DNA from: Brockia lithotrophica
GTDB taxonomy: Bacteria > Bacillota > Bacilli > Thermicanales > DSM-22653
Assembly: GCA_003050565.1 (NCBI GenBank)
Contig: PEBW01000001.1
Span: 1-64,000, forward strand
DNA length: 64,000 nt
Reading direction: 5' to 3'
Both the position numbers and the translations under genes were made by a program. Below the pieces are notes generated by a model. That model saw only the letters and a program-made list of their open reading frames with translations, was not told where the DNA came from and did not search any database. Positions 1 to 64,000 of this stretch are shown in pieces. How positions within the stretch are numbered: the stretch's first letter is position 1; each line of letters starts with the position of its first letter.

Positions 1-223
1 GGGGCCGCTCCGGATGCTCCCCGAGGGCGGCGAAGACGAAATCGGGAAACCGCCGCTTCAGCTCCAGCGTCCGCTCCGCCGACGGCCGGTCGACCGACAC
101 CGCCAGCACCCCCCGCACGCCGCCCGCACGCCACCGCTCGACGAGCCGTTCCGCCCGATCCCAGTCGATCGTTCCGTCCTGCCGGGCGACGATCGCCTCA
201 AAGTGCAGGTGCGCGTCGAACAT
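1..223 (-). pseudogene. TatD-family hydrolase, N-terminal piece with apparent frameshift
   Basis: The minus strand from ATG at 223 reads MFDAHLHFEAIVARQDGTID and continues as an amidohydrolase-like start. The early DAHLHF (metal-binding HxH) is typical of TatD-type metal-dependent DNases. A strong site (AAGGGAGGGG) precedes the ATG. Around 17-24 the reading frame gives FVFAALGGASG, while a one-base shift in the C-run at 19-22 gives the family-like ALGEHPERP. The gene is therefore either frameshifted or carries a base-call error. Its remainder lies outside the window, so its full state cannot be judged. The family assignment rests on the first 74 codons only. Confidence 0.6.
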
Positions 224-353
224 GGCACCCCCTCCCTTTTTACATCGGTTCCGTCGGCCGACCGAACGTCGGATTCCTGAACCGGTTTCCGGAACCGCAA
301 ACCGGCTGCCGGTCCGTTCGCCGGCTTGCGGAGGCGACGACCCGGCCTGTCAA

Positions 354-863
354 TCAGTCGCCGGAACCTCCCGCCGAAACCGATTCGATCTGAATTTTTG
401 CAATTCCGTCGTGACGGGTAGCAAAAATTCTTACAATGTATTCGTCTCCGTTTTCGATTATATTGACATAATTTTTTCCTAACTCACTTTCTCGAAATGT
501 ATATTCTTTTCCATTATAAAATTTAAACGTATAGTAGTATTCGCATCTTGAAACCTTGCCGCATTTGTATGTTTTTTCAACTTTTTCCGGGACATCTTCA
601 ATCACAACGCCGTATTGTCCGGTATGGATATCATATATGGTGGCAATAGACCGAAAGAAAAAATCTACTGAGCCCGCAGCTAAAAACGCAAAAAAACCTA
701 AAAGTAAAATCATTTTCGGGTTTAGCAAATCTTTTATACTAAATTTTCGAAACTTGTCAAATATTACTTTTAACACACCAAAAGAAATTATAAATAAAAT
801 CGGAAGTAATAGTGCGAAAAATATAACTTCATTCCAATTAAAAATTGTAATTTTAAATTCCAT
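354..863 (-). CDS. AT-rich orphan membrane protein, unknown function
   Basis: This 169-residue protein is not recognised. It has two hydrophobic segments, about residues 11-32 and 50-68. A C-terminal soluble part follows with many aromatic residues and a beta-rich look (YYYTFKFYNGKEYTF, then a GDEYIVRIF segment). This layout loosely recalls DUF3592-type membrane proteins, but I cannot assign it. The ATG at 863 follows a GGAGTG ribosome site. The stretch is far more AT-rich than the flanking chromosome, which suggests recent acquisition. The gene stands alone between the TatD fragment and mobile-element remains. Confidence 0.55.
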   Translation of the reverse strand: MEFKITIFNWNEVIFFALLLPILFIISFGVLKVIFDKFRKFSIKDLLNPKMILLLGFFAFLAAGSVDFFFRSIATIYDIHTGQYGVVIEDVPEKVEKTYKCGKVSRCEYYYTFKFYNGKEYTFRESELGKNYVNIIENGDEYIVRIFATRHDGIAKIQIESVSAGGSGD

Positions 864-1137
864 TTTTAATCACTCCAATAATTTATGGAATATTTTAAAA
901 CAAATCTATTTTTTCTTCATCATATAAAACAATTCAGCGGAAGGAAAGACATTGTTTAACTTCTCTTTTTGAGACAAATTTTCATGCTTTTCAATATGTG
1001 GCTACGACTATCGGAAGAACCATGTTGAGCAGAAGTAGAATGACACCGGCTGCTTTTAGGAAAATCTAGTCTTCACAGTCACCAATCCCCCTCTACGCTA
1101 TACCAAATAAAGCAGTAGTTAATTTCTTCCTTACGAG
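864..1137. other. AT-rich gap with no gene seen
   Basis: I see no open frame with coding character here. The base composition matches the neighbouring AT-rich orphan genes. The right part merges into the IS200/IS605-like end at 1138-1182, so it may be internal debris of that element. Confidence 0.4.
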
Positions 1138-1182
1138 AGGCCGCCCGGAAAGCCCAACCTTTCAAGGGTGGGAGGAGGTCAC
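1138..1182 (+). mobile_element. Solo right end of an IS200/IS605-type (tnpB) element
   Basis: The stretch has the layout of the 3' end of many tnpB elements: GAGGCCGCCCGGAAAGCCC, an imperfect hairpin (CCCAACC, loop TTTCAA, then GGGTGGG less one pair), GAGGAGG, and a terminal TCAC at 1179-1182. No tnpA or tnpB on this strand precedes it, so it is a solo end or a small non-autonomous copy. The TCAC also supplies the TGA stop of the neighbouring minus-strand gene. The call is by motif memory, not by database search. Confidence 0.5.
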
Positions 1183-1922
1183 CACCAGTTTTCCACTTCT
1201 TCTATTATTTTTTCGTCTATCTTTTGGCTCTCACCGATAACACCTACAACTACGAAGCCTTCGAGCATCCTCGGGTACGTCGAGTAGTGAAGCTTCTTCG
1301 GAATGACCGCTACTTCTCTAAACATTCGGAACAGTTCGTTATCTCTTAACGTCACTTTTATTATCCTTGGACGGTCGTAAACGTCAGTTATGGTGAATTC
1401 CTTTCCCTCTATCATGTTGCTGTGCTTGCCAACCGCCAGTATCGCTTTGTACCTGGTCTCCTCCGGCTTTCCCCACGGGTCAAGGTAGCACGCCGTGTCC
1501 ACGCCGTACTTCGATAAAAGTGTTTTAAGGTTTTTCTTTACAATCAATGCCAGTATTCCTTGTGTAACAGCATACATCCATGCAAACATAAATGCGGAAG
1601 CAAAAAGGGAAGGCTTCATAGTATCCCATGTTATCGGCTCATTAAATCCCAAAACGGGAATCGGTAAAGTAGCAGCAAAAACACCTATCCCGCCGAGCAA
1701 CCCCATGACTATAGGGAGATGTTTTATCTTTCTGTGATTATATACGAGATATCCGCCTAGCATACCGAGTAATATAATCAAAGGCATAGCATAGGCATAG
1801 AGAATAAACCTTTCTCTTTCATAAATATATACGTAATATCCGCCTGGTACAACGACTAATACAAACAAAGACATAAGAAAAACAAACAAGATAATAAGTT
1901 CTCTTCTTTCATCCAAAACCAT
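1179..1922 (-). CDS. Four-helix membrane protein, unknown, 3' end set by an IS end
   Basis: This is a 247-residue protein of unrecognised family. Hydrophobic segments lie near residues 9-33, 42-61, 71-90 and 107-130. A soluble C-terminal domain of about 115 residues follows (KYGVDTACYLDPWGKPEETR onward). The ATG at 1922 sits just after AAAGGCGGTGA, a ribosome-site-like stretch that belongs to the truncated tnpB next door. The TGA stop coincides with the TCAC of the IS200/IS605-like end. Both gene ends thus abut transposon sequence, so the natural C-terminus may be lost. AT-richness again points to acquired DNA. Confidence 0.55.
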   Translation of the reverse strand: MVLDERRELIILFVFLMSLFVLVVVPGGYYVYIYERERFILYAYAMPLIILLGMLGGYLVYNHRKIKHLPIVMGLLGGIGVFAATLPIPVLGFNEPITWDTMKPSLFASAFMFAWMYAVTQGILALIVKKNLKTLLSKYGVDTACYLDPWGKPEETRYKAILAVGKHSNMIEGKEFTITDVYDRPRIIKVTLRDNELFRMFREVAVIPKKLHYSTYPRMLEGFVVVGVIGESQKIDEKIIEEVENWW

Positions 1923-1924
1923 TC

Positions 1925-2349
1925 ACCGCCTTTCTGGGATGGTGCCTGTCACTTCCGTCCAGAAGCAGGCGAATCGTGCCGGAACTGTTGTCCAGCCTGA
2001 AACTGTCCCGCCGGTCGTGTTTGCGGCGAAACTTCGGATGGCCGACCTTCCGGCCGGTCTTCCGCCCGCGGAAGAAGTTTTGGAACGCCTTTTCCAGGTC
2101 CCGAAGCGCCTCCTGCGGTGCCCATTTGGACACCTCGTACATCCACGGGAAGTCCGCCTTCTTCAGGCGGTTCAGTTCCCGGTGGAGCTCCGTCGCATTT
2201 GTCGTGCGGCCTTCTTTTTCGTAGATCTCGATCCACCGCGCGAGACCCCAGTTGTAGGCGAAGCGGGCGGCCCCGGCGTGCTTGGCGAGGAGGATGCGTT
2301 GTTCCTTGTTGGGATCGAGCTCGTACCGGTAGGCTCTATGGATCTTCAC
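1925..2349 (-). pseudogene. tnpB: tnpB N-terminal fragment (IS607-type RNA-guided nuclease)
   Basis: From a GTG at 2349 the frame gives about 140 residues (VKIHRAYRYELDPNKEQRIL onward) that closely match residues 1-140 of the full-length TnpB at 23190-24413. Matching ends shortly after DNSSGTIRLLLDG, with a last common trace around 1927. All RuvC catalytic residues and the zinc finger are lost, so the product cannot be a nuclease. The GTG lies inside the 3' end of the upstream tnpA frame (14-base overlap after read-through), the usual IS607 arrangement. Confidence 0.85.
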
Positions 2350-2908
2350 GCTGAAGCGCCTCCAGCGCCTTTTTTGCCCGTCGTCTCGCGGAACGCTTAC
2401 CATATAATCGTGCGGCAAGGGAAGTGAGCACTAAGGTCTACTCGCGCACCAGGTCGTCGTCCACCTCTCTTTCTACGACCACCAGAATGCGGCGTCCCTG
2501 CGCCCGAAGAGAAGCTTCGATGTATTCAAAGCCAAAACGCGTCAGCCGATCCCGATGTTCCACGACGATGGTCGTTACGTTCGGGTCGGAGAGGAGCTTG
2601 ATGAGCTCCTTCCGCCTGCCGTTCAGACCGGAACCGACTTCTTTCACCGTCTTTCCGACCGAAAGGCCTTGGGCATTGGCAAACTCCAGAAGCCTCACCA
2701 CCTGTCGTTCGAGATCGGCCTTTGGGTCGGAAGACGACACCCGGGCGTAGAGGGCGACGATGCCCTCCTTGGTCGCTTCGGGTTCGTGGACGAGGATCGT
2801 GCCCGAGGGAGTGATTTCGAACGGCACGGGCATTTTGCCCTCTTTGACCCGGCGCCACGCCGTCTTGTAGGTGATTCCGCGCTTTTTGGCCCATTGGCTG
2901 AGTTTCAT
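2336..2908 (-). pseudogene. tnpA: IS607-type serine recombinase TnpA, in-frame amber
   Basis: The protein starts MKLSQWAKKRGITYKTAW, a MerR-like helix-turn-helix typical of IS607 transposases. A serine-resolvase domain follows (ALYARVSSSDPKADLERQ; the serines of the ARVSS motif are candidate nucleophiles). A TAG at 2438-2440 ends the open frame at 156 residues. The same frame then runs on for 33 more codons with the expected tail (LTSLAARLYGKRSARRRAKK) to a TAG at 2336-2338, giving a normal length of 190 residues. The amber therefore looks like an inactivating mutation, removing the helix that follows the catalytic domain. A base error at this codon is the main alternative. Confidence 0.85.
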
Positions 2909-2950
2909 GGGTACATTTTACCTGAGAAAGAGACGAAGGAAAACTATTTT

Positions 2951-5464
2951 TTAGCTGCTGACAACCCCATCATCGATCGGCGTGATCGAGAACCGGGCGA
3001 CGAGGCCTCCACCGTATTTCGCCTCTACCTCGCGCAAAAGGATCTTGTTCGGCGTGAAGCCGACGAACATGCTCGGCTGGTCCTGCAACTTGAAATAGTT
3101 GCGGCGGTCGGGTTTGAAAAGATACTCGTAGTATCCGATATTTCCATCCACGGTTAGGGTGTCCTTGTACTCGAGTCCCGCGGTCACGAACAGGATCGCG
3201 GGTTCGTTGTTGGGAACCGTGAAGCTCACCTTGAGTCTCACGGGCTTCCCCGGCTCGAGGAACTTCACCTCGTTTCCGTTTGCATCTCGAAGCGGCTGCA
3301 TTCCAAAGTTGGTGTTCGGATCCAAAAGAAGGCTCGAATCGACTTTCACGACTTTACCGGGATCTTTGAACTCGTACTCGTTCCCGTACACGTACCCGAG
3401 ATCTCCGGAGTCGATGAGCTGTCCGGAACGGGCGTTGAACAGGTAGAAGCGCACGGGGAAGTTCGTGAGGGGAACGTCTCCATAGTTCGTGAGCGAGATG
3501 TACGCTTCCACCCGATCGCCGCTCCGCAAAAGCTGCGTGTACCGGGCGTCGAGCCAGAACACTTCGGGCTTTCCAAAACCGTCATCCCCATAATCGTAGT
3601 TTCCGGCAACAAAGGTGTCGACGCCTTTCATGAGTTCATCATACACTATCTTGTTCTTGTCCAAAAGAGACGTATCCTCACGCCATAAAATCCATGCAGG
3701 ATACTTCAAATTCTTAATTCCAAGAAAGTATCCGGTTCCACGTACTTCATCTTCCTGCTTCATGCGAAGATGTACGCCTTTGATGGGTTGCACAACGTTG
3801 AACCAGAGACCAAGCGCATTGTCCAATCCATACGTTCTCATTAACAGGTTGCGAACATCACTTCCAAACATTCTAATGTACTTCTGTTTGTCGAAATAGT
3901 TATCAGCATTACTCCACAACGTGTTGTATTTGTCGTAAATTGCTAAGAACGAATTCATATCCGTGATATACCTGGAATACACGACGGCCTTCTCGTTAAA
4001 AGCTCCCTCACTCTGGTTCGTTACGGTTTCGTTCTCGTACGTATCGCGAAGAACGCTCACGATCTTCAGAGCAAGTTCCGACGCGAGCGCATCGGCAAGG
4101 TTGTCCGCAGAACCGAACGAAAAACCGACCTTCCCTCCGTACGCCTTCTCGAAGGCGTACGGATCGATGGATCGTACGTCGTTGAATGCCGCCGTGGCGA
4201 TCGGCATGAGCTCGGATTTGAGAGATTCCCGAAGCTTCGCCTCAAAGGCGTCCATGCCGAGTTCTTTCGCATCGTTGTAGAACGCTCGGGCGTTCACGAG
4301 GACGCCGGCGTACGTGTACCCGCGCTTGATCGGGTTCTCGAGGCGACTGAGCGGTACCTTCTCGGGAAGAAGGGCCACAAAGGTATCCGAACCGGTGGAA
4401 CCAAAGTTCCTATCGCGGATGGAGTGCAAAAACTTGATGTTTGTATCGCTTATGCCATCTACGATGGTGTCGTTCGAAAAGGTGAAGGTGAACACCAGCG
4501 TAGGGATGGGAAGCTTCGCCGCGGCTTTTGCCGGAATCTCTCCGCCGGCAACACTTCCCGAGAGATATCTCCCCATTACCTGAAGATCGAGCTTGTCCCC
4601 CGGACGGACGTAGTCGAGTTTCGAAGCCACGTCCGAGATGGATTGTCCGGACACGTACGCCGCCACGCGGTCGGGCTTGAACACCGTGAGGTCGGGCGTG
4701 AAAAGCTTCAGGTCTTCCTCGTGCGCGGCTATGGCGTCGATCGTGGCGGACACGACCATGCGGAGGGTGGCGGAGGAGAACCTTTGAAGCTCCGGCGGAG
4801 CATTGGAGGAAGTATCTCCGCTGGGGGTGCCGTAGAGGTCATCTCCTCCCTGTTGTCCTCCTGTTTCTGGGTTTCCAAGGTCGAAACCCACGGCTTTGAA
4901 AGTAACCCTCATAGACTTGATCACGGCCGAACCGCTCACGCCGTCGGAGTCCACCGTCTTTGCGGCAAAGTAAAGCGGAACGTTCTGGACCACAAAAGTC
5001 ACATCGCGCAGGCGATCCCAGTGGATGGCTTGGTATTTAGTTTTCCCAACCGGGCCGATAAGTCTTGGGGCGAGCGCGGAAAAGTTTTCCTTGACAAATT
5101 TCTCAACGACTTCTGATAACAACGCAGCCCCGTTGCTATTTGCGGGATCTAAGACGCGATGATTTATTATACTTCCTGCTGTAACTCCACCAAAACTTTC
5201 TGGTTCAATTAGAGAAATATTAAAGCTTTGATTTCCCCGGACATCAAGATACGTATATCCTTCCAATCCCACAATGTCAAACGGCAACTCTACCGTAGCA
5301 AGATCCTTGTTCGGGCGAAAGAAGGGAAGACCCGGATCGGCGTTTGCCCCCGAAATTGTGACGTACATCACTTCCGCGCCTACTGCATCGGGACTTACGG
5401 CAGAAACGAGCGTGAACAAAAGCGCCGCGACGAGAACGACGGCAAGCGTGCGCTTCCACCGCAC
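2951..5464 (-). CDS. Large secreted surface protein, unknown family
   Basis: An 837-residue protein is read from GTG 5464 (GGAGGG site five bases upstream); an ATG at 5491 would add nine residues but lacks that spacing. A signal peptide is clear (VRWKRTLAVVLVAALLFTLV, likely cut near AVGA). No other membrane helix and no cysteine are visible. The C-terminal quarter looks beta-rich, with a CARDB-like stretch (DRVEAYISLTNYGDVPLTNF, then EPGKPVRLKVSFTVPNNEPA). A glycine/serine linker lies near residues 200-225. The last codons and the TAA come from the IS607 left end, so the native C-terminus, possibly with an anchor, may be missing. It lies downstream of another unknown surface protein gene, separated by a terminator. 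No function is assigned. Confidence 0.75.
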   Translation of the reverse strand: MRWKRTLAVVLVAALLFTLVSAVSPDAVGAEVMYVTISGANADPGLPFFRPNKDLATVELPFDIVGLEGYTYLDVRGNQSFNISLIEPESFGGVTAGSIINHRVLDPANSNGAALLSEVVEKFVKENFSALAPRLIGPVGKTKYQAIHWDRLRDVTFVVQNVPLYFAAKTVDSDGVSGSAVIKSMRVTFKAVGFDLGNPETGGQQGGDDLYGTPSGDTSSNAPPELQRFSSATLRMVVSATIDAIAAHEEDLKLFTPDLTVFKPDRVAAYVSGQSISDVASKLDYVRPGDKLDLQVMGRYLSGSVAGGEIPAKAAAKLPIPTLVFTFTFSNDTIVDGISDTNIKFLHSIRDRNFGSTGSDTFVALLPEKVPLSRLENPIKRGYTYAGVLVNARAFYNDAKELGMDAFEAKLRESLKSELMPIATAAFNDVRSIDPYAFEKAYGGKVGFSFGSADNLADALASELALKIVSVLRDTYENETVTNQSEGAFNEKAVVYSRYITDMNSFLAIYDKYNTLWSNADNYFDKQKYIRMFGSDVRNLLMRTYGLDNALGLWFNVVQPIKGVHLRMKQEDEVRGTGYFLGIKNLKYPAWILWREDTSLLDKNKIVYDELMKGVDTFVAGNYDYGDDGFGKPEVFWLDARYTQLLRSGDRVEAYISLTNYGDVPLTNFPVRFYLFNARSGQLIDSGDLGYVYGNEYEFKDPGKVVKVDSSLLLDPNTNFGMQPLRDANGNEVKFLEPGKPVRLKVSFTVPNNEPAILFVTAGLEYKDTLTVDGNIGYYEYLFKPDRRNYFKLQDQPSMFVGFTPNKILLREVEAKYGGGLVARFSITPIDDGVVSS

Positions 5465-5489
5465 GGTGATCCCTCCTTCCATCCTTCTC

Positions 5490-5528
5490 AAAAAAAGAAA
5501 AAGGCCGCCGCCGGAAAAATGCGGCGGC
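5490..5528 (-). terminator. Intrinsic terminator between two surface-protein genes
   Basis: On the minus strand a perfect 8-bp stem (GCCGCCGC with GCGGCGGC, 5504-5511 and 5521-5528) with a nine-base loop is followed by a T-rich run (CCTTTTTCTTTTTTTG). It follows the stop codon at 5537 by eight bases. Confidence 0.8.
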
Positions 5529-5536
5529 AGACGAAG

Positions 5537-7120
5537 TCACTGGATTCCCCCGCTGAACAAAAACCCGTGATAGAGGGCGAAGCTCTTTGGATTTTCCTTC
5601 CACGCGGGATTGTTTTCGTACGGGTTCTTGATCGGGCCGGTGTATTCCTTGATTCCGGTGAAGGGGGGAGAAATCAAAGTCAGAAGGTCACGATTGCTGT
5701 ACCTGTAAACATACTGCACACGACCGTCCCTACGATCCGCCCAAACAACCTCGTCCTCGTACTTTTTCTGTTGTTCGACCAAAGAAGGATCTTTCTCCAG
5801 CTTCTCCTCGAACAATTGCGGTTGAGCTTCCTTCCCCATTACTGAAGCAAACATGCCGGGATACAACATGGCTTCCTCAGAAAGCTCAAACACAAAATCC
5901 CCGCCGTAGTACACCTGAACGAAGGCCTTCGGGTTATCGGCCCTAGGAATCGTGGCTTCCATTACGACCTTGTTGTCAGCCGGGTCGTAGATGCGAAGGA
6001 AGTCTTCGTGCGTTTTCCAAAACTCGAGCTTCAACGGAGTCTTGCGCACGAAATCGTCGTTCAGGTGAATCCACACCGGCTGGCGGTAGCGGATGAGGTC
6101 TTGGAGGTACTGCTCGTTCGCCTTGTTGGCCGGAAGCATGGCTACGGTGTTCTTATCGTATCCCGGATACCCCGTCCAAAATCGGTTCATGATGAAGCTC
6201 TCGATCGGGTTCGAGATGTGCACCCGGAATCCCTCGCGGCGGCCGACGGGACGGAAGGTGAATTCCTTGAGATGGCCCTTCTCGTCGAGCTTGTAGTCGA
6301 GAAGGATTACGCCTTGGAAGCTGGCTTTATCGAAGTTCAAGTAACTAGCATATTGCTCGGAAGGCGAAAGTTGATCCCATAGGAGTTCCATCTCGGGATC
6401 GTAAGCATCCGGTGCTTCGGCCAGCGGACGCCCGTTAGAACGACGGAGAAACTCCGGCGACCAAGCGTTGGGAAGGTCTGCTTTTACCAAAGCATAGCGC
6501 TCCATGAGCGCTTCTTCCACGCGGCTTCCGGGAATCGGACCCTTGTAGTAGTCCGGGCCGAGGTACTCGAAGCGAATGCGGTCGACGTAAGTCTGTGGAT
6601 CGTAGTGGGCAAGAATCATGTTTACGTCAACCTTTTCCCGGAAGAAACGTACTACGTCATGGTTTGGGTCGGGCTCTAATACGTCCGACATCAAGTCTTC
6701 TTTCGAATTCTGAGGCTTAAGACCTTCCTTCAACTTGCGTTCCTGATACACCTTGATTTCCTCCGGCGTGGGAAGATCGCGGGTGGCCCAAATGGACTTG
6801 GAGAAACGCGTGGGAAGCCAGTCTTCAGGGGGACGAAGCTCGTTGGCGAGGCAATCACAGTAAGGTTCCTCGACGCCGGGGGGAAGCGTCTTGTTGAAGC
6901 TTACCTCGACGCCTTCGGGTGTGACGACGGTGACCTTGTCGCCAACTTCTTCCACAACCCCCTGCCGGGGGGGTGTGGTCTTCTTCCATACGACGACACC
7001 GGCTCCGGTGGCCAAAAGAAGCACCGCCGCCACGCCGCCGATGACTGCCTTCTTCCGGTTCTGCCCGAGGTATTCCCTTACACTTTCCAGAAATTCCTTA
7101 AGACGCTCACGAAGTTCCAT
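5537..7120 (-). CDS. Membrane-anchored extracytoplasmic protein, unknown family
   Basis: A 527-residue protein is read from ATG 7120, seven bases after a GAGGAGGG site. A short cytoplasmic helix (residues 1-22, rich in Arg, Glu and Lys) leads into one membrane segment (about 24-43). A long acidic exterior part follows, starting with a small beta-rich piece (QGVVEEVGDKVTVVTPEGVE) and a CDC motif near residue 85. Many aromatic and proline residues and repeated PxxW/Y patterns suggest a compact surface domain. The gene overlaps the end of the upstream gene by 14 bases and ends in a terminator. No family is recognised, and the topology is inferred only from hydrophobicity. With the secreted protein downstream it may form a surface pair. 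Confidence 0.75.
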   Translation of the reverse strand: MELRERLKEFLESVREYLGQNRKKAVIGGVAAVLLLATGAGVVVWKKTTPPRQGVVEEVGDKVTVVTPEGVEVSFNKTLPPGVEEPYCDCLANELRPPEDWLPTRFSKSIWATRDLPTPEEIKVYQERKLKEGLKPQNSKEDLMSDVLEPDPNHDVVRFFREKVDVNMILAHYDPQTYVDRIRFEYLGPDYYKGPIPGSRVEEALMERYALVKADLPNAWSPEFLRRSNGRPLAEAPDAYDPEMELLWDQLSPSEQYASYLNFDKASFQGVILLDYKLDEKGHLKEFTFRPVGRREGFRVHISNPIESFIMNRFWTGYPGYDKNTVAMLPANKANEQYLQDLIRYRQPVWIHLNDDFVRKTPLKLEFWKTHEDFLRIYDPADNKVVMEATIPRADNPKAFVQVYYGGDFVFELSEEAMLYPGMFASVMGKEAQPQLFEEKLEKDPSLVEQQKKYEDEVVWADRRDGRVQYVYRYSNRDLLTLISPPFTGIKEYTGPIKNPYENNPAWKENPKSFALYHGFLFSGGIQ

Positions 7121-7535
7121 GTCTTTTTCCCTCCTCTTTTCCTTCGTCTTCCAGATTTGAGTATATACCAAAACCCTCTCCTTGTAAATAGTCTACTCTC
7201 TCATCGAAAGGCAACCGGTATTCTATTGCTCTCCCTCGAAAGAGCTTAACGAAAAGGACGGGTAACCTAGGAAGGTTGTACACGTTAAGCATGGTGAGCC
7301 AAAATGCAGAGAACCAGGTGAGAGGTGTGTCGGATTCTTTCACTTCTACGAATCCCAGCTCTCTAACTATCCCGTGTACGGTTGCAGTCCTGAATACGAT
7401 CGGGAAACCCGGAACTCTGGACTTTGCCTTTTCTATAGCGTCTTTAAGTGTCTCGATGAACGATTCCCTGTCCATCTTGTACAGAAGGCATACCGGGGAG
7501 TGATGAAGTTCCACTACTCCGTCGTGCAGGGACAT
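7107..7535 (-). CDS. Unknown membrane-associated protein, probably 5'-truncated
   Basis: From ATG 7535 the frame gives 142 residues (MSLHDGVVELHHSPVCLLYK onward). A hydrophobic stretch lies near residues 70-100, holding WFSAFWLTMLNVYNLPRLPV, and the tail is basic and charged. The same frame stays open upstream and encodes a second hydrophobic helix (IIGVLITVFSLCAATYL) around 7570-7620 without a usable start. GC-rich transposase debris begins near 7640. The likeliest reading is a gene whose 5' end was cut by that insertion. Its 3' end overlaps the next gene by 14 bases and includes that gene's ribosome site, so the two were probably translated together. No family is recognised. Confidence 0.45.
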   Translation of the reverse strand: MSLHDGVVELHHSPVCLLYKMDRESFIETLKDAIEKAKSRVPGFPIVFRTATVHGIVRELGFVEVKESDTPLTWFSAFWLTMLNVYNLPRLPVLFVKLFRGRAIEYRLPFDERVDYLQGEGFGIYSNLEDEGKEEGKRHGTS

Positions 7536-7639
7536 CACCCAATGTCGGTTGAGGCGCTTCTTACGATCAGGTAGATATGTCGCCGCGCATAAGGAAAATA
7601 CTGTGATTAAAACGCCTATTATCGTTTGCCGAAAGGACT

Positions 7640-7985
7640 CACCAGCCGGACGGTGAGGGAGTCCCTCGCTGGCGACCTCCCCTCGGCCGTGATCAACCAG
7701 GCGCTTCGGGACGTCGCTGTCGTCAACGAGGGCGGTGAGACGCTGTTTTTCCCCGGCGATCAGGCGGCCTACGTCCACCGCCGGTATCCCACCTGCACGC
7801 AAGCATCGCCTCGCCAAACGACACCGTGTACACCCTAGGAAAGAGCGTGCGGGCCTCCTCTGGCAGATGGATGCCGGCCAACACCCCTGGCTTGAGAACA
7901 AAGGCACCAAACCGATCCTACACGCCTCCAAAGACGACGCCACCGACCGCGTCGTCGGGGCTGTCTTTTGCGCTTCGGAGTCCTC
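7640..7985 (+). pseudogene. Transposase debris, including a DDE transposase fragment
   Basis: The 3' part (about 7813-7985) reads ERAGLLWQMDAGQHPWLENK and then DDATDRVVGAVF. This matches the QMDAS..WLE and DDATG signature of ISNCY/IS1202-type DDE transposases as I remember them. The 5' part, in another frame, reads TVRESLAGDLPSAVINQALR, similar in character to the N-terminal region of TnpB proteins. Neither part is a complete gene, and frames break between them. Its GC content is higher than that of the genes on either side. The 5' assignment is weak. Confidence 0.5.
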
Positions 7986-8184
7986 TAAAGCTACTTCTCT
8001 GTAATGATATTTTCTAGATTTGTCATATATTTCTCAATTAGCTTAAATGTTTCATCGTTTTTAATCCTTAAGTTTATATGCTGTTTATATGCTCAGTCCA
8101 TTTCGAGTAACTTATCAAAGCATGAACATAATCACGTGCAAACTTCATTTTGTCATATAAGATACTTTCATATATTTTGTTTGT

Positions 8185-8475
8185 TTATATATCAACGGCA
8201 TCGGTTTTAATTTTACCGTTCGGAGATGTGAAAACGTAATCATGAATAGAACCAAAGCCTAAAACCTTAAAGGAATACTTTTCGTTATTAAAAAGCATCT
8301 TAGATAACTTGTTAGCAATATTAATAAATTGCGTGCTATGCAAAGTAGCAATTTCAACAGTAAGTTGTTTTGAACCGCTATTAATGATCATTTGCATCTC
8401 GCCGCTGAAAAAATCGGTAAAATAACCAGATCTCAAGTTTTCTTCCCAATCATAAAAAAAAATCTTAATAGACAT
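8185..8475 (-). CDS. Small AT-rich protein, possible immunity protein
   Basis: Ninety-six residues are read from ATG 8475 (AAGGTG eight bases upstream; a GTG at 8484 would add three). The protein is soluble, mixed alpha/beta and rich in aromatic residues (MSIKIFFYDWEENLRSGYFT). It starts 19 bases after the stop of a toxin-like C-terminal fragment on the same strand. That toxin-end then small gene order is characteristic of polymorphic-toxin immunity genes. The family is not recognised, so the immunity role is an inference from position only. The low GC fits an acquired cassette. Confidence 0.45.
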   Translation of the reverse strand: MSIKIFFYDWEENLRSGYFTDFFSGEMQMIINSGSKQLTVEIATLHSTQFINIANKLSKMLFNNEKYSFKVLGFGSIHDYVFTSPNGKIKTDAVDI

Positions 8476-8494
8476 ATAGATCACACCTTATTTT

Positions 8495-8662
8495 TTAAAA
8501 AACGCTTGTTCCTTTGGTTGGATAAGATGTCCGAATTATTCCGTTCTTGTCAACGACCGCAAGCATTTCGTTGATTCCATACTTTTTTAGTCTATACAAA
8601 TACACCGTTGTGCCATCGAGGTGTATCTCAACAATCCTACCTTTCTTCCCTGTTCGGAGGAT
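8495..8662 (-). pseudogene. C-terminal fragment resembling a polymorphic toxin domain
   Basis: An open stretch of 55 codons without a start reads GKKGRIVEIHLDGTTVYLYR, then AVVDKNGIIRTSYPTKGTSV before a TAA at 8495-8497. The VVDKNG.I.T.YP pattern near a C-terminus is common in nuclease toxin domains of contact-dependent or polymorphic toxins (BECR-type folds). Nothing upstream continues the frame, since a TGA stands at 8663-8665. It is therefore the torn end of a larger protein. The family suggestion is tentative. Confidence 0.4.
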
Positions 8663-8742
8663 TCAAAGAGCTCAGCGCTTTTTCCAGGAGGTCAAGCTTT
8701 CCCCTTAAGAGGGGATTCGCCGGGGTTTTTGCTTTGATCGAA

Positions 8743-9441
8743 TTACTTCCTTCCGTCGGTCGTCGGACACTCCCCCGCGCCGTAGGAGCGAACGAGTTCC
8801 CCTCGGACGATCAGGCGGTCGGGATGAATGGCTCCTTTGGGCGTACACGTCACGAGCGTAACGACCGCCTTGCCCGGGACGGGATCGAGTACCCAAACCT
8901 CCGTCTCCTTCACCACGCGCACGTCGAAAACGCGGTACGCGTAGGCACCCTCGCGGGTAAACACGAGGAAAGAGTCCCCCACGGCGTACTCCTCGAGGCG
9001 GTTGAACACCGCCGCGTAAAGCGCCGTCGCGTGCCCCGCAAGGCCGACGTTTACCCCCTCCTCGTCCCACCTACCGCTCCATGTGCGAAGGGTGTCCCAC
9101 GGAATAATCCCCGCGGCGGTTTGGAGCTTTTCCGCTTCCCGAATCGTCGCCGCCTTGCGAACCGGGATGAGTTCCTTCGTCTTGGTGAGGTAGAGGGCAG
9201 CAACGACGCCCGGGGTTTGCAGGTTTTCCTCGAGCTTAGGCGGGAGGGTAAGGCACGGAGGCGATCCCACCCCCCCGGCAAACGCCTCCGCGGGAATCTC
9301 CCTTTCCAATTCGTCTGCCGCCTCGCGCCAGGGCGCGAGTTCGCGCTCCCCCAACCACTTCGCCACGCCCGCGTAGCCGAGAACGAGCACTCCTACTACG
9401 ATGAGACCTACGCCGACGATGCGGCGCACCTTTCCCTTCAT
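8743..9441 (-). CDS. Sortase, transpeptidase anchoring LPxTG proteins
   Basis: A 232-residue protein is read from ATG 9441 (GAGGAGGT seven bases upstream). An N-terminal signal-anchor (about residues 8-25) places the catalytic domain outside the cell. The sortase triad is visible: His137 in GLAGHATAL, Cys199 in VTLVTCTP and Arg209 in HPDRLIVRG. Sortases cut LPxTG between Thr and Gly and join the protein to cell-wall peptide. Two proteins in this window end in LPRTG tails (genes at 16485 and 19269), so they are natural candidate substrates about 7-10 kb away. The class (D- or E-like) cannot be fixed by eye. The gene is monocistronic as far as I see. Confidence 0.85.
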   Translation of the reverse strand: MKGKVRRIVGVGLIVVGVLVLGYAGVAKWLGERELAPWREAADELEREIPAEAFAGGVGSPPCLTLPPKLEENLQTPGVVAALYLTKTKELIPVRKAATIREAEKLQTAAGIIPWDTLRTWSGRWDEEGVNVGLAGHATALYAAVFNRLEEYAVGDSFLVFTREGAYAYRVFDVRVVKETEVWVLDPVPGKAVVTLVTCTPKGAIHPDRLIVRGELVRSYGAGECPTTDGRK

Positions 9442-9558
9442 GTCCTGTACCTCCTCAAGCAACCTACCCCTGCTGCCCACATGGTTCCTTCCTCCGGGAG
9501 GCGGAGACTTTCACTAAATCTCCGATCTCCCCTCCGAACGCGCACCCCTTCCCTAGGT

Positions 9559-10221
9559 TCAGAATGCGGCAGAATCTACCAACGCCCTGAGGCGATCTAC
9601 GGTGAGTTCGCGCAAGTCCGAGACCACGAGGTCTGCTCCGGGGAGTTCTTCCGATCGACCGACCCCGACGACGCGCGCACCCGCGCGGCGGGCGGCCTCT
9701 ACCCCGGAGGCCGCATCCTCGACGACGACCCCGTTCCGCGGGGAGACGCCGAGCCGACGGAAAGCCTCGAGGAAGATCGTCGGGTCCGGCTTTGCCCGTA
9801 GCACCGCATTCCCATCGACGACGACGGAAAAGCGCTTCGCCAATCCGGTGCGCTCGAGCACCAAGCGCGCGTTCTTGCTCGAAGAGGCCACGGCCACGGG
9901 AACCCCGTAGGAGGCAAGTCCGTCGAGAAGCTCGACGACTCCGGGAAGCACGTCGCGCGGAGTTAGATGTTCGAGGCTTCCCACGTACCACAGATTTTTC
10001 TGCTCGGCAAGGCGTTCTCGTTCCGCAGTTCCCACTTCCGTCCGCCCACCCCACTCGAGGATACGGTCGAGGGAGTCCATACGGTTCAAACCCCGAAGCG
10101 AACGGAGAAACTCTTCGGAAAGGGAGATCCCAAGTTCTTCAGCGAGGCGCCGCCACGCCTCGGCGTGGAGTTTCGCCGTATCTACGAGGACGCCGTCCAA
10201 GTCGAAGACGACCGCCCACAA
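9559..10221 (-). CDS. pgmB: Beta-phosphoglucomutase, HAD superfamily
   Basis: This enzyme interconverts beta-glucose 1-phosphate and glucose 6-phosphate. The HAD nucleophile motif is VFDLDGVLVDT near the N-terminus. The beta-PGM-type cap follows (LNRMDSLDRILEWGG), then the Ser/Thr motif (VAVASSSKNA), the Lys region (RAKPDP) and the acidic motif (VVEDAASGVEAA). I place the start at TTG 10221, after GGGGGGCGGG, giving 220 residues as usual for the family; the frame stays open upstream without an ATG nearby. The gene is divergent from the GH65 phosphorylase at 10600, whose product would be its substrate. That pairing is typical of maltose, trehalose or kojibiose phosphorylase loci. Confidence 0.9.
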   Translation of the reverse strand: MWAVVFDLDGVLVDTAKLHAEAWRRLAEELGISLSEEFLRSLRGLNRMDSLDRILEWGGRTEVGTAERERLAEQKNLWYVGSLEHLTPRDVLPGVVELLDGLASYGVPVAVASSSKNARLVLERTGLAKRFSVVVDGNAVLRAKPDPTIFLEAFRRLGVSPRNGVVVEDAASGVEAARRAGARVVGVGRSEELPGADLVVSDLRELTVDRLRALVDSAAF

Positions 10222-10599
10222 TGTTTCCCGCCCCCCGGAGCAATCCGAATTCTCAGCCGGGCCACCCGGACCTATTGTCGCAAAAAATTCCCGGAGAAGC
10301 CATAGATGAGGCGTGTGCCCGCAGTTCGGCAACATCTCCTCCGGGTATGAGATCGCATCCGGAATTGCTGCCTCGTCAACCCTCGAACGAAGACGAGAAG
10401 TTGCCCCCAGATGGGTATACTTGGCTCGACACGACGTCGAACGCGCGGACGAAGAATTTTATAGAAGACCCCAATGGAGGACGGGACAACGTCCACGGCG
10501 ATAAGATCGTGGTGGAGAAGTACGGTCCCGGCACCCCCGAGGAAAACTTCGTTGTGGGTGCGCAGGGCTAAGGATCGCCGCACGAGGTGAACACCGATC
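10222..10599. promoter_or_regulatory. Divergent intergenic region, pgmB / GH65
   Basis: This 378-base gap separates two divergent genes and must hold both promoters. I could not pick a convincing -35/-10 pair or a cre-type site. The plus strand has an open tail (about 10390-10571, ending KNFIEDPNGG...FVVGAQG) with protein-like composition but no start of its own; it may be an old gene fragment or chance. Confidence 0.35.
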
Positions 10600-13056
10600 A
10601 TGGAACACGTTTTCCCTCCAAGACAAACACCCTCCAATCCTCCCTTGGGACTTCACCCGTGGAAGATCGTGGAAGGCGAGGACTACTTCGCCGATCGCGA
10701 GGCGCGCGGCTCGCTCTTCGCCCTTGCCAACGGCTGGTTGGGCGTGCGCGGCCACCTGGAAGAAGAGGAATGCCACGGAACCTTTGCCCGCGAAGTGTAC
10801 GAGATCTACCCGCTTCGCTACCCCGAGGGAGGCTATGGTTACCCCGTCCAAGGGCAGGCGATGGTTCCCCTGCCGGAGGGGACGGGACTCGTCCTCTACC
10901 TCGACGACGAGCGTGTAGACCTCCGCCGTGGAGAAATCCTCGCGCACGTGCGCGAGCTCGACTTTCGAAGCGGTACGCTCGTGCGCACGACGCACTGGCG
11001 TTCCCAAAGCGGCAGGGAAATCGTCTTCCGCACGAAGCGAATCGTCCCCTTTTCGCCTTCCAACGTACTCGTGGTTCGCCTGGAGGTCCTCGCGGTGAAA
11101 AACGTCAAGCGCGTACGCGCTCGCTCTCTCCTCTGCGGGACGGTGCATCCGGAGGCCGACGAACGCGATTTCCGCCTGGGCGCCAACCTCCTGGGGCCAC
11201 TCTACCAACTCATCGAGGAGTTTTTGCACGACGTCGGAGAGGTCCCCGAAGACGTCCAAACTCTCCCTTCCGTATTCGAACTCCTCGAAGAAGAACGGAG
11301 GGCGGCGGGTCAAAGAAGTGAGGGCGGCCTTGTATGGCGCACGCGGCGAAGCGGACACCAGGTCGCCGCCCACGTCGTCCACACCGCGCTCCCCGAGGCC
11401 AAGCGGCGCCTCTCCGGAGAAAGCGGCGGAATCGAGTGGTCCTTCGCCTGGGAAAACATCGAAGAGAACCAAGGGATTCTACGGACTGCGGCGGGGAATT
11501 CCCCGCCCATCCACCTCACGAAGTTTGTCGCCTACGCCGTCGGTTCGGGCGATGCCGAACCCAAAGCCCTCCGCGAGGCGGCGCGCTACGCCGCCTGGAA
11601 TGCCTTGGCGATGCACTCCGAACGCCTCGAAGAAGAGCAGCGCGCCCACCTCGCGACCTTTTGGCAAGACGCCACCGTGCACGTCGAAGGCGACCCGTAC
11701 GTTCAGCAAGGCATCCACTTCTCCCTCTTCCACCTCTACCAGGCCGCCGGTCCGTCTCCCGCTTGGGGGATCGGCGCAAAGGGACTCACCGGACCGGGAT
11801 ACGAGGGCCACGTATTTTGGGACATGGACGTGTACGTCCTCCCTTTCTTCATCTTTACCCACCCGCACATCGCCCGGCGGCTCCTCGAGTACCGCTATCG
11901 CCTCCTGCCCTACGCGCAGGCGCGCGCCCGCGAACTCGGCTACCCGGGGATTCTCTATCCCTGGCGGACGATCGACGGGCCCGAGTGTTCCGCCTTTTTC
12001 CCGGCGGGCACGGCGCAAATTCACATCAACGCCGCCATCGTATATGCGTTCAAAAAGTACCGCGACGTCACCGGCGACGAGACGTTTTTCCGCGCATATG
12101 GACTCGAAATCGCCGCGCTTGCCGCGCGCTTCTACGCTCACCGGGCGAGCGCCATGCCGCGCCGCGGCGGCGCCTACGGGTTCTTCACCGTCACGGGTCC
12201 TGACGAATATACCGCCCTCGTAGACAACAACGCCTACACGAATGCCATGGCCGCCTTTACCCTGGAGTTTGCCGCCCGAGAGGTGCGGCGCCTCGCCGAA
12301 GAAGACCGGGAAGCCTTTCGTCTCTTTGCCGAACGGACGGGAGTCACCCTTTCCGAAGCAGAAACCTGGCTCGCAATAGCCGAAAACATCTACCTCCCTT
12401 GGGACGAGCGCGAACAGATCTTCGCCCAAGACGACTCCTTCCTCGACAAACCCAGACTTTTGGCCCGCGACATCCCCTTCGAGCGCCGGCCCCTCCTCTT
12501 GCACATGCACTACCTGGACATCTACCGCTTCCAGGTGGCGAAGCAGCCGGACGTACTCCTCTGGCTCTACCTTTTCCCGCGCAAATTTTCGCCGGAAGAA
12601 ATCCGGCGGCATCTCGCCTATTACGAACCGATCACCGTCCACGACTCCTCCCTTTCCCCTTCCGTATTCGCCACACTTTGGGCACGAGCGGGAGATGTGG
12701 AGCGTGCCCACGCTTACCTCCGGTACGCCGCCCGGATCGACCTGGAAAACCTGCACGGCGACGCACGGCACGGGGTACACCTTGCCGCCATGGGCGGCGT
12801 ATATCAGGCGTTGCTCGAAGGTTTTGGCGGCATCGTCGCCGATGAGGAAGGGCTCGACGTCTCACCCCGCCTACCCCGGGCGTGGAAGAACCTCGCCTTT
12901 CGCTTCCGCTACCGCGGTCGCCGTTTCGAAGTTCGCGCCACGCACGAACGTACGGACGTCCACCTCCTCGCCGGCGAACCCCTCTCCGCCTCCGTGCACG
13001 GCACCCGCGTCGAACTCGTTCCCGGAAAACCCCAATCGATCCGCCGCAATTGGTAA
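10600..13056 (+). CDS. GH65 disaccharide phosphorylase (maltose/trehalose/kojibiose type)
   Basis: An 818-residue cytoplasmic enzyme of glycoside hydrolase family 65. It would cleave an alpha-linked glucose disaccharide with phosphate, giving glucose and beta-glucose 1-phosphate. The N-terminal beta-sandwich is followed by the (alpha/alpha)6 barrel with GLTGPGYEGHVFWDMDVY and TVTGPDEYT; Glu536 in the latter is the expected general acid. A basic and acidic stretch near residues 205-265 looks longer than in typical members (about 760-790 residues). Substrate cannot be read from sequence alone. Neighbours fit the role: pgmB divergent upstream, a sugar ABC importer downstream on the same strand. 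The ATG follows GAGGTGA by about ten bases. Confidence 0.9.
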   Translation: MEHVFPPRQTPSNPPLGLHPWKIVEGEDYFADREARGSLFALANGWLGVRGHLEEEECHGTFAREVYEIYPLRYPEGGYGYPVQGQAMVPLPEGTGLVLYLDDERVDLRRGEILAHVRELDFRSGTLVRTTHWRSQSGREIVFRTKRIVPFSPSNVLVVRLEVLAVKNVKRVRARSLLCGTVHPEADERDFRLGANLLGPLYQLIEEFLHDVGEVPEDVQTLPSVFELLEEERRAAGQRSEGGLVWRTRRSGHQVAAHVVHTALPEAKRRLSGESGGIEWSFAWENIEENQGILRTAAGNSPPIHLTKFVAYAVGSGDAEPKALREAARYAAWNALAMHSERLEEEQRAHLATFWQDATVHVEGDPYVQQGIHFSLFHLYQAAGPSPAWGIGAKGLTGPGYEGHVFWDMDVYVLPFFIFTHPHIARRLLEYRYRLLPYAQARARELGYPGILYPWRTIDGPECSAFFPAGTAQIHINAAIVYAFKKYRDVTGDETFFRAYGLEIAALAARFYAHRASAMPRRGGAYGFFTVTGPDEYTALVDNNAYTNAMAAFTLEFAAREVRRLAEEDREAFRLFAERTGVTLSEAETWLAIAENIYLPWDEREQIFAQDDSFLDKPRLLARDIPFERRPLLLHMHYLDIYRFQVAKQPDVLLWLYLFPRKFSPEEIRRHLAYYEPITVHDSSLSPSVFATLWARAGDVERAHAYLRYAARIDLENLHGDARHGVHLAAMGGVYQALLEGFGGIVADEEGLDVSPRLPRAWKNLAFRFRYRGRRFEVRATHERTDVHLLAGEPLSASVHGTRVELVPGKPQSIRRNW

Positions 13057-13202
13057 AAATCGACAATGTGCACCCGGAAACTTGACCCTGCGGAGAAAAT
13101 GGGAAACCCTAGAACTCAGAAGGTGGGAGGGGCTGAGGGCCGGCGGAAGGTGAGGTACGGGCTTAAAGAAAAGCGCTTCCATCTTTCCAGGAGGTGGTCG
13201 AT

Positions 13203-14492
13203 GTGCTGTACGGGGGTACAAAAGGCGAACGTAGGGGCGTGCGCAAAGCGTTCCGCGGGAAGTTTGCAGACGGCGGCGGGCGGCCGATGTGGGGCGTTGC
13301 CTTCGCCTTCGTCCTTGCCCTGCTTCTCGCCGTGAGCGGTTGTGCAGGTCAAGCCACGCAGCCGGGAGGAACGACCAAGGAAACCCCAACTCTTACCGTC
13401 ATCGCCGGGTGGTCCGGAGACGAGGAAAAACAGTTCCGCCCCGTCCTCGAAGAAGCGGAAAAGGAACTCGGGATCAAGATCAACTACCAAATCCAACGCT
13501 TGGAAGACCTGCAAAACGTGCTGCCCGCGCAATTCTCCGCGAAAAAGACTCCCGGGGATGTGATCTTCGTCTCCTCGAGCTGGTTCGTAACGTCCAACGC
13601 CCAGCACTTGGAAGATCTCCGGAGCATCTGGACGGAACCGGATAAGTTTCGCCTATCCGCGGTAGAGGCCGACGGGAAAATCGTCGGCGTTCCCTACGCT
13701 CTCTCCGTGAAACCCGGATTTTGGTACCGGAAATCCTTCTTCCAGGCCAACGGACTCGAACCGCCGAAGAGCTGGGACGACTTTCGCAACCTCCTCACCA
13801 AGATGCGGGGTATCCCCGGTGTGAAAAACCCCATCGTCTCCGGCGACAGCGTAGGTTGGCCGCTCTCGGACGTGGTCGAACACTTTCTCATCACGTTCGG
13901 CGGACCCCAACTCCAGCTCGACTTGATCGACAACAAGGTGAAGTGGCAAGATCCGAAGGTCAAAGAGATCTTTGCCGAGCGAATTGTTCCGCTCCTTCAA
14001 GACAAGTCCTTTAGCGCCCCCACCGACTGGACGAGCGCGGTCGATTTGTGGTGGAACGGCGAATACGGCCTCTACTTTATGGGCAACTGGATTACGGGGA
14101 TGGTCAAAGATCCGAACGACCTGGGGGTATTCCCCCTCTCGGGCGACAAGGGAGTCGTAGGCGGTGCGGACTACATCATGGTCCCGACCTACGGCGCCCA
14201 CAAAGACGAGGCCAAAAAGCTCGTCGAGTTTCTCATCAGCAAAAAGGGCATGGAGATCCGGGTAAAACAGGGGGGGAAGCTCTCCTCCCGAACGGATACA
14301 CCCGTGGACATCTACCCTCCGGCCGACCGCGCCGTCGCCGAGGCCATTCAGGGAATGGAAATCCTCCCCGACCTCGACGACACGATCGGCGGCAAGTGGC
14401 AAAACACGTTTTGGGATCAGCTCAAACTCCTCTGGGTGAAGCCGGGAGACCTCGACTCCGTGCTCAAGACCTTGGACGACGCGCGAAAGTGA
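13203..14492 (+). CDS. Sugar ABC transporter substrate-binding lipoprotein
   Basis: This extracytoplasmic binding protein belongs to the maltose/oligosaccharide family (SBP_bac_1). The preferred start is GTG 13203, eight bases after CAGGAGG, giving 429 residues; GTG 13194 overlaps the ribosome site. An unusually long basic N-terminus (about 28 residues) precedes the hydrophobic signal and the lipobox LAVSGC, so the mature protein is a lipoprotein. The mature part starts with a Gly/Thr linker and continues with LTVIAGWSGDEEKQF. The internal GFWYRKSFFQANGLEPPKSW is a family hallmark. It is the first gene of the importer, followed by two permeases, and most likely feeds the GH65 phosphorylase. 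Confidence 0.9.
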   Translation: MLYGGTKGERRGVRKAFRGKFADGGGRPMWGVAFAFVLALLLAVSGCAGQATQPGGTTKETPTLTVIAGWSGDEEKQFRPVLEEAEKELGIKINYQIQRLEDLQNVLPAQFSAKKTPGDVIFVSSSWFVTSNAQHLEDLRSIWTEPDKFRLSAVEADGKIVGVPYALSVKPGFWYRKSFFQANGLEPPKSWDDFRNLLTKMRGIPGVKNPIVSGDSVGWPLSDVVEHFLITFGGPQLQLDLIDNKVKWQDPKVKEIFAERIVPLLQDKSFSAPTDWTSAVDLWWNGEYGLYFMGNWITGMVKDPNDLGVFPLSGDKGVVGGADYIMVPTYGAHKDEAKKLVEFLISKKGMEIRVKQGGKLSSRTDTPVDIYPPADRAVAEAIQGMEILPDLDDTIGGKWQNTFWDQLKLLWVKPGDLDSVLKTLDDARK

Positions 14493-14546
14493 GCTCTTCC
14501 CCGCGGTCGATTCAAAAATCGCCGGAGAGGTCAAGCACGAGGTGAG

Positions 14547-15530
14547 GTGAGCGTCGTGATACGCAGGGGGTTCGCACGAAAACCACCCGACGGCTTTAAA
14601 ACGGGAGTGGGGCAGAGGGGCTCCCTTCTGCCCCGTCCCTTTATTCCCAGACTCTCGCCCGAACAGGAGCCCCTCTGGTTCGCGGTTCCCGCCCTTCTCC
14701 TCATCTTCGTAGCTGTCGTGGTTCCCTCTGTATCCACCTTGCTTCTTGCCTTCCAGGGGCCGAACCACGAATTCGTCGGCCTGGCGAACTTTCGAGATGT
14801 CCTACAGGACCCGGAAACTCTCAACCTATCCCGCTTTCCCGGGCACTCTCCACCGTGGGGCGCCCTCGTCCACAACGCTCTCTGGATCCTCATTCACCTT
14901 CCGGCAAGTGTCGGTCTCGGTCTCCTCCTCGCCCTCCTCTTCCAAGACATCCCGGGAAACCAAATCCTACGTGTGTTCATTTACCTCGGAATGATTCTCC
15001 CCATGGTCATCGGCGGCGTGCTCATTCGCTTTCTCTTCGACGAAAACGCTGGCATCGTAAACGGCGCGCTTGAACTCCTCGGACGAAGCGATCTCGTGCG
15101 CACGTGGACGGCGTACCCGGAAACGGCGCTTTTTGCCCTGATCTTGGGCTCCGTGTGGTTGTGGGTGGGATTTCCCCTCGTCCTCTTTTCTTCGGGGCTT
15201 ACGACCATTCCTCGGGAGCTCTACGAAGCGGCGGATATTGACGGTGCGGGGACGTGGGCGAAATTCCGCCACATTACCTGGCCTGGCCTTGCCCCCGTAA
15301 CGAGCGTCGTCGTCGCCATGACCGTACTCTGGGAACTCAAGATTTTCGACATCGTGTACGTAGCGACTCAAGGCGGACCCGGAAACGCGTCCTTGGTCTT
15401 GGCGCTCGAGATGTACTTCGCCGCCTTTCGTGCTCTCGATTACCCCCACGCTTCTGCGCTCGCAACAATTCTCGCGTTGCTCGCGCTTCTCGTGGGAATC
15501 CGCTTCGTACGTACGGCAAAAAACGCGTAA
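14547..15530 (+). CDS. Sugar ABC transporter permease (MalF-type)
   Basis: This 327-residue inner-membrane permease has six predicted helices after a 45-residue N-terminal tail. The EAA loop that docks the ATPase is visible as ELYEAADIDGAGTWAKFRHI followed by TWPGL. GTG 14547 and GTG 14556 are both possible; the second is better spaced from GAGGTGAGG. A partner permease follows 37 bases downstream. No ATPase gene is in the window, so a shared MsmX/UgpC-type ATPase elsewhere is inferred. Its 3' end, from about 15455, reappears in degraded form at 19010-19090. Confidence 0.9.
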   Translation: MSVVIRRGFARKPPDGFKTGVGQRGSLLPRPFIPRLSPEQEPLWFAVPALLLIFVAVVVPSVSTLLLAFQGPNHEFVGLANFRDVLQDPETLNLSRFPGHSPPWGALVHNALWILIHLPASVGLGLLLALLFQDIPGNQILRVFIYLGMILPMVIGGVLIRFLFDENAGIVNGALELLGRSDLVRTWTAYPETALFALILGSVWLWVGFPLVLFSSGLTTIPRELYEAADIDGAGTWAKFRHITWPGLAPVTSVVVAMTVLWELKIFDIVYVATQGGPGNASLVLALEMYFAAFRALDYPHASALATILALLALLVGIRFVRTAKNA

Positions 15531-15567
15531 GAAAAACAGCTGCTCATGAAAAGGAGGCATCCCACAC

Positions 15568-16428
15568 ATGGGAAAGCTTTTTTCCTCGCGGCGAACGGCC
15601 GAATTTCTCCTTTTCGCCCTGCGAACGGCCCTCGCCTGGGGAATCGGCCTCCTGTGGGTGATCCCCTTTCTCGGGGTGTTCATGAGCGCCGTGCGCCCGC
15701 AGGAAGAGCTCCTTCACGGTTGGTGGCGATTCTCCCCCTTCACCTTCACCCTGCAAAATTTCTCCCGCGCGTGGACGCACTCTACGGCGTCCATCGCACA
15801 AGGCCTGTGGAATTCGCTCCTCGTCGCCCTACCGGCAACCCTGCTCTCCGTCTTTCTCGGCGCCCTCGCCGCATACGGATTTCTCCGGGCGAGAACGGGG
15901 ATTGCGACCTGGCTTTTCCTCGGCGTAGTCCTCCTCTTAGCTCTTCCTCAGCAAATGGCGGCAATTCCCCTCTTTCAGGGACTTGCCGCCCTCGACCTGA
16001 TCAACTCGTACGTCGGCCTCATCCTCGTTCACGCCGCCTGGGGCTTACCGTGGATCACGATGTTCCTCCGGAACTTCTTTACAACCGTGCCCGTCGAACT
16101 CGAGGAAGCGGCGCGTATCGACGGTGCCTCGCGCACCTACACCTTTTTTCGCATCCTCCTTCCCGTAAGCCTACCTGCCCTCGCTTCGGCCGCGGCGCTC
16201 CAGTTCAACTGGGTGTGGAACGACTTCTTCCTCGCCCTGATCCTCATCTACAGCCCCGACAAGCTTCTCGTCACCCAGCGGATCCCGCTTCTTCGGGGAC
16301 AATACTACGTGGATTGGGGTCTCCTATCCGCCGCGGCGCTCCTCGCGATGTCCGTACCCATCCTCGTCTTTCTCCTTCTCCAGCGCTACTACGTGCGCGG
16401 ACTCGTAGGCTGGAACGTAGAAAAGTGA
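15568..16428 (+). CDS. Sugar ABC transporter permease (MalG-type)
   Basis: A 286-residue permease with six predicted helices. The EAA motif reads VELEEAARIDGASRTYTFFR with ILLP behind it. The ATG follows AAAAGGAGG by ten bases. With the MalF-type partner it would form the membrane channel for the oligosaccharide bound by the upstream lipoprotein. It is convergent with the PhoX-like gene, with only 56 bases between stops and no clear terminator. Both ends of this gene, but not the middle, occur again near 19092-19206 in a collapsed duplicate whose start codon is AGG instead of ATG. Confidence 0.9.
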   Translation: MGKLFSSRRTAEFLLFALRTALAWGIGLLWVIPFLGVFMSAVRPQEELLHGWWRFSPFTFTLQNFSRAWTHSTASIAQGLWNSLLVALPATLLSVFLGALAAYGFLRARTGIATWLFLGVVLLLALPQQMAAIPLFQGLAALDLINSYVGLILVHAAWGLPWITMFLRNFFTTVPVELEEAARIDGASRTYTFFRILLPVSLPALASAAALQFNWVWNDFFLALILIYSPDKLLVTQRIPLLRGQYYVDWGLLSAAALLAMSVPILVFLLLQRYYVRGLVGWNVEK

Positions 16429-16484
16429 TCCCTTACGTCCGCGTCTTCCCGACGGCGCCCGCGAAAATCTCGTTCGGAGGCTCC

Positions 16485-18608
16485 TTACCCGCCCATCTCG
16501 GGCCTGGATCGCCGATATGCGACGCCGCCGGCGGCGAGGAGCGCCCCGCCTACGACGAGGAGGACTTCCGGAGGCAAGGCACCCGTCCGGGGGAGAGCCC
16601 GCGCGGGTCCGGACGGGGGAGCGGGCGACGGTTCGGAAACCTTGGTTCCCGCAGGTGCGGGAGAATCGATCGACGGAGGCGTATTCGCCCGCGTGTCCGA
16701 AGTCGGCGGAGCGGCGCCTCCTCCGTCGTCAGGAATTGGAGCGGAGGAGCTTGTCTTTTCGGTGTGGCCTTCTCCATTCTCGGAGCGCGCCTCCTCCGAT
16801 TCGCCCGGCTGAGGCTGCGGCGCCCCCCCTTGAGCCGGCGGCACGAACATCGCGAGCAGCTGGCCGCCTTCGACGAGCTCCGGATCGGTGTGTGTGAAGT
16901 GCGCCTGAACGTCGAAGAGGTACCAGCCCTCGCCGAGGATGTCGGAGACGTCGATGATGCCGGACGACTCTTCGTCGAAGGTCAGGAACTTCTCGCCGCC
17001 CGGGGCGAAGCGTCTCGGATCGTGCTTGGCGACTTCTTCCAGCTTGCCGTCGGCGAGCGTGTAACGCCAGATCTTGGCGATATGATCGTTTTTGCCCGGG
17101 TCTTCTTGGATCAAGATTTCGCCGCGGCGGGTGACGGTGAGGTTGTCCATCATTTTCTGCCCTTCGTCGCCCTTAAGGAGCATCTCGATCGTCCCGCCGA
17201 GCTCAGGCTGCGTCACGTCCTTGAAGGTGAGCTTCCACAGCCGGCTCTTGTTGTTCATCGTGGCGGTGGTGACGAAGTAGAAGACGTTCGGGTCAAGCGG
17301 GTCCCACGCGCCGTCTTCCGGCCGCTGGAACTGGGTAACCCCTCCGGCGATGATCTCCTGGGCCAGCTCGGCGCCGGTCTTGTTTCTGGCATCGCCGAAC
17401 GAATACAGCGAGAACGGCTTCGGTCCCTCCCACTGGGTGTCGTCGCTCTCTAGCGGCAAGCCTTCCACCTTGAGCCCGTATAGAGTCCCGTTGTTCAGCC
17501 CGGCTCGTTCGGCCGGATTTCCTTCGGACTGCTTTTCGCCGATATAGACGAAGACCGTCCCGGACCCTTTTCCAGGGGGAGTATCATCCAGCCCGATGAC
17601 GACCGTCTTTTCGCCCGTCTTGGGATGGACGAGGATGTTTTCCCAGCTGGCCTTCCCCAGGGCCGGAAGTTCATAGCTCGTCCCGTCCAGGGCGTGGGCA
17701 AAGGCGCGGCCCTCACGGCCTTTTTCCTCGCCGTTCATGAACAAGCGGTCCGGATAGCCCTTGCCGCTTTTTTCATCATAGAAGGCTCCGATCGGCGGCA
17801 GGTCGGCCGAGCACAGGCGGGACAGTTCGACGCTCTGGACCGGCGCATCGTATTGATTCTTTTCCTTATTCCACAGCACAAATCGCTGAATCAGGTCTTC
17901 TCCGCGTTTGACTTCCAGCGTCGTTTTATCGATGACCCACTTCGAGACGAAGGCGCCCTTCGCCCCGTGGGCGCGGACCGCTCCCGCGGTGCCCGGATTT
18001 TCGAGGTAAATTTCGTGGTTCATAAGGAGCGTAAACGTGCCGTCGCCGTTGTCGTAAGCGCCGAGGCCGTCGGGGATCCCGACCATCCGGTAAGGCTTCC
18101 CGTCCTTCCCGGGGACCGCGTCCCCGACGGTCAAAACCGACTTGATCTCGACGCCGTCCATCGTCGGCACGAGGTACGGCGGCTTCGAGCTGCTCGGCCC
18201 GCGGTTTGGATCATCTTCAACGACGGGGACAAAGACGGGAATCGTATCCGGGGACGTGGCGCCGATGTTCACAACCCCCGGATAGCGGTAGTCTTTGCCG
18301 TCAACGGTCAGCGTGATGCCGTACGTCCCCTCCGGGAGCGTGACCGTCGCCTGACCGCCGGTCACCGCGATCCCTGCATAAACGTCCTCGCCGACGGTCT
18401 TGCCGTCTGCGTCTGTCTTAAAAATCGTCATCGTCGCCGCCGGCACCGGGCGCTGCTCGACGTCGGACACCGCAAACGTCACCGTTTTCCCGGGCGCCTC
18501 CGCCTGCGCCGCCGGGAGGCCGAACGGCGGCACGAGCAGCGTGACGACGAGCGCCAGCACCAAAGCCACCCTCAGCGGTCGCATCTTGCGCATGACTCGG
18601 TATCCCAT
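16485..18608 (-). CDS. Cell-wall-anchored PhoX-like (DUF839) phosphatase
   Basis: A 707-residue exported protein. The signal peptide (about residues 10-36, ending PAAQA) is followed by a small Ig- or CNA-B-like domain (TVTLPEGTYGITLTVDGKDY). A long DUF839/PhoX beta-propeller comes next: MVGIPDGLGAYDNGDGTFTL, RPEDGAWDPLDPNVFYFVTT, DNLTVTRRGEILIQEDPGKN and SSGIIDVSDILGEGW. PhoX enzymes are calcium/iron-dependent alkaline phosphatases of phosphate scavenging. A Ser/Pro-rich spacer leads to LPRTG, a hydrophobic helix and a basic tail, so sortase should link it to the wall. The tail is nearly identical to that of the protein at 19269. A PhoP-box-like array lies about 260 bases upstream. The start follows GGAGGAGGGG. 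Confidence 0.85.
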   Translation of the reverse strand: MGYRVMRKMRPLRVALVLALVVTLLVPPFGLPAAQAEAPGKTVTFAVSDVEQRPVPAATMTIFKTDADGKTVGEDVYAGIAVTGGQATVTLPEGTYGITLTVDGKDYRYPGVVNIGATSPDTIPVFVPVVEDDPNRGPSSSKPPYLVPTMDGVEIKSVLTVGDAVPGKDGKPYRMVGIPDGLGAYDNGDGTFTLLMNHEIYLENPGTAGAVRAHGAKGAFVSKWVIDKTTLEVKRGEDLIQRFVLWNKEKNQYDAPVQSVELSRLCSADLPPIGAFYDEKSGKGYPDRLFMNGEEKGREGRAFAHALDGTSYELPALGKASWENILVHPKTGEKTVVIGLDDTPPGKGSGTVFVYIGEKQSEGNPAERAGLNNGTLYGLKVEGLPLESDDTQWEGPKPFSLYSFGDARNKTGAELAQEIIAGGVTQFQRPEDGAWDPLDPNVFYFVTTATMNNKSRLWKLTFKDVTQPELGGTIEMLLKGDEGQKMMDNLTVTRRGEILIQEDPGKNDHIAKIWRYTLADGKLEEVAKHDPRRFAPGGEKFLTFDEESSGIIDVSDILGEGWYLFDVQAHFTHTDPELVEGGQLLAMFVPPAQGGAPQPQPGESEEARSENGEGHTEKTSSSAPIPDDGGGAAPPTSDTRANTPPSIDSPAPAGTKVSEPSPAPPSGPARALPRTGALPPEVLLVVGGALLAAGGVAYRRSRPEMGG

Positions 18609-18860
18609 TTTCTCCCATCCCCTCCTCCGCGGTTTTCCTGCTGCCCGGCTGCTTCCCCGATTCTCTCATCGCCTCAGCCTGTCCGCGGTCGCAAGCCGCT
18701 CTCGCCTTCCGCACCGTCACCGGACGGCGCCGAACCGCCCGGCGCATGGCGATGCCGCGTCCAATTCCGTTCTCCCTCCTTTACAACGTGCGTGAAATCT
18801 GACGCCATGCCGAACCCCCGAAAAGCACCCTGGGTTCGAGATCGCGTGCATATCCAAGTT

Positions 18861-18899
18861 TACCAGACGTCTTTTAACGGCCCGTAAATGTTTTGTTAA
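18861..18899 (-). promoter_or_regulatory. PhoP-box-like hexamer array upstream of the PhoX-like gene
   Basis: On the minus strand the hexamers TTAACA, TTTACG and TTAAAA occur with exactly five bases between each, followed at the same spacing by a weak CTGGTA. The 11-bp period and the TT(A/T)ACA-like words match the known Bacillus PhoP box. The start codon is about 250 bases further downstream, leaving room for a promoter and leader. An orphan AAAGGAGGG near 18775-18783 lies in that leader. Confidence 0.6.
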
Positions 18900-19009
18900 G
18901 TTTCGATGAAGCTTCGTATCGTGTCTATAAATGACGCTGCATCTGCTCTGCCGGTGGGCGGCCGCTTTCGCATCGGGGCGTCGAAGGCTGCCCGAAGGAT
19001 TCCTTGCAA

Positions 19010-19268
19010 ATCTGCGATCGCAACAATTCTCACGTTGCTCGCGCTTCTCGTGAAAATTCGCTTCGTACGTGCGGCAAAAAACGCGTAAGAAAAAAGTTGC
19101 TCATGAAAAGGAGGCAATCCACACAGGGGAAAGCTTTTTTCTCTCGGCGAACAGCCGAATTTCTCCTTTTCGTGATGCGCACGGACTCGTAGGCTGGAAC
19201 GTAGAAAAGCGATCCCTTACGTCCGCGTCTTCCCGACGGCGTCCGTGAAAATATCGTTCGGAGGCTCC
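19010..19268 (+). pseudogene. Scar of a collapsed duplicate of the permease region
   Basis: About 19010-19091 matches the 3' end of the first permease gene (ending RFVRAAKNA then stop). About 19092-19170 matches the intergenic part and the first codons of the second permease, whose ATG is now AGG. About 19172-19206 matches the last codons of the second permease, and the match continues into the tail of the next LPRTG gene. The roughly 775 bases between are deleted. Sequence is close to the source at 15455-15616 and 16391-16484. No function is expected. Confidence 0.85.
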
Positions 19269-21203
19269 TTACCCGTTCATCTCAAGCCTGGATCGCCGAT
19301 ATGCGACGCCGCCGGCGGCGAGGAGCGTTCCGCCCACGACGAGGAGGACTTCCGGAGGCAAGGCACCCGTCCGGGGGAGAGCCCGCGCAGGTCCGGACGG
19401 GGGAGCGGGCGACGGTTCGGGAGCTTCGGTCGCCCCGGATGCGGGAGCGTTGCCCGACGAAGGCGCATCCCCCGATTCGGCCGAACCCGGCGGAGCGGCA
19501 CCTGCCCCGTCGCCGGGAGTCGGAGCGGGGGAGGTCGCCGTTTCCATGCGTTCGATGCGGCCTTCCACACGGGGGGAGACTGGAGAGTGGGCTTCCAGGT
19601 ATTCGACTAAGGCGTCGTGGTCGACTTCGTAGAGTTCGACAATCCGGCCTTCGTCTTTCGCGCGCTTTAAGACTTCGTACCCGTCGCCGCCGTCGGCGAC
19701 GAAGTTGTTCGTCACGAGGAGGTACGTCGCGCGGTGATCGAGGGGGCGGTACGTCCGCGCCTTTTCGTCCCAAACCTCGACGCGGAGGATGCGCTCCCCT
19801 GCGGGGCGAGCGGGATCGAAGGCGTAGCGCATCCCCGCGACCTGGGGAAACCTTCCGTGCTTGTCCTCCACCTTGGAGACGCCGTTTTCCAGGGCTTCCA
19901 AGATTTCCGCGCCCGTGAGGCGGAGGATCACGAGCATGTTGTTGAACGGCATGACTTCGAGGACCTGGCCTAAGGTGACGTCCCCGGCGGGGATGGACGC
20001 GCGAATGCCGCCGCCGTTGACCAACGCGAGCTGCGTCTCCGGAATCGCCTTGCGGGCCTTTTCCAAGTAGGCGTCGGCGATCAAGTTGCCGAGGTTGGTC
20101 TCCTGCGTGCGCACGCGCTCCCGCGCTCCGTCCAGGTCGACGAGCGTCTTCCCCACTACGCGCCGTTTGATCTCCTCGAGGGGGGCGTCGTACGACTCGA
20201 GGAGCTGTTTGAGTTCCGGATCCGGGGGGACGTCATTGAGGGAAAGGAGTTCTCCTTGGGCCTGGGAGAGCCGGGTCTCCCCTCCGGACTCGAAGGCAAA
20301 CGACAGGTCGAGACGCCCAAGGTATTTCCCCCACTCGCCGGCCTGAGCGACCCACGTCGCACGACCGTCGGGTCGGGCAAGGGCGACGGGCGGATTGAGC
20401 GCGGTGTGCGAGTGGCCCCCGACGATCACGTCGATTCCCGGGACGGCCTGGGCGAGGCGCCGATCCTCGGCGTAGCCGATGTGGGTGACGGCTACGATCA
20501 CGTCGGCTCCGCGCTTCCCGAGCTCCTCCACCATGCGACGCGCCGTCTCCACCTCGTCGCGGAAGGTCACACCGGGGCCGGGGTTCGAAAGAATCGCCGT
20601 CTCCTTGGTCGTGAGGCCGAAGATCCCTACGCGCACTTCTTCCAGATCCCAAACGGCGCCGGGGTAGATCTTCCCGGCGTAGTCCTTCTTCGTCGCCGGG
20701 GTGATGACGGGGATCTCGTTCGCAACCACCTCGGCGAGCTTCGCGTCGGGCTGGACGGAGAGGTTTGCGGAGAAGACCGGGAACGCGAGTGCGCGGACGA
20801 ACGCCGCGAGCACGTCTTGTCCGCGGTCGAACTCGTGGTTTCCGAGGACGAGGAGGTCGTAGCCCATGCGGTTCATGAACTCGGCGTCGGCGAGTCCCCG
20901 GTAGTGCGACGAGTAGAGCGTCCCCGTAAAGACGTCCCCCGCGTCCACGAGAAGGACGCGCTTTCCGGAAGCCTCCGCCTCGCGGCGAATCTCGGCGATC
21001 TTGGTCCCCCGGGCGGGGGCGTTCTCCAGGTGCCCGTGGGTGTCGTTCGTGTGCAGGAGGATGAGATCCGGCGGAGCCTGAGGCGCTTCCGCCTCGGCGC
21101 GAGTAAAGCCCAGACCTCCGAGGGAAACCGAGAAGAGCAGGACGGCGAGGATCACCCTCGCCAAGCCGGACCGAAATCGCGCACGCGAGCGGATTTCGTT
21201 CAT
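19269..21203 (-). CDS. Cell-wall-anchored 5'-nucleotidase (UshA/YfkN type)
   Basis: A 644-residue exported enzyme is read from ATG 21203 (GGAGGT twelve bases upstream). The signal peptide ends near RAEAEA. Metallophosphatase motifs follow in order: LLHTNDTHGHLEN, VDAGDVFTG, LGNHEFDRG, THIGY and GGHSHTAL. The 5'-nucleotidase C-terminal domain is marked by TNLGNLIADAYLEKA and LVNGGGIRASIPAGDVTLGQ. It would strip phosphate from nucleotides outside the cell. A Ser/Pro/Ala linker leads to LPRTG, helix and RRSR tail. A PhoP-box-like array lies about 150 bases upstream. The sorting tail and sequence beyond the stop match the PhoX-like gene, showing a shared origin of the 3' end. Confidence 0.9.
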   Translation of the reverse strand: MNEIRSRARFRSGLARVILAVLLFSVSLGGLGFTRAEAEAPQAPPDLILLHTNDTHGHLENAPARGTKIAEIRREAEASGKRVLLVDAGDVFTGTLYSSHYRGLADAEFMNRMGYDLLVLGNHEFDRGQDVLAAFVRALAFPVFSANLSVQPDAKLAEVVANEIPVITPATKKDYAGKIYPGAVWDLEEVRVGIFGLTTKETAILSNPGPGVTFRDEVETARRMVEELGKRGADVIVAVTHIGYAEDRRLAQAVPGIDVIVGGHSHTALNPPVALARPDGRATWVAQAGEWGKYLGRLDLSFAFESGGETRLSQAQGELLSLNDVPPDPELKQLLESYDAPLEEIKRRVVGKTLVDLDGARERVRTQETNLGNLIADAYLEKARKAIPETQLALVNGGGIRASIPAGDVTLGQVLEVMPFNNMLVILRLTGAEILEALENGVSKVEDKHGRFPQVAGMRYAFDPARPAGERILRVEVWDEKARTYRPLDHRATYLLVTNNFVADGGDGYEVLKRAKDEGRIVELYEVDHDALVEYLEAHSPVSPRVEGRIERMETATSPAPTPGDGAGAAPPGSAESGDAPSSGNAPASGATEAPEPSPAPPSGPARALPRTGALPPEVLLVVGGTLLAAGGVAYRRSRLEMNG

Positions 21204-21350
21204 TTGCTTATGCTTACCTCCTCGTCTTCCCGTGCACGGGAAGCGTGCTTCTCTTAGCCGATACCCGATCCACGGGCGATCCACGGGTCTCTCGGTAACC
21301 CGGAAAAAGACGCGAGATCGTCTCTCTCTCGTGCCATTCTAGTTCACGAG

Positions 21351-21389
21351 GATGAATTTCCGGTTAACTTTGCGTAAAGATTCTGTTAG
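21351..21389 (-). promoter_or_regulatory. PhoP-box-like hexamer array upstream of the 5'-nucleotidase gene
   Basis: On the minus strand CTAACA, TTTACG, TTAACC and TTCATC follow each other with exactly five bases between each. The same 11-bp period and the same TTTACG word occur upstream of the PhoX-like gene at 18861-18899. This supports joint control by PhoP under phosphate limitation; no phoPR genes are in the window. Confidence 0.65.
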
Positions 21390-21394
21390 GATTC

Positions 21395-21426
21395 GAAACA
21401 AAGAAGGGGCGGAGAAACTCCGCCCC
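21395..21426 (-). terminator. Intrinsic terminator after rph-rdgB
   Basis: A nine-base stem (GGGGCGGAG with CTCCGCCCC, 21406-21414 and 21418-21426) has a three-base loop. On the minus strand it is followed by TTCTTTGTTTC. It lies about 90 bases after the rdgB stop. Confidence 0.75.
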
Positions 21427-21515
21427 TTGCTCGGCTCTGAACGACCTCATCCCGGCCGCTTTCCCCGTACGGTGCGCCGGATCGCGTCCCCGCACACTTC
21501 GGGGAAGAGGGCTTC

Positions 21516-22142
21516 TCACGATTCCGGTGGCTCTTCGGCGAGGCGACGCTTCAGGTAGGCGACAAAGGCGCGCAGGGCCTGCCCGCGGTGACTGACCGCG
21601 TTTTTCACCTCGAGGGGTACCTCGGCGAGGGTCTTCCCGAGGTCGGGTACGAAAAACACGGGGTCGTAGCCGAAGCCGCCCGTCCCCCGCGGTTCTTCGA
21701 CGATTACCCCGTCCAACCTGCCCTCGAAGGTCTGCACGGGTTCTGCGGGGGCTGCAAAGGCGATCACGCTCACGAAGTAGGCTCGGCGGTCGGCGACGCC
21801 TTGCATCTCGGCGAGCAGCTTGGCCACATTTGCCGCGTCGTCCGCCTCTTCTCCCGCATAGCGGGCCGAACGAACGCCCGGGCGTCCCCCCAAGGCGGGG
21901 ACGACGAGACCGGAATCGTCGGCCAAGCTGGGGAGTCCGGTAGCCTCCATGGCCGCCACGGCCTTGCGCACGGCGTTTTCTGCAAAGGTCTCCCCCGTCT
22001 CAGGGGGAAGCTCCACGTCGGGAAACCTCTCGAGAGAGACGATCCCCCAAGCGAGGGGGGCGAGGAGTTCCCGCACTTCCCGGACTTTTCCGGGATTTCG
22101 AGAGGCGATGAGGAGGAGACGGGTGAGGCGGGGCCGACTCAC
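21516..22142 (-). CDS. rdgB: XTP/dITP diphosphatase, nucleotide-pool sanitation
   Basis: This 208-residue Ham1/RdgB enzyme hydrolyses dITP, XTP and similar non-standard nucleotides to monophosphates. Family motifs are all present: [10 protein letters not shown] near the N-terminus, [36 protein letters not shown] and SHRGQAL. The GTG start overlaps the rph stop by four bases (GTGA), so the two are translationally coupled, as in Bacillus subtilis. A terminator follows. Confidence 0.95.
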
Positions 22143-22990
22143 GAGGGACCACCGTCCTCGGAAGCTCCGCCTTCCGCGGGGGGGCCTTCGGGAACAACGA
22201 AGGGCCCCTGCTCGTCGAAAGCACGATCTCCGGCCTCGGGCGCGCGCCGCGCCAGATCGGCGATCCGCTCTCCTATCGGGCCCAGTACTTCCCGTTCGAT
22301 CTCCACGAGGCGCCGGATCCCACGTTCCGCGAGGGACAAGAGTTCTTCGAGCTCTGCGCGACGGAAAGGAGAACCCTCGCCGCTTCCCTGGATTTCGACG
22401 AACCGCCCGCTCCCCGTCATGGCGATGTTCATGTCTACGCGCGCCTCGGAATCCTCGGCAAAGTTGAGGTCGAGGAGGGGGACGTCGCCGACGACGCCCA
22501 CGCTCGTCGCCGCCAGGAAATCCACGAGAGGGATTTCGGCGATTTCCCCGCGTTCGCGCAGACGTTCAAAGGCAAAGGCGAGGGCGACAAAGCCGCCCGT
22601 GATCGCCGCCGTACGCGTACCGCCGTCCGCCTGCAGGACATCGGCGTCTACGATCACCGTGCGTTCCCCGAGGCGTTCGGGGTCGACCACGGCGCGGAGC
22701 GCCCGTCCGATGAGACGCTGGATTTCCATCGTGCGCCCCTGGAGGTGACCCCGCACGGACTCGCGCTGCGTGCGGGTCTCCGTTGAACGGGGGAGGAGGC
22801 TGTACTCGGCCGTCACCCACCCGCGCCCTTGCCCGCGGAGAAATGGGGGAACCTTGTCTTCTACGGTAGCCGTCACGTAGACGCGCGTGTCGCCGACCTC
22901 GATGAGGACGGATCCCTCGGCGTATTTGTTGACGTGGGGGGTGAGTCGAACGGGCCGGAGTTCGTCGGGGCTGCGTCCGTCAATGCGCAC
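22139..22990 (-). CDS. rph: Ribonuclease PH, tRNA 3' processing
   Basis: This phosphorolytic 3'-to-5' exoribonuclease trims tRNA precursors. I choose GTG 22990, which follows GCGAGG at normal spacing and gives the usual [16 protein letters not shown] start; GTG 23023 would add eleven atypical residues. Length is then 283. Conserved parts include [53 protein letters not shown] and [19 protein letters not shown]. The last 40 residues are a low-complexity acidic tail. The gene is first in an operon with rdgB. Its promoter region abuts the right end of an IS607-type element. Confidence 0.95.
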
Positions 22991-23029
22991 ATGTTCCACC
23001 TCGCTTCGAACCGCACAAGCCACCTCCTC

Positions 23030-23057
23030 ATTATACCGTTCCGCAACTCATAGACAA
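23030..23057 (-). promoter_or_regulatory. Likely sigma-A promoter for rph, partly within the IS end
   Basis: A perfect -10 TATAAT (23030-23035) stands 16 bases after a TTGTCT (-35, 23052-23057). The -35 half seems to lie inside the right end of the IS607-type element, and the -10 lies next to the junction. Transcription would start about 30 bases before the rph start codon. Confidence 0.5.
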
Positions 23058-23190
23058 ATATCCCAAGAGAGGGATACCGTCCGGTTGCTTCCTGCTTCAT
23101 CGGCGGGGTGCTCGTAGACCGGATTTCCGTTCCGCCGCAGAGCCCGTCTCCACAGGCTTCTCTTCCCGCGGAACTCGCGGTAGGGCAGCC
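23050..23190 (-). ncRNA. Probable omega-RNA (reRNA) scaffold of the IS607-type element
   Basis: Downstream of tnpB the minus strand reads GAAGCCTGTGGAGACGGGCT, CTGCGGCGGAACGG, ACGAGCACCCCGCCGATGAA and CGGACGGTATCCC. This is the conserved, structured block found after many IS607 tnpB genes. In such elements the transcript of this end binds TnpB, and the guide is the flanking DNA just beyond the right end. Here that flank is the rph promoter and leader. The boundaries are approximate. Confidence 0.6.
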
Positions 23191-24413
23191 TATGTGCCGA
23201 CTGCCAGGGCAAATTTGAGCAGATTCTTCGCCGCGTTCTCGTCTCGGTCGTGGTGTGCACCGCAAACGGGACACGTCCACGCCCGGACGGAAAGCGGAAG
23301 TTCGGGAAGAACATGCCCGCAGGAAGAGCACGTCTTCGACGTCGGCTCGTAGCGGTTCACCTTCGCAAGCCTCACTCCCCGAAGCTTGGCTTTCGCTTCG
23401 AGGAGCGCCCGGAAGGTGCCCCACCCGACGTCGGCGATGTGCCGCGCGAGGCGGTCGTTCTTCAGCATCCCGGCGATGTTCAGATCCTCGATCGCGATCA
23501 CCGGATGCGTCCGGACGAGTTCGGTCGTGAGCTTGTGGAGGAAGTCCAGCCGGATGTTTCGAATCCGGCGATGAAGTCTGGCAATCTCGAGACGCGCCTT
23601 TTCGTAGTTCTTCGTCCGCATTTTGAGCTTCCCGTGCTCGTCTCTTATGCCTCGACGGGAAAGTTTTCGCTGAAGTCTTTTCAGACGTTTGAGCGCGCGC
23701 CGAAGCGGTCTCGGAGCATCGGTCTTTCGGATTGCCCCCGTTTCATCCGCCAGCGTCATGAAGCTTTTCAGGCCGGCGTCGATCCCTGCAGCCGGCCCCT
23801 TCGGCGGAGGGGGACCTAAAATCTCTTCTTCCACCGTGAGGCTCACGAACCACCGATCGGCCTCGCGGCTCACGGTGGCGTGAAGGATGCGCCCCTGCGG
23901 AAGATACGTGCGCACGGCTCCGCTCTTCTTCCGGCGGACGGGCTTTTCTTTGAGGCGGACGGCGCCGATCCGGGGCAACACGATGTGCCGCGCCTTTCCG
24001 GGATGGCGTAGGTCTAGTCCGTCTACGAGGAGCCGGATCGTTCCGGAACTGTTGTCCAGCCGGAAGCGGTCCCGGCCATCTTTCTTTCGCCGCGGCTTGG
24101 GGTAGCCGACCTTCCGGCCGGTCTTCCGCCCGCGGAAAAAGTTCTTGAACGCCTTTTCCAGATCCCGCAGCGCCTCCTGCGGCGCCCACTTGGACACTTC
24201 GTACATCCACGGGAAGTCCGTCTTCTTGCGGCGGTTCAGTTCCCGGTGGAGTTCGACGGCGTTTGTCGTGCGGCCTTCTTTTTCGTAAATCTCCTTCCAC
24301 CGCGCGAGGCCCCAGTTGTAGGAGAAGCGGGCGGCCCCGGCGTGCTTGGCGAGGAGGATGCGTTGTTCCTTGTTGGGGTCGAGCTCGTACCGGTAGGCTC
24401 TATGGATCTTCAC
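23190..24413 (-). CDS. tnpB: TnpB RNA-guided nuclease, full length
   Basis: A 407-residue protein from GTG 24413 (VKIHRAYRYELDPNKEQRIL). RuvC-type catalytic residues are all present: Asp212 in AGIDAGLKS, Glu309 in VIAIEDLNI and Asp391 in HDRDENAAKN. The four zinc-finger cysteines (362, 365, 381, 384) flank GHVLPELPLSVRAW. TnpB proteins cut DNA opposite a guide carried by the element's own right-end RNA and help the element persist after excision. The gene is preceded by a remnant of tnpA fused in frame from 24497, so a longer fusion product starting MKLSQW is possible. The protein looks intact and could be active. Confidence 0.9.
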   Translation of the reverse strand: MKIHRAYRYELDPNKEQRILLAKHAGAARFSYNWGLARWKEIYEKEGRTTNAVELHRELNRRKKTDFPWMYEVSKWAPQEALRDLEKAFKNFFRGRKTGRKVGYPKPRRKKDGRDRFRLDNSSGTIRLLVDGLDLRHPGKARHIVLPRIGAVRLKEKPVRRKKSGAVRTYLPQGRILHATVSREADRWFVSLTVEEEILGPPPPKGPAAGIDAGLKSFMTLADETGAIRKTDAPRPLRRALKRLKRLQRKLSRRGIRDEHGKLKMRTKNYEKARLEIARLHRRIRNIRLDFLHKLTTELVRTHPVIAIEDLNIAGMLKNDRLARHIADVGWGTFRALLEAKAKLRGVRLAKVNRYEPTSKTCSSCGHVLPELPLSVRAWTCPVCGAHHDRDENAAKNLLKFALAVGT

Positions 24414-24656
24414 GCCCGAGCACCTCCGACGCCGAACCAAGCACCACGCCGTCTTGTAGGTGATGCCGCGCTTTTTTGCCCATTCGCTGAGTTTCATGAG
24501 TATATTTTACCCTAGAAAGAGACGAAGTTAAATTATATTTTCGGCTGCTGACAACCCTAACCTCCGCCGGCTTCCGCTTCCCCTCCTGACGGGCAACCGC
24601 CGGCGCGCAAAGTCGCATCGCCTCTGCCCAAAGCTCGGATCGGGTACCCGAGACGC

Positions 24657-25760
24657 CTAAAAGCCCAAGGGGTTCAAGGTTCGGGGGCGCGCCACGGGAC
24701 GCGTGAGGTCGAAGTCTTCCCCGACCTTGATCGCCTCCCCGTTTACGAGAATCTGCGCCTCCTTCGTCCCCGCCATCTCGGTCGCCGTGAGTGCCAAAGC
24801 CTGCACGGATCGCGCCGCCCAGGCATCTGCCTTCCCGTCTTTGGCGAGGAGGTGGGGATCCACGTCCACGACCGCAACGCCGCCGTCGACGAAAGCGCGG
24901 TGAAGACGCACGGAAGGACGCACGGTGGGAAGGAGGGCGCTCCCTCCCAGGGGACCGCGGATGAGCTCGCGGATCGCCGCCTCGAGCGGCCGCTCCGTAC
25001 GGGGGACAAGGCGCGTCACGGGCACGAAGTAGGTAAACGTGCCGTCTTCCGACTGGGATTGGAAGTACAGGCGCACGGCGGTGGTATCGCCGGGCGTGGC
25101 CTCCGGCGCGAGTTCGACGTTGATCCCCATCGACCGATCGAGGGGGGAGAATACGGGAAGCTCTCCCTTGCCGAACTTCTCGAGCGGATGGCCGGAAACG
25201 CGCAGAGACACGCGCTTCACCGTGGGGAACTCCGTGAGCGTCCAGACGACGGCCTCCAGGGCGCGCGCGGCGCGTTCCGCCGCTACACCTTGCACCTCCG
25301 GGCTAAAGTCGACGACGGCCTCCCCTTCCGGGGAGACGTCTACGGTAAACGTCGTCCCTTTGGGGAGAGGGACGTGAAAACCGCGGGGGAGGATCGCTTC
25401 CCCGGGGCCTCCTTCCACGAGGTACGCAAGCGCCTGCTTTGCCACGCCCTCGACGAGCGGCAGGCGGGCGGTGAAAGGAACGACGTACCCGTGGGCATCG
25501 AGTACGTACAGCGTGTAGGACGTAAGGGCGAGCTCTTTCCCGGAAGTCGTGGGCTGCAGGAGAGAAGAACTCTCACCGCCCTTGGACGCCGAAGATGCGG
25601 AGGGCGTGGGGGGAGCCTCCGAAGGGGATGAACTTCCGGTCTTTTCCGCCGTCCTCCCGCAACCCGCAAAGGAAAGAACCGCCACGACCAGGGCGAGAAC
25701 GAAGGCAATCCCGCGAACGTAAGGGGTGGGATTCCCTGCCGACCGTGTTCTCCCGCGCAT
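24657..25760 (-). CDS. gerM: Spore lipoprotein GerM
   Basis: A 367-residue lipoprotein is read from ATG 25760 (AAGGAGGGG upstream). The signal sequence ends in the lipobox LSFAGC. A Ser/Thr/Pro linker precedes two GerMN domains, roughly residues 75-215 and 225-355. Each has an AVVDFSP or VAVVDVDP-type core. GerM functions in sporulation and germination in Bacillus subtilis and sits next to racE and rph there, as here. It supports the inference that the organism forms endospores. No clear sigma-E promoter was picked out. Confidence 0.9.
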   Translation of the reverse strand: MRGRTRSAGNPTPYVRGIAFVLALVVAVLSFAGCGRTAEKTGSSSPSEAPPTPSASSASKGGESSSLLQPTTSGKELALTSYTLYVLDAHGYVVPFTARLPLVEGVAKQALAYLVEGGPGEAILPRGFHVPLPKGTTFTVDVSPEGEAVVDFSPEVQGVAAERAARALEAVVWTLTEFPTVKRVSLRVSGHPLEKFGKGELPVFSPLDRSMGINVELAPEATPGDTTAVRLYFQSQSEDGTFTYFVPVTRLVPRTERPLEAAIRELIRGPLGGSALLPTVRPSVRLHRAFVDGGVAVVDVDPHLLAKDGKADAWAARSVQALALTATEMAGTKEAQILVNGEAIKVGEDFDLTRPVARPRTLNPLGF

Positions 25761-25869
25761 CCGTAAGCCCCTCCTTGCGGCAACTCCTGAGGTACCGTGT
25801 AGTCCTAGGGCATGTATACGGAGGCGGGGACAACGGTAGACCGGCAGTTCTCCAAAGCGCAGGCGGAGG

Positions 25870-26712
25870 TCATCCGCCGAAACCGGGGAGCGGCGCATCT
25901 TCGGAGCTCTGGAGGACGGACAGGGGGAGGTGGACAACGCGCGCAGGGCGGGCGAGGACCGCCTCCGCCCAGCGCGAGAAAAAATCAGGCTCTCCCGTCG
26001 TGTACAAAAGAACGTCCCCAACCGCGGTAGAGGGATATAAACGGGCCACTTCCTCGGCGACTTCTTCCGCGGGGTTGAGCAGGTAAACCTCTTCGCCGAG
26101 GCACTCCCGGATGTACGCGGCGAGGAGCGGATAGTGCGTGCAGCCGAGGAGGACGGCGCGAAGGCGGCGCCTACCGTTCAGCCGGGCCCCGTTCCAGAGG
26201 ATCCGCACGGAGGCGAGCTCTTCGCATACCGCGCGTCGAAGGCGCGCCGGAGAGGCACCGCCCTCGAGCAGGGGAACCCACGTGGGACAGGACTTCGAAA
26301 ATACGGAAAGCTCGGGCCGCAGGTGGTAGAGAAGGCGGGGGTAGACACCGCTGGCCACGGTCACGGGGGTGGCGAGGACGGCGATTTCCTCCGCGCTGGC
26401 CCGAGCCGCGAGCCGCGCTCCGGGCTCTACCATCCCGAGGACGGGAACGTCCGCCCGGCGGCGAAGGACATCGAGGGCTACGGAGGAAACGGTGTTGCAC
26501 GCCGCAACGACGAGGGCGGGACGAAAGCGCAAGAGAAACCTCACGATCTCGAGGGAGAACGCCTGGATCTCTTCGCGCGAGCGCGTTCCGTAGGGGCTTC
26601 GCGCCTGATCCCCCACGTAGACGAGAGACGCCCGAGGAAGGCGAAGGAGGATTTCCCGGACCACGGTTAGACCGCCGAGCCCCGAATCGAACACCGCAAT
26701 CGGCCCGGTCAT
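25870..26712 (-). CDS. murI: Glutamate racemase
   Basis: This 280-residue cytoplasmic enzyme makes D-glutamate for peptidoglycan. The two catalytic cysteines are visible: Cys72 in VAACNTVSS and the one in LLGCTHYPLL near residue 190. The glycine-rich N-terminus is FDSGLGGLTVVRE, and the substrate motif VGDQARSPYG is present. It lies between gerM and the MarR gene, the same context as racE in Bacillus subtilis. The last 25 residues extend beyond the typical end. Confidence 0.95.
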   Translation of the reverse strand: MTGPIAVFDSGLGGLTVVREILLRLPRASLVYVGDQARSPYGTRSREEIQAFSLEIVRFLLRFRPALVVAACNTVSSVALDVLRRRADVPVLGMVEPGARLAARASAEEIAVLATPVTVASGVYPRLLYHLRPELSVFSKSCPTWVPLLEGGASPARLRRAVCEELASVRILWNGARLNGRRRLRAVLLGCTHYPLLAAYIRECLGEEVYLLNPAEEVAEEVARLYPSTAVGDVLLYTTGEPDFFSRWAEAVLARPARVVHLPLSVLQSSEDAPLPGFGG

Positions 26713-26804
26713 CTGCTTCTCGCCCCTTTTTCCACGTGTCCTGGCAGAGCTTAGATCCCCATCTCGTCTACCCCGACTCTGCCGAAGGGCTTCGGGAAGA
26801 CATC

Positions 26805-27353
26805 TTAGTCATCTCTATGCACGGGACGGCCGCTTTCGAACTCGCGGAGCATCTCCGCGTGCAGGCGGGCGAGGAGTCGGCGCAGCTGTTCCGCTTCCTC
26901 GGGAGAGAAGCGGCGGAGGAGCCCCGCAAGGTACGCCTGTCGGCGCCGGATGACCTCGTCGATGATCGTGCGTCCGGCCTCGAGAAGTTCCACGCGCACG
27001 ACGCGGCGGTCGTGGGATGCGCGCACGCGGCGCACGTAACCGCCGCGCTCCAGCCGGTCCACGAGGTCGGTCACGGTGCTGTTCGCGAGGTACATTTTGG
27101 CGCTGAGCTCGCCGATCGTGAGATTCCCGGCTTCTTTGAGCCACTGCAAGGCGATGAACTGCGGAGGTGTGAGGGGGGTTTCCTGAAGGAGCTCCCTTCC
27201 CTTCTGCTTCAGAAGGGCGCTCACGTGCCGAAGGTGCCACTCCACTTCCTCGGCGATCGCCCATCCGCCGCCCTCCCCGGCCTCCCGGCGATCCGCCCGT
27301 TCCCCTTCTTTCCGCGGAAACCCTCCCCTTGCGTTCCTCTCGTCCACTCCCAT
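26805..27353 (-). CDS. MarR-family transcriptional regulator (YsmB-like)
   Basis: A 182-residue protein is read from ATG 27353 (AGAGGGG upstream). The winged-helix core is clear: LTPPQFIALQWLKEAGNLTI, the recognition helix region MYLANSTVTDLVDRLERGGY and the wing VRRVRASHDRRVVRVELLEA. The N-terminal 40 residues are charged and may be partly untranslated. Position beside murI and near gerE matches ysmB. It is divergent from a CoA-disulfide reductase-like gene, so it may regulate that gene and itself. A TTGACA at 27432-27437 (minus strand) may be its -35. Confidence 0.85.
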   Translation of the reverse strand: MGVDERNARGGFPRKEGERADRREAGEGGGWAIAEEVEWHLRHVSALLKQKGRELLQETPLTPPQFIALQWLKEAGNLTIGELSAKMYLANSTVTDLVDRLERGGYVRRVRASHDRRVVRVELLEAGRTIIDEVIRRRQAYLAGLLRRFSPEEAEQLRRLLARLHAEMLREFESGRPVHRDD

Positions 27354-27521
27354 TCGTCCCCTCTCGGTCCGGCAACCGGCCTTCCCTACCCGACTTTGCT
27401 TGCCTCTATCAAATCGAAAGGGCAAAACCCGTGTCAAGGGGAGCCCCGCACCGGTATGCAACCTGTTCTTGACGGGTGGTACAATAAGACGCACCGATGC
27501 AAGGCAGAGGGGGCGACGAAT

Positions 27522-28877
27522 TTGGGCAAACGCTACGCGATTGTCGGCGGCGACGCCGCAGGGATGAGCGCGGCGACGCAGATCCGCCGTCTAGACCCGC
27601 AGGGCGAAATCGTGGTCTGGGAAAAGGAAGGCGTAATTTCCTACGCGCAGTGCGGTCTCCCCTACTACGTCGGCGGCGTCGTCCCCGCACCGGAGCGACT
27701 CCTCGCCCGAACGGCGGACGAGTTTCGCGAGCGCTACCGGATCGACGTACGCCTGCACCACGAAGTCCTGGCGATCGACCCCCGGGAGAAACGCGTGCGG
27801 ATCCTTCGCCGCGACACGGGTCACGAAATCGAGGAGGGGTACGACGTTCTCCTCCTCGCGACGGGGAGCGCCGCCGTCCTTCCCCCGTGGGAAGGCATCG
27901 ACCTGCCGGGCGTCTTCCCCCTCAAGACGCTGGCGGACGCCGAGCGGCTGATCGCCTGGCTCTCCCGGCGCAACCCCGAGCGTGCCGTAATCGTCGGCGG
28001 CGGGTACATCGGCCTGGAAGCGGCGGAGGCGCTCGTGCGCCGCGGCCTTTCCGTCACCGTGGCGGACGTAGCCCCCCAGCTCATCCCGAGCTTCGACCGC
28101 CCGATCGCCGAGCTTGTCCACCGGGAACTCGAACGGCACGGCGTCGCCGTTCGCCTGCAGGAAAGGGTACGCGGTTTTTCCGGCGACTCCGCGGGCGTGC
28201 GGGAGGTCCTCCTGGAACGCGGAACCCTGGCGGCAGATCTCGTCCTCGTCGCCGTAGGCGTAAAGCCGGCCAGCGAACTCGCCCGCGCCGCGGGGATTGA
28301 ACTCGGCCCTAGGGGTGCCGTCCTCGTCGACGAATACCTGCGGACGAGCGCACCCGACGTGTACGCCGCGGGCGACTGCGCGACGCACTTCCACCGGATA
28401 AAAAACGCCCCCGACTACGTTCCCCTGGGCACCACGGCCAACAAGCAGGGGCGGATCGCGGGAGCGAACATGGCGGGAGCGAAAATCCCCTTCGCCGGCG
28501 TGCTGGGTACGGCTATCGTCAAGGTCTTCGATCTCGCCATCGCCCGCACCGGCCTCGGGGAGGGCGAATGCCAAGCTTTGGGACGGACGTGTCAGACGGT
28601 GGCAATTCAGGCTCGCCCCGTGAGCCACTACTACCCGGGAGCGGAGGATACGCTTACGCTGCGGATCACGTTCGACCCGCAGACGCGTGTCCTCCTCGGC
28701 GGACAGATCGCAGGCCGTCGCGGCGTAGACAAGCGCATCGACGTCCTCGCCACGGCGCTCTACGCCAGTCTTACGATCGACGAGCTTCAGGCCCTCGACC
28801 TCGCCTACGCGCCGCCGTTTAACGGCGTGTGGGACCCCTTACAGCAGGCGGCCACGGTGGCGCAAAAGAAAGCATAA
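27522..28877 (+). CDS. CoA-disulfide reductase / NADH oxidase-type flavoprotein
   Basis: A 451-residue FAD- and NAD(P)H-binding protein of the CoADR/Nox group. The FAD site is AIVGGDAAGMSAA at the N-terminus. A single redox cysteine, Cys44 in ISYAQCGLPYY, fits the one-cysteine mechanism. The NAD(P)H Rossmann motif is VIVGGGYIGLEAAE, followed by VYAAGDCATH and the dimerisation domain. The start is TTG 27522, after AGAGGGGG; no in-frame ATG is near. Its role would be thiol redox balance or oxygen/peroxide removal. It stands alone on the plus strand opposite a MarR gene. The exact substrate cannot be told from sequence. Confidence 0.85.
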   Translation: MGKRYAIVGGDAAGMSAATQIRRLDPQGEIVVWEKEGVISYAQCGLPYYVGGVVPAPERLLARTADEFRERYRIDVRLHHEVLAIDPREKRVRILRRDTGHEIEEGYDVLLLATGSAAVLPPWEGIDLPGVFPLKTLADAERLIAWLSRRNPERAVIVGGGYIGLEAAEALVRRGLSVTVADVAPQLIPSFDRPIAELVHRELERHGVAVRLQERVRGFSGDSAGVREVLLERGTLAADLVLVAVGVKPASELARAAGIELGPRGAVLVDEYLRTSAPDVYAAGDCATHFHRIKNAPDYVPLGTTANKQGRIAGANMAGAKIPFAGVLGTAIVKVFDLAIARTGLGEGECQALGRTCQTVAIQARPVSHYYPGAEDTLTLRITFDPQTRVLLGGQIAGRRGVDKRIDVLATALYASLTIDELQALDLAYAPPFNGVWDPLQQAATVAQKKA

Positions 28878-28955
28878 TGCGCGGAGCGGTAGGGGCTCCT
28901 CGGTCGACGTTCCGCCTACGCCAGGGGGCGAGCAAATCGAAACTTCCCCGGCCAG

Positions 28956-29177
28956 CTAGATCTTTAGTTCCCCCATGCGCACGAGCTCTACGACGGCCTG
29001 GGATCGTCCCTTGACGCCCAGCTTCTGGATCACGTTGGAGATGTGGTTCCGCACGGTTTTTTCGCTGATAAAGAGCTCGCGCGCGATCTCCTTGGTGGTT
29101 TTATCCTTTACGAGGAGTTCGAAGACCTCCCGTTCGCGCGGTGTGAGGATCGACGAACGTTCGAGGTTGGGGGCCAC
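28956..29177 (-). CDS. gerE: Spore regulator GerE (LuxR-type HTH)
   Basis: The 73-residue protein is almost only a LuxR/GerE helix-turn-helix: SILTPREREVFELLVKDKTT, IARELFISEKTVRNHISNVI, then QKLGVKGRSQAVVEL. GerE acts in the mother cell with sigma-K to control late coat genes. GTG 29177 follows GGGAGGGG. The length matches the 74-residue Bacillus subtilis protein. About 60 bases upstream the minus strand has CATACGATG, similar to a sigma-K -10 element (CATA---TA); this is a weak hint. Confidence 0.95.
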   Translation of the reverse strand: MAPNLERSSILTPREREVFELLVKDKTTKEIARELFISEKTVRNHISNVIQKLGVKGRSQAVVELVRMGELKI

Positions 29178-29300
29178 CCCTACCCCTCCCTTCCGAAGCC
29201 ACCCGAGAAGATGCGGTGCCGGATGTCAACGCATCGTATGTGGAAGGGACTGGGGGGGTGTAGGCCGGTATCGAGGGCTTTTCGAAATTCCCCCTGCGAA

Positions 29301-30569
29301 CTAGGTCTCCCGCCTTCCGCCCTGGGCGGATGGGGCGCCTTCCGCCTCGGACCTCTCGTCGTCGAGGCCGAACGCCGAATGCAGGAGGCGGGCGGCGCGC
29401 CGCGCCTGCTCGCGTTCGACGACGACGGAAATCTTGATCTCCGAAGTGGAAACCATCTTCACGTCGATCGCCGCGTCGGCGAGGGTGCGGAACACGCCGG
29501 CTGCTACCCCGGGACGCGACGCCATCCCCGCGCCCACGACGGACACCTTGGCCAGCCCGCTTTCCGCATCCAGGCGGTCGTAAGCGAGGGAGCTCCGCCG
29601 CGCCGCGAGGAGTTCGACGGCGCGCTCGAGGTCCACCGCCTCGAGGCTGAAGGCGACGTCCAGCCCGTCGGGGCCGGCCGCGCTCGTAATGATGATGTCC
29701 ACGTTGATTTCCGCCTCCGCCAGAACGCCGAACAGGCGCTTGAGGGCCCCTTCCGGCGGACGAACACCCCGAAGCGTCACGCGGGAGACGGATTCGTCTA
29801 CGGCGACGCCGGTGACGACGCGACCTCCTTCCACTTCCTGCGCCTCCCCTCCGATCCACGTCCCTTCCCGATCGTCCAACGAAGTGGCCACGTAGAGCGG
29901 TACTCCGTAGCGTTTGGCGAGTTCCACGGCCCGGGGGTGCAACACGACGGCACCGAGGTGGGCGAGTTCGAGCATCTCGTCGTAGGTGATGCGCGCAAGC
30001 TTGCGCGCCTTGGGAACGATCCGCGGGTCGGACGTGTACACGCCGTCCACGTCCGTGTAGATCTCGCACCGCTCCGCTCCAAGGGCAGCTGCGAGCGCCA
30101 CGGCCGTAGTATCGCTCCCCCCACGGCCGAGCGTGGTGATCTCTTCTTCGGCGGTAACTCCCTGAAACCCCGCGACGAGGACGACCCTCCCGCCTCCCAG
30201 GTGGCGTTCGAGGCGCGCCGACTCCACGGACTCGATGAGGGCCCGACCGAAGGAAGGCGTCGTACGGATTCCCGCCTGCCATCCCATGAGGGCCACCGCC
30301 GGTACGCCGCGGTCGCGCAACGCCATTTCCATGAGGGCGATGGACACGACCTCGCCCGTAGACAAAAGGAGGTCCAGGGCATCCGGGTGGGGACGCGGGG
30401 AGACCTCGCGGGCAAGGGCGAGGAGCTCGTCCGTCGTATCGCCCATCGCAGAAAGCACGACGACCAACGGTCCGTGTTCGCGGTACGCCCGCGCGATACG
30501 CTCGGCCACGCTCAGGATCCGCGCGGGCGTCGCGAGGGATGAACCACCGTACTTCTGCACAACGCGCAC
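29301..30569 (-). CDS. lysC: Aspartokinase (LysC type) with internal beta-subunit start
   Basis: A 422-residue kinase for the first step of lysine, threonine and methionine synthesis, and of dipicolinate precursors in spore formers. The N-terminal kinase domain shows VQKYGGSSLATPARI, GRGGSDTTAVALA and TDVDGVYTSDPR. Two ACT domains follow (residues about 260-400), with VSVVGAGMASRPGVAAG in the second. A GTG at 29834 is codon 246 and follows GGGGAGG by eight bases. This matches the known internal start for the beta subunit of aspartokinase II. The gene lies upstream of no operon partner here; no lysine riboswitch was seen. Confidence 0.95.
   Translation of the reverse strand: MRVVQKYGGSSLATPARILSVAERIARAYREHGPLVVVLSAMGDTTDELLALAREVSPRPHPDALDLLLSTGEVVSIALMEMALRDRGVPAVALMGWQAGIRTTPSFGRALIESVESARLERHLGGGRVVLVAGFQGVTAEEEITTLGRGGSDTTAVALAAALGAERCEIYTDVDGVYTSDPRIVPKARKLARITYDEMLELAHLGAVVLHPRAVELAKRYGVPLYVATSLDDREGTWIGGEAQEVEGGRVVTGVAVDESVSRVTLRGVRPPEGALKRLFGVLAEAEINVDIIITSAAGPDGLDVAFSLEAVDLERAVELLAARRSSLAYDRLDAESGLAKVSVVGAGMASRPGVAAGVFRTLADAAIDVKMVSTSEIKISVVVEREQARRAARLLHSAFGLDDERSEAEGAPSAQGGRRET
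29832..29849 (-). promoter_or_regulatory. lysC: Internal ribosome site and start for the LysC beta subunit
   Basis: GGGGAGG (29843-29849) followed eight bases later by GTG (29832-29834), in frame at codon 246. The product would be the 177-residue regulatory half with both ACT domains. Confidence 0.7.
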
Positions 30570-30712
30570 CGGCGTTACCCCCTACGCGACCGAATTCGCT
30601 CGATCCGCTCTTGCAAAAGCTTTATCTATTCTACGGAGCCGTGATTTTTCCCGCAAGGTCTCCGACGCCTGCATCCCTCCCCCGGCAAAGACACGAGATC
30701 CCCCCGAAATCC

Positions 30713-32671
30713 TCAGGAAGGGCCTCCCACATCGGCACCTTCCGCGGGCGGGCCGTCCACCTCGACGTGGCCGGTTCCTTCGCCCGTGCGGTACTCGACG
30801 GAGGGCTCGGCCACCCCGTAGGCCGTGAGGACGCCCTCCCCGTGCCCGGCGGACGCCAAAAACGCCCGCAATGTTGGGGCGAGCTTCTTTCCCACTACGG
30901 CGGCGAGCTCCTCCTCGCTCGCCGTCCGGATGCGCTCCAGGGAACCGAAGCGGCGGAGAAGTTCGCGCTTCCGTTTGGGACCTATGCCCGGAACCTCGTC
31001 GAGAATCGAGACGAAGGCCTCTTTCTTCCGCCGCCGTCGGTGGGTCGCCACGGCAAAGCGGTGGACCTCTTCCTGCATGCGCACGAGGAGGAGGAAGGCC
31101 GCACCGCGCCGGGAGAGGGCGAGGGGACGCGGCGGATCTCCGGCCAGCGCCACGCGCGTCTCGTGGCGCTCGTCCTTGGCCAGGGCGAGGAGCGGGGTGG
31201 GCCGCCCGAGCTCTTCCGCGAGCACCTCGCGGGCTACGGTCAAGTGTCCTCGGCCTCCGTCCAGGACGACGAGATCCGGCCAAGGCCCGCCTTCCTCGAG
31301 GAGCTTGCCGTAGCGACGCCGGAGGACTTCCCGGAGGGCCCCGTAGTCGTCGCCTCGGGTTGCCTCGCGGATCCGGTACGTCCGGTAGTCGTGTTTGGAC
31401 GGACGGCCGTCCACGAAGACGACGACGACGCCCACCGCCTGGGCGCCAAAGAGGTGGGACTGGTCGAGGACGTCGACCCGCCGGGGAGCGGGAATGCCCA
31501 GGGCGCGCCCGAGTTCCTCCAAGGCCGAGGCGATGCGCTGCGCGTCCCGCGTCTCCAAGGCGACGTGCTCCTCCAGGGCGTGCCGGGCGTTTTCCTGGGC
31601 CATCTCGAGGAGGCGCCTCTTTCCCCCGCGCTTCGGGACGTGGACCCGAACGCCCAACGCCTGCCCGAGCGCCTCGGCGTCTTCGATCGGAGGGAGGAGG
31701 AGGAGGCTGGGGCGGTTGGCGGCGTCGAAGTCGAGGTAGTACTGACCGAGGAACTGGACGAAGGCCTCCTCGGGTTCGCCGTAGTAGGGACGGATGTCCC
31801 GCTCTCCCTCTAAGAGCCTGCCCGCGCGCACGTGAAAGATCTGAACAGCGATGCGACCGTGCTCCGCGGAAAAGGCGGCGATGTCCCAGTCCTCCGAACG
31901 GTTCGGGAAGAGCACCGCCTGTTCTTCCTTGAGGTGACCGATCTCCCGCAAGAGGTCGCGGAGCTGTGCTGCCCGCTCGAAGTCGAAACGTTCGGCCGCC
32001 TCCCACATCTGCGCCTCGAGACGCCTCTCCACACCTTCGGTCTTCCCTCGGAGGAACGCGGCGATCTCCCGGATCATCGGCTCGTAGGTACCCGAGTCTA
32101 CCGGGCGGATGCACGGCGCAAGGCATTGCCCCATGTGGTAGTACAGACACGGCCGGTCGGGAAGGGTCCGGCACTTCCGAAGGGGGTAGAGCTTGTCGAG
32201 GAGGCGCTTCGTGGCGCGCGCCGCCTGGGCGTGCGGATAGGGGCCAAAGTAGCGCCCTCCGTCCGGCTGGACGCGCCGGGTGATCTCGATCCGCGGGTGT
32301 TCTTCGTGCGTGACCTTGATGTAGGGGTAGGACTTATCGTCCTTGAGGAGGACGTTGTAGCGCGGCGCGTAACGCTTGATGAGGTTCATCTCGAGGAGGA
32401 GCGCCGCCGTCGGGTTGGGCACGACGATCGTCTCGAAGTCGGCGATCTCGGCAATCATCCGCTCCGTCTTCGCGTCGTGGGCGCCCGTGAAGTACGAGCG
32501 GACGCGTTGTTTGAGGGAGTTCGCCTTTCCGACGTAGATGACCTCCCCCCGGGCATTCTTCATGAGGTACACGCCCGGTCGTTCCGGCAGAAGCTCCACT
32601 TTGGCCCGAAGGCGTCCGCGATCCCCGGGGAAAGACCCCTCGATCGGTCCTTCCGCCACCCGCCTCACCAC
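30713..32671 (-). CDS. uvrC: Excinuclease ABC subunit C
   Basis: A 652-residue nucleotide-excision repair nuclease. The GIY-YIG domain (MKNARGEVIYVGKANSLKQR, about residues 37-57) makes the 3' cut. The UVR interaction motif lies near residue 215-240 (AAERFDFERAAQLRDLLREI). The RNase H-like domain for the 5' cut includes VVFVDGRPSKHDYR and LVVLDGGRGHL. Tandem helix-hairpin-helix motifs (LDEVPGIGPKRKRELLRRFG) come near the end. A hydrophilic tail of about 40 residues follows. It lies next to lysC as in Bacillus. Confidence 0.95.
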   Translation of the reverse strand: MVRRVAEGPIEGSFPGDRGRLRAKVELLPERPGVYLMKNARGEVIYVGKANSLKQRVRSYFTGAHDAKTERMIAEIADFETIVVPNPTAALLLEMNLIKRYAPRYNVLLKDDKSYPYIKVTHEEHPRIEITRRVQPDGGRYFGPYPHAQAARATKRLLDKLYPLRKCRTLPDRPCLYYHMGQCLAPCIRPVDSGTYEPMIREIAAFLRGKTEGVERRLEAQMWEAAERFDFERAAQLRDLLREIGHLKEEQAVLFPNRSEDWDIAAFSAEHGRIAVQIFHVRAGRLLEGERDIRPYYGEPEEAFVQFLGQYYLDFDAANRPSLLLLPPIEDAEALGQALGVRVHVPKRGGKRRLLEMAQENARHALEEHVALETRDAQRIASALEELGRALGIPAPRRVDVLDQSHLFGAQAVGVVVVFVDGRPSKHDYRTYRIREATRGDDYGALREVLRRRYGKLLEEGGPWPDLVVLDGGRGHLTVAREVLAEELGRPTPLLALAKDERHETRVALAGDPPRPLALSRRGAAFLLLVRMQEEVHRFAVATHRRRRKKEAFVSILDEVPGIGPKRKRELLRRFGSLERIRTASEEELAAVVGKKLAPTLRAFLASAGHGEGVLTAYGVAEPSVEYRTGEGTGHVEVDGPPAEGADVGGPS

Positions 32672-32714
32672 CCTTCCCTACCTTTTACTTTTTCCCGAAA
32701 GCGTGGGAAGACGG

Positions 32715-33515
32715 TCATCCGGATTCTCCCCTGCGAAACTCGCGGGCGAGCCAGGCGAGGACGAAGGCGAGCAAGAGGAACCACCCTGCGTCTCCGCCCT
32801 TGGGGGCAAGCGGCCAAGCGAAGGGAAGAACGTCGGGAGAGCGCGTGAGGACGCGCGCGACAACGTCGACGAAGAACGCCGCGCCGACGAGTGCGTATTT
32901 TTTCCGTACGACGGCCAGGTAGAGGAGGGCGGAGAGGGCGACGTCCCAGATGTACCAGAGGAGGGGAAAGAGGCCGTAGCGGTAGGCGAGAATCCAAGGA
33001 GATTCGAGGAAAGCCCGAAGGATCTCCGAGGGAAAGAGTCCCCAGAGGGCTTCCGGAGAGAGTTCTCCCGAGAGGCGGGAGCGGATCTCCCACGCCCGCC
33101 CGAAGTTCCAAAGCGTGGCGACGAACGTGAGCTGGAGGAGCGACATCCCTCCGTAGCCCATCCCGAACGAAAGCGCCTCCGAAGGGGAGCCTTCGAGCCG
33201 ATCGCGCGCGAGGGCGAGGGTGCCCGCCCGGCCGAAAACGCCGTAAAAAGCCAACGTCCCGGCGAGGAGCGTGATCTCCGCGACGTTTCCTCCCCCGCCG
33301 AAGGCCGTGAGAATCCCGAGAGAGCCGAGGAAGATCTGGCGCGTGAAGATCTGGCCGAGCATGAGCGCGAAGAAGAAGTAGGCAAAGGCGCCGTAGCCCA
33401 CGGCGCTCCAGGAAAATCCCAGAGTTCGGCCGAACCACAGCGCCGAACCGAAAAAGATCCCGAGGACGAAGACGGGGACGGCGACGAGCGTCACCGCCGT
33501 AGAAAGAGGGAGCAT
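32715..33515 (-). CDS. Polytopic membrane protein, possibly YhfC-like
   Basis: A 266-residue protein is read from ATG 33515 (GGAGGG upstream). About seven hydrophobic helices are visible. A glycine-rich loop ALSFGMGYGGMSLLQ in the middle resembles the core of YhfC/DUF2324 membrane proteins, but the zinc-ligand histidine pattern of that family is absent, so the match is weak. It ends in the short charged tail LAREFRRGESG and lies just upstream of uvrC with 43 bases between. Function is unknown. Confidence 0.6.
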   Translation of the reverse strand: MLPLSTAVTLVAVPVFVLGIFFGSALWFGRTLGFSWSAVGYGAFAYFFFALMLGQIFTRQIFLGSLGILTAFGGGGNVAEITLLAGTLAFYGVFGRAGTLALARDRLEGSPSEALSFGMGYGGMSLLQLTFVATLWNFGRAWEIRSRLSGELSPEALWGLFPSEILRAFLESPWILAYRYGLFPLLWYIWDVALSALLYLAVVRKKYALVGAAFFVDVVARVLTRSPDVLPFAWPLAPKGGDAGWFLLLAFVLAWLAREFRRGESG

Positions 33516-33625
33516 GGGCACGCCCTCCGTTTCCGGGCCGTTCGGAAGCGGAAAGGCCGCGATCTGCCAACGCCCATCCGGACCCGTGCGGCCTCCCGCG
33601 GGAAACCTCCCTTTTTGAGTATAGC

Positions 33626-33649
33626 AAAACGCCGGCAACCCGCCGGCGT
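33626..33649 (-). terminator. Second hairpin downstream of acs
   Basis: An eight-base stem (ACGCCGGC with GCCGGCGT) is followed on the minus strand by TTTTGCTAT. It lies in the 314-base gap 33516-33829, which otherwise holds only GC-rich sequence with no gene seen. Confidence 0.5.
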
Positions 33650-33769
33650 GCCCTTCGGGTGCAGCCTTTCCGAAGGATACCTCGCGCCGTCCCTTCCCCA
33701 AAAACCGAAGCCGAGCTTCGCCCTTTCTCCCCCTTCCGCGTCGGGGTGCGTACGCGAAGAGAGCCGCGA

Positions 33770-33804
33770 GAAAAGAAGACCGCAGGCCGACGCCGGCCTG
33801 CGGT
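33770..33804 (-). terminator. Intrinsic terminator after acs
   Basis: A ten-base stem (ACCGCAGGCC with GGCCTGCGGT) and a six-base loop are followed on the minus strand by CTTCTTTTCTC. It lies 26 bases after the acs stop. Confidence 0.75.
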
Positions 33805-33829
33805 CGAACGACTCCGTTCCTTCCCGCCG

Positions 33830-35575
33830 TCAGTCCTCCAGCGTGGAGAGGTCGCCCGCGGGAAGCCCGAGTTCCCAAGCCTTGAGGACCCGGCGGACGA
33901 TCTTCCCGCTCCGCGTCTTGGGAAGCTTGTCGCGGAATTCGATCTCCCGAGGCACGGCATGGGCGGATAGACCCTTCTTCACGAAGTCCATGAGCTCTTT
34001 CTTGAGTTCCTCGCTCGGCTGATAGCCCTCTCGGAGGACGACGAAGGCCTTGATGATCTCGCCGCGCTCCGGGTCGGGCTTGCCGATGACGCCCGCCTCC
34101 ATGACCGCCGGGTGCTCTACGAGCTTGCTCTCGATCTCGAAAGGACCTACGCGGTAGCCCGACGTGAGGATCACGTCGTCGGCGCGGCCGAGGAACCAGT
34201 AGTACCCGTCTTCGTCCTTCATGGCCACGTCGCCGGAAATGTACCAACCCGGGAAGCGGAAGTACTCCTGGTACTTCGCCTCGTTGTTCCACACCTTACG
34301 GAACATGGAGGGCCACGGCGTCTTGATGCAGAGGTTCCCCGGCGTATTGGGCGGCAGCTCGTTCCCCTCGTCGTCGAGGATCCCGATCTCCACCCCGGGG
34401 ATGGGTTTTCCCATGGAGCCCGGCTTGATCGGCAGGCAGGCGAAGTTCACGCAGATGTGGGCTCCGGTCTCCGTCATCCACCACGTGTCGTGGATGCGCT
34501 GCTTGTAGACGCGGTACCCCCAGCGTACGACTTCGGGGTTCAAGGGTTCCCCGACGCTCAGGACGTGGCGGAGAGAGCTCAGGTCGTACTTCTTGGCAAC
34601 CTCCTCCCCGGCGCCCATGAGCATGCGGAACGCCGTCGGCGCACTGTACCAGACGGTGACGCGGTACTTCTCGATCGTGGCGTACCAGTCGTCCGGGTTG
34701 AAGCGCCCGCCGCGGACGAGGTTGGTCGCCCCGTTGAGCCACGGCGCGAAGATCCCGTAGCTCGTCCCCGTCACCCAGCCGGGGTCGGCGGTCGTCCAGT
34801 AGACGTCCTCTTCCTTGAGGTCGAGCACCCACTTCCCCGTGATGTACTGCTGGATCATCGCGTTGTGCACGTGGTAGATGCCCTTGGGCTTGCCCGTCGT
34901 ACCCGAGGAGTAGTGGAGGATCATCCCGTCTTCCCGCGTGAGCCACACGGGCTCGAAGTCCCGTGGTGCCTCGGCGACGAGTTCCTCGTAACGGAGGAAC
35001 TTCGTCTTGCCGTCGGACGGCGGCAAATCCTTGGCGCCGACGACGATCACGTGCTCGAGGTCGGGGAGATCGCGGTAGGGGACGCGCGGGAGGAGATCGG
35101 CGTTCGTGATGAGGGCCTTGGCGCCGCTGTCCATGAGGCGGTCCTTGACCGCGGCCTCCATGAACGCCTCGAAGAGGGGACCGGCCACCAGCCCCGCCTT
35201 GATGATCCCGAGAATCCCGATGTAGAGCTCCGGCGAACGAGGGAGAAAGACAAAGACGCGATCTCCCTTCTGGAGGCCGAGGGAGGTGAGGGCCGCGGCG
35301 ACGCGTGCGGTGTGCTCCTTCATCTCGGCGAACGTGTACTTTACCTCGCGCTCGCGGTCCACGTAGATGAGGGCGACCTTGTTCTTCCGCCAAGATTCGG
35401 CGTGGCGGTCGATCGCTTCGTAGGCCATGTTCACCTTGCCCGTGCGGTACCAGGTGAATTCCTTTTCCACGTCTTCCCACTTAAACGTCCGACGCGCTTC
35501 TTCGTAGTCCTTGAGGTTCGGGTTGGGATTTTCGGGTAGGAGGATTTCCTCCCCCTGGCGGAGCTCCTGTACCAT
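33830..35575 (-). CDS. acsA: Acetyl-CoA synthetase
   Basis: A 581-residue AMP-forming ligase that turns acetate, ATP and CoA into acetyl-CoA. Motifs: LHYSSGTTGKPKGIYH (P-loop), WTTADPGWVTGTSYG, YSAPTAFRMLM and DTWWMTETGAH. The C-terminal catalytic lysine is Lys558 in KTRSGKIVRR, the residue known to be acetylated by AcuA-type enzymes. It is the last gene of the DUF485-actP-acs operon, 105 bases after actP, with a terminator behind it. Length is near that of Bacillus AcsA (572). Confidence 0.95.
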   Translation of the reverse strand: MVQELRQGEEILLPENPNPNLKDYEEARRTFKWEDVEKEFTWYRTGKVNMAYEAIDRHAESWRKNKVALIYVDREREVKYTFAEMKEHTARVAAALTSLGLQKGDRVFVFLPRSPELYIGILGIIKAGLVAGPLFEAFMEAAVKDRLMDSGAKALITNADLLPRVPYRDLPDLEHVIVVGAKDLPPSDGKTKFLRYEELVAEAPRDFEPVWLTREDGMILHYSSGTTGKPKGIYHVHNAMIQQYITGKWVLDLKEEDVYWTTADPGWVTGTSYGIFAPWLNGATNLVRGGRFNPDDWYATIEKYRVTVWYSAPTAFRMLMGAGEEVAKKYDLSSLRHVLSVGEPLNPEVVRWGYRVYKQRIHDTWWMTETGAHICVNFACLPIKPGSMGKPIPGVEIGILDDEGNELPPNTPGNLCIKTPWPSMFRKVWNNEAKYQEYFRFPGWYISGDVAMKDEDGYYWFLGRADDVILTSGYRVGPFEIESKLVEHPAVMEAGVIGKPDPERGEIIKAFVVLREGYQPSEELKKELMDFVKKGLSAHAVPREIEFRDKLPKTRSGKIVRRVLKAWELGLPAGDLSTLED

Positions 35576-35680
35576 CGCACCTTTCGCCTCCCGTAAGCTG
35601 TTTCGGATACGAAAAACTTAGCACAACTGCTCGACCCATGCAAAGGATCCGGCGAGGCAAATTTCTGGGCTCCTGCAACC

Positions 35681-37210
35681 TCACTCGGCTCCGACGCCCG
35701 TGTGCGCCCGAAACACGAGCTCGTCGTATCGGTCGGAGTACTCGGTCTCCGGCCGCGTGGCCAAGCTCACGAGCACGGAGGCGAGGAACCCGACGGGAAT
35801 GCTCACGATGGCGGGGTTGGAGAAGGGGAAGAGGGCTCCCTCGCCCATCACGTTGGGGCCTACGAGCACCAGCCCCACCGAAGTGAAGAGGCCGGCGAGC
35901 ATCCCCGCGAGGGCCCCCGCCGTGTTGAATCGCTTCCAGTAGAGGGAGAGAAGGATTGCGGGCAAGTTCGCGCTCGCGGCCACGGCAAAGGCGAGGCCGA
36001 CGAGGTGGGCGACGTTTTGCCCTTTGGCGGCGATCCCGATCAAGATGGACAATCCACCGATGGCGAGGGCCGTGTATCGGGCGACGAGGAACTGCTTCCG
36101 CTCGTCCACCTCTCCGCCGCGGATCACGTTCGTGTAGATGTCGTGGGCAAACGCCCCGGAGGCGGCGATCACGAGCCCGGCCACCACAGCCACGATCGTC
36201 GCGAAGGAGACGGCGGCGATGGCCGACATGAAGAGCTCCCCGGCAAAGCTCCCCTGACCGCCCCCGAGGACGAGGGCGAGGAGCGGAGCGGCCATGTTGC
36301 CGCCCTTATCGGCCGCCTTAATCGCGTCGGGACCCACGAGCACCATGGCGCCGAAGCCGACGTAGGTGATGAGGAGGTAAAAGACGCCGATCACACCCAT
36401 GGCCCAAAGGACGCTCTTGCGGGCGTCTTGCGCCGTAGGAACGGTGTAGAAGCGAATGAGGATGTGGGGCAGACCCGCCGTACCGAGGACGAGGGCGAGG
36501 CCGAGGGAGAGAAGGTCGATGGGGTTCTTGTACAGCACCCCGGGGCTCAGGTACTGAGGCCCGTACTTCTCCGCCACCTGCCGGAAAAGTTCCGAGGGGT
36601 TGAAGTGAAAGGCGAGCCCGACGAAGAAGACGAGGAGGATCGTCCCCGCGAGGAGGAGGACGGCCTTGACGATCTGCACCCAGCTCGTGGCGAGCATGCC
36701 GCCGAACACGACGTAGATCACCATGAGCACGCCGACGATGAGGACCGCCCACTCGTAGGGAATCCCGATGAGGAGTTGGATGATCGCGCCAGCACCCACC
36801 ATCTGCGCCACGAGGTAAAAGGTGCTGATCGTGATCGTCACGAGGGCCGCCGCGCTTCGGACGGGACGGGCGTTGAGGCGAAAGGCGAGCATGTCGGCGA
36901 CGGTGAACTTCCCGGAATTCCGCAAGGGTTCGGCGACGAGGTAGAGGACGACGATGTAGCCCATGAGGAACCCGATGGCGTAGAGGAAGCCGTCGTAGCC
37001 GTTCAGGGCCACGAGGCCGGCAATCCCGAGAAACGACGCGGCGCTGAGGTAATCCCCGGCAATGGCCAAGCCGTTTTGCCAGCTCGTGAGCGACCGCCCC
37101 GCGGCGTAAAACTCGTTCGTGCCGCGGACGCGTTGGGCTGCCCAATACGTGATGTAGAGCGTGAGGAATATAATCCCCAAGAAGAGCAAAATCCCCAGAA
37201 CGTGGGCCAT
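35681..37210 (-). CDS. actP: Acetate permease, sodium/solute symporter family
   Basis: A 509-residue SSS-family transporter is read from ATG 37210 (GGGAGGAG upstream). About 13 helices are visible. Hallmarks include TNEFYAAGRSLTSWQNGLAI near the N-terminus, GLPHILIRFYTVPTAQDARK and ILIGIAAKGQNVAHLVGLAF. Gene order DUF485, permease, acetyl-CoA synthetase is that of the YjcH-ActP-Acs operon, so acetate or another short monocarboxylate is the likely substrate. Confidence 0.9.
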   Translation of the reverse strand: MAHVLGILLFLGIIFLTLYITYWAAQRVRGTNEFYAAGRSLTSWQNGLAIAGDYLSAASFLGIAGLVALNGYDGFLYAIGFLMGYIVVLYLVAEPLRNSGKFTVADMLAFRLNARPVRSAAALVTITISTFYLVAQMVGAGAIIQLLIGIPYEWAVLIVGVLMVIYVVFGGMLATSWVQIVKAVLLLAGTILLVFFVGLAFHFNPSELFRQVAEKYGPQYLSPGVLYKNPIDLLSLGLALVLGTAGLPHILIRFYTVPTAQDARKSVLWAMGVIGVFYLLITYVGFGAMVLVGPDAIKAADKGGNMAAPLLALVLGGGQGSFAGELFMSAIAAVSFATIVAVVAGLVIAASGAFAHDIYTNVIRGGEVDERKQFLVARYTALAIGGLSILIGIAAKGQNVAHLVGLAFAVAASANLPAILLSLYWKRFNTAGALAGMLAGLFTSVGLVLVGPNVMGEGALFPFSNPAIVSIPVGFLASVLVSLATRPETEYSDRYDELVFRAHTGVGAE

Positions 37211-37340
37211 GCGCTCCGCTCCTCCCTTTGGGTTTCGGCGTGCTCGCTCCAGGCGGAAATCGTGCTTTCCCACGAACGCGCTTCCCCGTTGTCGACCACG
37301 AGGAGGGGAAAGCGCCTCCCCGTCGCCCTGCGCCGCCCCC

Positions 37341-37706
37341 TCACCTCACGGCTTCGGCCGAACGAGCACCGAGCGTCCCCGGAAGCGCGGAAGCGGTTTC
37401 CGCCGCGCCGTTCGTGGCCTTCTCGGCAAAGGCTCGCGCGTCCCGGTCAAAGCTGCGGGCGAGAACGACGTACACGAAGGCGAGACCCCAGGCGACGAGG
37501 TAGTAGAGAAGCCCAAAGGCGTAGCCGAAGGTGACGAAACCGAGGACGTACTTCGCCATGAGCGGCTTTGCGTACCCCGCAAAGATGGGGAGGAGCATGT
37601 AAAACACGAGAAAGAGGACGACCACCGTCCAGAGGGTGAGGACCTTCTTGCGCAGGAACGTCCGAAATTTCGGGTCCTCCACAATTTGCGCCACAGCGGT
37701 ACGCAT
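37341..37706 (-). CDS. yjcH: DUF485 membrane protein (YjcH-like)
   Basis: A 121-residue protein with two membrane helices, about residues 24-43 and 57-82. The N-terminal motif DPKFRTFLRKKVLTLW and the GFVTFGYAFGL stretch are typical of DUF485. It is read from ATG 37706, ten bases after AGGAGGGAGG. It is the first gene of the acetate operon. Its exact function is unknown, but it always pairs with SSS transporters. The C-terminal 30 residues are Ala-rich and probably disordered. Confidence 0.85.
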   Translation of the reverse strand: MRTAVAQIVEDPKFRTFLRKKVLTLWTVVVLFLVFYMLLPIFAGYAKPLMAKYVLGFVTFGYAFGLLYYLVAWGLAFVYVVLARSFDRDARAFAEKATNGAAETASALPGTLGARSAEAVR

Positions 37707-37796
37707 GTACACAGCCTCCCTCCTGTACCAGTACGTTGTATAACAGAAGTTTGGCGTTATTCTACAGGACGGCCCGGAAAAACGCAAGGGGGAGGA

Positions 37797-37834
37797 CAAA
37801 AAACAACATCCCGGCAACGGATCCGTCGCCGGGA
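37797..37834 (-). terminator. Intrinsic terminator after the thioredoxin-like gene
   Basis: The stem ATCCCGGC...GCCGGGAT (37807-37834) has a self-complementary ACGGATCCGT loop. On the minus strand it is followed by GTTGTTTTTTG. The other side has a short A/T run, so it may act in both directions. Confidence 0.7.
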
Positions 37835-37903
37835 TAAAAAATTCATTTGCACTGTAGATTACATGTAAATTTAACGCGGTCGGGGTCATCCGCGCCGGGG
37901 CGT

Positions 37904-38239
37904 TTACGAAAGGCCGATGAGGCGGGACAAGAACGTCCGCACCTCCTCTTCGGGGTGGTACCCGAGGAGCTTCCCCCGCACGCCTCCTCGGAAGTATACG
38001 CACAGAGCGGGAACCGCGTACACGACGTACCGCTCGGCGACGGCCGGACCGCGATCGACGTCGTGCCGGACGAACTTGCACGCACCGGAGGAAAGAAAGG
38101 GATCGACCGCCCTGCGGACGACCCCGGAGAACATCCGGCAGGGGATGCACCACTCCGTGGAAAACTCGACGACGCACCACCCCGAAAATTCCTCGACTTC
38201 GCGGGAAAAGCTCGCGTCCGTGGTCTCGACGGGTCGCAC
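37904..38239 (-). CDS. Thioredoxin-like protein
   Basis: A 111-residue thioredoxin fold is read from GTG 38239 (AAAGGA upstream; a TTG at 38281 is an alternative). The active site is Cys31-Ile-Pro-Cys34 in STEWCIPCRMF, with the cis-proline in YAVPALCVYFRG. The Ile-Pro replaces the usual Gly-Pro, so its redox potential may differ from classical thioredoxin. A further cysteine (22) is unusual. It occupies the position of trxA between uvrC and mutS2 in Bacillus, but the acetate operon is inserted between. Whether it replaces TrxA is unknown. Confidence 0.8.
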   Translation of the reverse strand: MRPVETTDASFSREVEEFSGWCVVEFSTEWCIPCRMFSGVVRRAVDPFLSSGACKFVRHDVDRGPAVAERYVVYAVPALCVYFRGGVRGKLLGYHPEEEVRTFLSRLIGLS

Positions 38240-38329
38240 CCGAGTCCTTTCACCCTCCCCTTCTCCGAACGCGCCCGACAAGCCCCTTCCCCCCCATCCC
38301 GTAAAAAGTTGACGTGCGGGAGAGACCGG

Positions 38330-38587
38330 TCACGCCCGTTTGGGACAGACGTTGCTCATCGTCGCCACGAGGACGATCCGTCGGCCCTCTGCCGCAAAGG
38401 TGAAGAGCTCGCGCACGGCGCGCCAAACGAGGTCCGCCTCTCCCGCGATGAGCGTGCTCATGGGGCCGACCTCGACGCGCAAGCCCCGGTCTTCGTAGGC
38501 GCGCAGGCGGTCGATCGCCTTCCAGATCACCGTCCCGTAGTCCTCCTCGGCGAGCGGGTAAAGCTGGAGTTGTGCGGAAATTTCCAC
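38330..38587 (-). CDS. MTH1187/YqgV-family protein, possible thiamine binding
   Basis: An 85-residue ferredoxin-fold protein is read from GTG 38587, eight bases after AAGGAGG. The core motif VGPMSTLIAGEADLVWRAV and the N-terminal VEISAQLQLYPL fit the PF01910 family, which includes thiamine-binding and small tetrameric proteins of unclear role. No thiamine genes are near. It is cytoplasmic, and the function is unproven. Confidence 0.8.
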   Translation of the reverse strand: MEISAQLQLYPLAEEDYGTVIWKAIDRLRAYEDRGLRVEVGPMSTLIAGEADLVWRAVRELFTFAAEGRRIVLVATMSNVCPKRA

Positions 38588-38748
38588 GGCACGTTCCTCC
38601 TTCGGTGTATTCGGTGTAAAGTCCACTTTCCTCTTTTTTCCTCGACACGAGAGATCCAGATCTCAAAACACTCCCGAAGACGAGAGCGGCTCCAACCTTG
38701 GGACGGAGACGGCGCAAGGGCATTCCTCTGCCTTACCCTAAGAGTGCC

Positions 38749-41244
38749 TTAAGGGACGAGTTCGACAACCGTCGCGCCTTCGCCGCCTTCCCCCTCTCCC
38801 CCGGCACGAAAGGCCCGGACGTACGGGAGCTCCCGCAGGCGTTCCCGCACGGCACGGCGGAGGGCACCCGTTCCGAGCCCGTGGATCACGCGCACGCGCG
38901 AATACCCGGCGAGCAGGGCGCGGTCGAGGTAGTGCTCCAGAGTGTGCAACGCCTCTTCTACGGTCATCCCCCGAAGGTCGAGCTCGGGTGTGACCGCGGC
39001 GTCCGCCCGAAGGAAGTGACCGCCCGCCGGTTCGGCGCCTTGTTCCCGGCGAGAAGCGCGCTCCTTCCGCCCGGGTACGGATGACGGTCCGCCGTTCGTT
39101 CGTAAGCTCACGACCTCGTCCGGCGGGACGCCGATGCGCAGGGAACCGGCGCGGACGACGAGTTCCCGGGGGGTGACCTGGACCACCTCCGCTTGAAGGT
39201 TGTAGCGGGGGAGGTATACGCGGTCTCCGGGGCGAGGAGAACGGTCTTCCCCTTCCTCCCGTTCGGCCGCACGGGCTTCTCCCCTTGCCGGATCTTCCTT
39301 TTGTCCACCGGCAAATGCCTGCGGGAGCGCTTCCTCCTCGTGGGCGAGGCGGCGGTAGGCTGCCTCGGCCGCACGCAAGAGCTCGCTCGCCCGCAGCTCG
39401 GGCACGCCCCCCTCTCCCCCCCGCGTCTTCTGGGCGTGGGAAGCGAGGCGAACGAGTTCATCGCGGAGGGCGCGCAGTTCCCGGAGGATCGCCCGGGCTT
39501 CGCTCCGCGCCCGGCGGACGTGTTCTTCTGCCTGCGCCCTCCCTTCGGTGAGAATTCGCTCGCGTTCGCGGCGAAAGTCCTCGCGTTCGCGCCGCAAGGC
39601 CTCGAGTTCCGCCGCGTATTGGGCGCGCGTGGCTTCCGCCTCTTCCCGCGCACGCTCTTGGGCAGCGCGGGCGCGCTCCAGCTCCGCGATACGTTCCCCT
39701 AAGAGTTCCCGTCCGGTCCGAAGGTACCGCTCTGCGGCGGCGAGGATCCCTTCCTCCAATCCCAAACGGCGGGCGATCGTCAGGGCGTGGCTTTCACCGG
39801 GAATCCCGATGCGCAGTTCGTACGTCGGTCGAAGCGTCTCGAGGTCGAAGGAGACACTGGCGTTCACGATTCCCGGACGGGAGAGGGCATAGGCCTTGAG
39901 CTCGCCGTAGTGCGTCGTGGCGACAACGTGTGCGCCCCGGGCGAGCAGGGCGTCGAGGATCGCCTGGGCGAGGGCGGCCCCTTCCGCCGGGTCGGTCCCC
40001 GCCCCGATCTCGTCCAAGAGGACGAGGCTGTCCTCCGTCGCCCGTCGGAGAATTTCTACGATGTGCCCCATGTGCGCGGAAAACGTGGACAGGCTTTGCT
40101 CGAGGCTCTGCTCGTCGCCGATGTCCGCGTAAATCCCGTCAAAGACGGGGAGCTCTGCCTCCCGGGCCGGGACGAAGAGGCCGGACTGCGCCATCGCCGC
40201 GAGAAGTCCGACCGTCTTCAGGGTGACCGTCTTACCCCCTGTGTTCGGACCCGTGAGGAGGAGCGCCCGCACCCCTTCGGGAAAGACGATGTCGTTGGCC
40301 ACGGCGCTTGCAGGGGGCAAAAAGGGATGCCGGGCACCCCGAAGCACGATGCGCCCCCGTGGGCGCAGAGCGGGGCGTGTCGCGCGGAGCTCTGCTGCGT
40401 AGCGCGCCCGCGCAAAGATCGCGTCCAGGGCGCCCAGCGCCTCGTGCGAGGCGAGGAGTTCGTGGGCGCGCGCGCCTACCTTGCGGCTCAGCCGGCGCAA
40501 GATCCGCTCGATTTCCCGCGCTTCTTCGGCGACGAGCGCCTGCCTCCGGTCTCCCAGGGCCACGACGCTCTCCGGCTCGACGAAGATGGTGTAGCCGGAC
40601 TGGGAGACGTCGACGATCCTCCCCCCGAACACGGGTGCCGAACCGCTCTTTACGGGGAGAACGGGACGCCCCGCGCGGAAGGCGATTACGGGTTCTTGGA
40701 GGTGCTGGCGAAATTCGGGGCTCCGCACGTAGTCCTGAAGGATTTCCCGGACGCGGGCGTCGAGTTCCCGCAGGCGGCGGCGAATCTCGAGGAGGTCGTC
40801 CGAGGCGCGGTCGAGGACCTCCCCGCGCTCGTCGAACACCCATTCGATTTCCTCGACGAGTGCGGGTAGCGAGGCGAGGCGCTCGGCGTACGCCAAAAGG
40901 TTCGGGAGCGGCCGCTCGCGGGAGACTTCCGCGAGGGTGCGGCGGAGCCGTTCCGCGGCGCGGAGGTGCGCGCGCAGGGCGAGGAAGGCCTCGGGGGGGA
41001 GGACGCCTCCCTTCCCCGCCCGCACGACCCACGGGTGGATGTCCGCCACGCCGGAAAGGGAGGGGACCTTGGGAAGGCACACGAGCGCCTCTTCGGTCTC
41101 CGCGAGGCGGCGCACGGCTTCCCCCGCGTCGGAAGTCGGAAGGAGCACCTCGACGATGCGGCGTCCCATCGGAGTATCCGCCAGTTCGGCGACGCGCGCG
41201 CGCAGGCGATCGAATTCGAGGCGCTCCAGCTCGCGCACCTCCAC
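38749..41244 (-). CDS. mutS2: MutS2, recombination or ribosome-rescue ATPase with Smr domain
   Basis: An 831-residue protein is read from GTG 41244 (GGAGG eight bases upstream; GTG 41253 is too close). After the core and clamp domains come Walker A (LLTGPNTGGKTVTLKTVGLL) and Walker B (LVLLDEIGAGTDPAEGAAL). A long coiled coil rich in Arg, Glu and Ala follows (about residues 520-620), then a KOW-like piece (PGDRVYLPRYNLQAEVVQVT). The C-terminal Smr nuclease domain carries LDLRGMTVEEA and HGLGTGALRRAV. MutS2 suppresses recombination and splits collided ribosomes in related bacteria. It follows the methyltransferase by 13 bases. Confidence 0.95.
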   Translation of the reverse strand: MEVRELERLEFDRLRARVAELADTPMGRRIVEVLLPTSDAGEAVRRLAETEEALVCLPKVPSLSGVADIHPWVVRAGKGGVLPPEAFLALRAHLRAAERLRRTLAEVSRERPLPNLLAYAERLASLPALVEEIEWVFDERGEVLDRASDDLLEIRRRLRELDARVREILQDYVRSPEFRQHLQEPVIAFRAGRPVLPVKSGSAPVFGGRIVDVSQSGYTIFVEPESVVALGDRRQALVAEEAREIERILRRLSRKVGARAHELLASHEALGALDAIFARARYAAELRATRPALRPRGRIVLRGARHPFLPPASAVANDIVFPEGVRALLLTGPNTGGKTVTLKTVGLLAAMAQSGLFVPAREAELPVFDGIYADIGDEQSLEQSLSTFSAHMGHIVEILRRATEDSLVLLDEIGAGTDPAEGAALAQAILDALLARGAHVVATTHYGELKAYALSRPGIVNASVSFDLETLRPTYELRIGIPGESHALTIARRLGLEEGILAAAERYLRTGRELLGERIAELERARAAQERAREEAEATRAQYAAELEALRREREDFRRERERILTEGRAQAEEHVRRARSEARAILRELRALRDELVRLASHAQKTRGGEGGVPELRASELLRAAEAAYRRLAHEEEALPQAFAGGQKEDPARGEARAAEREEGEDRSPRPGDRVYLPRYNLQAEVVQVTPRELVVRAGSLRIGVPPDEVVSLRTNGGPSSVPGRKERASRREQGAEPAGGHFLRADAAVTPELDLRGMTVEEALHTLEHYLDRALLAGYSRVRVIHGLGTGALRRAVRERLRELPYVRAFRAGGEGEGGEGATVVELVP

Positions 41245-41257
41245 CTCGCTCACCTCC

Positions 41258-41992
41258 TCACCCCATCTTTTCCACGCGGACGACGAGAAAGCCCGGGCGC
41301 TCCCTCCCCTCCCCCTGCGCTTCTAGCTCGTCGAGACATGCCCGCCCGGCGGGCTCGCGGACGGAGGGCGAAACGTAAAGCCCCCGGAGGACCCAGGGGC
41401 GACCGGCGCCGGGCAAGTCTCGAACAAGCGCCCGAAGCTCCGCCTCCGTAAAGAAACGGGCTCCGTGGTACACGCTTTCGGGGTCGCGGCCTTTTTCCCG
41501 GTAGAGCTCTCCCCACGCCCCGTCGCCGGCGATCGCCCCGACGACGAGCCGCCCGCCGGGTGCAAGCACGCGCCACATCTCCCGCACGACTGCGGCAGGA
41601 TCGGCGACGAATTCGAGGGCGGTTACCGCGTAGGCGGCGGAAAAGCTCGCTTCCGAGAAAGGGAGGCGTTCTCCGACGCCGGCGAGAAAACGCACGCGGT
41701 CTCGGACTTCGCCGGGAGCACGGGCGACCTTGCCTTCCGCCACGCGGCGCATGGCCGCGGAGGGCTCCACGCCCACGACGCGTACGCCTCGGGCGGCGAG
41801 CCACAAGGCATGGTGGCCGGTCCCGGAACCGACTTCGAGAAACTCTTCGCCGGGCAGGGGGTCCAAAGCCTGGCGAAGGAGGGTCTTTTCCACCCGGTCG
41901 GCGTACGCCCCGAGGGGGGTAGAAAACCACGCATCGTAGGATTCCGCAAAGGGGGCAAATGGGTCGTGGGAAAATCGTTCCGCGTCCGCCAC
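41258..41992 (-). CDS. Class I SAM-dependent methyltransferase, substrate unknown
   Basis: A 244-residue protein from GTG 41992 (AAAGGAGG upstream). The SAM-binding glycine motif is FLEVGSGTGHHALWLAARGV, followed by motif VVGVEPSAAM and the post-I region LPFSEASFSAAYAVTALEFV. It belongs to the UbiE/Methyltransf_11 group, which methylates small molecules or tRNA. It stands between polX and mutS2 and is probably cotranscribed and coupled with both. No target can be inferred. Confidence 0.85.
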   Translation of the reverse strand: MADAERFSHDPFAPFAESYDAWFSTPLGAYADRVEKTLLRQALDPLPGEEFLEVGSGTGHHALWLAARGVRVVGVEPSAAMRRVAEGKVARAPGEVRDRVRFLAGVGERLPFSEASFSAAYAVTALEFVADPAAVVREMWRVLAPGGRLVVGAIAGDGAWGELYREKGRDPESVYHGARFFTEAELRALVRDLPGAGRPWVLRGLYVSPSVREPAGRACLDELEAQGEGRERPGFLVVRVEKMG

Positions 41993-42044
41993 GGCTTTCC
42001 TCCTTTCCTCGGGTCATCTCGAGGGAGTCCGGCATGCGACCGGA

Positions 42045-43805
42045 CTACACTTCCCGGCCGCGGTAGGGAGAAGGTCCTCGATTGCGCCTGAGGTACGACC
42101 ACAGGCGCGGGAAGTCCCAGGTGTTGATCACCGACTCCCGGAGAACGTACGCCTTGCGCGCCGTGGCCACCCCGAAGAACATGTCCTCGAGACCTTCTAC
42201 GTTGTGGGCGTCCGTGTCGATGGCGATGCGGACGCCGTGTTCCCGCGCAAGGGCGAGGTGGGATGGACCGAGGTCGAGGCGGTACGGGTGAGCGTTGAGT
42301 TCCACGGTCACGCCGCTCTCCTGCGCCGCCGCGACGAGGGCCTCGACGTCGAGGGCGTAGGCGTCCCGGCGTCCGTACACGCGCCCCGTAGGGTGACCGA
42401 TGATGTCCACGTAGGGGTGGCGGGCGGCGCGGACGATCCGCGCGGTGATTTCCTCCCGCGACTGCTGAAAGTGCGTGTGCACCGAAGCGACGACGAGGTC
42501 GAGCTCGCGAAGGACTTCGTCCTCGTAGTCGAGGGAGCCGTCGGGAAGAATGTCCACTTCGGCACCGCGGAGGATGTAAAACGGACGGCCCGCTTCTTCG
42601 GAAAGCCGCTCCTCCAAACGGCGGATCGCTTCTCCTTGCTCGCGCAGGCGTTCGAGGGAGAGGCCGCCGACCACCTTGAGCGAACGGGAGTGGTCGGTGA
42701 TCGCGATGTACGCGTACCCGCGGGCGAGGGCAGCACGGGCCATAGCCTCCAAGCTGTCGCCGCCGTCGGAGTAATCCGTGTGCATGTGCAAATCGCCGCG
42801 GATGTCTTCGAGACGAACGAGGTGGGGAATCCGCGCCCGATTTTCCGGACGGAAGGGCGTGTCGCCGATGCGGAGTTCCGGCGTCGGAGCGAAGAGGCCC
42901 AAAAAGCGGTAGACGTCCTCCTCTTCCGGACAGAGAACGCGATCGGCCTGATCCGCCTCGCGCTCGAATCCCCACTCGCTCAGGTGGTACCCGCGGGCCT
43001 TGGCCAGCCGCCGAAAGTAGATGTTGTGTTCCTTGTCCCCCGTGAAGTAGACGAGCCCGGAACCGAAGACCTCCGGCGCAAAGAAGCGGATGTCCACGCG
43101 GATGGGCCAGAGGAGCTCGTACCGAAAGGAGAGGGCGTCCTCTCCGCGGGCGAGGATCTCTCGCACGCCCCGAAGACGGGTGATGCGCTCGGAGACCTCC
43201 TCGGGTACCGTCGTCTTCACGGCGATGTCGATGTCGCCGACCGTCGGCTCCAGCCGGCGGATGCTCCCCCCGACGACCGCCTCGAGCACCCCGGGAATCC
43301 GCCGGATCCGGGCGACGAGCGCCTGCGCCAGAGGGTAGACCTCGGCGAGGGGCACACGCTCTCGGCGCTTCCCCATGGCGCGAATCCCCTCGAGGATCCG
43401 CCCTTCGAGTTTCCCGCCGAACCCCTTGAGCGTTCGGATCTTCTTTGCCTCGGCGGCGGCCCGCACTTCCTCCACGGTGGTGAGCCCGAGTTCGCTGTAC
43501 AGGCGATAGATCGTTCGCGGCCCGATGCCCGGAACGTCCAGGAGGCGCAGGAGGTCGCCGGGGATGCGCTCCTCGAGCGAGCGGAGAAGCCGCGATTCTC
43601 CCGTAGACAGAAGCTCTTCGATAACCGCGCGGATGCTCTTCCCCACGCCGGGGAGATCTTCGAGCACCTCCGCGACAGGTCGGTCGAGGCGCTCTACGGT
43701 CTCCGCCGCGCGGCGGTAGGCGTTTACGCGGAATACGCTCTCCCCGAGAATTTCGTAGGAGTCGGCGATGCGCGAGAGGACCCAGGCGATCTCGAGGTTG
43801 TCCAC
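42045..43805 (-). CDS. polX: DNA polymerase X with PHP exonuclease domain
   Basis: A 586-residue repair polymerase. The N-terminal 8-kDa and HhH part (VLEDLPGVGKSIRAVIEELL, LDVPGIGPRTIYRLYSEL) is followed by the nucleotidyl-transferase motif VVGGSIRRLEPTVGDIDIAV, whose GGS and DID carry the active-site acids. The PHP domain starts at DLHMHTDYSDGGDSLEAMAR and includes DHSRSLKVVGG, VASVHTHFQQ and NAHPYRLDL. It would give a manganese-dependent 3'-to-5' exonuclease and AP-site functions. The GTG follows GAGGAGG. It is upstream of the methyltransferase and mutS2, the conserved polX-mutS2 pair. Confidence 0.95.
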   Translation of the reverse strand: MDNLEIAWVLSRIADSYEILGESVFRVNAYRRAAETVERLDRPVAEVLEDLPGVGKSIRAVIEELLSTGESRLLRSLEERIPGDLLRLLDVPGIGPRTIYRLYSELGLTTVEEVRAAAEAKKIRTLKGFGGKLEGRILEGIRAMGKRRERVPLAEVYPLAQALVARIRRIPGVLEAVVGGSIRRLEPTVGDIDIAVKTTVPEEVSERITRLRGVREILARGEDALSFRYELLWPIRVDIRFFAPEVFGSGLVYFTGDKEHNIYFRRLAKARGYHLSEWGFEREADQADRVLCPEEEDVYRFLGLFAPTPELRIGDTPFRPENRARIPHLVRLEDIRGDLHMHTDYSDGGDSLEAMARAALARGYAYIAITDHSRSLKVVGGLSLERLREQGEAIRRLEERLSEEAGRPFYILRGAEVDILPDGSLDYEDEVLRELDLVVASVHTHFQQSREEITARIVRAARHPYVDIIGHPTGRVYGRRDAYALDVEALVAAAQESGVTVELNAHPYRLDLGPSHLALAREHGVRIAIDTDAHNVEGLEDMFFGVATARKAYVLRESVINTWDFPRLWSYLRRNRGPSPYRGREV

Positions 43806-44016
43806 CCCGCCACCTCCTCACCCTTCGGGTGCGGAACCGCCGCTCTGGAATTCATCTTACCGCAGACGCCGCCGGGGAATCCAGAAACGCCGCTCCGCAC
43901 CTCGCACCGTGCGCCACGGGCGCTTTGCGGGTACAATCCATGGAGGGGGCGAAGCGCGTGCCCCGAAGAAGCCGCAAAAAGGCGGGAGAACACATCCCGA
44001 CGGGGAGGGGTTCTTC

Positions 44017-44496
44017 GTGGATCCTAAGGCACGGAAGACGGCCCTCCGGGGCATCGTCTACGGTCTGTACGTCGTGGGGACGAAAGGCGAACACGGGCCG
44101 AACGCCTTTGCCGCCAACTGGCTCACCCAGGTGTCCTTCGAGCCGCCGCGGGTAGCCCTAGCCGCGAAGAAGGGCTCGCGCTCCGAAGAAGAAATCGCTA
44201 CCTCCGGCGTCTTCAGCGTGAACTTCCTCCCGGCGGGTGCCAAAGAGTTCGCCCAGACGTTTTTCGGGCCCGTACGCGAAGAGGAAGGAAAGCTCGGCGG
44301 GTACGCCTTCCGACCGGGGATTACGAGCTGCCCGATCTTCGATGACGCCGTAAGCTACATCGAGTGCCGCGTCGTGGAGCGCGTGGACGTCGGCGACCAC
44401 GTCCTCTACGTCGGAGAGGTGGTCGACGCCGGAGTCCATCGGGAGGGCGTAGAGACGCTCACCCTGCGCGAGACGGGGTTTTTCTACGGAGGCTGA
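44017..44496 (+). CDS. Flavin reductase-like domain protein
   Basis: A 159-residue FMN-binding protein of the DIM6/HpaC group is read from GTG 44017 (GGGGAGGGG upstream). The signature is GIVYGLYVVGTKGEHGPNAF, then NWLTQVSFEPPRVALAAKK and GVFSVNFLP. Such proteins reduce flavin with NAD(P)H or act as flavin-linked oxidoreductases. The gene is alone on the plus strand between polX and niaR. A TACAAT at about 43933-43938 may be its -10. Its partner enzyme is unknown. Confidence 0.8.
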   Translation: MDPKARKTALRGIVYGLYVVGTKGEHGPNAFAANWLTQVSFEPPRVALAAKKGSRSEEEIATSGVFSVNFLPAGAKEFAQTFFGPVREEEGKLGGYAFRPGITSCPIFDDAVSYIECRVVERVDVGDHVLYVGEVVDAGVHREGVETLTLRETGFFYGG

Positions 44497-44517
44497 CGCG
44501 GGCGGCTGCGAACGACC

Positions 44518-45024
44518 CTACGTCCGTTCCACGGGAAAGCCATCGTCTTCTAGGGCGCGAATCGCCGCCTCGATGTATTCCGGCTCTTCCGCCACGAGCG
44601 TGTGGTAGTGATGGCCTCCGGTGATTTCGCTGAGCAGAGGAAGGTGACTCCCACGCCACTTCTTCATAAAGGTTCCGATGTCCTTGGGCGTTCGGATTCC
44701 CAGTTCCGCTCGGAGCGTCCCGTACACGGGGTGTTCGATGATCACGTCCGCCACCTCGACGTGGTGCGCGACGAGGATCTCGAGTTCCCGCCGTAGGCGC
44801 TCGGGAGGGTGGGAGATTCCGATGACCTCGTGTTCCTTCGGGGGTGCCTCTTCGAGGAGGTACCCCCGCGTCGTCGAGAGGATGCGGAAGCCGTCCTTGC
44901 GCAAAAACGCGATGTCCTGCACGAGCGTCTGGCGGCTTACGCCGAGCGCTCGGGCGAGCTCACTCCCCTTTACGGGCCCTTGGGCCTGGCGTAAAAGGGC
45001 GAGAAGTGACTCCTTGCGGTCCAT
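44518..45024 (-). CDS. niaR: Niacin-responsive repressor NiaR (YrxA)
   Basis: A 168-residue regulator with an N-terminal HTH_11 (LLALLRQAQGPVKGSELARA, then SRQTLVQDIAFLRKDG) and a C-terminal 3H domain. The metal- or ligand-binding histidines are seen in LVAHHVEVADVIIEHPVYG and in TGGHHYHTLV. NiaR represses NAD synthesis and niacin uptake genes when nicotinate is present. No NAD gene is adjacent, so its targets lie elsewhere. It lies downstream of murJ on the other side. Confidence 0.9.
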   Translation of the reverse strand: MDRKESLLALLRQAQGPVKGSELARALGVSRQTLVQDIAFLRKDGFRILSTTRGYLLEEAPPKEHEVIGISHPPERLRRELEILVAHHVEVADVIIEHPVYGTLRAELGIRTPKDIGTFMKKWRGSHLPLLSEITGGHHYHTLVAEEPEYIEAAIRALEDDGFPVERT

Positions 45025-45108
45025 CCCAGTTCCCCTCCAAGTCGCGAGACGAGGGCGTTCGCGGGCCCTTCTCTTCGGGCCGTTCTCGTGGTCGGACGTG
45101 CGCTCCCT

Positions 45109-46701
45109 CTAGCTCCGGAGGAGCTCCAGGAAGACGCGCTTCCCGCTCTCCCACACTTCGCGGGGAGACTTCCCGCGCAGGGCGAGGAGTTTCCGCCACC
45201 CGCGCCCGACGACCCGCCGCACGGTAGGGTCGCCGAGGACGTAGAGTAAGAGGGCGTACAGGGCCGCACCCAGGGCGATGGCGGCGAGGAGGAGGAGGAG
45301 CCGGACGAAAAACCGCGAGTCGTAGGGAAACACGTACGGAACGGGGAGAAGGGCGAGCGTGAGCCCTCCGGTCGCCAAGAAGGCCCGCAGCAAGGTGGTG
45401 CGGAGATTTTCGTCCCACAGCGGGCCGATGCGCTTCTGGAGATCGCGATGCATGAGGTAGGCGGCCACGGTGAAGCTCAAGGACGTCGACAACGCCAACC
45501 CTTGGGCGCCCAAGGGACCTACGAGGAGGAGGTTCAGGACGATGTTCAGGGATACGGCGAGCACGCTGTTCCACATGGGCGTACGCGTATCCTGCAACGC
45601 GTAAAAGGCACGCATCCACAGGTCGCGAAGCGAAAGGCCGAAGAGACCCAAGGAAAAGAGCGCAAAGAGGGGAGCGGTGACCGTCGTCGCCTCGCGCGTG
45701 AAAACCCCCCGCTCGAAGAGCACTTGGACCACGGGAAGGGCGAGGACGACGCTCCCCGCCGTCACGGGGAGGAGGAAGAGGATAAGTCCCTCCAACGTTC
45801 GCCGCAAGGTGCGGGAGAGCTCTTCCGTTCCCTCCCGCGCGGCGATGCGGGTAAAGTGAGGGAAGAGGACGACAAAGAGGGACGAGGACAACACGCCGTA
45901 CGTGAACTGCATGAGCTTGTTCGCGTAGTTGAGCGCGGAAACGCTCCCGGCGGGCAAGCCCGAAGCGAGCATCCGGTCCACCAACACGGCCACTTGAGAG
46001 GCCGCGGTCCCGATCACGACGGGGGAAAAGAGGACGAGCGTTTGGCGAAAGCCCTCCTCGCGAAAGTCGAGAACGGGGCGATACGGAAACCCAACGCGGA
46101 ACAAAGGAAAGACGAGGAGGAGAAGTTGGGAAAAGGTTGCCACGACGGCAATCCACGTAAAGCCCACGATCCCGATGCGGCTCCCCACGGCAAACAAGGT
46201 GCCAACGAGGATCAGGTTAAACGGGATCCCCACGGCTGCGGGAAAGAGGAATTTCCCCTTGACCTGGAGGTAGGCAGAGAAGAGGGCGATGTACCCCAAA
46301 AAGAGGACGGTGAGGAGGAAGATGCGCTCGAGCCGCACGGCGAGGGCAAAGGTCTCCTCGGGAAAACCCGGGGCAAACAAGCGAACCAGGGGTCCGGCGA
46401 AGAGGTAACTCACGAGGAAGAGGAGGAGAGAAAAAAGCCCGACGATGGTCGTCATGTTGGCGAGGTAGCGGTCGCGTTTGTCGCCCTCCAGGCGTTCGTA
46501 CACCGGGATAAAGGTGGTCCCGATCGCGGCTACGATCGTCGCCAGGAGCACGCCGGGTATGGAGAAGGCGACGAAAAAGGCGTCGGCTTCGGACGTCGCC
46601 CCAAAGTACTTGGCAATGGCCGTCTCCCGCAAGAACCCCAGGAACTTGCTCACGAGCGTGATGACCATGATCCAAAAGGATGTCTGGAGAATCCGCGTCA
46701 T
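45109..46701 (-). CDS. murJ: Lipid II flippase MurJ
   Basis: A 530-residue integral membrane protein of the MOP/MVF family with about 14 helices. It moves lipid II across the membrane for peptidoglycan synthesis. Recognisable parts are LVSKFLGFLRETAIAKYFGA, EADAFFVAFSIPG, SLRDLWMRAFYALQDTRTPM and the cavity arginines. The start follows GGGATGAGAAAAGAGGT at 46704-46720. A TATAAT at 46767-46772 may be its -10. A terminator stands immediately upstream. Confidence 0.9.
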   Translation of the reverse strand: MTRILQTSFWIMVITLVSKFLGFLRETAIAKYFGATSEADAFFVAFSIPGVLLATIVAAIGTTFIPVYERLEGDKRDRYLANMTTIVGLFSLLLFLVSYLFAGPLVRLFAPGFPEETFALAVRLERIFLLTVLFLGYIALFSAYLQVKGKFLFPAAVGIPFNLILVGTLFAVGSRIGIVGFTWIAVVATFSQLLLLVFPLFRVGFPYRPVLDFREEGFRQTLVLFSPVVIGTAASQVAVLVDRMLASGLPAGSVSALNYANKLMQFTYGVLSSSLFVVLFPHFTRIAAREGTEELSRTLRRTLEGLILFLLPVTAGSVVLALPVVQVLFERGVFTREATTVTAPLFALFSLGLFGLSLRDLWMRAFYALQDTRTPMWNSVLAVSLNIVLNLLLVGPLGAQGLALSTSLSFTVAAYLMHRDLQKRIGPLWDENLRTTLLRAFLATGGLTLALLPVPYVFPYDSRFFVRLLLLLAAIALGAALYALLLYVLGDPTVRRVVGRGWRKLLALRGKSPREVWESGKRVFLELLRS

Positions 46702-46766
46702 CGCCCGACCTCTTTTCTCATCCCACCCCTGCAGGGAACAGGAAGCGGAAAGCGGTGCCGACGCCC

Positions 46767-46795
46767 ATTATACTACTCCTCGCCGCTTTTCCGAA
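46767..46795 (-). promoter_or_regulatory. Possible promoter of murJ
   Basis: On the minus strand TATAAT (46767-46772) stands 17 bases after TTCGGA (46790-46795), a poor -35. It lies right after the palindromic terminator and 65 bases before murJ. Confidence 0.4.
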
Positions 46796-46796
46796 A

Positions 46797-46824
46797 AAAC
46801 GCCCGCCGTACGGCGGGCGTTTTG
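46797..46824. terminator. Perfectly palindromic terminator between the chemoreceptor and murJ
   Basis: AAAACGCCCGCCGT followed by its exact reverse complement ACGGCGGGCGTTTT. The A and T runs at either end let it work in both directions; it would end transcripts of the chemoreceptor gene before murJ. Confidence 0.8.
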
Positions 46825-46905
46825 CGTTCGAAGGAACGGCAAGGAAATGCCGACCGAAGGTCTTTCCCGTATGTTCCGCGTATCGCGCCCGGGCCTTTCG
46901 ACCCC

Positions 46906-47016
46906 GCAACCCCGCGCGAGGGCCTTCGCTAAGATCTCGGGGCGGCACCCCATCGCCGCGGCCTCAACCGCCCGACAACCGCAACCCCGCGCGAGGGCCT
47001 TCGCTAAGATCTCGGG
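46906..47016. repeat. Perfect 36-bp direct repeat, 75-bp period, at the chemoreceptor 3' end
   Basis: The 36 bases starting GCAACCCCGCGCGAGGGCCT occur at 46906-46941 and again at 46981-47016. They are separated by 39 bases. The second copy contains the last codons and stop of the chemoreceptor gene (LPRS then TAG). This is a local tandem duplication of that gene's end. Confidence 0.9.
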
Positions 47017-48989
47017 AGCGCGGACCCCGACGCGGGTTCGTCCTCCAGGACGAATGCCTCCAGAACCCGGGCGAGTTCCTGTGCGCTTCGCCGCAAAGCC
47101 TCGCCTTCGTGCCGAAGCTTTTCGGCGAATTCCTTCTCGGAGGCGGCGAGGGTCACGAGGTCCTCGGCGAGCCGGGAGATCTCTGCCTGCGCCTTGCTCA
47201 TCCGCTCGACCTCCACCGCCGTATGCGTGGTCCCGTCGGCCATGCCGTGGATCGCCTGGGCAATCCCCTCGGTCTGCTCGGCTACGCGGTGGAGAAAGTC
47301 CATGAGCAAGGAGAAGACCTTGAGCGTCTCGTCGAGCACGTCCTTGCCGTCCAGAACTTCGCGTACGGTCTCCTCGACGCTCTGCGAGGCCGCCTGCGTC
47401 TCCCGCAGGACCGTGAGGATCTTCGTGCGCACTTCGTCTACGGAGCGTCGGGTTTCGTCGGCGAGCTTGCGCACTTCCTGGGCGACGACGGCAAATCCGC
47501 GCCCTTGCTCGCCGGCGCGCGCCGCCTCGATCGCCGCGTTGAGGGCGAGGAGGTCCGTCTGGTTGGAGATGTCCGTGATGAGGTCGATGATGCGCGTGAT
47601 GTCCTGCGTCTCCCCTTCGAGGACGCCCATCCGACGGCGTGCCTCTTCCATGGAAGCGACGAGGCGCTCCATGCGTTCGCGGAATGCCCCTACCTTGGCC
47701 TCGCCTTCATGGCTTCTGGCGTCGGCGCCTTTGACATCTTGCCGGAGGGCATCCGTGCTCGCGGAGATTTCCTCGTAACTCGCCGCAAGCTCTTCCATGA
47801 GCCCGGAGACGCTCTCCAAACCCGCGTTTTGCGTGCGCACGCCGTCCTCCAGCGTCTTCGCCCCTTCGTCCAGGTGCCCGGAAAGCGAGACACCGTCCAC
47901 GGAAAGGCGCAGGAGGTCCTCCGCCACGCGCACGAGCCTTTCGTTCGTTTCGCGCAGGCGGCGAAAGAGGAGGGCGATCTCCTCCACGGCGCCGTCCAAC
48001 GCCCGGGCCAAGAGGCCGATTTCGTCGTCCTGCCGCACGCCGCTTCGCGCCGTGAGATCGCCGCGGGCGAGTCGCTCCGCCATCGCCTCGAGGGCGAGGA
48101 TGGGGCGCGTGAAGGCACGCGTGACGCCGAGCGCGGCGAGCGAGGCGATGAGCGCGGATAGCCCCGCGAGGAGGTAGCCGTTTTGTTTGAGGCGGGAAAG
48201 CTGGGAGCTAAAGGCGTCCTCGCTGACCGTGTCCACGAGGACCCAGTTCCAGGGCGCGAACTGCGTCACGTAGGCAACCTTGAGCTGTTCCGGCGCGTCC
48301 GGAGAGGGCTTCCACCGGTACGAGTAGTACCCCTCGCGCAGATCGAGGATGGGGCCGATCACCGGGTCGCCCTTTTTGTTCTCCCCTTCCCGAAAGGGGT
48401 GCATCACGACGTTGCCGTCGAAGTCGAGGGCGAAGGGGTAGTCTCCCTTTCCGAGGCTGAAGGCAGGGTCGAGCTCGTCGCGCTTTCCCGAAGCGTCCTT
48501 GGGTCCGAGGACGACGCGGCGAAAGAGTTCCTGGGCTTCCTCGCGGGAGAGCTCGCCGTTCTGCACGCGCTGCTCGAACTGCGCCGCCAGGAGCTTGAGG
48601 GAGAGGACGTTGGCGCGGAGCTGGGTCTTTCCCGTATCCAGGAAGAGGCCACGAGCGTACTCGTAGTTCACAAACGTCCCCGCGAGGAGGGGGACGAGGG
48701 CGAAAAGGATGAGGGCGGCGAAGATCTTTCCGCGGATTCCCTTCCACCAGGGGACGGAGTTGTTCCCTCCCTGCCCTCGCCGGCGTTGGGATTCGCCCCC
48801 GCGGCGCGGAAGGAAAGGCTCGTCCCCCGCCGCGGAGGCGGCCGAAAACCCGTGGTAAGGGCCGCGCTCAATCGGCTGTCCTCCCAACGCGCGGTCTTGG
48901 AAGCGCGGGCGCCCGCTTCCTCGGGAAAGGCGGTCGGAAGTAGGCTCGGAGTGCCGCGGGAATTCGTGCGAAAAGGGCGCCTCACCCAC
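47004..48989 (-). CDS. Methyl-accepting chemotaxis protein with Cache sensor
   Basis: A 661-residue transmembrane receptor is read from GTG 48989, the only start here with a good ribosome site (AAGGAGG nine bases before). About 90 basic, low-complexity residues precede the first helix ([20 protein letters not shown]). A single-Cache ligand domain follows ([40 protein letters not shown]), then a second helix, HAMP ([20 protein letters not shown]) and the signalling coiled coil. Its hairpin tip reads [20 protein letters not shown], then [18 protein letters not shown]. It detects an extracellular small molecule and feeds CheA. No che genes are nearby. Confidence 0.85.
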
Positions 48990-49150
48990 CGAGAACGACC
49001 TCCTTCGTTCTTCGGAAACCTTTCCCTGTTGGGAATCGGCGCCCGGATTCCCCTCTCTCCATAGGTGAATCCACCTAATCGAGGTCCCAATTTCGCATTC
49101 CGAAAGATGAGGTCTCCTTGCCCGAGGGGAAAGCACCGTCCTCCGGATCC

Positions 49151-50053
49151 CTACTCTTCCGCCACCTCCGACGCCCGGCTCCCCCAAGCAAAGACGGCTA
49201 TGGCCATCCAGACGAGGACGAAGCCGACGAGACGCCCGGGGCCCAGCGGCTCGTGGAAGACGAACACTCCCAGGAAGAACTTGAGCGTCGGCGCGAGGTA
49301 CTGAATAAACCCGATCCACGTGAGCGGAATCCTTCGGGCGGCTTCCGAGAACCAGAGAAGAGGAAGGGCGGTGACCACACCCGCTCCCATCAGCCAGAAG
49401 ACGTCCGCACCCGTACCGGGCGCGGCCGACGGGCCAAACCAGGCGAGGTAGACGAGGGCGACGGGCGTGAGGTAGACGGTTTCGAGGAAGATCGAGGCGC
49501 GGGCGTCGGCCCGCAGGACCTTCTTGATGAGGCCGTAGAAGCCGAAGGAAAGCGCCAGAAGCAAGGACACCCACGGCGCGACGTGGGCCTCAACGGCCAT
49601 GAGGAGCACCCCGACCGCCGCGAGGGCGATGCCGTAAGTTTGCGGACGCGTGAGCGTCTCCCCGAGGAAGAGCGTCGCGAGAGCCACGCTCACGAGCGGG
49701 TTGATGTAGTACCCGAGGCTCGCATCCAAGACGTGGCCGTTCTCGACCGCCCAGATGTACACGCCCCAGTTCACGGCAATGAGGAGGCTCGCGAGGAAGA
49801 GACCTCCGGCTACGCGTCGGTTCCGAAGAGAGCTTCGGACGGAGCCCCAGCCCCGCGCCGCGGAGAGGTACGCGGCCATGAAGAGGGCGGAGGCGGCAAA
49901 GCGGTAGGCGAGGAGGACGAGGGCGGGATAGCCTTCGAGCTGCTTCCAATACAGGGGGAGAACGCCCCAAGAGGCAAAGGCGGCCACCGCGTAGGCGACG
50001 CCCAGGGTGGCCGTCCGGTCGGGTTGGTGTTGGGTCCGAACGTCGTGCTCCAC
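49151..50053 (-). CDS. rarD: RarD-type EamA transporter
   Basis: A 300-residue membrane protein with ten predicted helices in two EamA repeats. RarD hallmarks are [20 protein letters not shown] at the N-terminus, [32 protein letters not shown] and [21 protein letters not shown] 50053 follows GGGCGGTGA, a modest site. The substrate is unknown. The gene follows mscS by 38 bases on the same strand and may be cotranscribed with it. Confidence 0.85.
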
Positions 50054-50091
50054 GTGCGCTTCACCGCCCTCGGGAAAAGGATGGTGGCAGC

Positions 50092-51078
50092 TCAAGCTTC
50101 GCCGGGGGTGGAGGACGTCCCTCCGGACGACGGGCTTTGTGTGCCTTCCGTGAGGAGGACCTCCTGAAGCGGCGGCTGGGCGGAGACGCCGTACTTCCGC
50201 AAGAGTTCTCCGAGGACGAGGAAGTGCTCGCTCCGGTAGGCAAACCACTGGGAATAGTCTGCCGTGCGCACGTAAAAGCGAACGTGAACGGCGATTCGCC
50301 CCCCGTCGAGCGACTCCACGCCGAGGATCCGATCCTCCAGAACGTTCGGGTCGCGCCGGAGGAGCTCCTCGAGTTCGGCGAGAAAGGCCCGCACTTCGGA
50401 GGCGGCGAGCGTCGTCGGAAGGGAAAGGGTGTAGCGGACCATTCGGTGGCGCACGCGCCCCCAGTTTTTGATGTTTGCCTGGGCGAGGACGGCATTCGGC
50501 ACGGTGATGAGCGAGTCGTCCTGGGCCCGGATCTTCGTGCTCCGGAAGTTCATGGTCTCTACCGTTCCCGACACGTCGCCGAACTCGATCCAATCGCCCA
50601 CGGCAAAGGTGCGCTCGCCGATGAGGACGATCCCGCCGAAGTAGTTGGCGAGCGTGTCGCGCGCCGCCAGGGACACCGCCAGACCCCCGAGGCCGAGCCC
50701 GGCGACGAGAGTGTCGATCCGGTAGCCGAACTCCTGGAGCACCATTCCCGCGCCTACGAAGGCGAGAAAGAGGCGCGTCGTCCAGGAGAGGATGGGCACG
50801 AGGAGGGCGCGGTGCGCCTTTTCTTCTTCCGTCGCCCCGAGATGTAAAATGCGCTCCCACAGGGGAACCAGTCCCGCGATGGCGTAAAGCCCCCAGAAGA
50901 CGAAGACGATCGTGAGCACGCGGAAGGAGCCGCGGACGTACGGGTGAAGCCACAACCCGGGTTCGAAGAAGGAAAGGAGAACGGCCGCCCCCGCGAGAAG
51001 GACGAGGGCGAGGGCGGGGCCGCGAAAAGCGCGGGCGACGAGGCTGCGGAGAGAGGACGAAGTTTCGCGCGGGTCCAC
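50092..51078 (-). CDS. Small-conductance mechanosensitive channel, MscS family
   Basis: A 328-residue channel is read from GTG 51078 (GGGAGG eleven bases before; GTG 51090 is too near). Four helices precede the pore helix, TLVAGLGLGGLAVSLAARDT with the Gly/Ala packing pattern, then LANYFGGIVLIGERTFAVGD. The beta domain and the C-terminal alpha/beta domain follow (FRSTKIRAQDDSLITVPNAV, GRVRHRMVRYTLSL). It would release solutes on osmotic down-shock. A Ser/Gly tail of 20 residues ends the protein. Confidence 0.9.
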   Translation of the reverse strand: MDPRETSSSLRSLVARAFRGPALALVLLAGAAVLLSFFEPGLWLHPYVRGSFRVLTIVFVFWGLYAIAGLVPLWERILHLGATEEEKAHRALLVPILSWTTRLFLAFVGAGMVLQEFGYRIDTLVAGLGLGGLAVSLAARDTLANYFGGIVLIGERTFAVGDWIEFGDVSGTVETMNFRSTKIRAQDDSLITVPNAVLAQANIKNWGRVRHRMVRYTLSLPTTLAASEVRAFLAELEELLRRDPNVLEDRILGVESLDGGRIAVHVRFYVRTADYSQWFAYRSEHFLVLGELLRKYGVSAQPPLQEVLLTEGTQSPSSGGTSSTPGEA

Positions 51079-51163
51079 CGAACCGCCCACCTCCCAAAAC
51101 CGCCGTACCGAGATGCGAAGAGCGCGGGCGACCCTGGCTCCGGAGAACTCGCGAGGCGGACGC

Positions 51164-52297
51164 CTACCCGGAGAGGATTTCTTCGCCTAGCTCGTCCGCG
51201 GCGAGGGCGCTCACGATCCGGTGGCGCACGTTCTCCTCGTCGAGGGTGGGAAACATCCCGGCCTCCCGTACCCGGCCGTACAGGTCGTCGAAGGGCTCGA
51301 GCTTGGCCTTCTTCGCGCGAACGGCCTCCCACCCTTCGAGGACGAAGGAGCGGAGCGAAGAGATCCCCTGCTCGGCGAAAAATCTTCGAAGCGCCTCCAC
51401 GTCGCGGACGAACTCTTCGCCAAAGCGGCGGCGCGCCCAACCGGCGAGGAGGGCGATTTCCGCCTCGTACATCGGCCGCTCCTTGCCCTTCGTACCCACC
51501 CAAGGCGTCTCCAGGATGAAGGGCCGACCTGCGAGGGCCGGGTGGTGGACGACGCGGTAGGGCGCCGCAAATCCCAGGTATCCCGTCCCCAAAACGGCGT
51601 GGCGGTCGCGGCGCGATCCGAAGGGAAACTTGCTGTCGTTTACGTGCACGCAGGCGAGGCGCTCGAGGCCGAGGACGCGGTCGAAGGTTTCGAGTACGCC
51701 GTCGAGGTCGCGGAGGATGTCGTAGCCCGCGGCGAAGACGTGGCAGGTGTCCAGGCAGATCGTGAGCCGCGGATCGCCCACCTCGTCGAGGAGGATGCGG
51801 AGCTGCTCGAAGGTCCTCCCCACCTCGCTCCCCTGCCCCGACATCGTCTCGAGGGCGACGCGCACGGGATGGGGCACGCGCAGGACTTCCTTGAGGCCGG
51901 AGGCAATCCGCCGGAGGGCCTCGTCTTCCGTTTGGCCGACGGCGGCACCCGGGTGGACGACGATGAGGTCCGTGCGCGCTTCGTGCGTCCGCCCGATCTC
52001 CTCCTGGAGGAAACGGACGGTGAAGGCAAAACTCTCCTCTTTGGGCGTCGCCAAGTTCACGATGTAGGGGGCGTGGACGAGGAAGTACCGAAGCCCCGCC
52101 CGGCGCATGTACGCCCAGCCTTCCTCGACGAACTGCTCCGCCATGGGCTTGCGCACCGTGTTCTGGGGAGCACCCGTGTAGATCATGAAGGCGGTGGCCC
52201 CGTAGGAATGGGCTTCCTGGGCGGCGTTCAAGAGCCCTTTCTTGGAAAATGAGACGTGGGAACCTACCAGAAGGTCGGTCGAAAACGCGACGTTCAC
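51164..52297 (-). CDS. nfo: Endonuclease IV with C-terminal extension
   Basis: A 377-residue AP endonuclease is read from GTG 52297 (GGGAGGGGGG before it). The zinc-binding TIM-barrel motifs are present: LLVGSHVSFSKKGLLNAAQE, FLVHAPYIVNLATP, VVHPGAAVGQTEDEA, VALETMSGQGSEVG, CLDTCHVFAAGYD, VHVNDSKFPFGSRRDRH and FILETPWVGTKG. It incises DNA at abasic sites. Typical family members end near residue 285-300. Here about 85 more residues follow (ALRRFFAEQGISSLRSFVLE onward), charged and probably helical. Such an extension is unusual and its role is unknown. Confidence 0.95.
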   Translation of the reverse strand: MNVAFSTDLLVGSHVSFSKKGLLNAAQEAHSYGATAFMIYTGAPQNTVRKPMAEQFVEEGWAYMRRAGLRYFLVHAPYIVNLATPKEESFAFTVRFLQEEIGRTHEARTDLIVVHPGAAVGQTEDEALRRIASGLKEVLRVPHPVRVALETMSGQGSEVGRTFEQLRILLDEVGDPRLTICLDTCHVFAAGYDILRDLDGVLETFDRVLGLERLACVHVNDSKFPFGSRRDRHAVLGTGYLGFAAPYRVVHHPALAGRPFILETPWVGTKGKERPMYEAEIALLAGWARRRFGEEFVRDVEALRRFFAEQGISSLRSFVLEGWEAVRAKKAKLEPFDDLYGRVREAGMFPTLDEENVRHRIVSALAADELGEEILSG

Positions 52298-52471
52298 CGA
52301 ATGCCCCCCTCCCAAAACCTTTCGCAAGCCCCGCACGGAAGCGAACCGCGGTCCCAAGCGTTCTTCCGCGGGTCGAAAAGTTCTCACCGCCGCGGCAACA
52401 CGTCCAGCACCCCCGCCCCGGTCTCCACCGTCAAACCCGAGTTCTATGCTACCATACGGTGGAGTTCAGGC

Positions 52472-52996
52472 TCACCGGCGAAACTTCCGGGCAAAGGCGG
52501 GAAGGTCGCGCAGGAGGTTGGCCATTTCCAACGCGGCCAGGGCGGCTTCGGTGCCCTTGTTCCCCGCCTTGCCCCCCGCCCGGTGCACGGCCTGTTCGGC
52601 GTCGTCGAGGGTGAGGAGGGCAAAGCCCACGGGAACCCCGGTTTCCCACGCGACGCGGGCGAGGCCGGAAGACGCTTCGCCGGCGACGTAGTCGAAGTGG
52701 GCCGTCTCGCCCCGCATAACGACACCGAGGGCGACGATTCCGGAAAAGGCCCCGCTTTCTGCCAGGCGCTTTGCCGCCAGCGGGAGCTCAAACGACCCCG
52801 GAACCCAGATTTCGGCGATGTCCTCGGGACGAACTCCGTGCCGGACGAGGGCCGATCGCGCCCCTTGGACGAGGGGGCGTACGAAAAACTCGTTGAAGCG
52901 CGAGGCGACGAGGGCAAAGGTGAGTCCCTCTCCCCGGAGCCGGCCTTCGAGCACCGCTTCGGAAGGGGACAGGTGTGTGCCGTCGTGGTCGAGCAC
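52472..52996 (-). CDS. ribH: 6,7-dimethyl-8-ribityllumazine synthase
   Basis: A 174-residue lumazine synthase is read from GTG 52996 (GAAGGAGGG upstream). It joins the ribityl-pyrimidine and dihydroxybutanone phosphate to lumazine and forms an icosahedral shell. Motifs: VASRFNEFFVRPLVQGA, IWVPGSFELPLAAKR, IVALGVVMRGETAHFDYVAG and PVGFALLTLDDAEQA, ending in a basic helix. It is the last gene of the rib operon, 86 bases after ribBA. Confidence 0.95.
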   Translation of the reverse strand: MLDHDGTHLSPSEAVLEGRLRGEGLTFALVASRFNEFFVRPLVQGARSALVRHGVRPEDIAEIWVPGSFELPLAAKRLAESGAFSGIVALGVVMRGETAHFDYVAGEASSGLARVAWETGVPVGFALLTLDDAEQAVHRAGGKAGNKGTEAALAALEMANLLRDLPAFARKFRR

Positions 52997-53082
52997 GCAA
53001 AACCCTCCTTCGCTCCAAATCCGATTCGGACAAAAAATGCGCAAGCCGATGCAACCCTCCACCGGAGGAAGGCTGCGGCTCT

Positions 53083-54396
53083 TCACAGATGGGAGAGCAG
53101 GTGCCCCAGGCGGTGCTTTTTCGCCTCGAGGTAGCGGCGGTTCTCCTCCCGCGGGGGGATTTCCAGGGGTACGCGCTCGACGACCTCGATGCCGAACTGC
53201 CGCAGGGCCTCCACCTTCTCCGGGTTGTTCGTGAGGAGGCGCACGCGCCGAACGCCGAGGTCGTGGAGGATCGCGGCGGCCACGTCGTAGTCGCGGGCGT
53301 CGACCGGATGCCCGAGGACGAGGTTGGCGTCTACCGTGTCGAAGCCGCGCTCCTGCAGGGCGTAAGCGCGGAGCTTTTCGTACAGGCCGATCCCCCGTCC
53401 TTCCTGCCGGAGGTAGACGAGGATGCCGCCTTCCGCCTCGATGCGCGCAAGGGCGGTCTCGAGCTGAGGACCGCAGTCGCAGCGGTACGAGCCGAAGACG
53501 TCCCCCGTGAGGCACTCCGAATGGACGCGCACGAGGATCGGTCGGTCGGAGGAGATCTCTCCTTTCCACAGGGCGATGTGTTCGCGCACGGCGCAGTTTC
53601 CCGGCGCAGGGAAGGCGATCGCCGACTCCCGGTAGGCGACCGCGCGGAAGGCCCCGTACTCGCTCGGAAGGTGCACGACGTCGCTCCGCTCGAGGCGGGG
53701 AAGGAGGGCGGAGGGGGCCACGTCGGCGGCTTTTGCCGAGGAGGGCGAGGCGGGCGGCAGCCCGACCGTGCCGCTTCTTTCGCCGTGGAGTGCCGCGACG
53801 ACGCGGGCGATGTCCTCGACGGTGAGAAACGGGAGGTTTTCCCGCGCCGCCAGGCGCTCGAGGTACGAAAGCGAGGCGGGCTCCCCGGAATCGTCCAGAA
53901 TTTCGATGATCGCCGCCGCCGGGCGCGCGCCGGCGAGGCGGGCGAGCTCGATCGCCGCCTCCGTGTGTCCCCGGCGTTCTCGTACGCCACCGGGGCGGGC
54001 TACGAGGGGAAAGACGTGCCCCGGACGGCGAAAGTCCTCAGGTCGGGCGGACGCGTCGGCAAGGGCGCGCAAGGTGAGCGCCCGCTCGCGTGCGGAAATC
54101 CCCGTCTTCACGGAGACGTGGTCGACGGAAACGGTAAAGGCGGTCTCTTTGGGATCCTGGGAGTCTGCCACCATGGGCGCCAGGGCGAGTTCGCGGGCCC
54201 GCTCGACGTCCACGGGGGCGCAGAGGAGGCCGCGCCCTTCTCGCAGCATGAAGTGCACGACCTCGGGAGTGGCGTGTTCGGCGAGGAGGACGAAATCTCC
54301 CTCGTTTTCGCGTTCGCGGTCGTCGAGGACGATCGCGGGAAGACCTCGCCGGAGGGCGCGGACGGCCGCCTCTACCCGCGACTGCGCTCCCCACAC
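53083..54396 (-). CDS. ribBA: Bifunctional DHBP synthase / GTP cyclohydrolase II
   Basis: A 437-residue fusion. The N-terminal RibB domain makes 3,4-dihydroxy-2-butanone 4-phosphate (DDRERENEGDFVLLAEHATP, RPGHVFPLVARPGGVRERRG and HTEAAIELARLAG). The C-terminal RibA domain opens GTP and has the zinc site CLTGDVFGSYRCDCGPQL and the catalytic stretch RQEGRGIGLYEKLRAYALQE. The linker near residues 200-230 is Pro/Ser/Ala-rich and longer than usual. GTG 54396 follows AAAGGAGGTG. It is the third gene in the rib operon. Confidence 0.95.
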   Translation of the reverse strand: MWGAQSRVEAAVRALRRGLPAIVLDDRERENEGDFVLLAEHATPEVVHFMLREGRGLLCAPVDVERARELALAPMVADSQDPKETAFTVSVDHVSVKTGISARERALTLRALADASARPEDFRRPGHVFPLVARPGGVRERRGHTEAAIELARLAGARPAAAIIEILDDSGEPASLSYLERLAARENLPFLTVEDIARVVAALHGERSGTVGLPPASPSSAKAADVAPSALLPRLERSDVVHLPSEYGAFRAVAYRESAIAFPAPGNCAVREHIALWKGEISSDRPILVRVHSECLTGDVFGSYRCDCGPQLETALARIEAEGGILVYLRQEGRGIGLYEKLRAYALQERGFDTVDANLVLGHPVDARDYDVAAAILHDLGVRRVRLLTNNPEKVEALRQFGIEVVERVPLEIPPREENRRYLEAKKHRLGHLLSHL

Positions 54397-54466
54397 GCGC
54401 GGACACCTCCTTTAAGGCCGGACGTTTGAAAGGCCGGAGCGGCGAGAAAGAGAACCTGCCTGCAGG

Positions 54467-55105
54467 CTACGTTCCCGCAGATGTCGTGAAGCGCCGCACG
54501 GCCTCCACGACGTAGCGGGCGAGGATGTCCACCTCGACGTTCACGCGGGATCCGGGGCCCTTCGTGCCCAAGGTCGTGACGGCGAGGGTGTGCGGAATGA
54601 GGCCGACGGAAAAGGAAACCTCATGGCCGACAGGCGCCTCCACGCCGACCACCGTGAGGCTCACGCCGTCTACGGCCACCGAACCCTTGGGGGCGAGGTA
54701 GGGGGCGTATTCCGCGGACAGGACAAATCGGACGAGGCGCGAGCCGTCTGCCGCCTCCTCCACCTCCGCGACGCGGGCGACCGCGTCGACGTGCCCGGTC
54801 ACGATGTGCCCCCCGAGCGGGTCCCCGACCCGGAGCGCCCGTTCCACGTTGACCCGCATGCCGGGTACCGCGTGGGCAAAGGTGGTCCGCCGGACCGTCT
54901 CCGGCATGAGGTGGAAGACGAGCGCGTCCTCCTCCACGACCTCCACCGTGAGGCAGACGCCGTCCACGGCCACGCTGTCTCCCGGCGCGGGAAGGTCGGA
55001 CCACGGAAGTTCCGCGAGAACGAGGCGCGCGGCTTCTCCCTGTTCCCCAGCCAGGCGCTCCAGGGAACGAATGCGGGCGGTACCCTCTACGAGGCCCGTA
55101 AACAC
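54467..55105 (-). CDS. ribE: Riboflavin synthase alpha subunit
   Basis: A 212-residue enzyme that dismutates two lumazines to riboflavin. The two homologous lumazine-binding halves begin MFTGLVEGTARIRSLERL and GGHIVTGHVDAVARVAEVEE, and each holds a VAVDGVCLTV or VAVDGVSLTV repeat. GTG 55105 is the only plausible start. It lies between ribD and ribBA in the operon. Confidence 0.95.
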   Translation of the reverse strand: MFTGLVEGTARIRSLERLAGEQGEAARLVLAELPWSDLPAPGDSVAVDGVCLTVEVVEEDALVFHLMPETVRRTTFAHAVPGMRVNVERALRVGDPLGGHIVTGHVDAVARVAEVEEAADGSRLVRFVLSAEYAPYLAPKGSVAVDGVSLTVVGVEAPVGHEVSFSVGLIPHTLAVTTLGTKGPGSRVNVEVDILARYVVEAVRRFTTSAGT

Positions 55106-55155
55106 CTGCCACTCCCCCCAGCTTCCTCAAACTTTCGAACCGTCGTGGTCGGGCT

Positions 55156-56418
55156 TTACCCTTCTTCGGTCGTAGGACGGCCCACGAAGACGAAGTCCGC
55201 GCCGAAACGCGCGACCCCCTCCCACACGAGGGGGAGCCCTTCGGCGAGCGTGGCCGCTCCTTCCCCCGCCAACCAGCCGGGAGCGCTTCGCCCGCCCAAA
55301 AGGCGCGGGGCGGCGAAGACGACAAAACGGTCCACGAGGCGGTGGGAGACGAACCGGGCGATCGTCTCCCCGCCCCCTTCCACGAGGAGGGAGTTTACCC
55401 CGCGTTCGGCGAGGAGGGCGAGGAGCGCGGCGAGGTCGACCTCGCCCTTCGCGCCCTCGGCCGGCAGGCGAACGACCTCCACACCCGAATCCTTGAGCCG
55501 CCTCTCGGCTTCCGAGTCTCCCTCCGCCCCCGTGGCGACGAGCGCGGGGGCGAGGCCGTCGCGAAAGAGGACGGCGTCGGCGGGGAGGTCGAGAGAGCGC
55601 GAAAGAACGATGCGCAGCCTCCCGATTTCCTCGTTCCCGCCTCCCAGGCGCACGGTGAGGCGGGGGTTGTCGCGGCGTACGGTGTTTGCCCCGACGAGCA
55701 CGGCGTCGTGGCGCAAGCGGAGGTAGTGCACCGCCCGGAGCGCTTCCCCGCCCGTGATCGTGCGGCTCTCCCCCGTTCGCGTGGCGATCTTTCCGTCCAA
55801 GGTCATGGCCACCTTGACCGTCACCCACGGCCGACCCCGTTCTACGCGGGTGAGGTACGCGGCGTGGACGCGACGTGCCGCCCGCGCGCACACCCCTTCC
55901 CGGACTTCCACCCCCGCCTCCCGGAGGATCCGCACTCCCCCGCCTGCGACGAGGGGGTTGGGGTCGCGCAGAGCGACGACCACGCGCCGAACCCCCGCAT
56001 CCCGCAGCGCTACCGCGCAAGGCGGCGTACGCCCCCAGTGGCTGCAAGGTTCGAGGGTGACGTAGCACGTGGCGCCGCGCGCCGCCTCTCCGGCCATGCG
56101 GAGGGCTTGCACTTCCGCGTGCGGTTCGCCCGCTCGGAGATGCGCGCCGAGGCCGACGATGCGCCCTTCGCGCACGAGAACACAACCGACGTTGGGGTTC
56201 GGCGCCGTCTGTCCTTCCGCGGCGGCGGCGAGGGCGAGGGCGAGGCCCATGAAGTGACGGTCGAGGGGCGAAACGTCGGGGCCGTCGCAGCCGTCCGCGC
56301 CCACCGCTTCTGCCGCCGCAGGAAGCGGAAGAAGAGGGGCGAGGCCCGGCGAAATCAGAAAGGCGAAAGCACCTGCGCCGAAGGGAGCGGCCGCCCCACG
56401 GTCTCCCAAGCCGGACAC
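55156..56418 (-). CDS. ribD: Bifunctional riboflavin deaminase/reductase RibD
   Basis: A 420-residue fusion is read from GTG 56418 (GAAGGAGGTGGC before it). A 40-residue leader precedes the deaminase domain: LDRHFMGLALALAAAAEGQT, then PNPNVGCVLV, HAEVQALRMAG and the zinc site LEPCSHWGRTPPC. The reductase domain follows (VTVKVAMTLDGKIATRTGES, LRHDAVLVGANTVRRDNPRL, SLLVEGGGETIARF). It is the first gene under the FMN riboswitch. The Ala-rich leader (residues 1-50) is atypical for RibD and may be partly untranslated. Confidence 0.95.
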   Translation of the reverse strand: MSGLGDRGAAAPFGAGAFAFLISPGLAPLLPLPAAAEAVGADGCDGPDVSPLDRHFMGLALALAAAAEGQTAPNPNVGCVLVREGRIVGLGAHLRAGEPHAEVQALRMAGEAARGATCYVTLEPCSHWGRTPPCAVALRDAGVRRVVVALRDPNPLVAGGGVRILREAGVEVREGVCARAARRVHAAYLTRVERGRPWVTVKVAMTLDGKIATRTGESRTITGGEALRAVHYLRLRHDAVLVGANTVRRDNPRLTVRLGGGNEEIGRLRIVLSRSLDLPADAVLFRDGLAPALVATGAEGDSEAERRLKDSGVEVVRLPAEGAKGEVDLAALLALLAERGVNSLLVEGGGETIARFVSHRLVDRFVVFAAPRLLGGRSAPGWLAGEGAATLAEGLPLVWEGVARFGADFVFVGRPTTEEG

Positions 56419-56458
56419 GGAGCCACCTCCTTCGTCGCCCGAGAAAGTCCCCGGGTAC

Positions 56459-56491
56459 GAAAAAACCCGCCACGTCCCTCCGTGGCGGGTA
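56459..56491 (-). terminator. Riboswitch expression-platform terminator before ribD
   Basis: The stem CCCGCCACG with CGTGGCGGG (56466-56490) and a GAGGGA-type loop is followed on the minus strand by six T. It stands about 170 bases after the FMN aptamer and about 40 before ribD. It should form when FMN is bound, ending transcription. Confidence 0.85.
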
Positions 56492-56664
56492 GGCTGCAGG
56501 AGAACGGAGAACGCGCGGCCTTCGACCCGAATACGCACCGCCGAAACCCGGACGTACATCCTCGGAAGTTCCCGAGGCCTCACCGCAGAAGCGGCCGCGG
56601 CAAACTTCCCGGGTGCGCGCCCGGCCCGGAAGCGATCTCGGGCCACGAGGAAAACCGCCGTTCG

Positions 56665-56838
56665 TTCCTTCTCCCATCCGGACTTTCACCGTCGGCTCCG
56701 GAATTTCACCGGATCCTGCCCGTCGGCATTCCTGCCGGCAGGCTCGCGGGCTCCGGCCGAAGTCCGGCCGCCTTCAAAGGCGCGGACGTCGGCGCATCAC
56801 CGCCGGTCGGGAATTTCACCCTGCCCCGAAGGAACGTC
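56665..56838 (-). ncRNA. FMN riboswitch (RFN element)
   Basis: The minus strand carries all conserved blocks of the FMN aptamer: TTCGGGGCAGGGTGAAATTC, CCGACCGGCGGTGATG, AGCCCGCGAGCCTGC, GCAGGATCCGGTGAAATTCC, GGAGCCGACGGTGAAAGTCC and GGATGGGAGAAGGA. The P3-P4 loop stretch is longer than minimal (a GC-rich arm near 56755-56795). It stands directly upstream of ribD with a downstream terminator, so FMN would repress the whole rib operon by termination. Confidence 0.97.
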
Positions 56839-56876
56839 CCCGCTTCCGGCACGGGCGTGCCGGAAGACGGAGCAAC

Positions 56877-58178
56877 CTAAGTGTACCTTTCTTCCACGTC
56901 GGAGGCAAGAAAGGAAGCGCCGGACGCCGGCCCCGGCTCCGCGTTCGGAGGACGATCCCCGCCGTCGGACGTCGGACGTTCGCCGCCGGGCGCATGTTCC
57001 GCAAGCTCACCCGGCACGTCGAAGGCGCCGCGTAAGCGGCGGGAGAGGCGCTCGCGCTCAAGTTCGGCGGCGTCCACTGCGCGCAACGCCTCGTCGAGCT
57101 TGCGACGCGTGCGCGAGAGGAGGTCGGCGAAGCGGGCGAAATCCGCCTGAACGCGGCGGAGGAGCTCCCACACCTCGCCCGCACGCCGCTCAATGGCCAC
57201 CGTGCGCAGGCCGAGGGACAGGCTGTGGAGGATCGCCGCGAGCGTCGTCGGCCCCACGAGCACGACCCGCCACTCCCGTTGGAGGGTCTCGAAGAGCCCC
57301 GGTTCGCGCAACGCCTCCGCGTACAGGCTTTCGAAGGGCAAAAAGAGGAGGGCAAAGTCCGTGGTATGCGGGGGGACGATGTACTTTTCCCGGACTTTCT
57401 GGGCCTCTAGGCGAAGGCGCTCGACGAAGCGGCGGCGCGCCCGCCGCACGGCCTCGGGATCTCCCGCTTCTTCCGCCGCGAGGTACGCCTCCACGTCGGC
57501 GAGGGGAAACTTCGCGTCGATCGGCAACCATATCCCTTCCCCCGCCGTCCGACCGGGCAGGCGGACGGCAAAATCCACGCACTCCTCCGAGTTCGGGTTT
57601 ACGCGGACGTCGCGGGCGTACTGTTCGGGAAGGAGGATGTCGGCAAGGATGTTCTCCAACTGGACCTCTCCGAGGACGCCCCGGCGCTTCACGTTTGCGA
57701 GAATCCGCCTGAGGTCCCCCACGCCTTCCGCAAGGGCGCGCATCTCCCCCAACCCGCGGTGGACTTCTTCCAGCCGCTCGCTCACGAGGCGGAAGGAAGC
57801 CCCCAGGCGCGCTTCGAGCGTCGTCTCGAGCTTCTCGTCGACCGTTCGGCGGAGCGACTCCAAGGTACGTTCGTTTTCGTCCCGGATTCGGTGGAGCTCT
57901 TCGGCGACGCGCGCCTCCAGGCGTTCGAGGCGCCCTTCGCTTCCCGCGACGAGGTCCATGAGCCGCTCGCTCAAGAGGCCCATCTGCTGGACGAACGTCC
58001 GCTGCTCCGACTCGAGGGAACGCGCAAGACGATCGAGGGTGCCGAACACGCGGTCTTCGGAAGCCCTGCCTCCGAGGGAAAGGCGCCGCGCCGCCCACCA
58101 CCCCGATCCAAACGCAACTACGACGAGGACGAGGACGGCTCCCATGGGAACGTGCATCCCCCACACCCCGTCCGGCAC
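56877..58178 (-). CDS. rmuC: RmuC-family DNA recombination protein
   Basis: A 433-residue protein is read from GTG 58178 (AAAAGGGGGAG upstream; an ATG at 58217 lacks a site). A single N-terminal membrane helix (VLVLVVVAFGSGWWAAR) is followed by a coiled coil of about 120 residues and the nuclease-like RmuC core: GEVQLENILADILLPEQYAR, LPIDAKFPLADVEAYL, THPHTTDFALLFLP-type and LVGPTTLAAILHSLSLGLRT. In Escherichia coli RmuC limits inversion at short repeats. The stop lies 39 bases before the FMN riboswitch, and a GC-rich hairpin (56842-56866) stands between. Confidence 0.9.
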   Translation of the reverse strand: MPDGVWGMHVPMGAVLVLVVVAFGSGWWAARRLSLGGRASEDRVFGTLDRLARSLESEQRTFVQQMGLLSERLMDLVAGSEGRLERLEARVAEELHRIRDENERTLESLRRTVDEKLETTLEARLGASFRLVSERLEEVHRGLGEMRALAEGVGDLRRILANVKRRGVLGEVQLENILADILLPEQYARDVRVNPNSEECVDFAVRLPGRTAGEGIWLPIDAKFPLADVEAYLAAEEAGDPEAVRRARRRFVERLRLEAQKVREKYIVPPHTTDFALLFLPFESLYAEALREPGLFETLQREWRVVLVGPTTLAAILHSLSLGLRTVAIERRAGEVWELLRRVQADFARFADLLSRTRRKLDEALRAVDAAELERERLSRRLRGAFDVPGELAEHAPGGERPTSDGGDRPPNAEPGPASGASFLASDVEERYT

Positions 58179-58290
58179 CGCCGTCTCCCCCTTTTCCCGT
58201 CCTTCCGACCGCCGCATTGGCCGAAGGAAAGTCCTTTGCCTGCGGGAGGAAATGTTGGAGGTCCGAGGAAAAATTGAAATACGAGAATTT

Positions 58291-58319
58291 TTGACAGTAA
58301 ATTTAGAACTTGATAGACT
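58291..58319 (+). promoter_or_regulatory. Sigma-A-type promoter of the cation transporter gene
   Basis: TTGACA (58291-58296), a 17-base AT-rich spacer and TAGACT (58314-58319). It is the clearest -35/-10 pair in the window. It leaves a leader of about 65 bases with a small hairpin CTCCGCTTCGGAG. Confidence 0.75.
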
Positions 58320-58390
58320 CAGGGTAAACTCCGCTTCGGAGGTGACCGACGCGCCGGAGGCTCTCCGGGCCCGTACGGCGCAGAGGACGG

Positions 58391-59383
58391 ATGGTAGAGG
58401 ATCGCACGCGAGCCCGAATCGAAGCGCACCTCGGGATCCTGAGCGCCGTGGGAAACGCCTTCCTCGCGCTGCTCAAGCTCGGCCTCGGGTGGGCGGGGCA
58501 GAGCCGCGCACTCTTTTCCGACGGAATCCACAACGTAGCGGACCTCCTCGTCGGCGGCGTCGGGGCGCTGAGCGCGCGCGTTGCGGAAAAGCCGCCGGAC
58601 GAAGACCACCCGTACGGACACGGCAAGGCCGAGGTCCTCGTCGCCGCAGGCGTCGCCGCCTTTCTCGGTGTTCTGGCGCTCCTCCTCGTGGCGCAGGGCA
58701 TCGCTTCTTTCGGGAACCCCGAACCGCCGATCCCCTCGTGGGAAACCCTCGCCGCCGCACTTTTCTCCCTAGTCCTCAAGGTAATTCTCTACCGCACGAC
58801 GATTCGCGAAGCCGAACGGCTCTCGAGCTACGCCTTGCGGGCGGTAGCCCTAGACCACCGGTCGGACATCTGGAGCTCTTTGGCGGCCGCCTCGGGAATC
58901 CTCGGGTCGTACCTCGCGTGCGCCACCCCCTACGCGTGGTTCCGCCACGCCGACGCGGTGGGGAGCATCGTCGTGGCCGTGCTCATCCTCCACATGGCCT
59001 ACGACCTCCTCCGGGAAACCGGCGACATCCTCATGGAGCGAACGCTCCCGTCGGAAACCCTCGAGAGGTACGCCCAAGTCGTCCGAAGCTTCCCCGAGGT
59101 TCGGCACATCGACCGCCTGCGGGCGCGCACGCACGGCCACTACATCCTCGTCGACCTGCGCATCGCCGTGGACGAAGACCTCACGGTAGCCCAGGGGCAC
59201 GAGCTGGGTCGCGCCGTAAAAGATGCCCTCATCGCCGGCGATCCCCGCATTCGCGAAGTTCTCGTCCACCTGAACCCGTATCCCCGCCCCGCCGCCGGTT
59301 CGATCCCCGACGCGGGCCGCCCTGCGACATCCGGGCTTCCCCGAGCCGAGGACGAACGCGAGACGAGCGGGCGGTCTCCGTAG
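58391..59383 (+). CDS. Cation diffusion facilitator (CDF) transporter
   Basis: A 330-residue metal efflux protein with six predicted helices. The metal sites are visible: SDGIHNVAD in helix 2, DEDHPYGHGKAE in the following loop and ALDHRSDIWSS in helix 5. The cytoplasmic CDF domain (about residues 205-290) includes HIDRLRARTHGHYILVDLRI. Substrate could be Zn, Mn, Co or Fe and cannot be fixed. About 40 Pro/Ser/Arg residues form an extra tail. The gene is convergent with zapA: the stops are two bases apart. Confidence 0.9.
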   Translation: MVEDRTRARIEAHLGILSAVGNAFLALLKLGLGWAGQSRALFSDGIHNVADLLVGGVGALSARVAEKPPDEDHPYGHGKAEVLVAAGVAAFLGVLALLLVAQGIASFGNPEPPIPSWETLAAALFSLVLKVILYRTTIREAERLSSYALRAVALDHRSDIWSSLAAASGILGSYLACATPYAWFRHADAVGSIVVAVLILHMAYDLLRETGDILMERTLPSETLERYAQVVRSFPEVRHIDRLRARTHGHYILVDLRIAVDEDLTVAQGHELGRAVKDALIAGDPRIREVLVHLNPYPRPAAGSIPDAGRPATSGLPRAEDERETSGRSP

Positions 59384-59384
59384 G

Positions 59385-59696
59385 CTAGGTCCCCTCTTCC
59401 CCGGGCGGATCGCCTTCCGAAGGTTTTTCCCCGGAACGCGAACTGTCGGTTTCCTCCTCGAGGAGCTCATAGACCTCGTCGAGCTCACGGCGAAGGCGGA
59501 GCACTTCGTCGGCAAAGGAAAGGGCGGCCAACACCGCAACCCTTGGGACGTCGAGGTGGGGACTCCGCGCGGCGATCTCCCGCATCCGCTGATCGACCAT
59601 TTCCGCCAGGCGGTGGAGGTGCTGCTCCGTCGTATCTCCCTTGAGGTGGTACGTCTCGCCGAAGATCTTTACCCGGGCCGTCGCGGTCCGCTTCAC
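59385..59696 (-). CDS. zapA: Cell division protein ZapA
   Basis: A 103-residue coiled-coil protein that bundles FtsZ at midcell. The N-terminal globular part reads VKIFGETYHLKGDTTEQHLH, followed by the long helix VDQRMREIAARSPHLDVPRV and a heptad region. An acidic disordered tail ends it. It sits directly downstream of pheT, as in Bacillus. Confidence 0.9.
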   Translation of the reverse strand: MKRTATARVKIFGETYHLKGDTTEQHLHRLAEMVDQRMREIAARSPHLDVPRVAVLAALSFADEVLRLRRELDEVYELLEEETDSSRSGEKPSEGDPPGEEGT

Positions 59697-59760
59697 CGCC
59701 TATCTCCCCCAATCTCCTCGTGCGGTAGGCGATGCGGCGCGCACGGGCGGCCCGCCCTTC

Positions 59761-62250
59761 CTACGCCGTTCGCCACTCCACGGGAAAGTCGGCGTCCAAG
59801 GCGCGGCGAATCGCCTCCATCCGCACGTCGACCTCTTCGTCCGTGAGCGTTCGGTCCGGTCTGCGGAAGAAGAAGGCGAAAGCAAGCGAGCGCTTTCCCT
59901 GCGGGACCCCTTCCCCGCGGTAGACGTCGAAGAGGACGATGTCTTCGAGTTCCTCCCCGGCGGCCGCGCGGGCGACGCGGAGGAGGGCCGCCGCGGGAAC
60001 CTCTTCCGGCACGAAAAAGCTCAGGTCGCGGCGCACGCCGGGGAAACGGGGAACTTCCTCTGCCTGAACTTCGCGCGCCGCGAGCGGGAAAAAGCGCTCG
60101 AGGTCCACCTCGAGAACCACCGGGCGGGAAAGACCGTACACCTCGGCGATTTCCGGATGGACTTCCGCCACAAGGCCAACGGGTTCGCCGCCCACGCGAA
60201 GCTCTGCCGTCCTTCCCGGATGCAAGCCCGGGAGGACGCGGGGAACCACGTCCCACGCGCCCCGGACTCCGAAGAGCGTGAGGAGCGCCTCGAAGACCCC
60301 TTTGGCGTCGTAGACGTCGACGCTTCGGCGGGAGCCGCGCCAGTGAAAGGGTTCCTTTTCTCCCGCGAGGAGAACGCCGAGGTGAAGAACTTCCCGCACG
60401 GGGGTGTGGTGAGGACGCGGCGCGTGGTCAAACGGGTCTTCCCCCTCCCCGCTTGGAAAGAAGACCGGACCTACCTCGAAGAGGCGAAGATCGCGCTCTC
60501 CGCGACTGGCGTTGTACTGGGCGGCAGCGAGGAGCGAGGGAAGAAGGGTCGGGCGCAGGTACACGTGGGCGTCGCTCATCGGATGGAGCACGCGGAGGGC
60601 TTTCGCGGGATCTACCGTCGCCCACCCGTCTCCCCGTCCGGAAGGGAGGAGGGCCGGGAAGCGCCCGAGCTCCGCCTCGGACAGCAGGCGGTAGGCGTAG
60701 AGTTCGAAAAATCCCCAGCGAACGAGGGCGTGGCGAAGGCGGCGGCGGAGTTCCTGCGCGAAGGTCCTCCCCCGCCCGTCGACGACGCCGCCCGGGGAAG
60801 CCGCCGGAATCTCCTCGTACCCGACGAGGCGCGCGATCTCCTCCACGAGGTCTTCGGGAATGCGCACGTCGAGACGACGCGTAGGGACCTCCACCGTCCA
60901 ACCCTCCTGGGTAGAGACGGCGGAAAAGCCAAGGCGACGAAAGATCCTCTCCACCTGCTCGCGCGGAAGGCGCGTCCCGAGCAAGGTGTAGAGCTTCTTC
61001 TCCGAAAGCGCGATGCGCGCCGGTTTGGGTAAGCCCGCCCCCGAATATACCCCACCGGCAATCCCTCCGACGACGCGTCCGCCGGCGATCTGGACGATGA
61101 GCCCCGCGGCGCGATCGAGGGCGGCCCGCACGCGCTCGGGGTCGACCCCGCGTTCGAAGCGCCGCGAAGCTTCGGAGCGAAGACCGAGCGCCTGGGCCGT
61201 GCGGCGAATCTGCGCCGGGCGGAAGTAGGCGGATTCGAGAAAGACGCGCGTCGTCCCCTCCCTGATCTCCGAGTTCGCGCCCCCCATCACGCCGGCAATC
61301 CCAACGGGGCGCCCCCCGTCCGTGATGAGGAGCATTCCCTCGCGCAGCACGCGTTCCTTCCCGTCCAGGGTGACGAACCGTTCGCCCTCCCGGGCCGGAC
61401 GGACGCAAACTTCCCCGCTCGCGATCGCGTCGGCGTCGAAGGCGTGAAGCGGTTGGCCGAACTCCAGCATCACGTAGTTCGTGACGTCTACGACGTTGTT
61501 CAGGGGGCGAATTCCCGCGGCGAGGAGGCGGTTCACGAGCCACTGTGGCGACGGGCCAATGCGCACCCCTTCGATGAGGCGGCCGAGGTACAGAGGCGCG
61601 TCTTCGGGAGCCTCGACGCGCACGCGGACGTCCTCGTTCGGTTCCTCGGAAAAGAAGGGGACCTTGGGCTCGTACACCTCGCGGTCCGCAAGCGCCGCGA
61701 CTTCGTATGCCACACCGAGCATGCTCAAGGCGTCGGCACGGTTGGGCGTGAGGTCGAGGACGAGAACGGTGTCGTCGAGGCCTAAGGCTTGCACCCCGTC
61801 CATCCCGACGCTCGTTCCGGGAGGGAACACGTAAATCCCCTCCCTGAGCTCCCGGGGAAGAAGGTCGTCGTGGAGACCGAGTTCGCGGTAGGAGACGAGC
61901 ATCCCCTGGGAGAGGACGCCGCGAAACTCTCGGGTTTCAAGCGTGTGACCCGGGAGCTTGGCCCCGGGCGGGGCAAAGAGGACGACGTCCCCCACCCGTA
62001 CGTTCGGTGCCCCGCTCACGACCGTGTACGTGTTTTCTCCCGTCTCGACGCGGGCGACGACGAGCCGGTCGGCGTTGGGGTGCGGGGATACGTCCGCCAC
62101 CCGCGCGGTGATCACCCCTTCCACCCCGCGATTGCGTACCTCGACGGCATCCACTTCGAGCCCGGCCATGGTCAAGCGTCGGGCGAGCTCGCGGGGTTCG
62201 ATGTCCCAGATGTCCACGTAGTCCGAAAGCCAGGAAAGCGAAACGCGCAT
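59761..62250 (-). CDS. pheT: Phenylalanine-tRNA ligase beta subunit
   Basis: An 829-residue subunit. The N-terminal EMAP-like tRNA-binding domain (about residues 40-150) has VEGVITARVADVSPHPNADR. The B3/B4 editing domain (about 210-390) carries GASIRPLNNVVDVTNYVMLE. B5 and the catalytic-like domain follow, then the anticodon-binding FDX-ACB domain at the end (PRFPGVRRDLSFFVPEEVPA). It is slightly longer than most (about 800). pheS lies 33 bases upstream. Confidence 0.95.
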   Translation of the reverse strand: MRVSLSWLSDYVDIWDIEPRELARRLTMAGLEVDAVEVRNRGVEGVITARVADVSPHPNADRLVVARVETGENTYTVVSGAPNVRVGDVVLFAPPGAKLPGHTLETREFRGVLSQGMLVSYRELGLHDDLLPRELREGIYVFPPGTSVGMDGVQALGLDDTVLVLDLTPNRADALSMLGVAYEVAALADREVYEPKVPFFSEEPNEDVRVRVEAPEDAPLYLGRLIEGVRIGPSPQWLVNRLLAAGIRPLNNVVDVTNYVMLEFGQPLHAFDADAIASGEVCVRPAREGERFVTLDGKERVLREGMLLITDGGRPVGIAGVMGGANSEIREGTTRVFLESAYFRPAQIRRTAQALGLRSEASRRFERGVDPERVRAALDRAAGLIVQIAGGRVVGGIAGGVYSGAGLPKPARIALSEKKLYTLLGTRLPREQVERIFRRLGFSAVSTQEGWTVEVPTRRLDVRIPEDLVEEIARLVGYEEIPAASPGGVVDGRGRTFAQELRRRLRHALVRWGFFELYAYRLLSEAELGRFPALLPSGRGDGWATVDPAKALRVLHPMSDAHVYLRPTLLPSLLAAAQYNASRGERDLRLFEVGPVFFPSGEGEDPFDHAPRPHHTPVREVLHLGVLLAGEKEPFHWRGSRRSVDVYDAKGVFEALLTLFGVRGAWDVVPRVLPGLHPGRTAELRVGGEPVGLVAEVHPEIAEVYGLSRPVVLEVDLERFFPLAAREVQAEEVPRFPGVRRDLSFFVPEEVPAAALLRVARAAAGEELEDIVLFDVYRGEGVPQGKRSLAFAFFFRRPDRTLTDEEVDVRMEAIRRALDADFPVEWRTA

Positions 62251-62283
62251 CCTCTGCCCACCCTCCGTCGGAATGTCGCGCCT

Positions 62284-63339
62284 TCAAGCATGTACGCGGA
62301 ACGGCCGCAGGAAGCGCACATCTCCCGTGTAAAAAGAGCGAATGTCCTCTACGCCGTACTTGATCATCGCCAGACGTTCGACGCCGAGGCCGAAAGCAAA
62401 GCCGGACACGCGTTCCGGATCGTACCCCGCCCCGCGGAGTACCTCCGGGTGCACCATCCCCGCGCCCAGGACCTCGATCCAACCCGTAAACTTGCACACG
62501 TTGCACCCCACGCCTCCGCACTTGTGGCAAGAGACGTCCACCTCGACGCTCGGCTCCGTAAACGGGAAAAAGCTCGGCCGCAGGCGGATTCGCGTACCTT
62601 CGCCGAAGAAGGCGCGAGCAAAGGCGAGGAGCGTGCCTTTGAGGTCGGCCAAACTCACCCCCTCGTCGACGACGAGCCCTTCTACCTGCGTGAACATGTG
62701 CGAGTGGGTGGCGTCGTCCTCGTCGCGACGGTACACCGTACCCGGGGCGACGATGCGCACGGGCAGTCCGCCCCCGCGGGCGAGGAGCGTGCGAACCTGC
62801 ACGGGCGACGTGTGCGTGCGGAGAAGTACGTCTTCTGCCAGGTAGAAGCTGTCCTGCATGTCCCGCGCCGGGTGGTCAGGGGGGATGTTCAAACGCTCGA
62901 AGTTGTACAAATCCCACTCCACCTCCGGTCCCTCGACGACGGAGTAGCCGAGGTGGAGGAAAATCTCTTCGATCTCTTCGATCACGCGCAGGATGGGGTG
63001 TGCCGCTCCGAGGGGATACGGTTCCCCGGGGAGGGAAAGGTCGAGTCGTTCCGCTTCCAGGCGCCGCTTCGTCTCTTCCGCCCGAAGCGCGGCCCGGCGC
63101 TCCTCGTACGCCCGCTCCACCTCTTCCCATGCGGCGTTGAGCGCCCGACCTGCGGCGGGACGCTCTTCCGGCGGAAGCTCCCGCAGACGCTCGCGGGCGA
63201 GCGAAAGAACACCCCGCTTTCCGAGGTATTCGACGCGCAACCCCTCGAGGGTGGCTTCGTCGGCGGCCAAGGCGATGCGCGCACGCGCTTCCGAAGCGAT
63301 CCGCTCTAATTCCGAGGTGTCGAGCTTCTGGAAATCCAT
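62284..63339 (-). CDS. pheS: Phenylalanine-tRNA ligase alpha subunit
   Basis: A 351-residue catalytic subunit is read from ATG 63339 (GAGGAGG upstream). The N-terminal coiled coil (LERIASEARARIALAADEAT) binds tRNA. Class II motifs follow: HPILRVIEEIEEIFLHLGYS, MQDSFYLAEDVLLRTHTSPV, RRDEDDATHSHMFTQVEGLV and GFAFGLGVERLAMIKYGVED. A CHKCGGVGCNVC cluster may bind zinc and is an addition not seen in all PheS. The promoter is near 63394, and no T-box leader is visible. Confidence 0.95.
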   Translation of the reverse strand: MDFQKLDTSELERIASEARARIALAADEATLEGLRVEYLGKRGVLSLARERLRELPPEERPAAGRALNAAWEEVERAYEERRAALRAEETKRRLEAERLDLSLPGEPYPLGAAHPILRVIEEIEEIFLHLGYSVVEGPEVEWDLYNFERLNIPPDHPARDMQDSFYLAEDVLLRTHTSPVQVRTLLARGGGLPVRIVAPGTVYRRDEDDATHSHMFTQVEGLVVDEGVSLADLKGTLLAFARAFFGEGTRIRLRPSFFPFTEPSVEVDVSCHKCGGVGCNVCKFTGWIEVLGAGMVHPEVLRGAGYDPERVSGFAFGLGVERLAMIKYGVEDIRSFYTGDVRFLRPFRVHA

Positions 63340-63393
63340 CGGGGAAACCTCCTCACCTGTCGCACGGCACCGGCGTCGCACAAGTCTGACCGC

Positions 63394-63402
63394 ATTATAC
63401 CA
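63394..63402 (-). promoter_or_regulatory. Extended -10 promoter of pheS-pheT
   Basis: TGGTATAAT on the minus strand (perfect TATAAT with the TG extension). No good -35 is 17 bases upstream, which the extended -10 can compensate. The start codon is 55 bases downstream. Confidence 0.65.
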
Positions 63403-63471
63403 AACTCCGCCGCATCCGCGCTCGCGCCCCGCCGGAGGGCGGACGCGCCATCCCCTCGGGACCTCGGGTCG

Positions 63472-64000
63472 TCACTCCTCTCCCTCGCGCACCGGACGCT
63501 TGAGCGTGTGCGCGCCCACGACGTCGTGCACGTTCTCCACGACGACGATGGCTTCGGGGTCGTAGTCGAGGACGAGGGATTTAAGACGCTCGATTTCGAG
63601 ACGCGTGAGGACGATGTACAAGGCGGTGCGCGGTTCCACCCGCTCCCCGACGCAGGTCACCGCAAAACGGGTCACCGTTCGGCCGAGCTCGCGCCCGACC
63701 GCCTCGGCAATTTCCGCGCCGGCGCTCGTCACGATGAGCACGGAGCGCGATTCGTCCAAGCCCTGCAGGACAACGTCCACCGTGCGGAAGGCGACGTAGT
63801 ACGCGAGGGCGGAGTACATCCCGCTCTCCGGCGAAAGGAGGAAGGCCGCCAAAGCGAAGACGACGGCGTTCAAGGCGAGGGCGATTTCTCCCACGGAAAA
63901 GTCCGTCCTCTCCGAAAGAACGAGCGCCAAGAGGTCCATCCCGTCGACGGAGCCCTGGCCGCGGAGGATGAGGCCGATGCCCAACCCTACGAAGAGTCCG
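63472..64000 (-). CDS. YitT/DUF2179 membrane protein, 3' part only
   Basis: At least 175 residues run off the right edge on the minus strand (continuing upstream as GLFVGLGIGLIL). Hydrophobic helices are followed by a DUF161-type loop (GQGSVDGMDLLALVLSERTD) and a C-terminal DUF2179 domain (ESRSVLIVTSAGAEIAEAVG, RTALYIVLTRLEIERLKSL). Function of the family is unclear. The 5' end is outside the window. Confidence 0.85.
   Translation of the reverse strand, partial: GLFVGLGIGLILRGQGSVDGMDLLALVLSERTDFSVGEIALALNAVVFALAAFLLSPESGMYSALAYYVAFRTVDVVLQGLDESRSVLIVTSAGAEIAEAVGRELGRTVTRFAVTCVGERVEPRTALYIVLTRLEIERLKSLVLDYDPEAIVVVENVHDVVGAHTLKRPVREGEE

Follow-up and report, generated by a model that had tools for sequence, protein, structure and literature searches.

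The window analysed here is a 64,000-nucleotide stretch of Brockia lithotrophica DNA, in which genes for a GH65 enzyme, a solute-binding protein and two sugar-type ABC permeases are followed by two phosphatase genes on the opposite strand (Table 1). The first of these encodes a PhoX-type phosphatase that scores 33.2 bits against PF05787, above the curated cut-off of 24, with a match that spans only positions 230–470 of the 515 in the profile; a PDB sequence search with this protein matched no solved structure. The second encodes an UshA-type 5′-nucleotidase that is 86% identical at the amino acid level to its orthologue in the sister species (G001), which likewise ends in LPRTG.

The two phosphatases have the same kind of tail, in which LPRTG is followed by a hydrophobic stretch and RRSR. 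The C-terminus of PhoX reads LPRTG-ALPPEVLLVVGGALLAAGGVAY-RRSRPEMGG, in which the LPXTG motif, the hydrophobic segment and the basic end are all present, and it scores 17.1 bits against TIGR01167 (LPXTG_anchor; cut-off 15.9). The nucleotidase tail is absent from the TIGR01167 matches listed, despite a motif identical to that of PhoX, and a PF00746 profile search was too weak to list either tail in the window. By reading alone, the N-terminus of PhoX has a basic start, a hydrophobic run and an AQA site. A sortase gene lies in the same window, with the motifs TLVTC and GHATA readable in its product. By PF04203, it is the only sortase found in the Brockia genome; one was also found in the sister species, and none was detected in G002–G005, which include Hydrogenibacillus schlegelii and Ca. 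Carbobacillus altaicus. We predict that the signal peptide directs PhoX out of the cell and that this single sortase attaches it to the wall, beside the nucleotidase.

Table 1. Features of the phosphatase locus and its surroundings (positions in the window)
Feature	Position	Strand	Evidence or remark
Sortase, 245 aa	8743..9480	-	PF04203 75.5 bits; TIGR01076 58.7 bits, cut-off 39.35
GH65 enzyme	10600-13056		
Solute-binding protein	13194-14492		
ABC sugar-type permease 1	14547..15530	+	PF00528 4.5e-17; the duplicated target takes in its last ~78 bp at the left
Target copy 1, from the 3′ end of permease 1 through permease 2 and the spacer to the copied nucleotidase tail	15453..16773	+	Repeats, pairwise counts
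Intact copy of ABC sugar-type permease 2, in situ	15568..16428	+	PF00528 3.7e-17
Gene for a PhoX-type phosphatase of 707 aa, with apparent signal peptide, PhoX body and grafted tail	16485..18608	-	PF05787
Anchor grafted onto PhoX: EPSPAPPSGPARALPRTG, then a hydrophobic segment and the RRSR tail	16485..16635	-	8/151 differences to nucleotidase anchor; TIGR01167
Grafted Pro/Ser/Ala-rich linker in PhoX, fast-diverged	16636..16773	-	72% to nucleotidase linker
Left junction: foreign PhoX DNA meets nucleotidase-derived tail	16773..16779	.	H. schlegelii also has GGCGAATCnGAGGAGGCGCnCTnCGAG; AAGGCC of the nucleotidase type follows
Foreign insert: PhoX body and upstream region (~400 bp)	~16779..19010	.	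91.7% identity with H. schlegelii MA 48
PhoP-box-like triple repeat TTAACA-N5-TTTACG-N5-TTAA, upstream of PhoX	18874..18899	-	0 mismatches
Right junction: foreign DNA stops, permease 1 copy starts	19010..19011	.	blastn end; no clear microhomology
Target copy 2, a permease scar made up of the end of permease 1, the start and end of permease 2, and the spacer	19011..19268	+	Repeats, pairwise counts
Native linker and LPRTG anchor of nucleotidase, source of graft	19269..19568	-	Sequence comparison
Resident UshA-type 5′-nucleotidase with LPRTG tail, 671 aa; tail donor	19269..21284	-	PF02872 6.8e-45, PF00149 1e-10
PhoP-box-like repeat upstream of nucleotidase	21364..21389	-	1 mismatch

The similarity between the two tails is part of a larger repeat. 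A repeat search of the window returned four pairs of direct repeats, 15453-15536/19011-19094 (93%), 15533-15584/19090-19141 (90%), 15570-15628/19126-19184 (81%) and 16395-16694/19179-19478 (88%), all colinear and in the same order in both copies; taken as one block, 15453-15628 is ~91% identical to 19011-19184. Searched against the whole genome, the repeats gave E-values of 5e-122 and 1e-60, which excludes a chance origin. Pairwise counts gave 15 mismatches in 167 positions (91% identity) for the permease flank (from the end of permease 1 across the spacer to the start of permease 2), 1/30 for the 3′ end of permease 2, 3/56 for the spacer that follows it and 8/151 for the anchor. The linker differs at 37 of 133 positions (72% identity). 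The second copy misses ~0.77 kb of permease 2, the start codon of which, at 15568 in the first copy (ACACATGGG), has changed from ATG to AGG (ACACAGGGG). The order of the segments, the scar with its lost middle and AGG codon, and the roughly eight differences in 155 bases of tail had been noted in the first-pass annotation of this DNA and are borne out here. The segments that it listed are real; the homology extends further, includes the fast-diverging linker and covers ~290 bp of nucleotidase-derived sequence (16485-~16773 against 19269-~19568).

The DNA between the two copies is foreign. PhoX is 92% identical in amino acid sequence to its homologue in H. schlegelii MA 48 (G004) and 90% to that of Ca. 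Carbobacillus altaicus AL32 (G003), whereas RNase PH reaches only 63% and 62% with the same genomes; such similarity across genera, far above that of a housekeeping protein and combined with absence from the sister species, shows that PhoX moved horizontally. In line with this, dS between Brockia and H. schlegelii PhoX is 0.088, against 0.48 for either the nucleotidase or RNase PH between Brockia and its sister. By blastn, 16798-19010 corresponds to 5212-7445 of H. schlegelii contig L038. The acquired DNA takes in PhoX and ~400 bp of upstream sequence, and its source was probably a Hydrogenibacillus-like thermophile. A B. lithotrophica bin (AL31), AL32 and an H. schlegelii strain were described as the three dominant members of a coal-fire community (PMC5928048). 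The window very probably belongs to bin AL31, a metagenome assembly, which if true would place donor and recipient lineages in one habitat.

This block sits exactly between the target copies, since similarity to H. schlegelii ends at 19010 and ~16779 and the copies begin at 19011 and ~16773. On the left, the similarity can be followed to ~16779 by using the H. schlegelii sequence past its nucleotidase domain (GGCGAATCnGAGGAGGCGCnCTnCGAG, 24/27), which leaves a gap of at most ~7 bp to the nucleotidase-type sequence. The insert is thus flanked by direct copies of the target that abut its ends. The H. schlegelii PhoX carries a second nucleotidase domain between its PhoX body and its C-terminal domain, at a hinge where Brockia PhoX has an uninterrupted PGES-EEA and so represents the form that lacks this insertion. 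The donor therefore either had no such domain or lost it cleanly, and the present-day H. schlegelii PhoX–nucleotidase fusion is not needed as donor. One hinge was thus used twice, in two lineages, to gain a tail in Brockia and a nucleotidase domain in H. schlegelii.

Comparison with relatives gives the transfer of the tail a direction. In the sister species (contig L011), the nucleotidase gene lies between the 3′ end of permease 2 and HAM1/RNase PH-like genes and carries an LPRTG tail of its own, while neither this locus nor the rest of the genome contains PhoX. The 3′ 494 bp of Brockia permease 2 are 91% identical to those of this species. The PhoX matches in Ca. Carbobacillus altaicus and H. 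schlegelii cover residues 1-596 and 1-605 only, and these proteins finish in a different C-terminal domain without LPXTG. None of seven PhoX homologues from six other genomes (these two and five further reading frames from four more distant genomes) has an LPXTG tail, and one of the five distant ones ends in a PEP-CTERM tail. A wider sample of the phylum added only three PhoX matches in two genomes, none with an LPXTG tail. In the linker, 8 derived sites fall in the nucleotidase and 44 in PhoX, the nucleotidase version being closer to that of the sister species. The nucleotidase is thus the tail donor and PhoX the recipient, because the sister nucleotidase is already tailed where PhoX is missing and the PhoX homologues are tail-less, the two closest of them in genomes with no detectable sortase.

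Parts of the original description need to be revised in this light. It had proposed that a single segmental copy carried a sorting-signal module from one exported phosphatase to another, unrelated one, with a collapsed permease left behind as a scar. This much stands; the direction and the completeness of the account do not. Its direction, from the PhoX gene (16485-18608) to the nucleotidase, is reversed by the tailed nucleotidase of the sister species and the tail-less PhoX homologues, and where it looked to relatives for a nucleotidase without an LPRTG tail, the sister orthologue in the same neighbourhood carries one. Since the ~2.2 kb between the copies, whose foreign origin it overlooked, are horizontally acquired DNA close to Hydrogenibacillus, insertion-duplication describes the event better than plain segmental duplication.

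The simplest explanation, which we favour with considerable confidence, is a one-step insertion-duplication that grafted the tail. The ancestral locus would have consisted of permease 1 and permease 2, convergent with the sortase-tailed nucleotidase. A linear foreign fragment of ~2.2 kb, carrying PhoX, its upstream region and a PhoP box, may then have entered the chromosome from a Hydrogenibacillus-like thermophile and been joined to it at two offset positions, with the 3′ end of permease 1 meeting the promoter side of the fragment and the final ~100 nucleotidase codons continuing its coding end in frame. A ~1.3 kb stretch would flank the insert twice because the two joining points overlap by that length. 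The nucleotidase would have stayed intact, PhoX would have exchanged its own C-terminal domain for a linker, LPRTG, membrane segment and basic tail, and ~0.77 kb would subsequently have been deleted from the second copy of permease 2. The sequence itself shows the repeats, the foreign origin, the direction of tail transfer and the junctions; the single step, the route of uptake, the anchoring and the Pho regulation are inferences from it. No intermediate state was seen.

The divergences are similar across the parts of this structure, with a dS of 0.093 between the two anchors, 9% difference in the permease flank and a dS of 0.088 between Brockia and H. schlegelii PhoX, and one date therefore fits them all. 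As for the route, ComEC and DprA are encoded in the Brockia genome and a search of it for Ku found none, which favours DNA uptake with RecA-linked or microhomology joining as the probable path; Ku-dependent end joining was rejected for lack of Ku. A transposon insertion was likewise rejected, as there is no transposase reading frame in 16779-19010 and the repeat search listed no inverted-repeat pair at the ends of the insert. The duplicated target measures ~1.3 kb, and the TnpB gene at 23190-24497 is 4 kb away.

One feature is not predicted by a single copying event, unless the linker changed faster or its source had diverged. Identity to the source is 72% in the PhoX linker and 91-95% in its flanks (Fisher 2.5e-5), and both the linker's dS (0.32) and its dN (0.40) are high, against an anchor dS of 0.09, values that come from few sites and a partly uncertain linker alignment. 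Possible causes are rapid change of the new linker, a diverged source, full conversion of the copied block by the resident copy, and an anchor overwritten from that copy. The last of these belongs to an account in which the fusion arose in an unsampled close relative and arrived by homologous recombination, with resident sequence overwriting the anchor and spacer, which would explain why the linker looks old. The sharp fall from 95% in the anchor to 72% in the linker, and the corresponding rise in dS, are what this account would produce, but the permease flank (91%) and the PhoX–H. schlegelii dS are both young and fit poorly with the age that the linker implies, and we regard it as unlikely.

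About equally unlikely, in our judgement, is a course in two steps, in which the target was first duplicated in tandem with a truncated nucleotidase tail and PhoX was later inserted at the junction. Small tandem duplications are common, and the final map would be identical. This course requires, however, that the insertion hit exactly the novel junction, as each end of the foreign DNA lies no more than a few bases from the end of a repeat, and the agreement of the divergence levels also speaks against it.

Less probable still is a metagenome chimera, with the PhoX of another species co-assembled into the contig. The window very probably comes from bin AL31, and Carbobacillus and Hydrogenibacillus lived in the same community (PMC5928048), but the fusion is in frame, PhoX differs from that of H. 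schlegelii MA 48 by 8% and has private indels, the flank copies differ by 5-9%, which is beyond what assembly error creates, and the reported coverage of the two bins was 435-fold and 102-fold (PMC5928048). Given that this is very probably a metagenomic assembly and that carriers of tail-less PhoX live at the site too, read-level support for the junctions matters. The first-pass reading, that PhoX was originally wall-anchored beside permease 2 and that a segmental duplication anchored the nucleotidase, agrees with the position of the intact permease 2 next to PhoX and of the scar next to the nucleotidase, but is very improbable given the foreign character of PhoX, its untailed homologues, the distribution of derived linker sites and the tailed nucleotidase of the PhoX-free sister species, which refutes it unless that tail was gained independently.

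The one-step insertion-duplication would also have brought in a regulatory element. The window has just two PhoP-box-like repeats, one 266 bp ahead of PhoX and the other 80 bp ahead of the nucleotidase. They are of TT(A/T)ACA type, spaced at 11 bp, in a three-part layout that we take to be the PhoP box of Bacillus; a literature search on this layout returned no matching paper. The expectation of 0.02 occurrences in the window overstates the case, because the pattern was chosen after both upstream sequences had been seen, and a relaxed pattern searched genome-wide, with 18 matches against 3 for reversed controls, is the fairer test. The same repeat lies upstream of PhoX in Ca. Carbobacillus altaicus and H. 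schlegelii, so the PhoX-side box came with the insert, and a weaker counterpart with 3 mismatches lies upstream of the sister nucleotidase. We predict two wall-anchored phosphatases that are made under phosphate shortage.

That exported proteins acquire sorting signals is usually deduced from tables of domains. This locus allows a comparison of donor, recipient, tail-less relatives, the sister nucleotidase with its tail, and both junctions, and the scar serves as a rough neutral clock. Because a foreign PhoX is fused to a copied tail between ~1.3-kb copies, the steps from a secreted to a predicted wall-anchored enzyme can be read in the DNA. The locus thus offers a concrete model of how an imported secreted enzyme may become a wall-anchored one, with the gain tied to the presence of a sortase and to phosphate control. 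That integration of foreign DNA with overlapping ends beside a sortase substrate is a general route to tail gain that leaves the donor intact, with new linkers evolving faster than neutral under selection for display, is a speculation that we hold to be improbable.

Several parts of this picture have known counterparts. Outcomes of transformation-type insertion-duplication have been described in other bacteria (PMC3784515, PMC3240628). As summarised there, insertion-duplication and homology-facilitated illegitimate recombination (PMC3784515 refs 42-44; PMC3240628) resemble the Brockia case in the use of foreign linear DNA, in having at least one non-homologous end and in the possible duplications and deletions; relative to homology-facilitated illegitimate recombination as outlined in these sources, Brockia has no surviving homologous arm and has gained a new in-frame fusion gene. 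In Streptococcus pneumoniae merodiploids, DNA that bridges two sites similarly yields a tandem duplication in which the disrupted gene keeps an intact copy, but these duplications are 100-900 kb long and repeat-driven (PMC3784515), whereas the one in Brockia spans ~1.3 kb and its outer joining points lack a repeat.

Among the proteins, LPXTG-anchored 5′-nucleotidases (NCBIfam NF040549 Nt5e, NF047875) share the order of calcineurin-like phosphoesterase, 5′-nucleotidase C domain and LPXTG, and the Brockia nucleotidase is of this kind, but it falls far below the cut-offs of these models (219 vs 1050 bits) and thus outside these named subfamilies. The PhoX proteins of H. schlegelii and Ca. Carbobacillus altaicus share with that of Brockia a 90-92% identical body and the PhoP-box-like repeats upstream; they differ in ending in another C-terminal domain and in lacking LPXTG, and the H. 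schlegelii protein has in addition gained its nucleotidase domain at nearly the same hinge (PGES). The PhoX of a Verrucomicrobia metagenome bin (L075) also has a C-terminal sorting-type tail, but this is a PEP-CTERM tail on a protein that is 43% identical and of unrelated origin. A literature search for a PhoX–LPRTG fusion found no description in the library that it covered. Horizontal transfer and insertion-duplication that give rise to a gene fusion are of a known kind, and the present instance is real, well polarised and more informative than the first-pass annotation took it to be; with the integration process and LPXTG tails both well known, it is a good example and not a new system.

The boundary between permease 2 and the nucleotidase, where the window has its insert, is occupied in the sister species by a cluster of RHS/YD-repeat genes. 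Foreign DNA has thus entered the convergent permease 2/nucleotidase junction in both species.

The last residues of the sister-species nucleotidase are changed by the cluster. Near the window's start, a stretch at 995-1927 is 71% similar to L011 1723-2597 and corresponds to a gene within this cluster. Large deletions have also collapsed the sister species' ABC operon and the GH65 gene (L011 371-1605).

Elsewhere in the B. lithotrophica genome, a PhoP-box-like repeat lies ~145 bp upstream of another nucleotidase, suggesting that the phosphate regulon is wider.

In the Hydrogenibacillus schlegelii MA 48 fusion, the nucleotidase domain is placed between PhoX and its C-terminal domain, with GGCGAATCC at both edges. 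The PhoX homologue of the Verrucomicrobia bin ends in a PEP-CTERM-like tail, VPEPSTWALIGIGAFFVIWQIRRKQNA. The TnpB-family protein in the window has an additional N-terminal stretch, presumably resembling the start of an IS607-type recombinase.

Features at the loci discussed (L011, sister species, G001:C3; L038, H. schlegelii MA 48; G000, B. lithotrophica)
Feature	Location	Strand	Basis
RHS/YD-repeat gene cluster	L011 1606-5222		
PhoP-box-like repeat	G000:C2:345645-345670		
Further nucleotidase	G000:C2:343975-345501		
PhoX-nucleotidase domain fusion	L038 3324-7046		
TnpB-family protein	window 23190-24497	-	NF040570 1.1e-97
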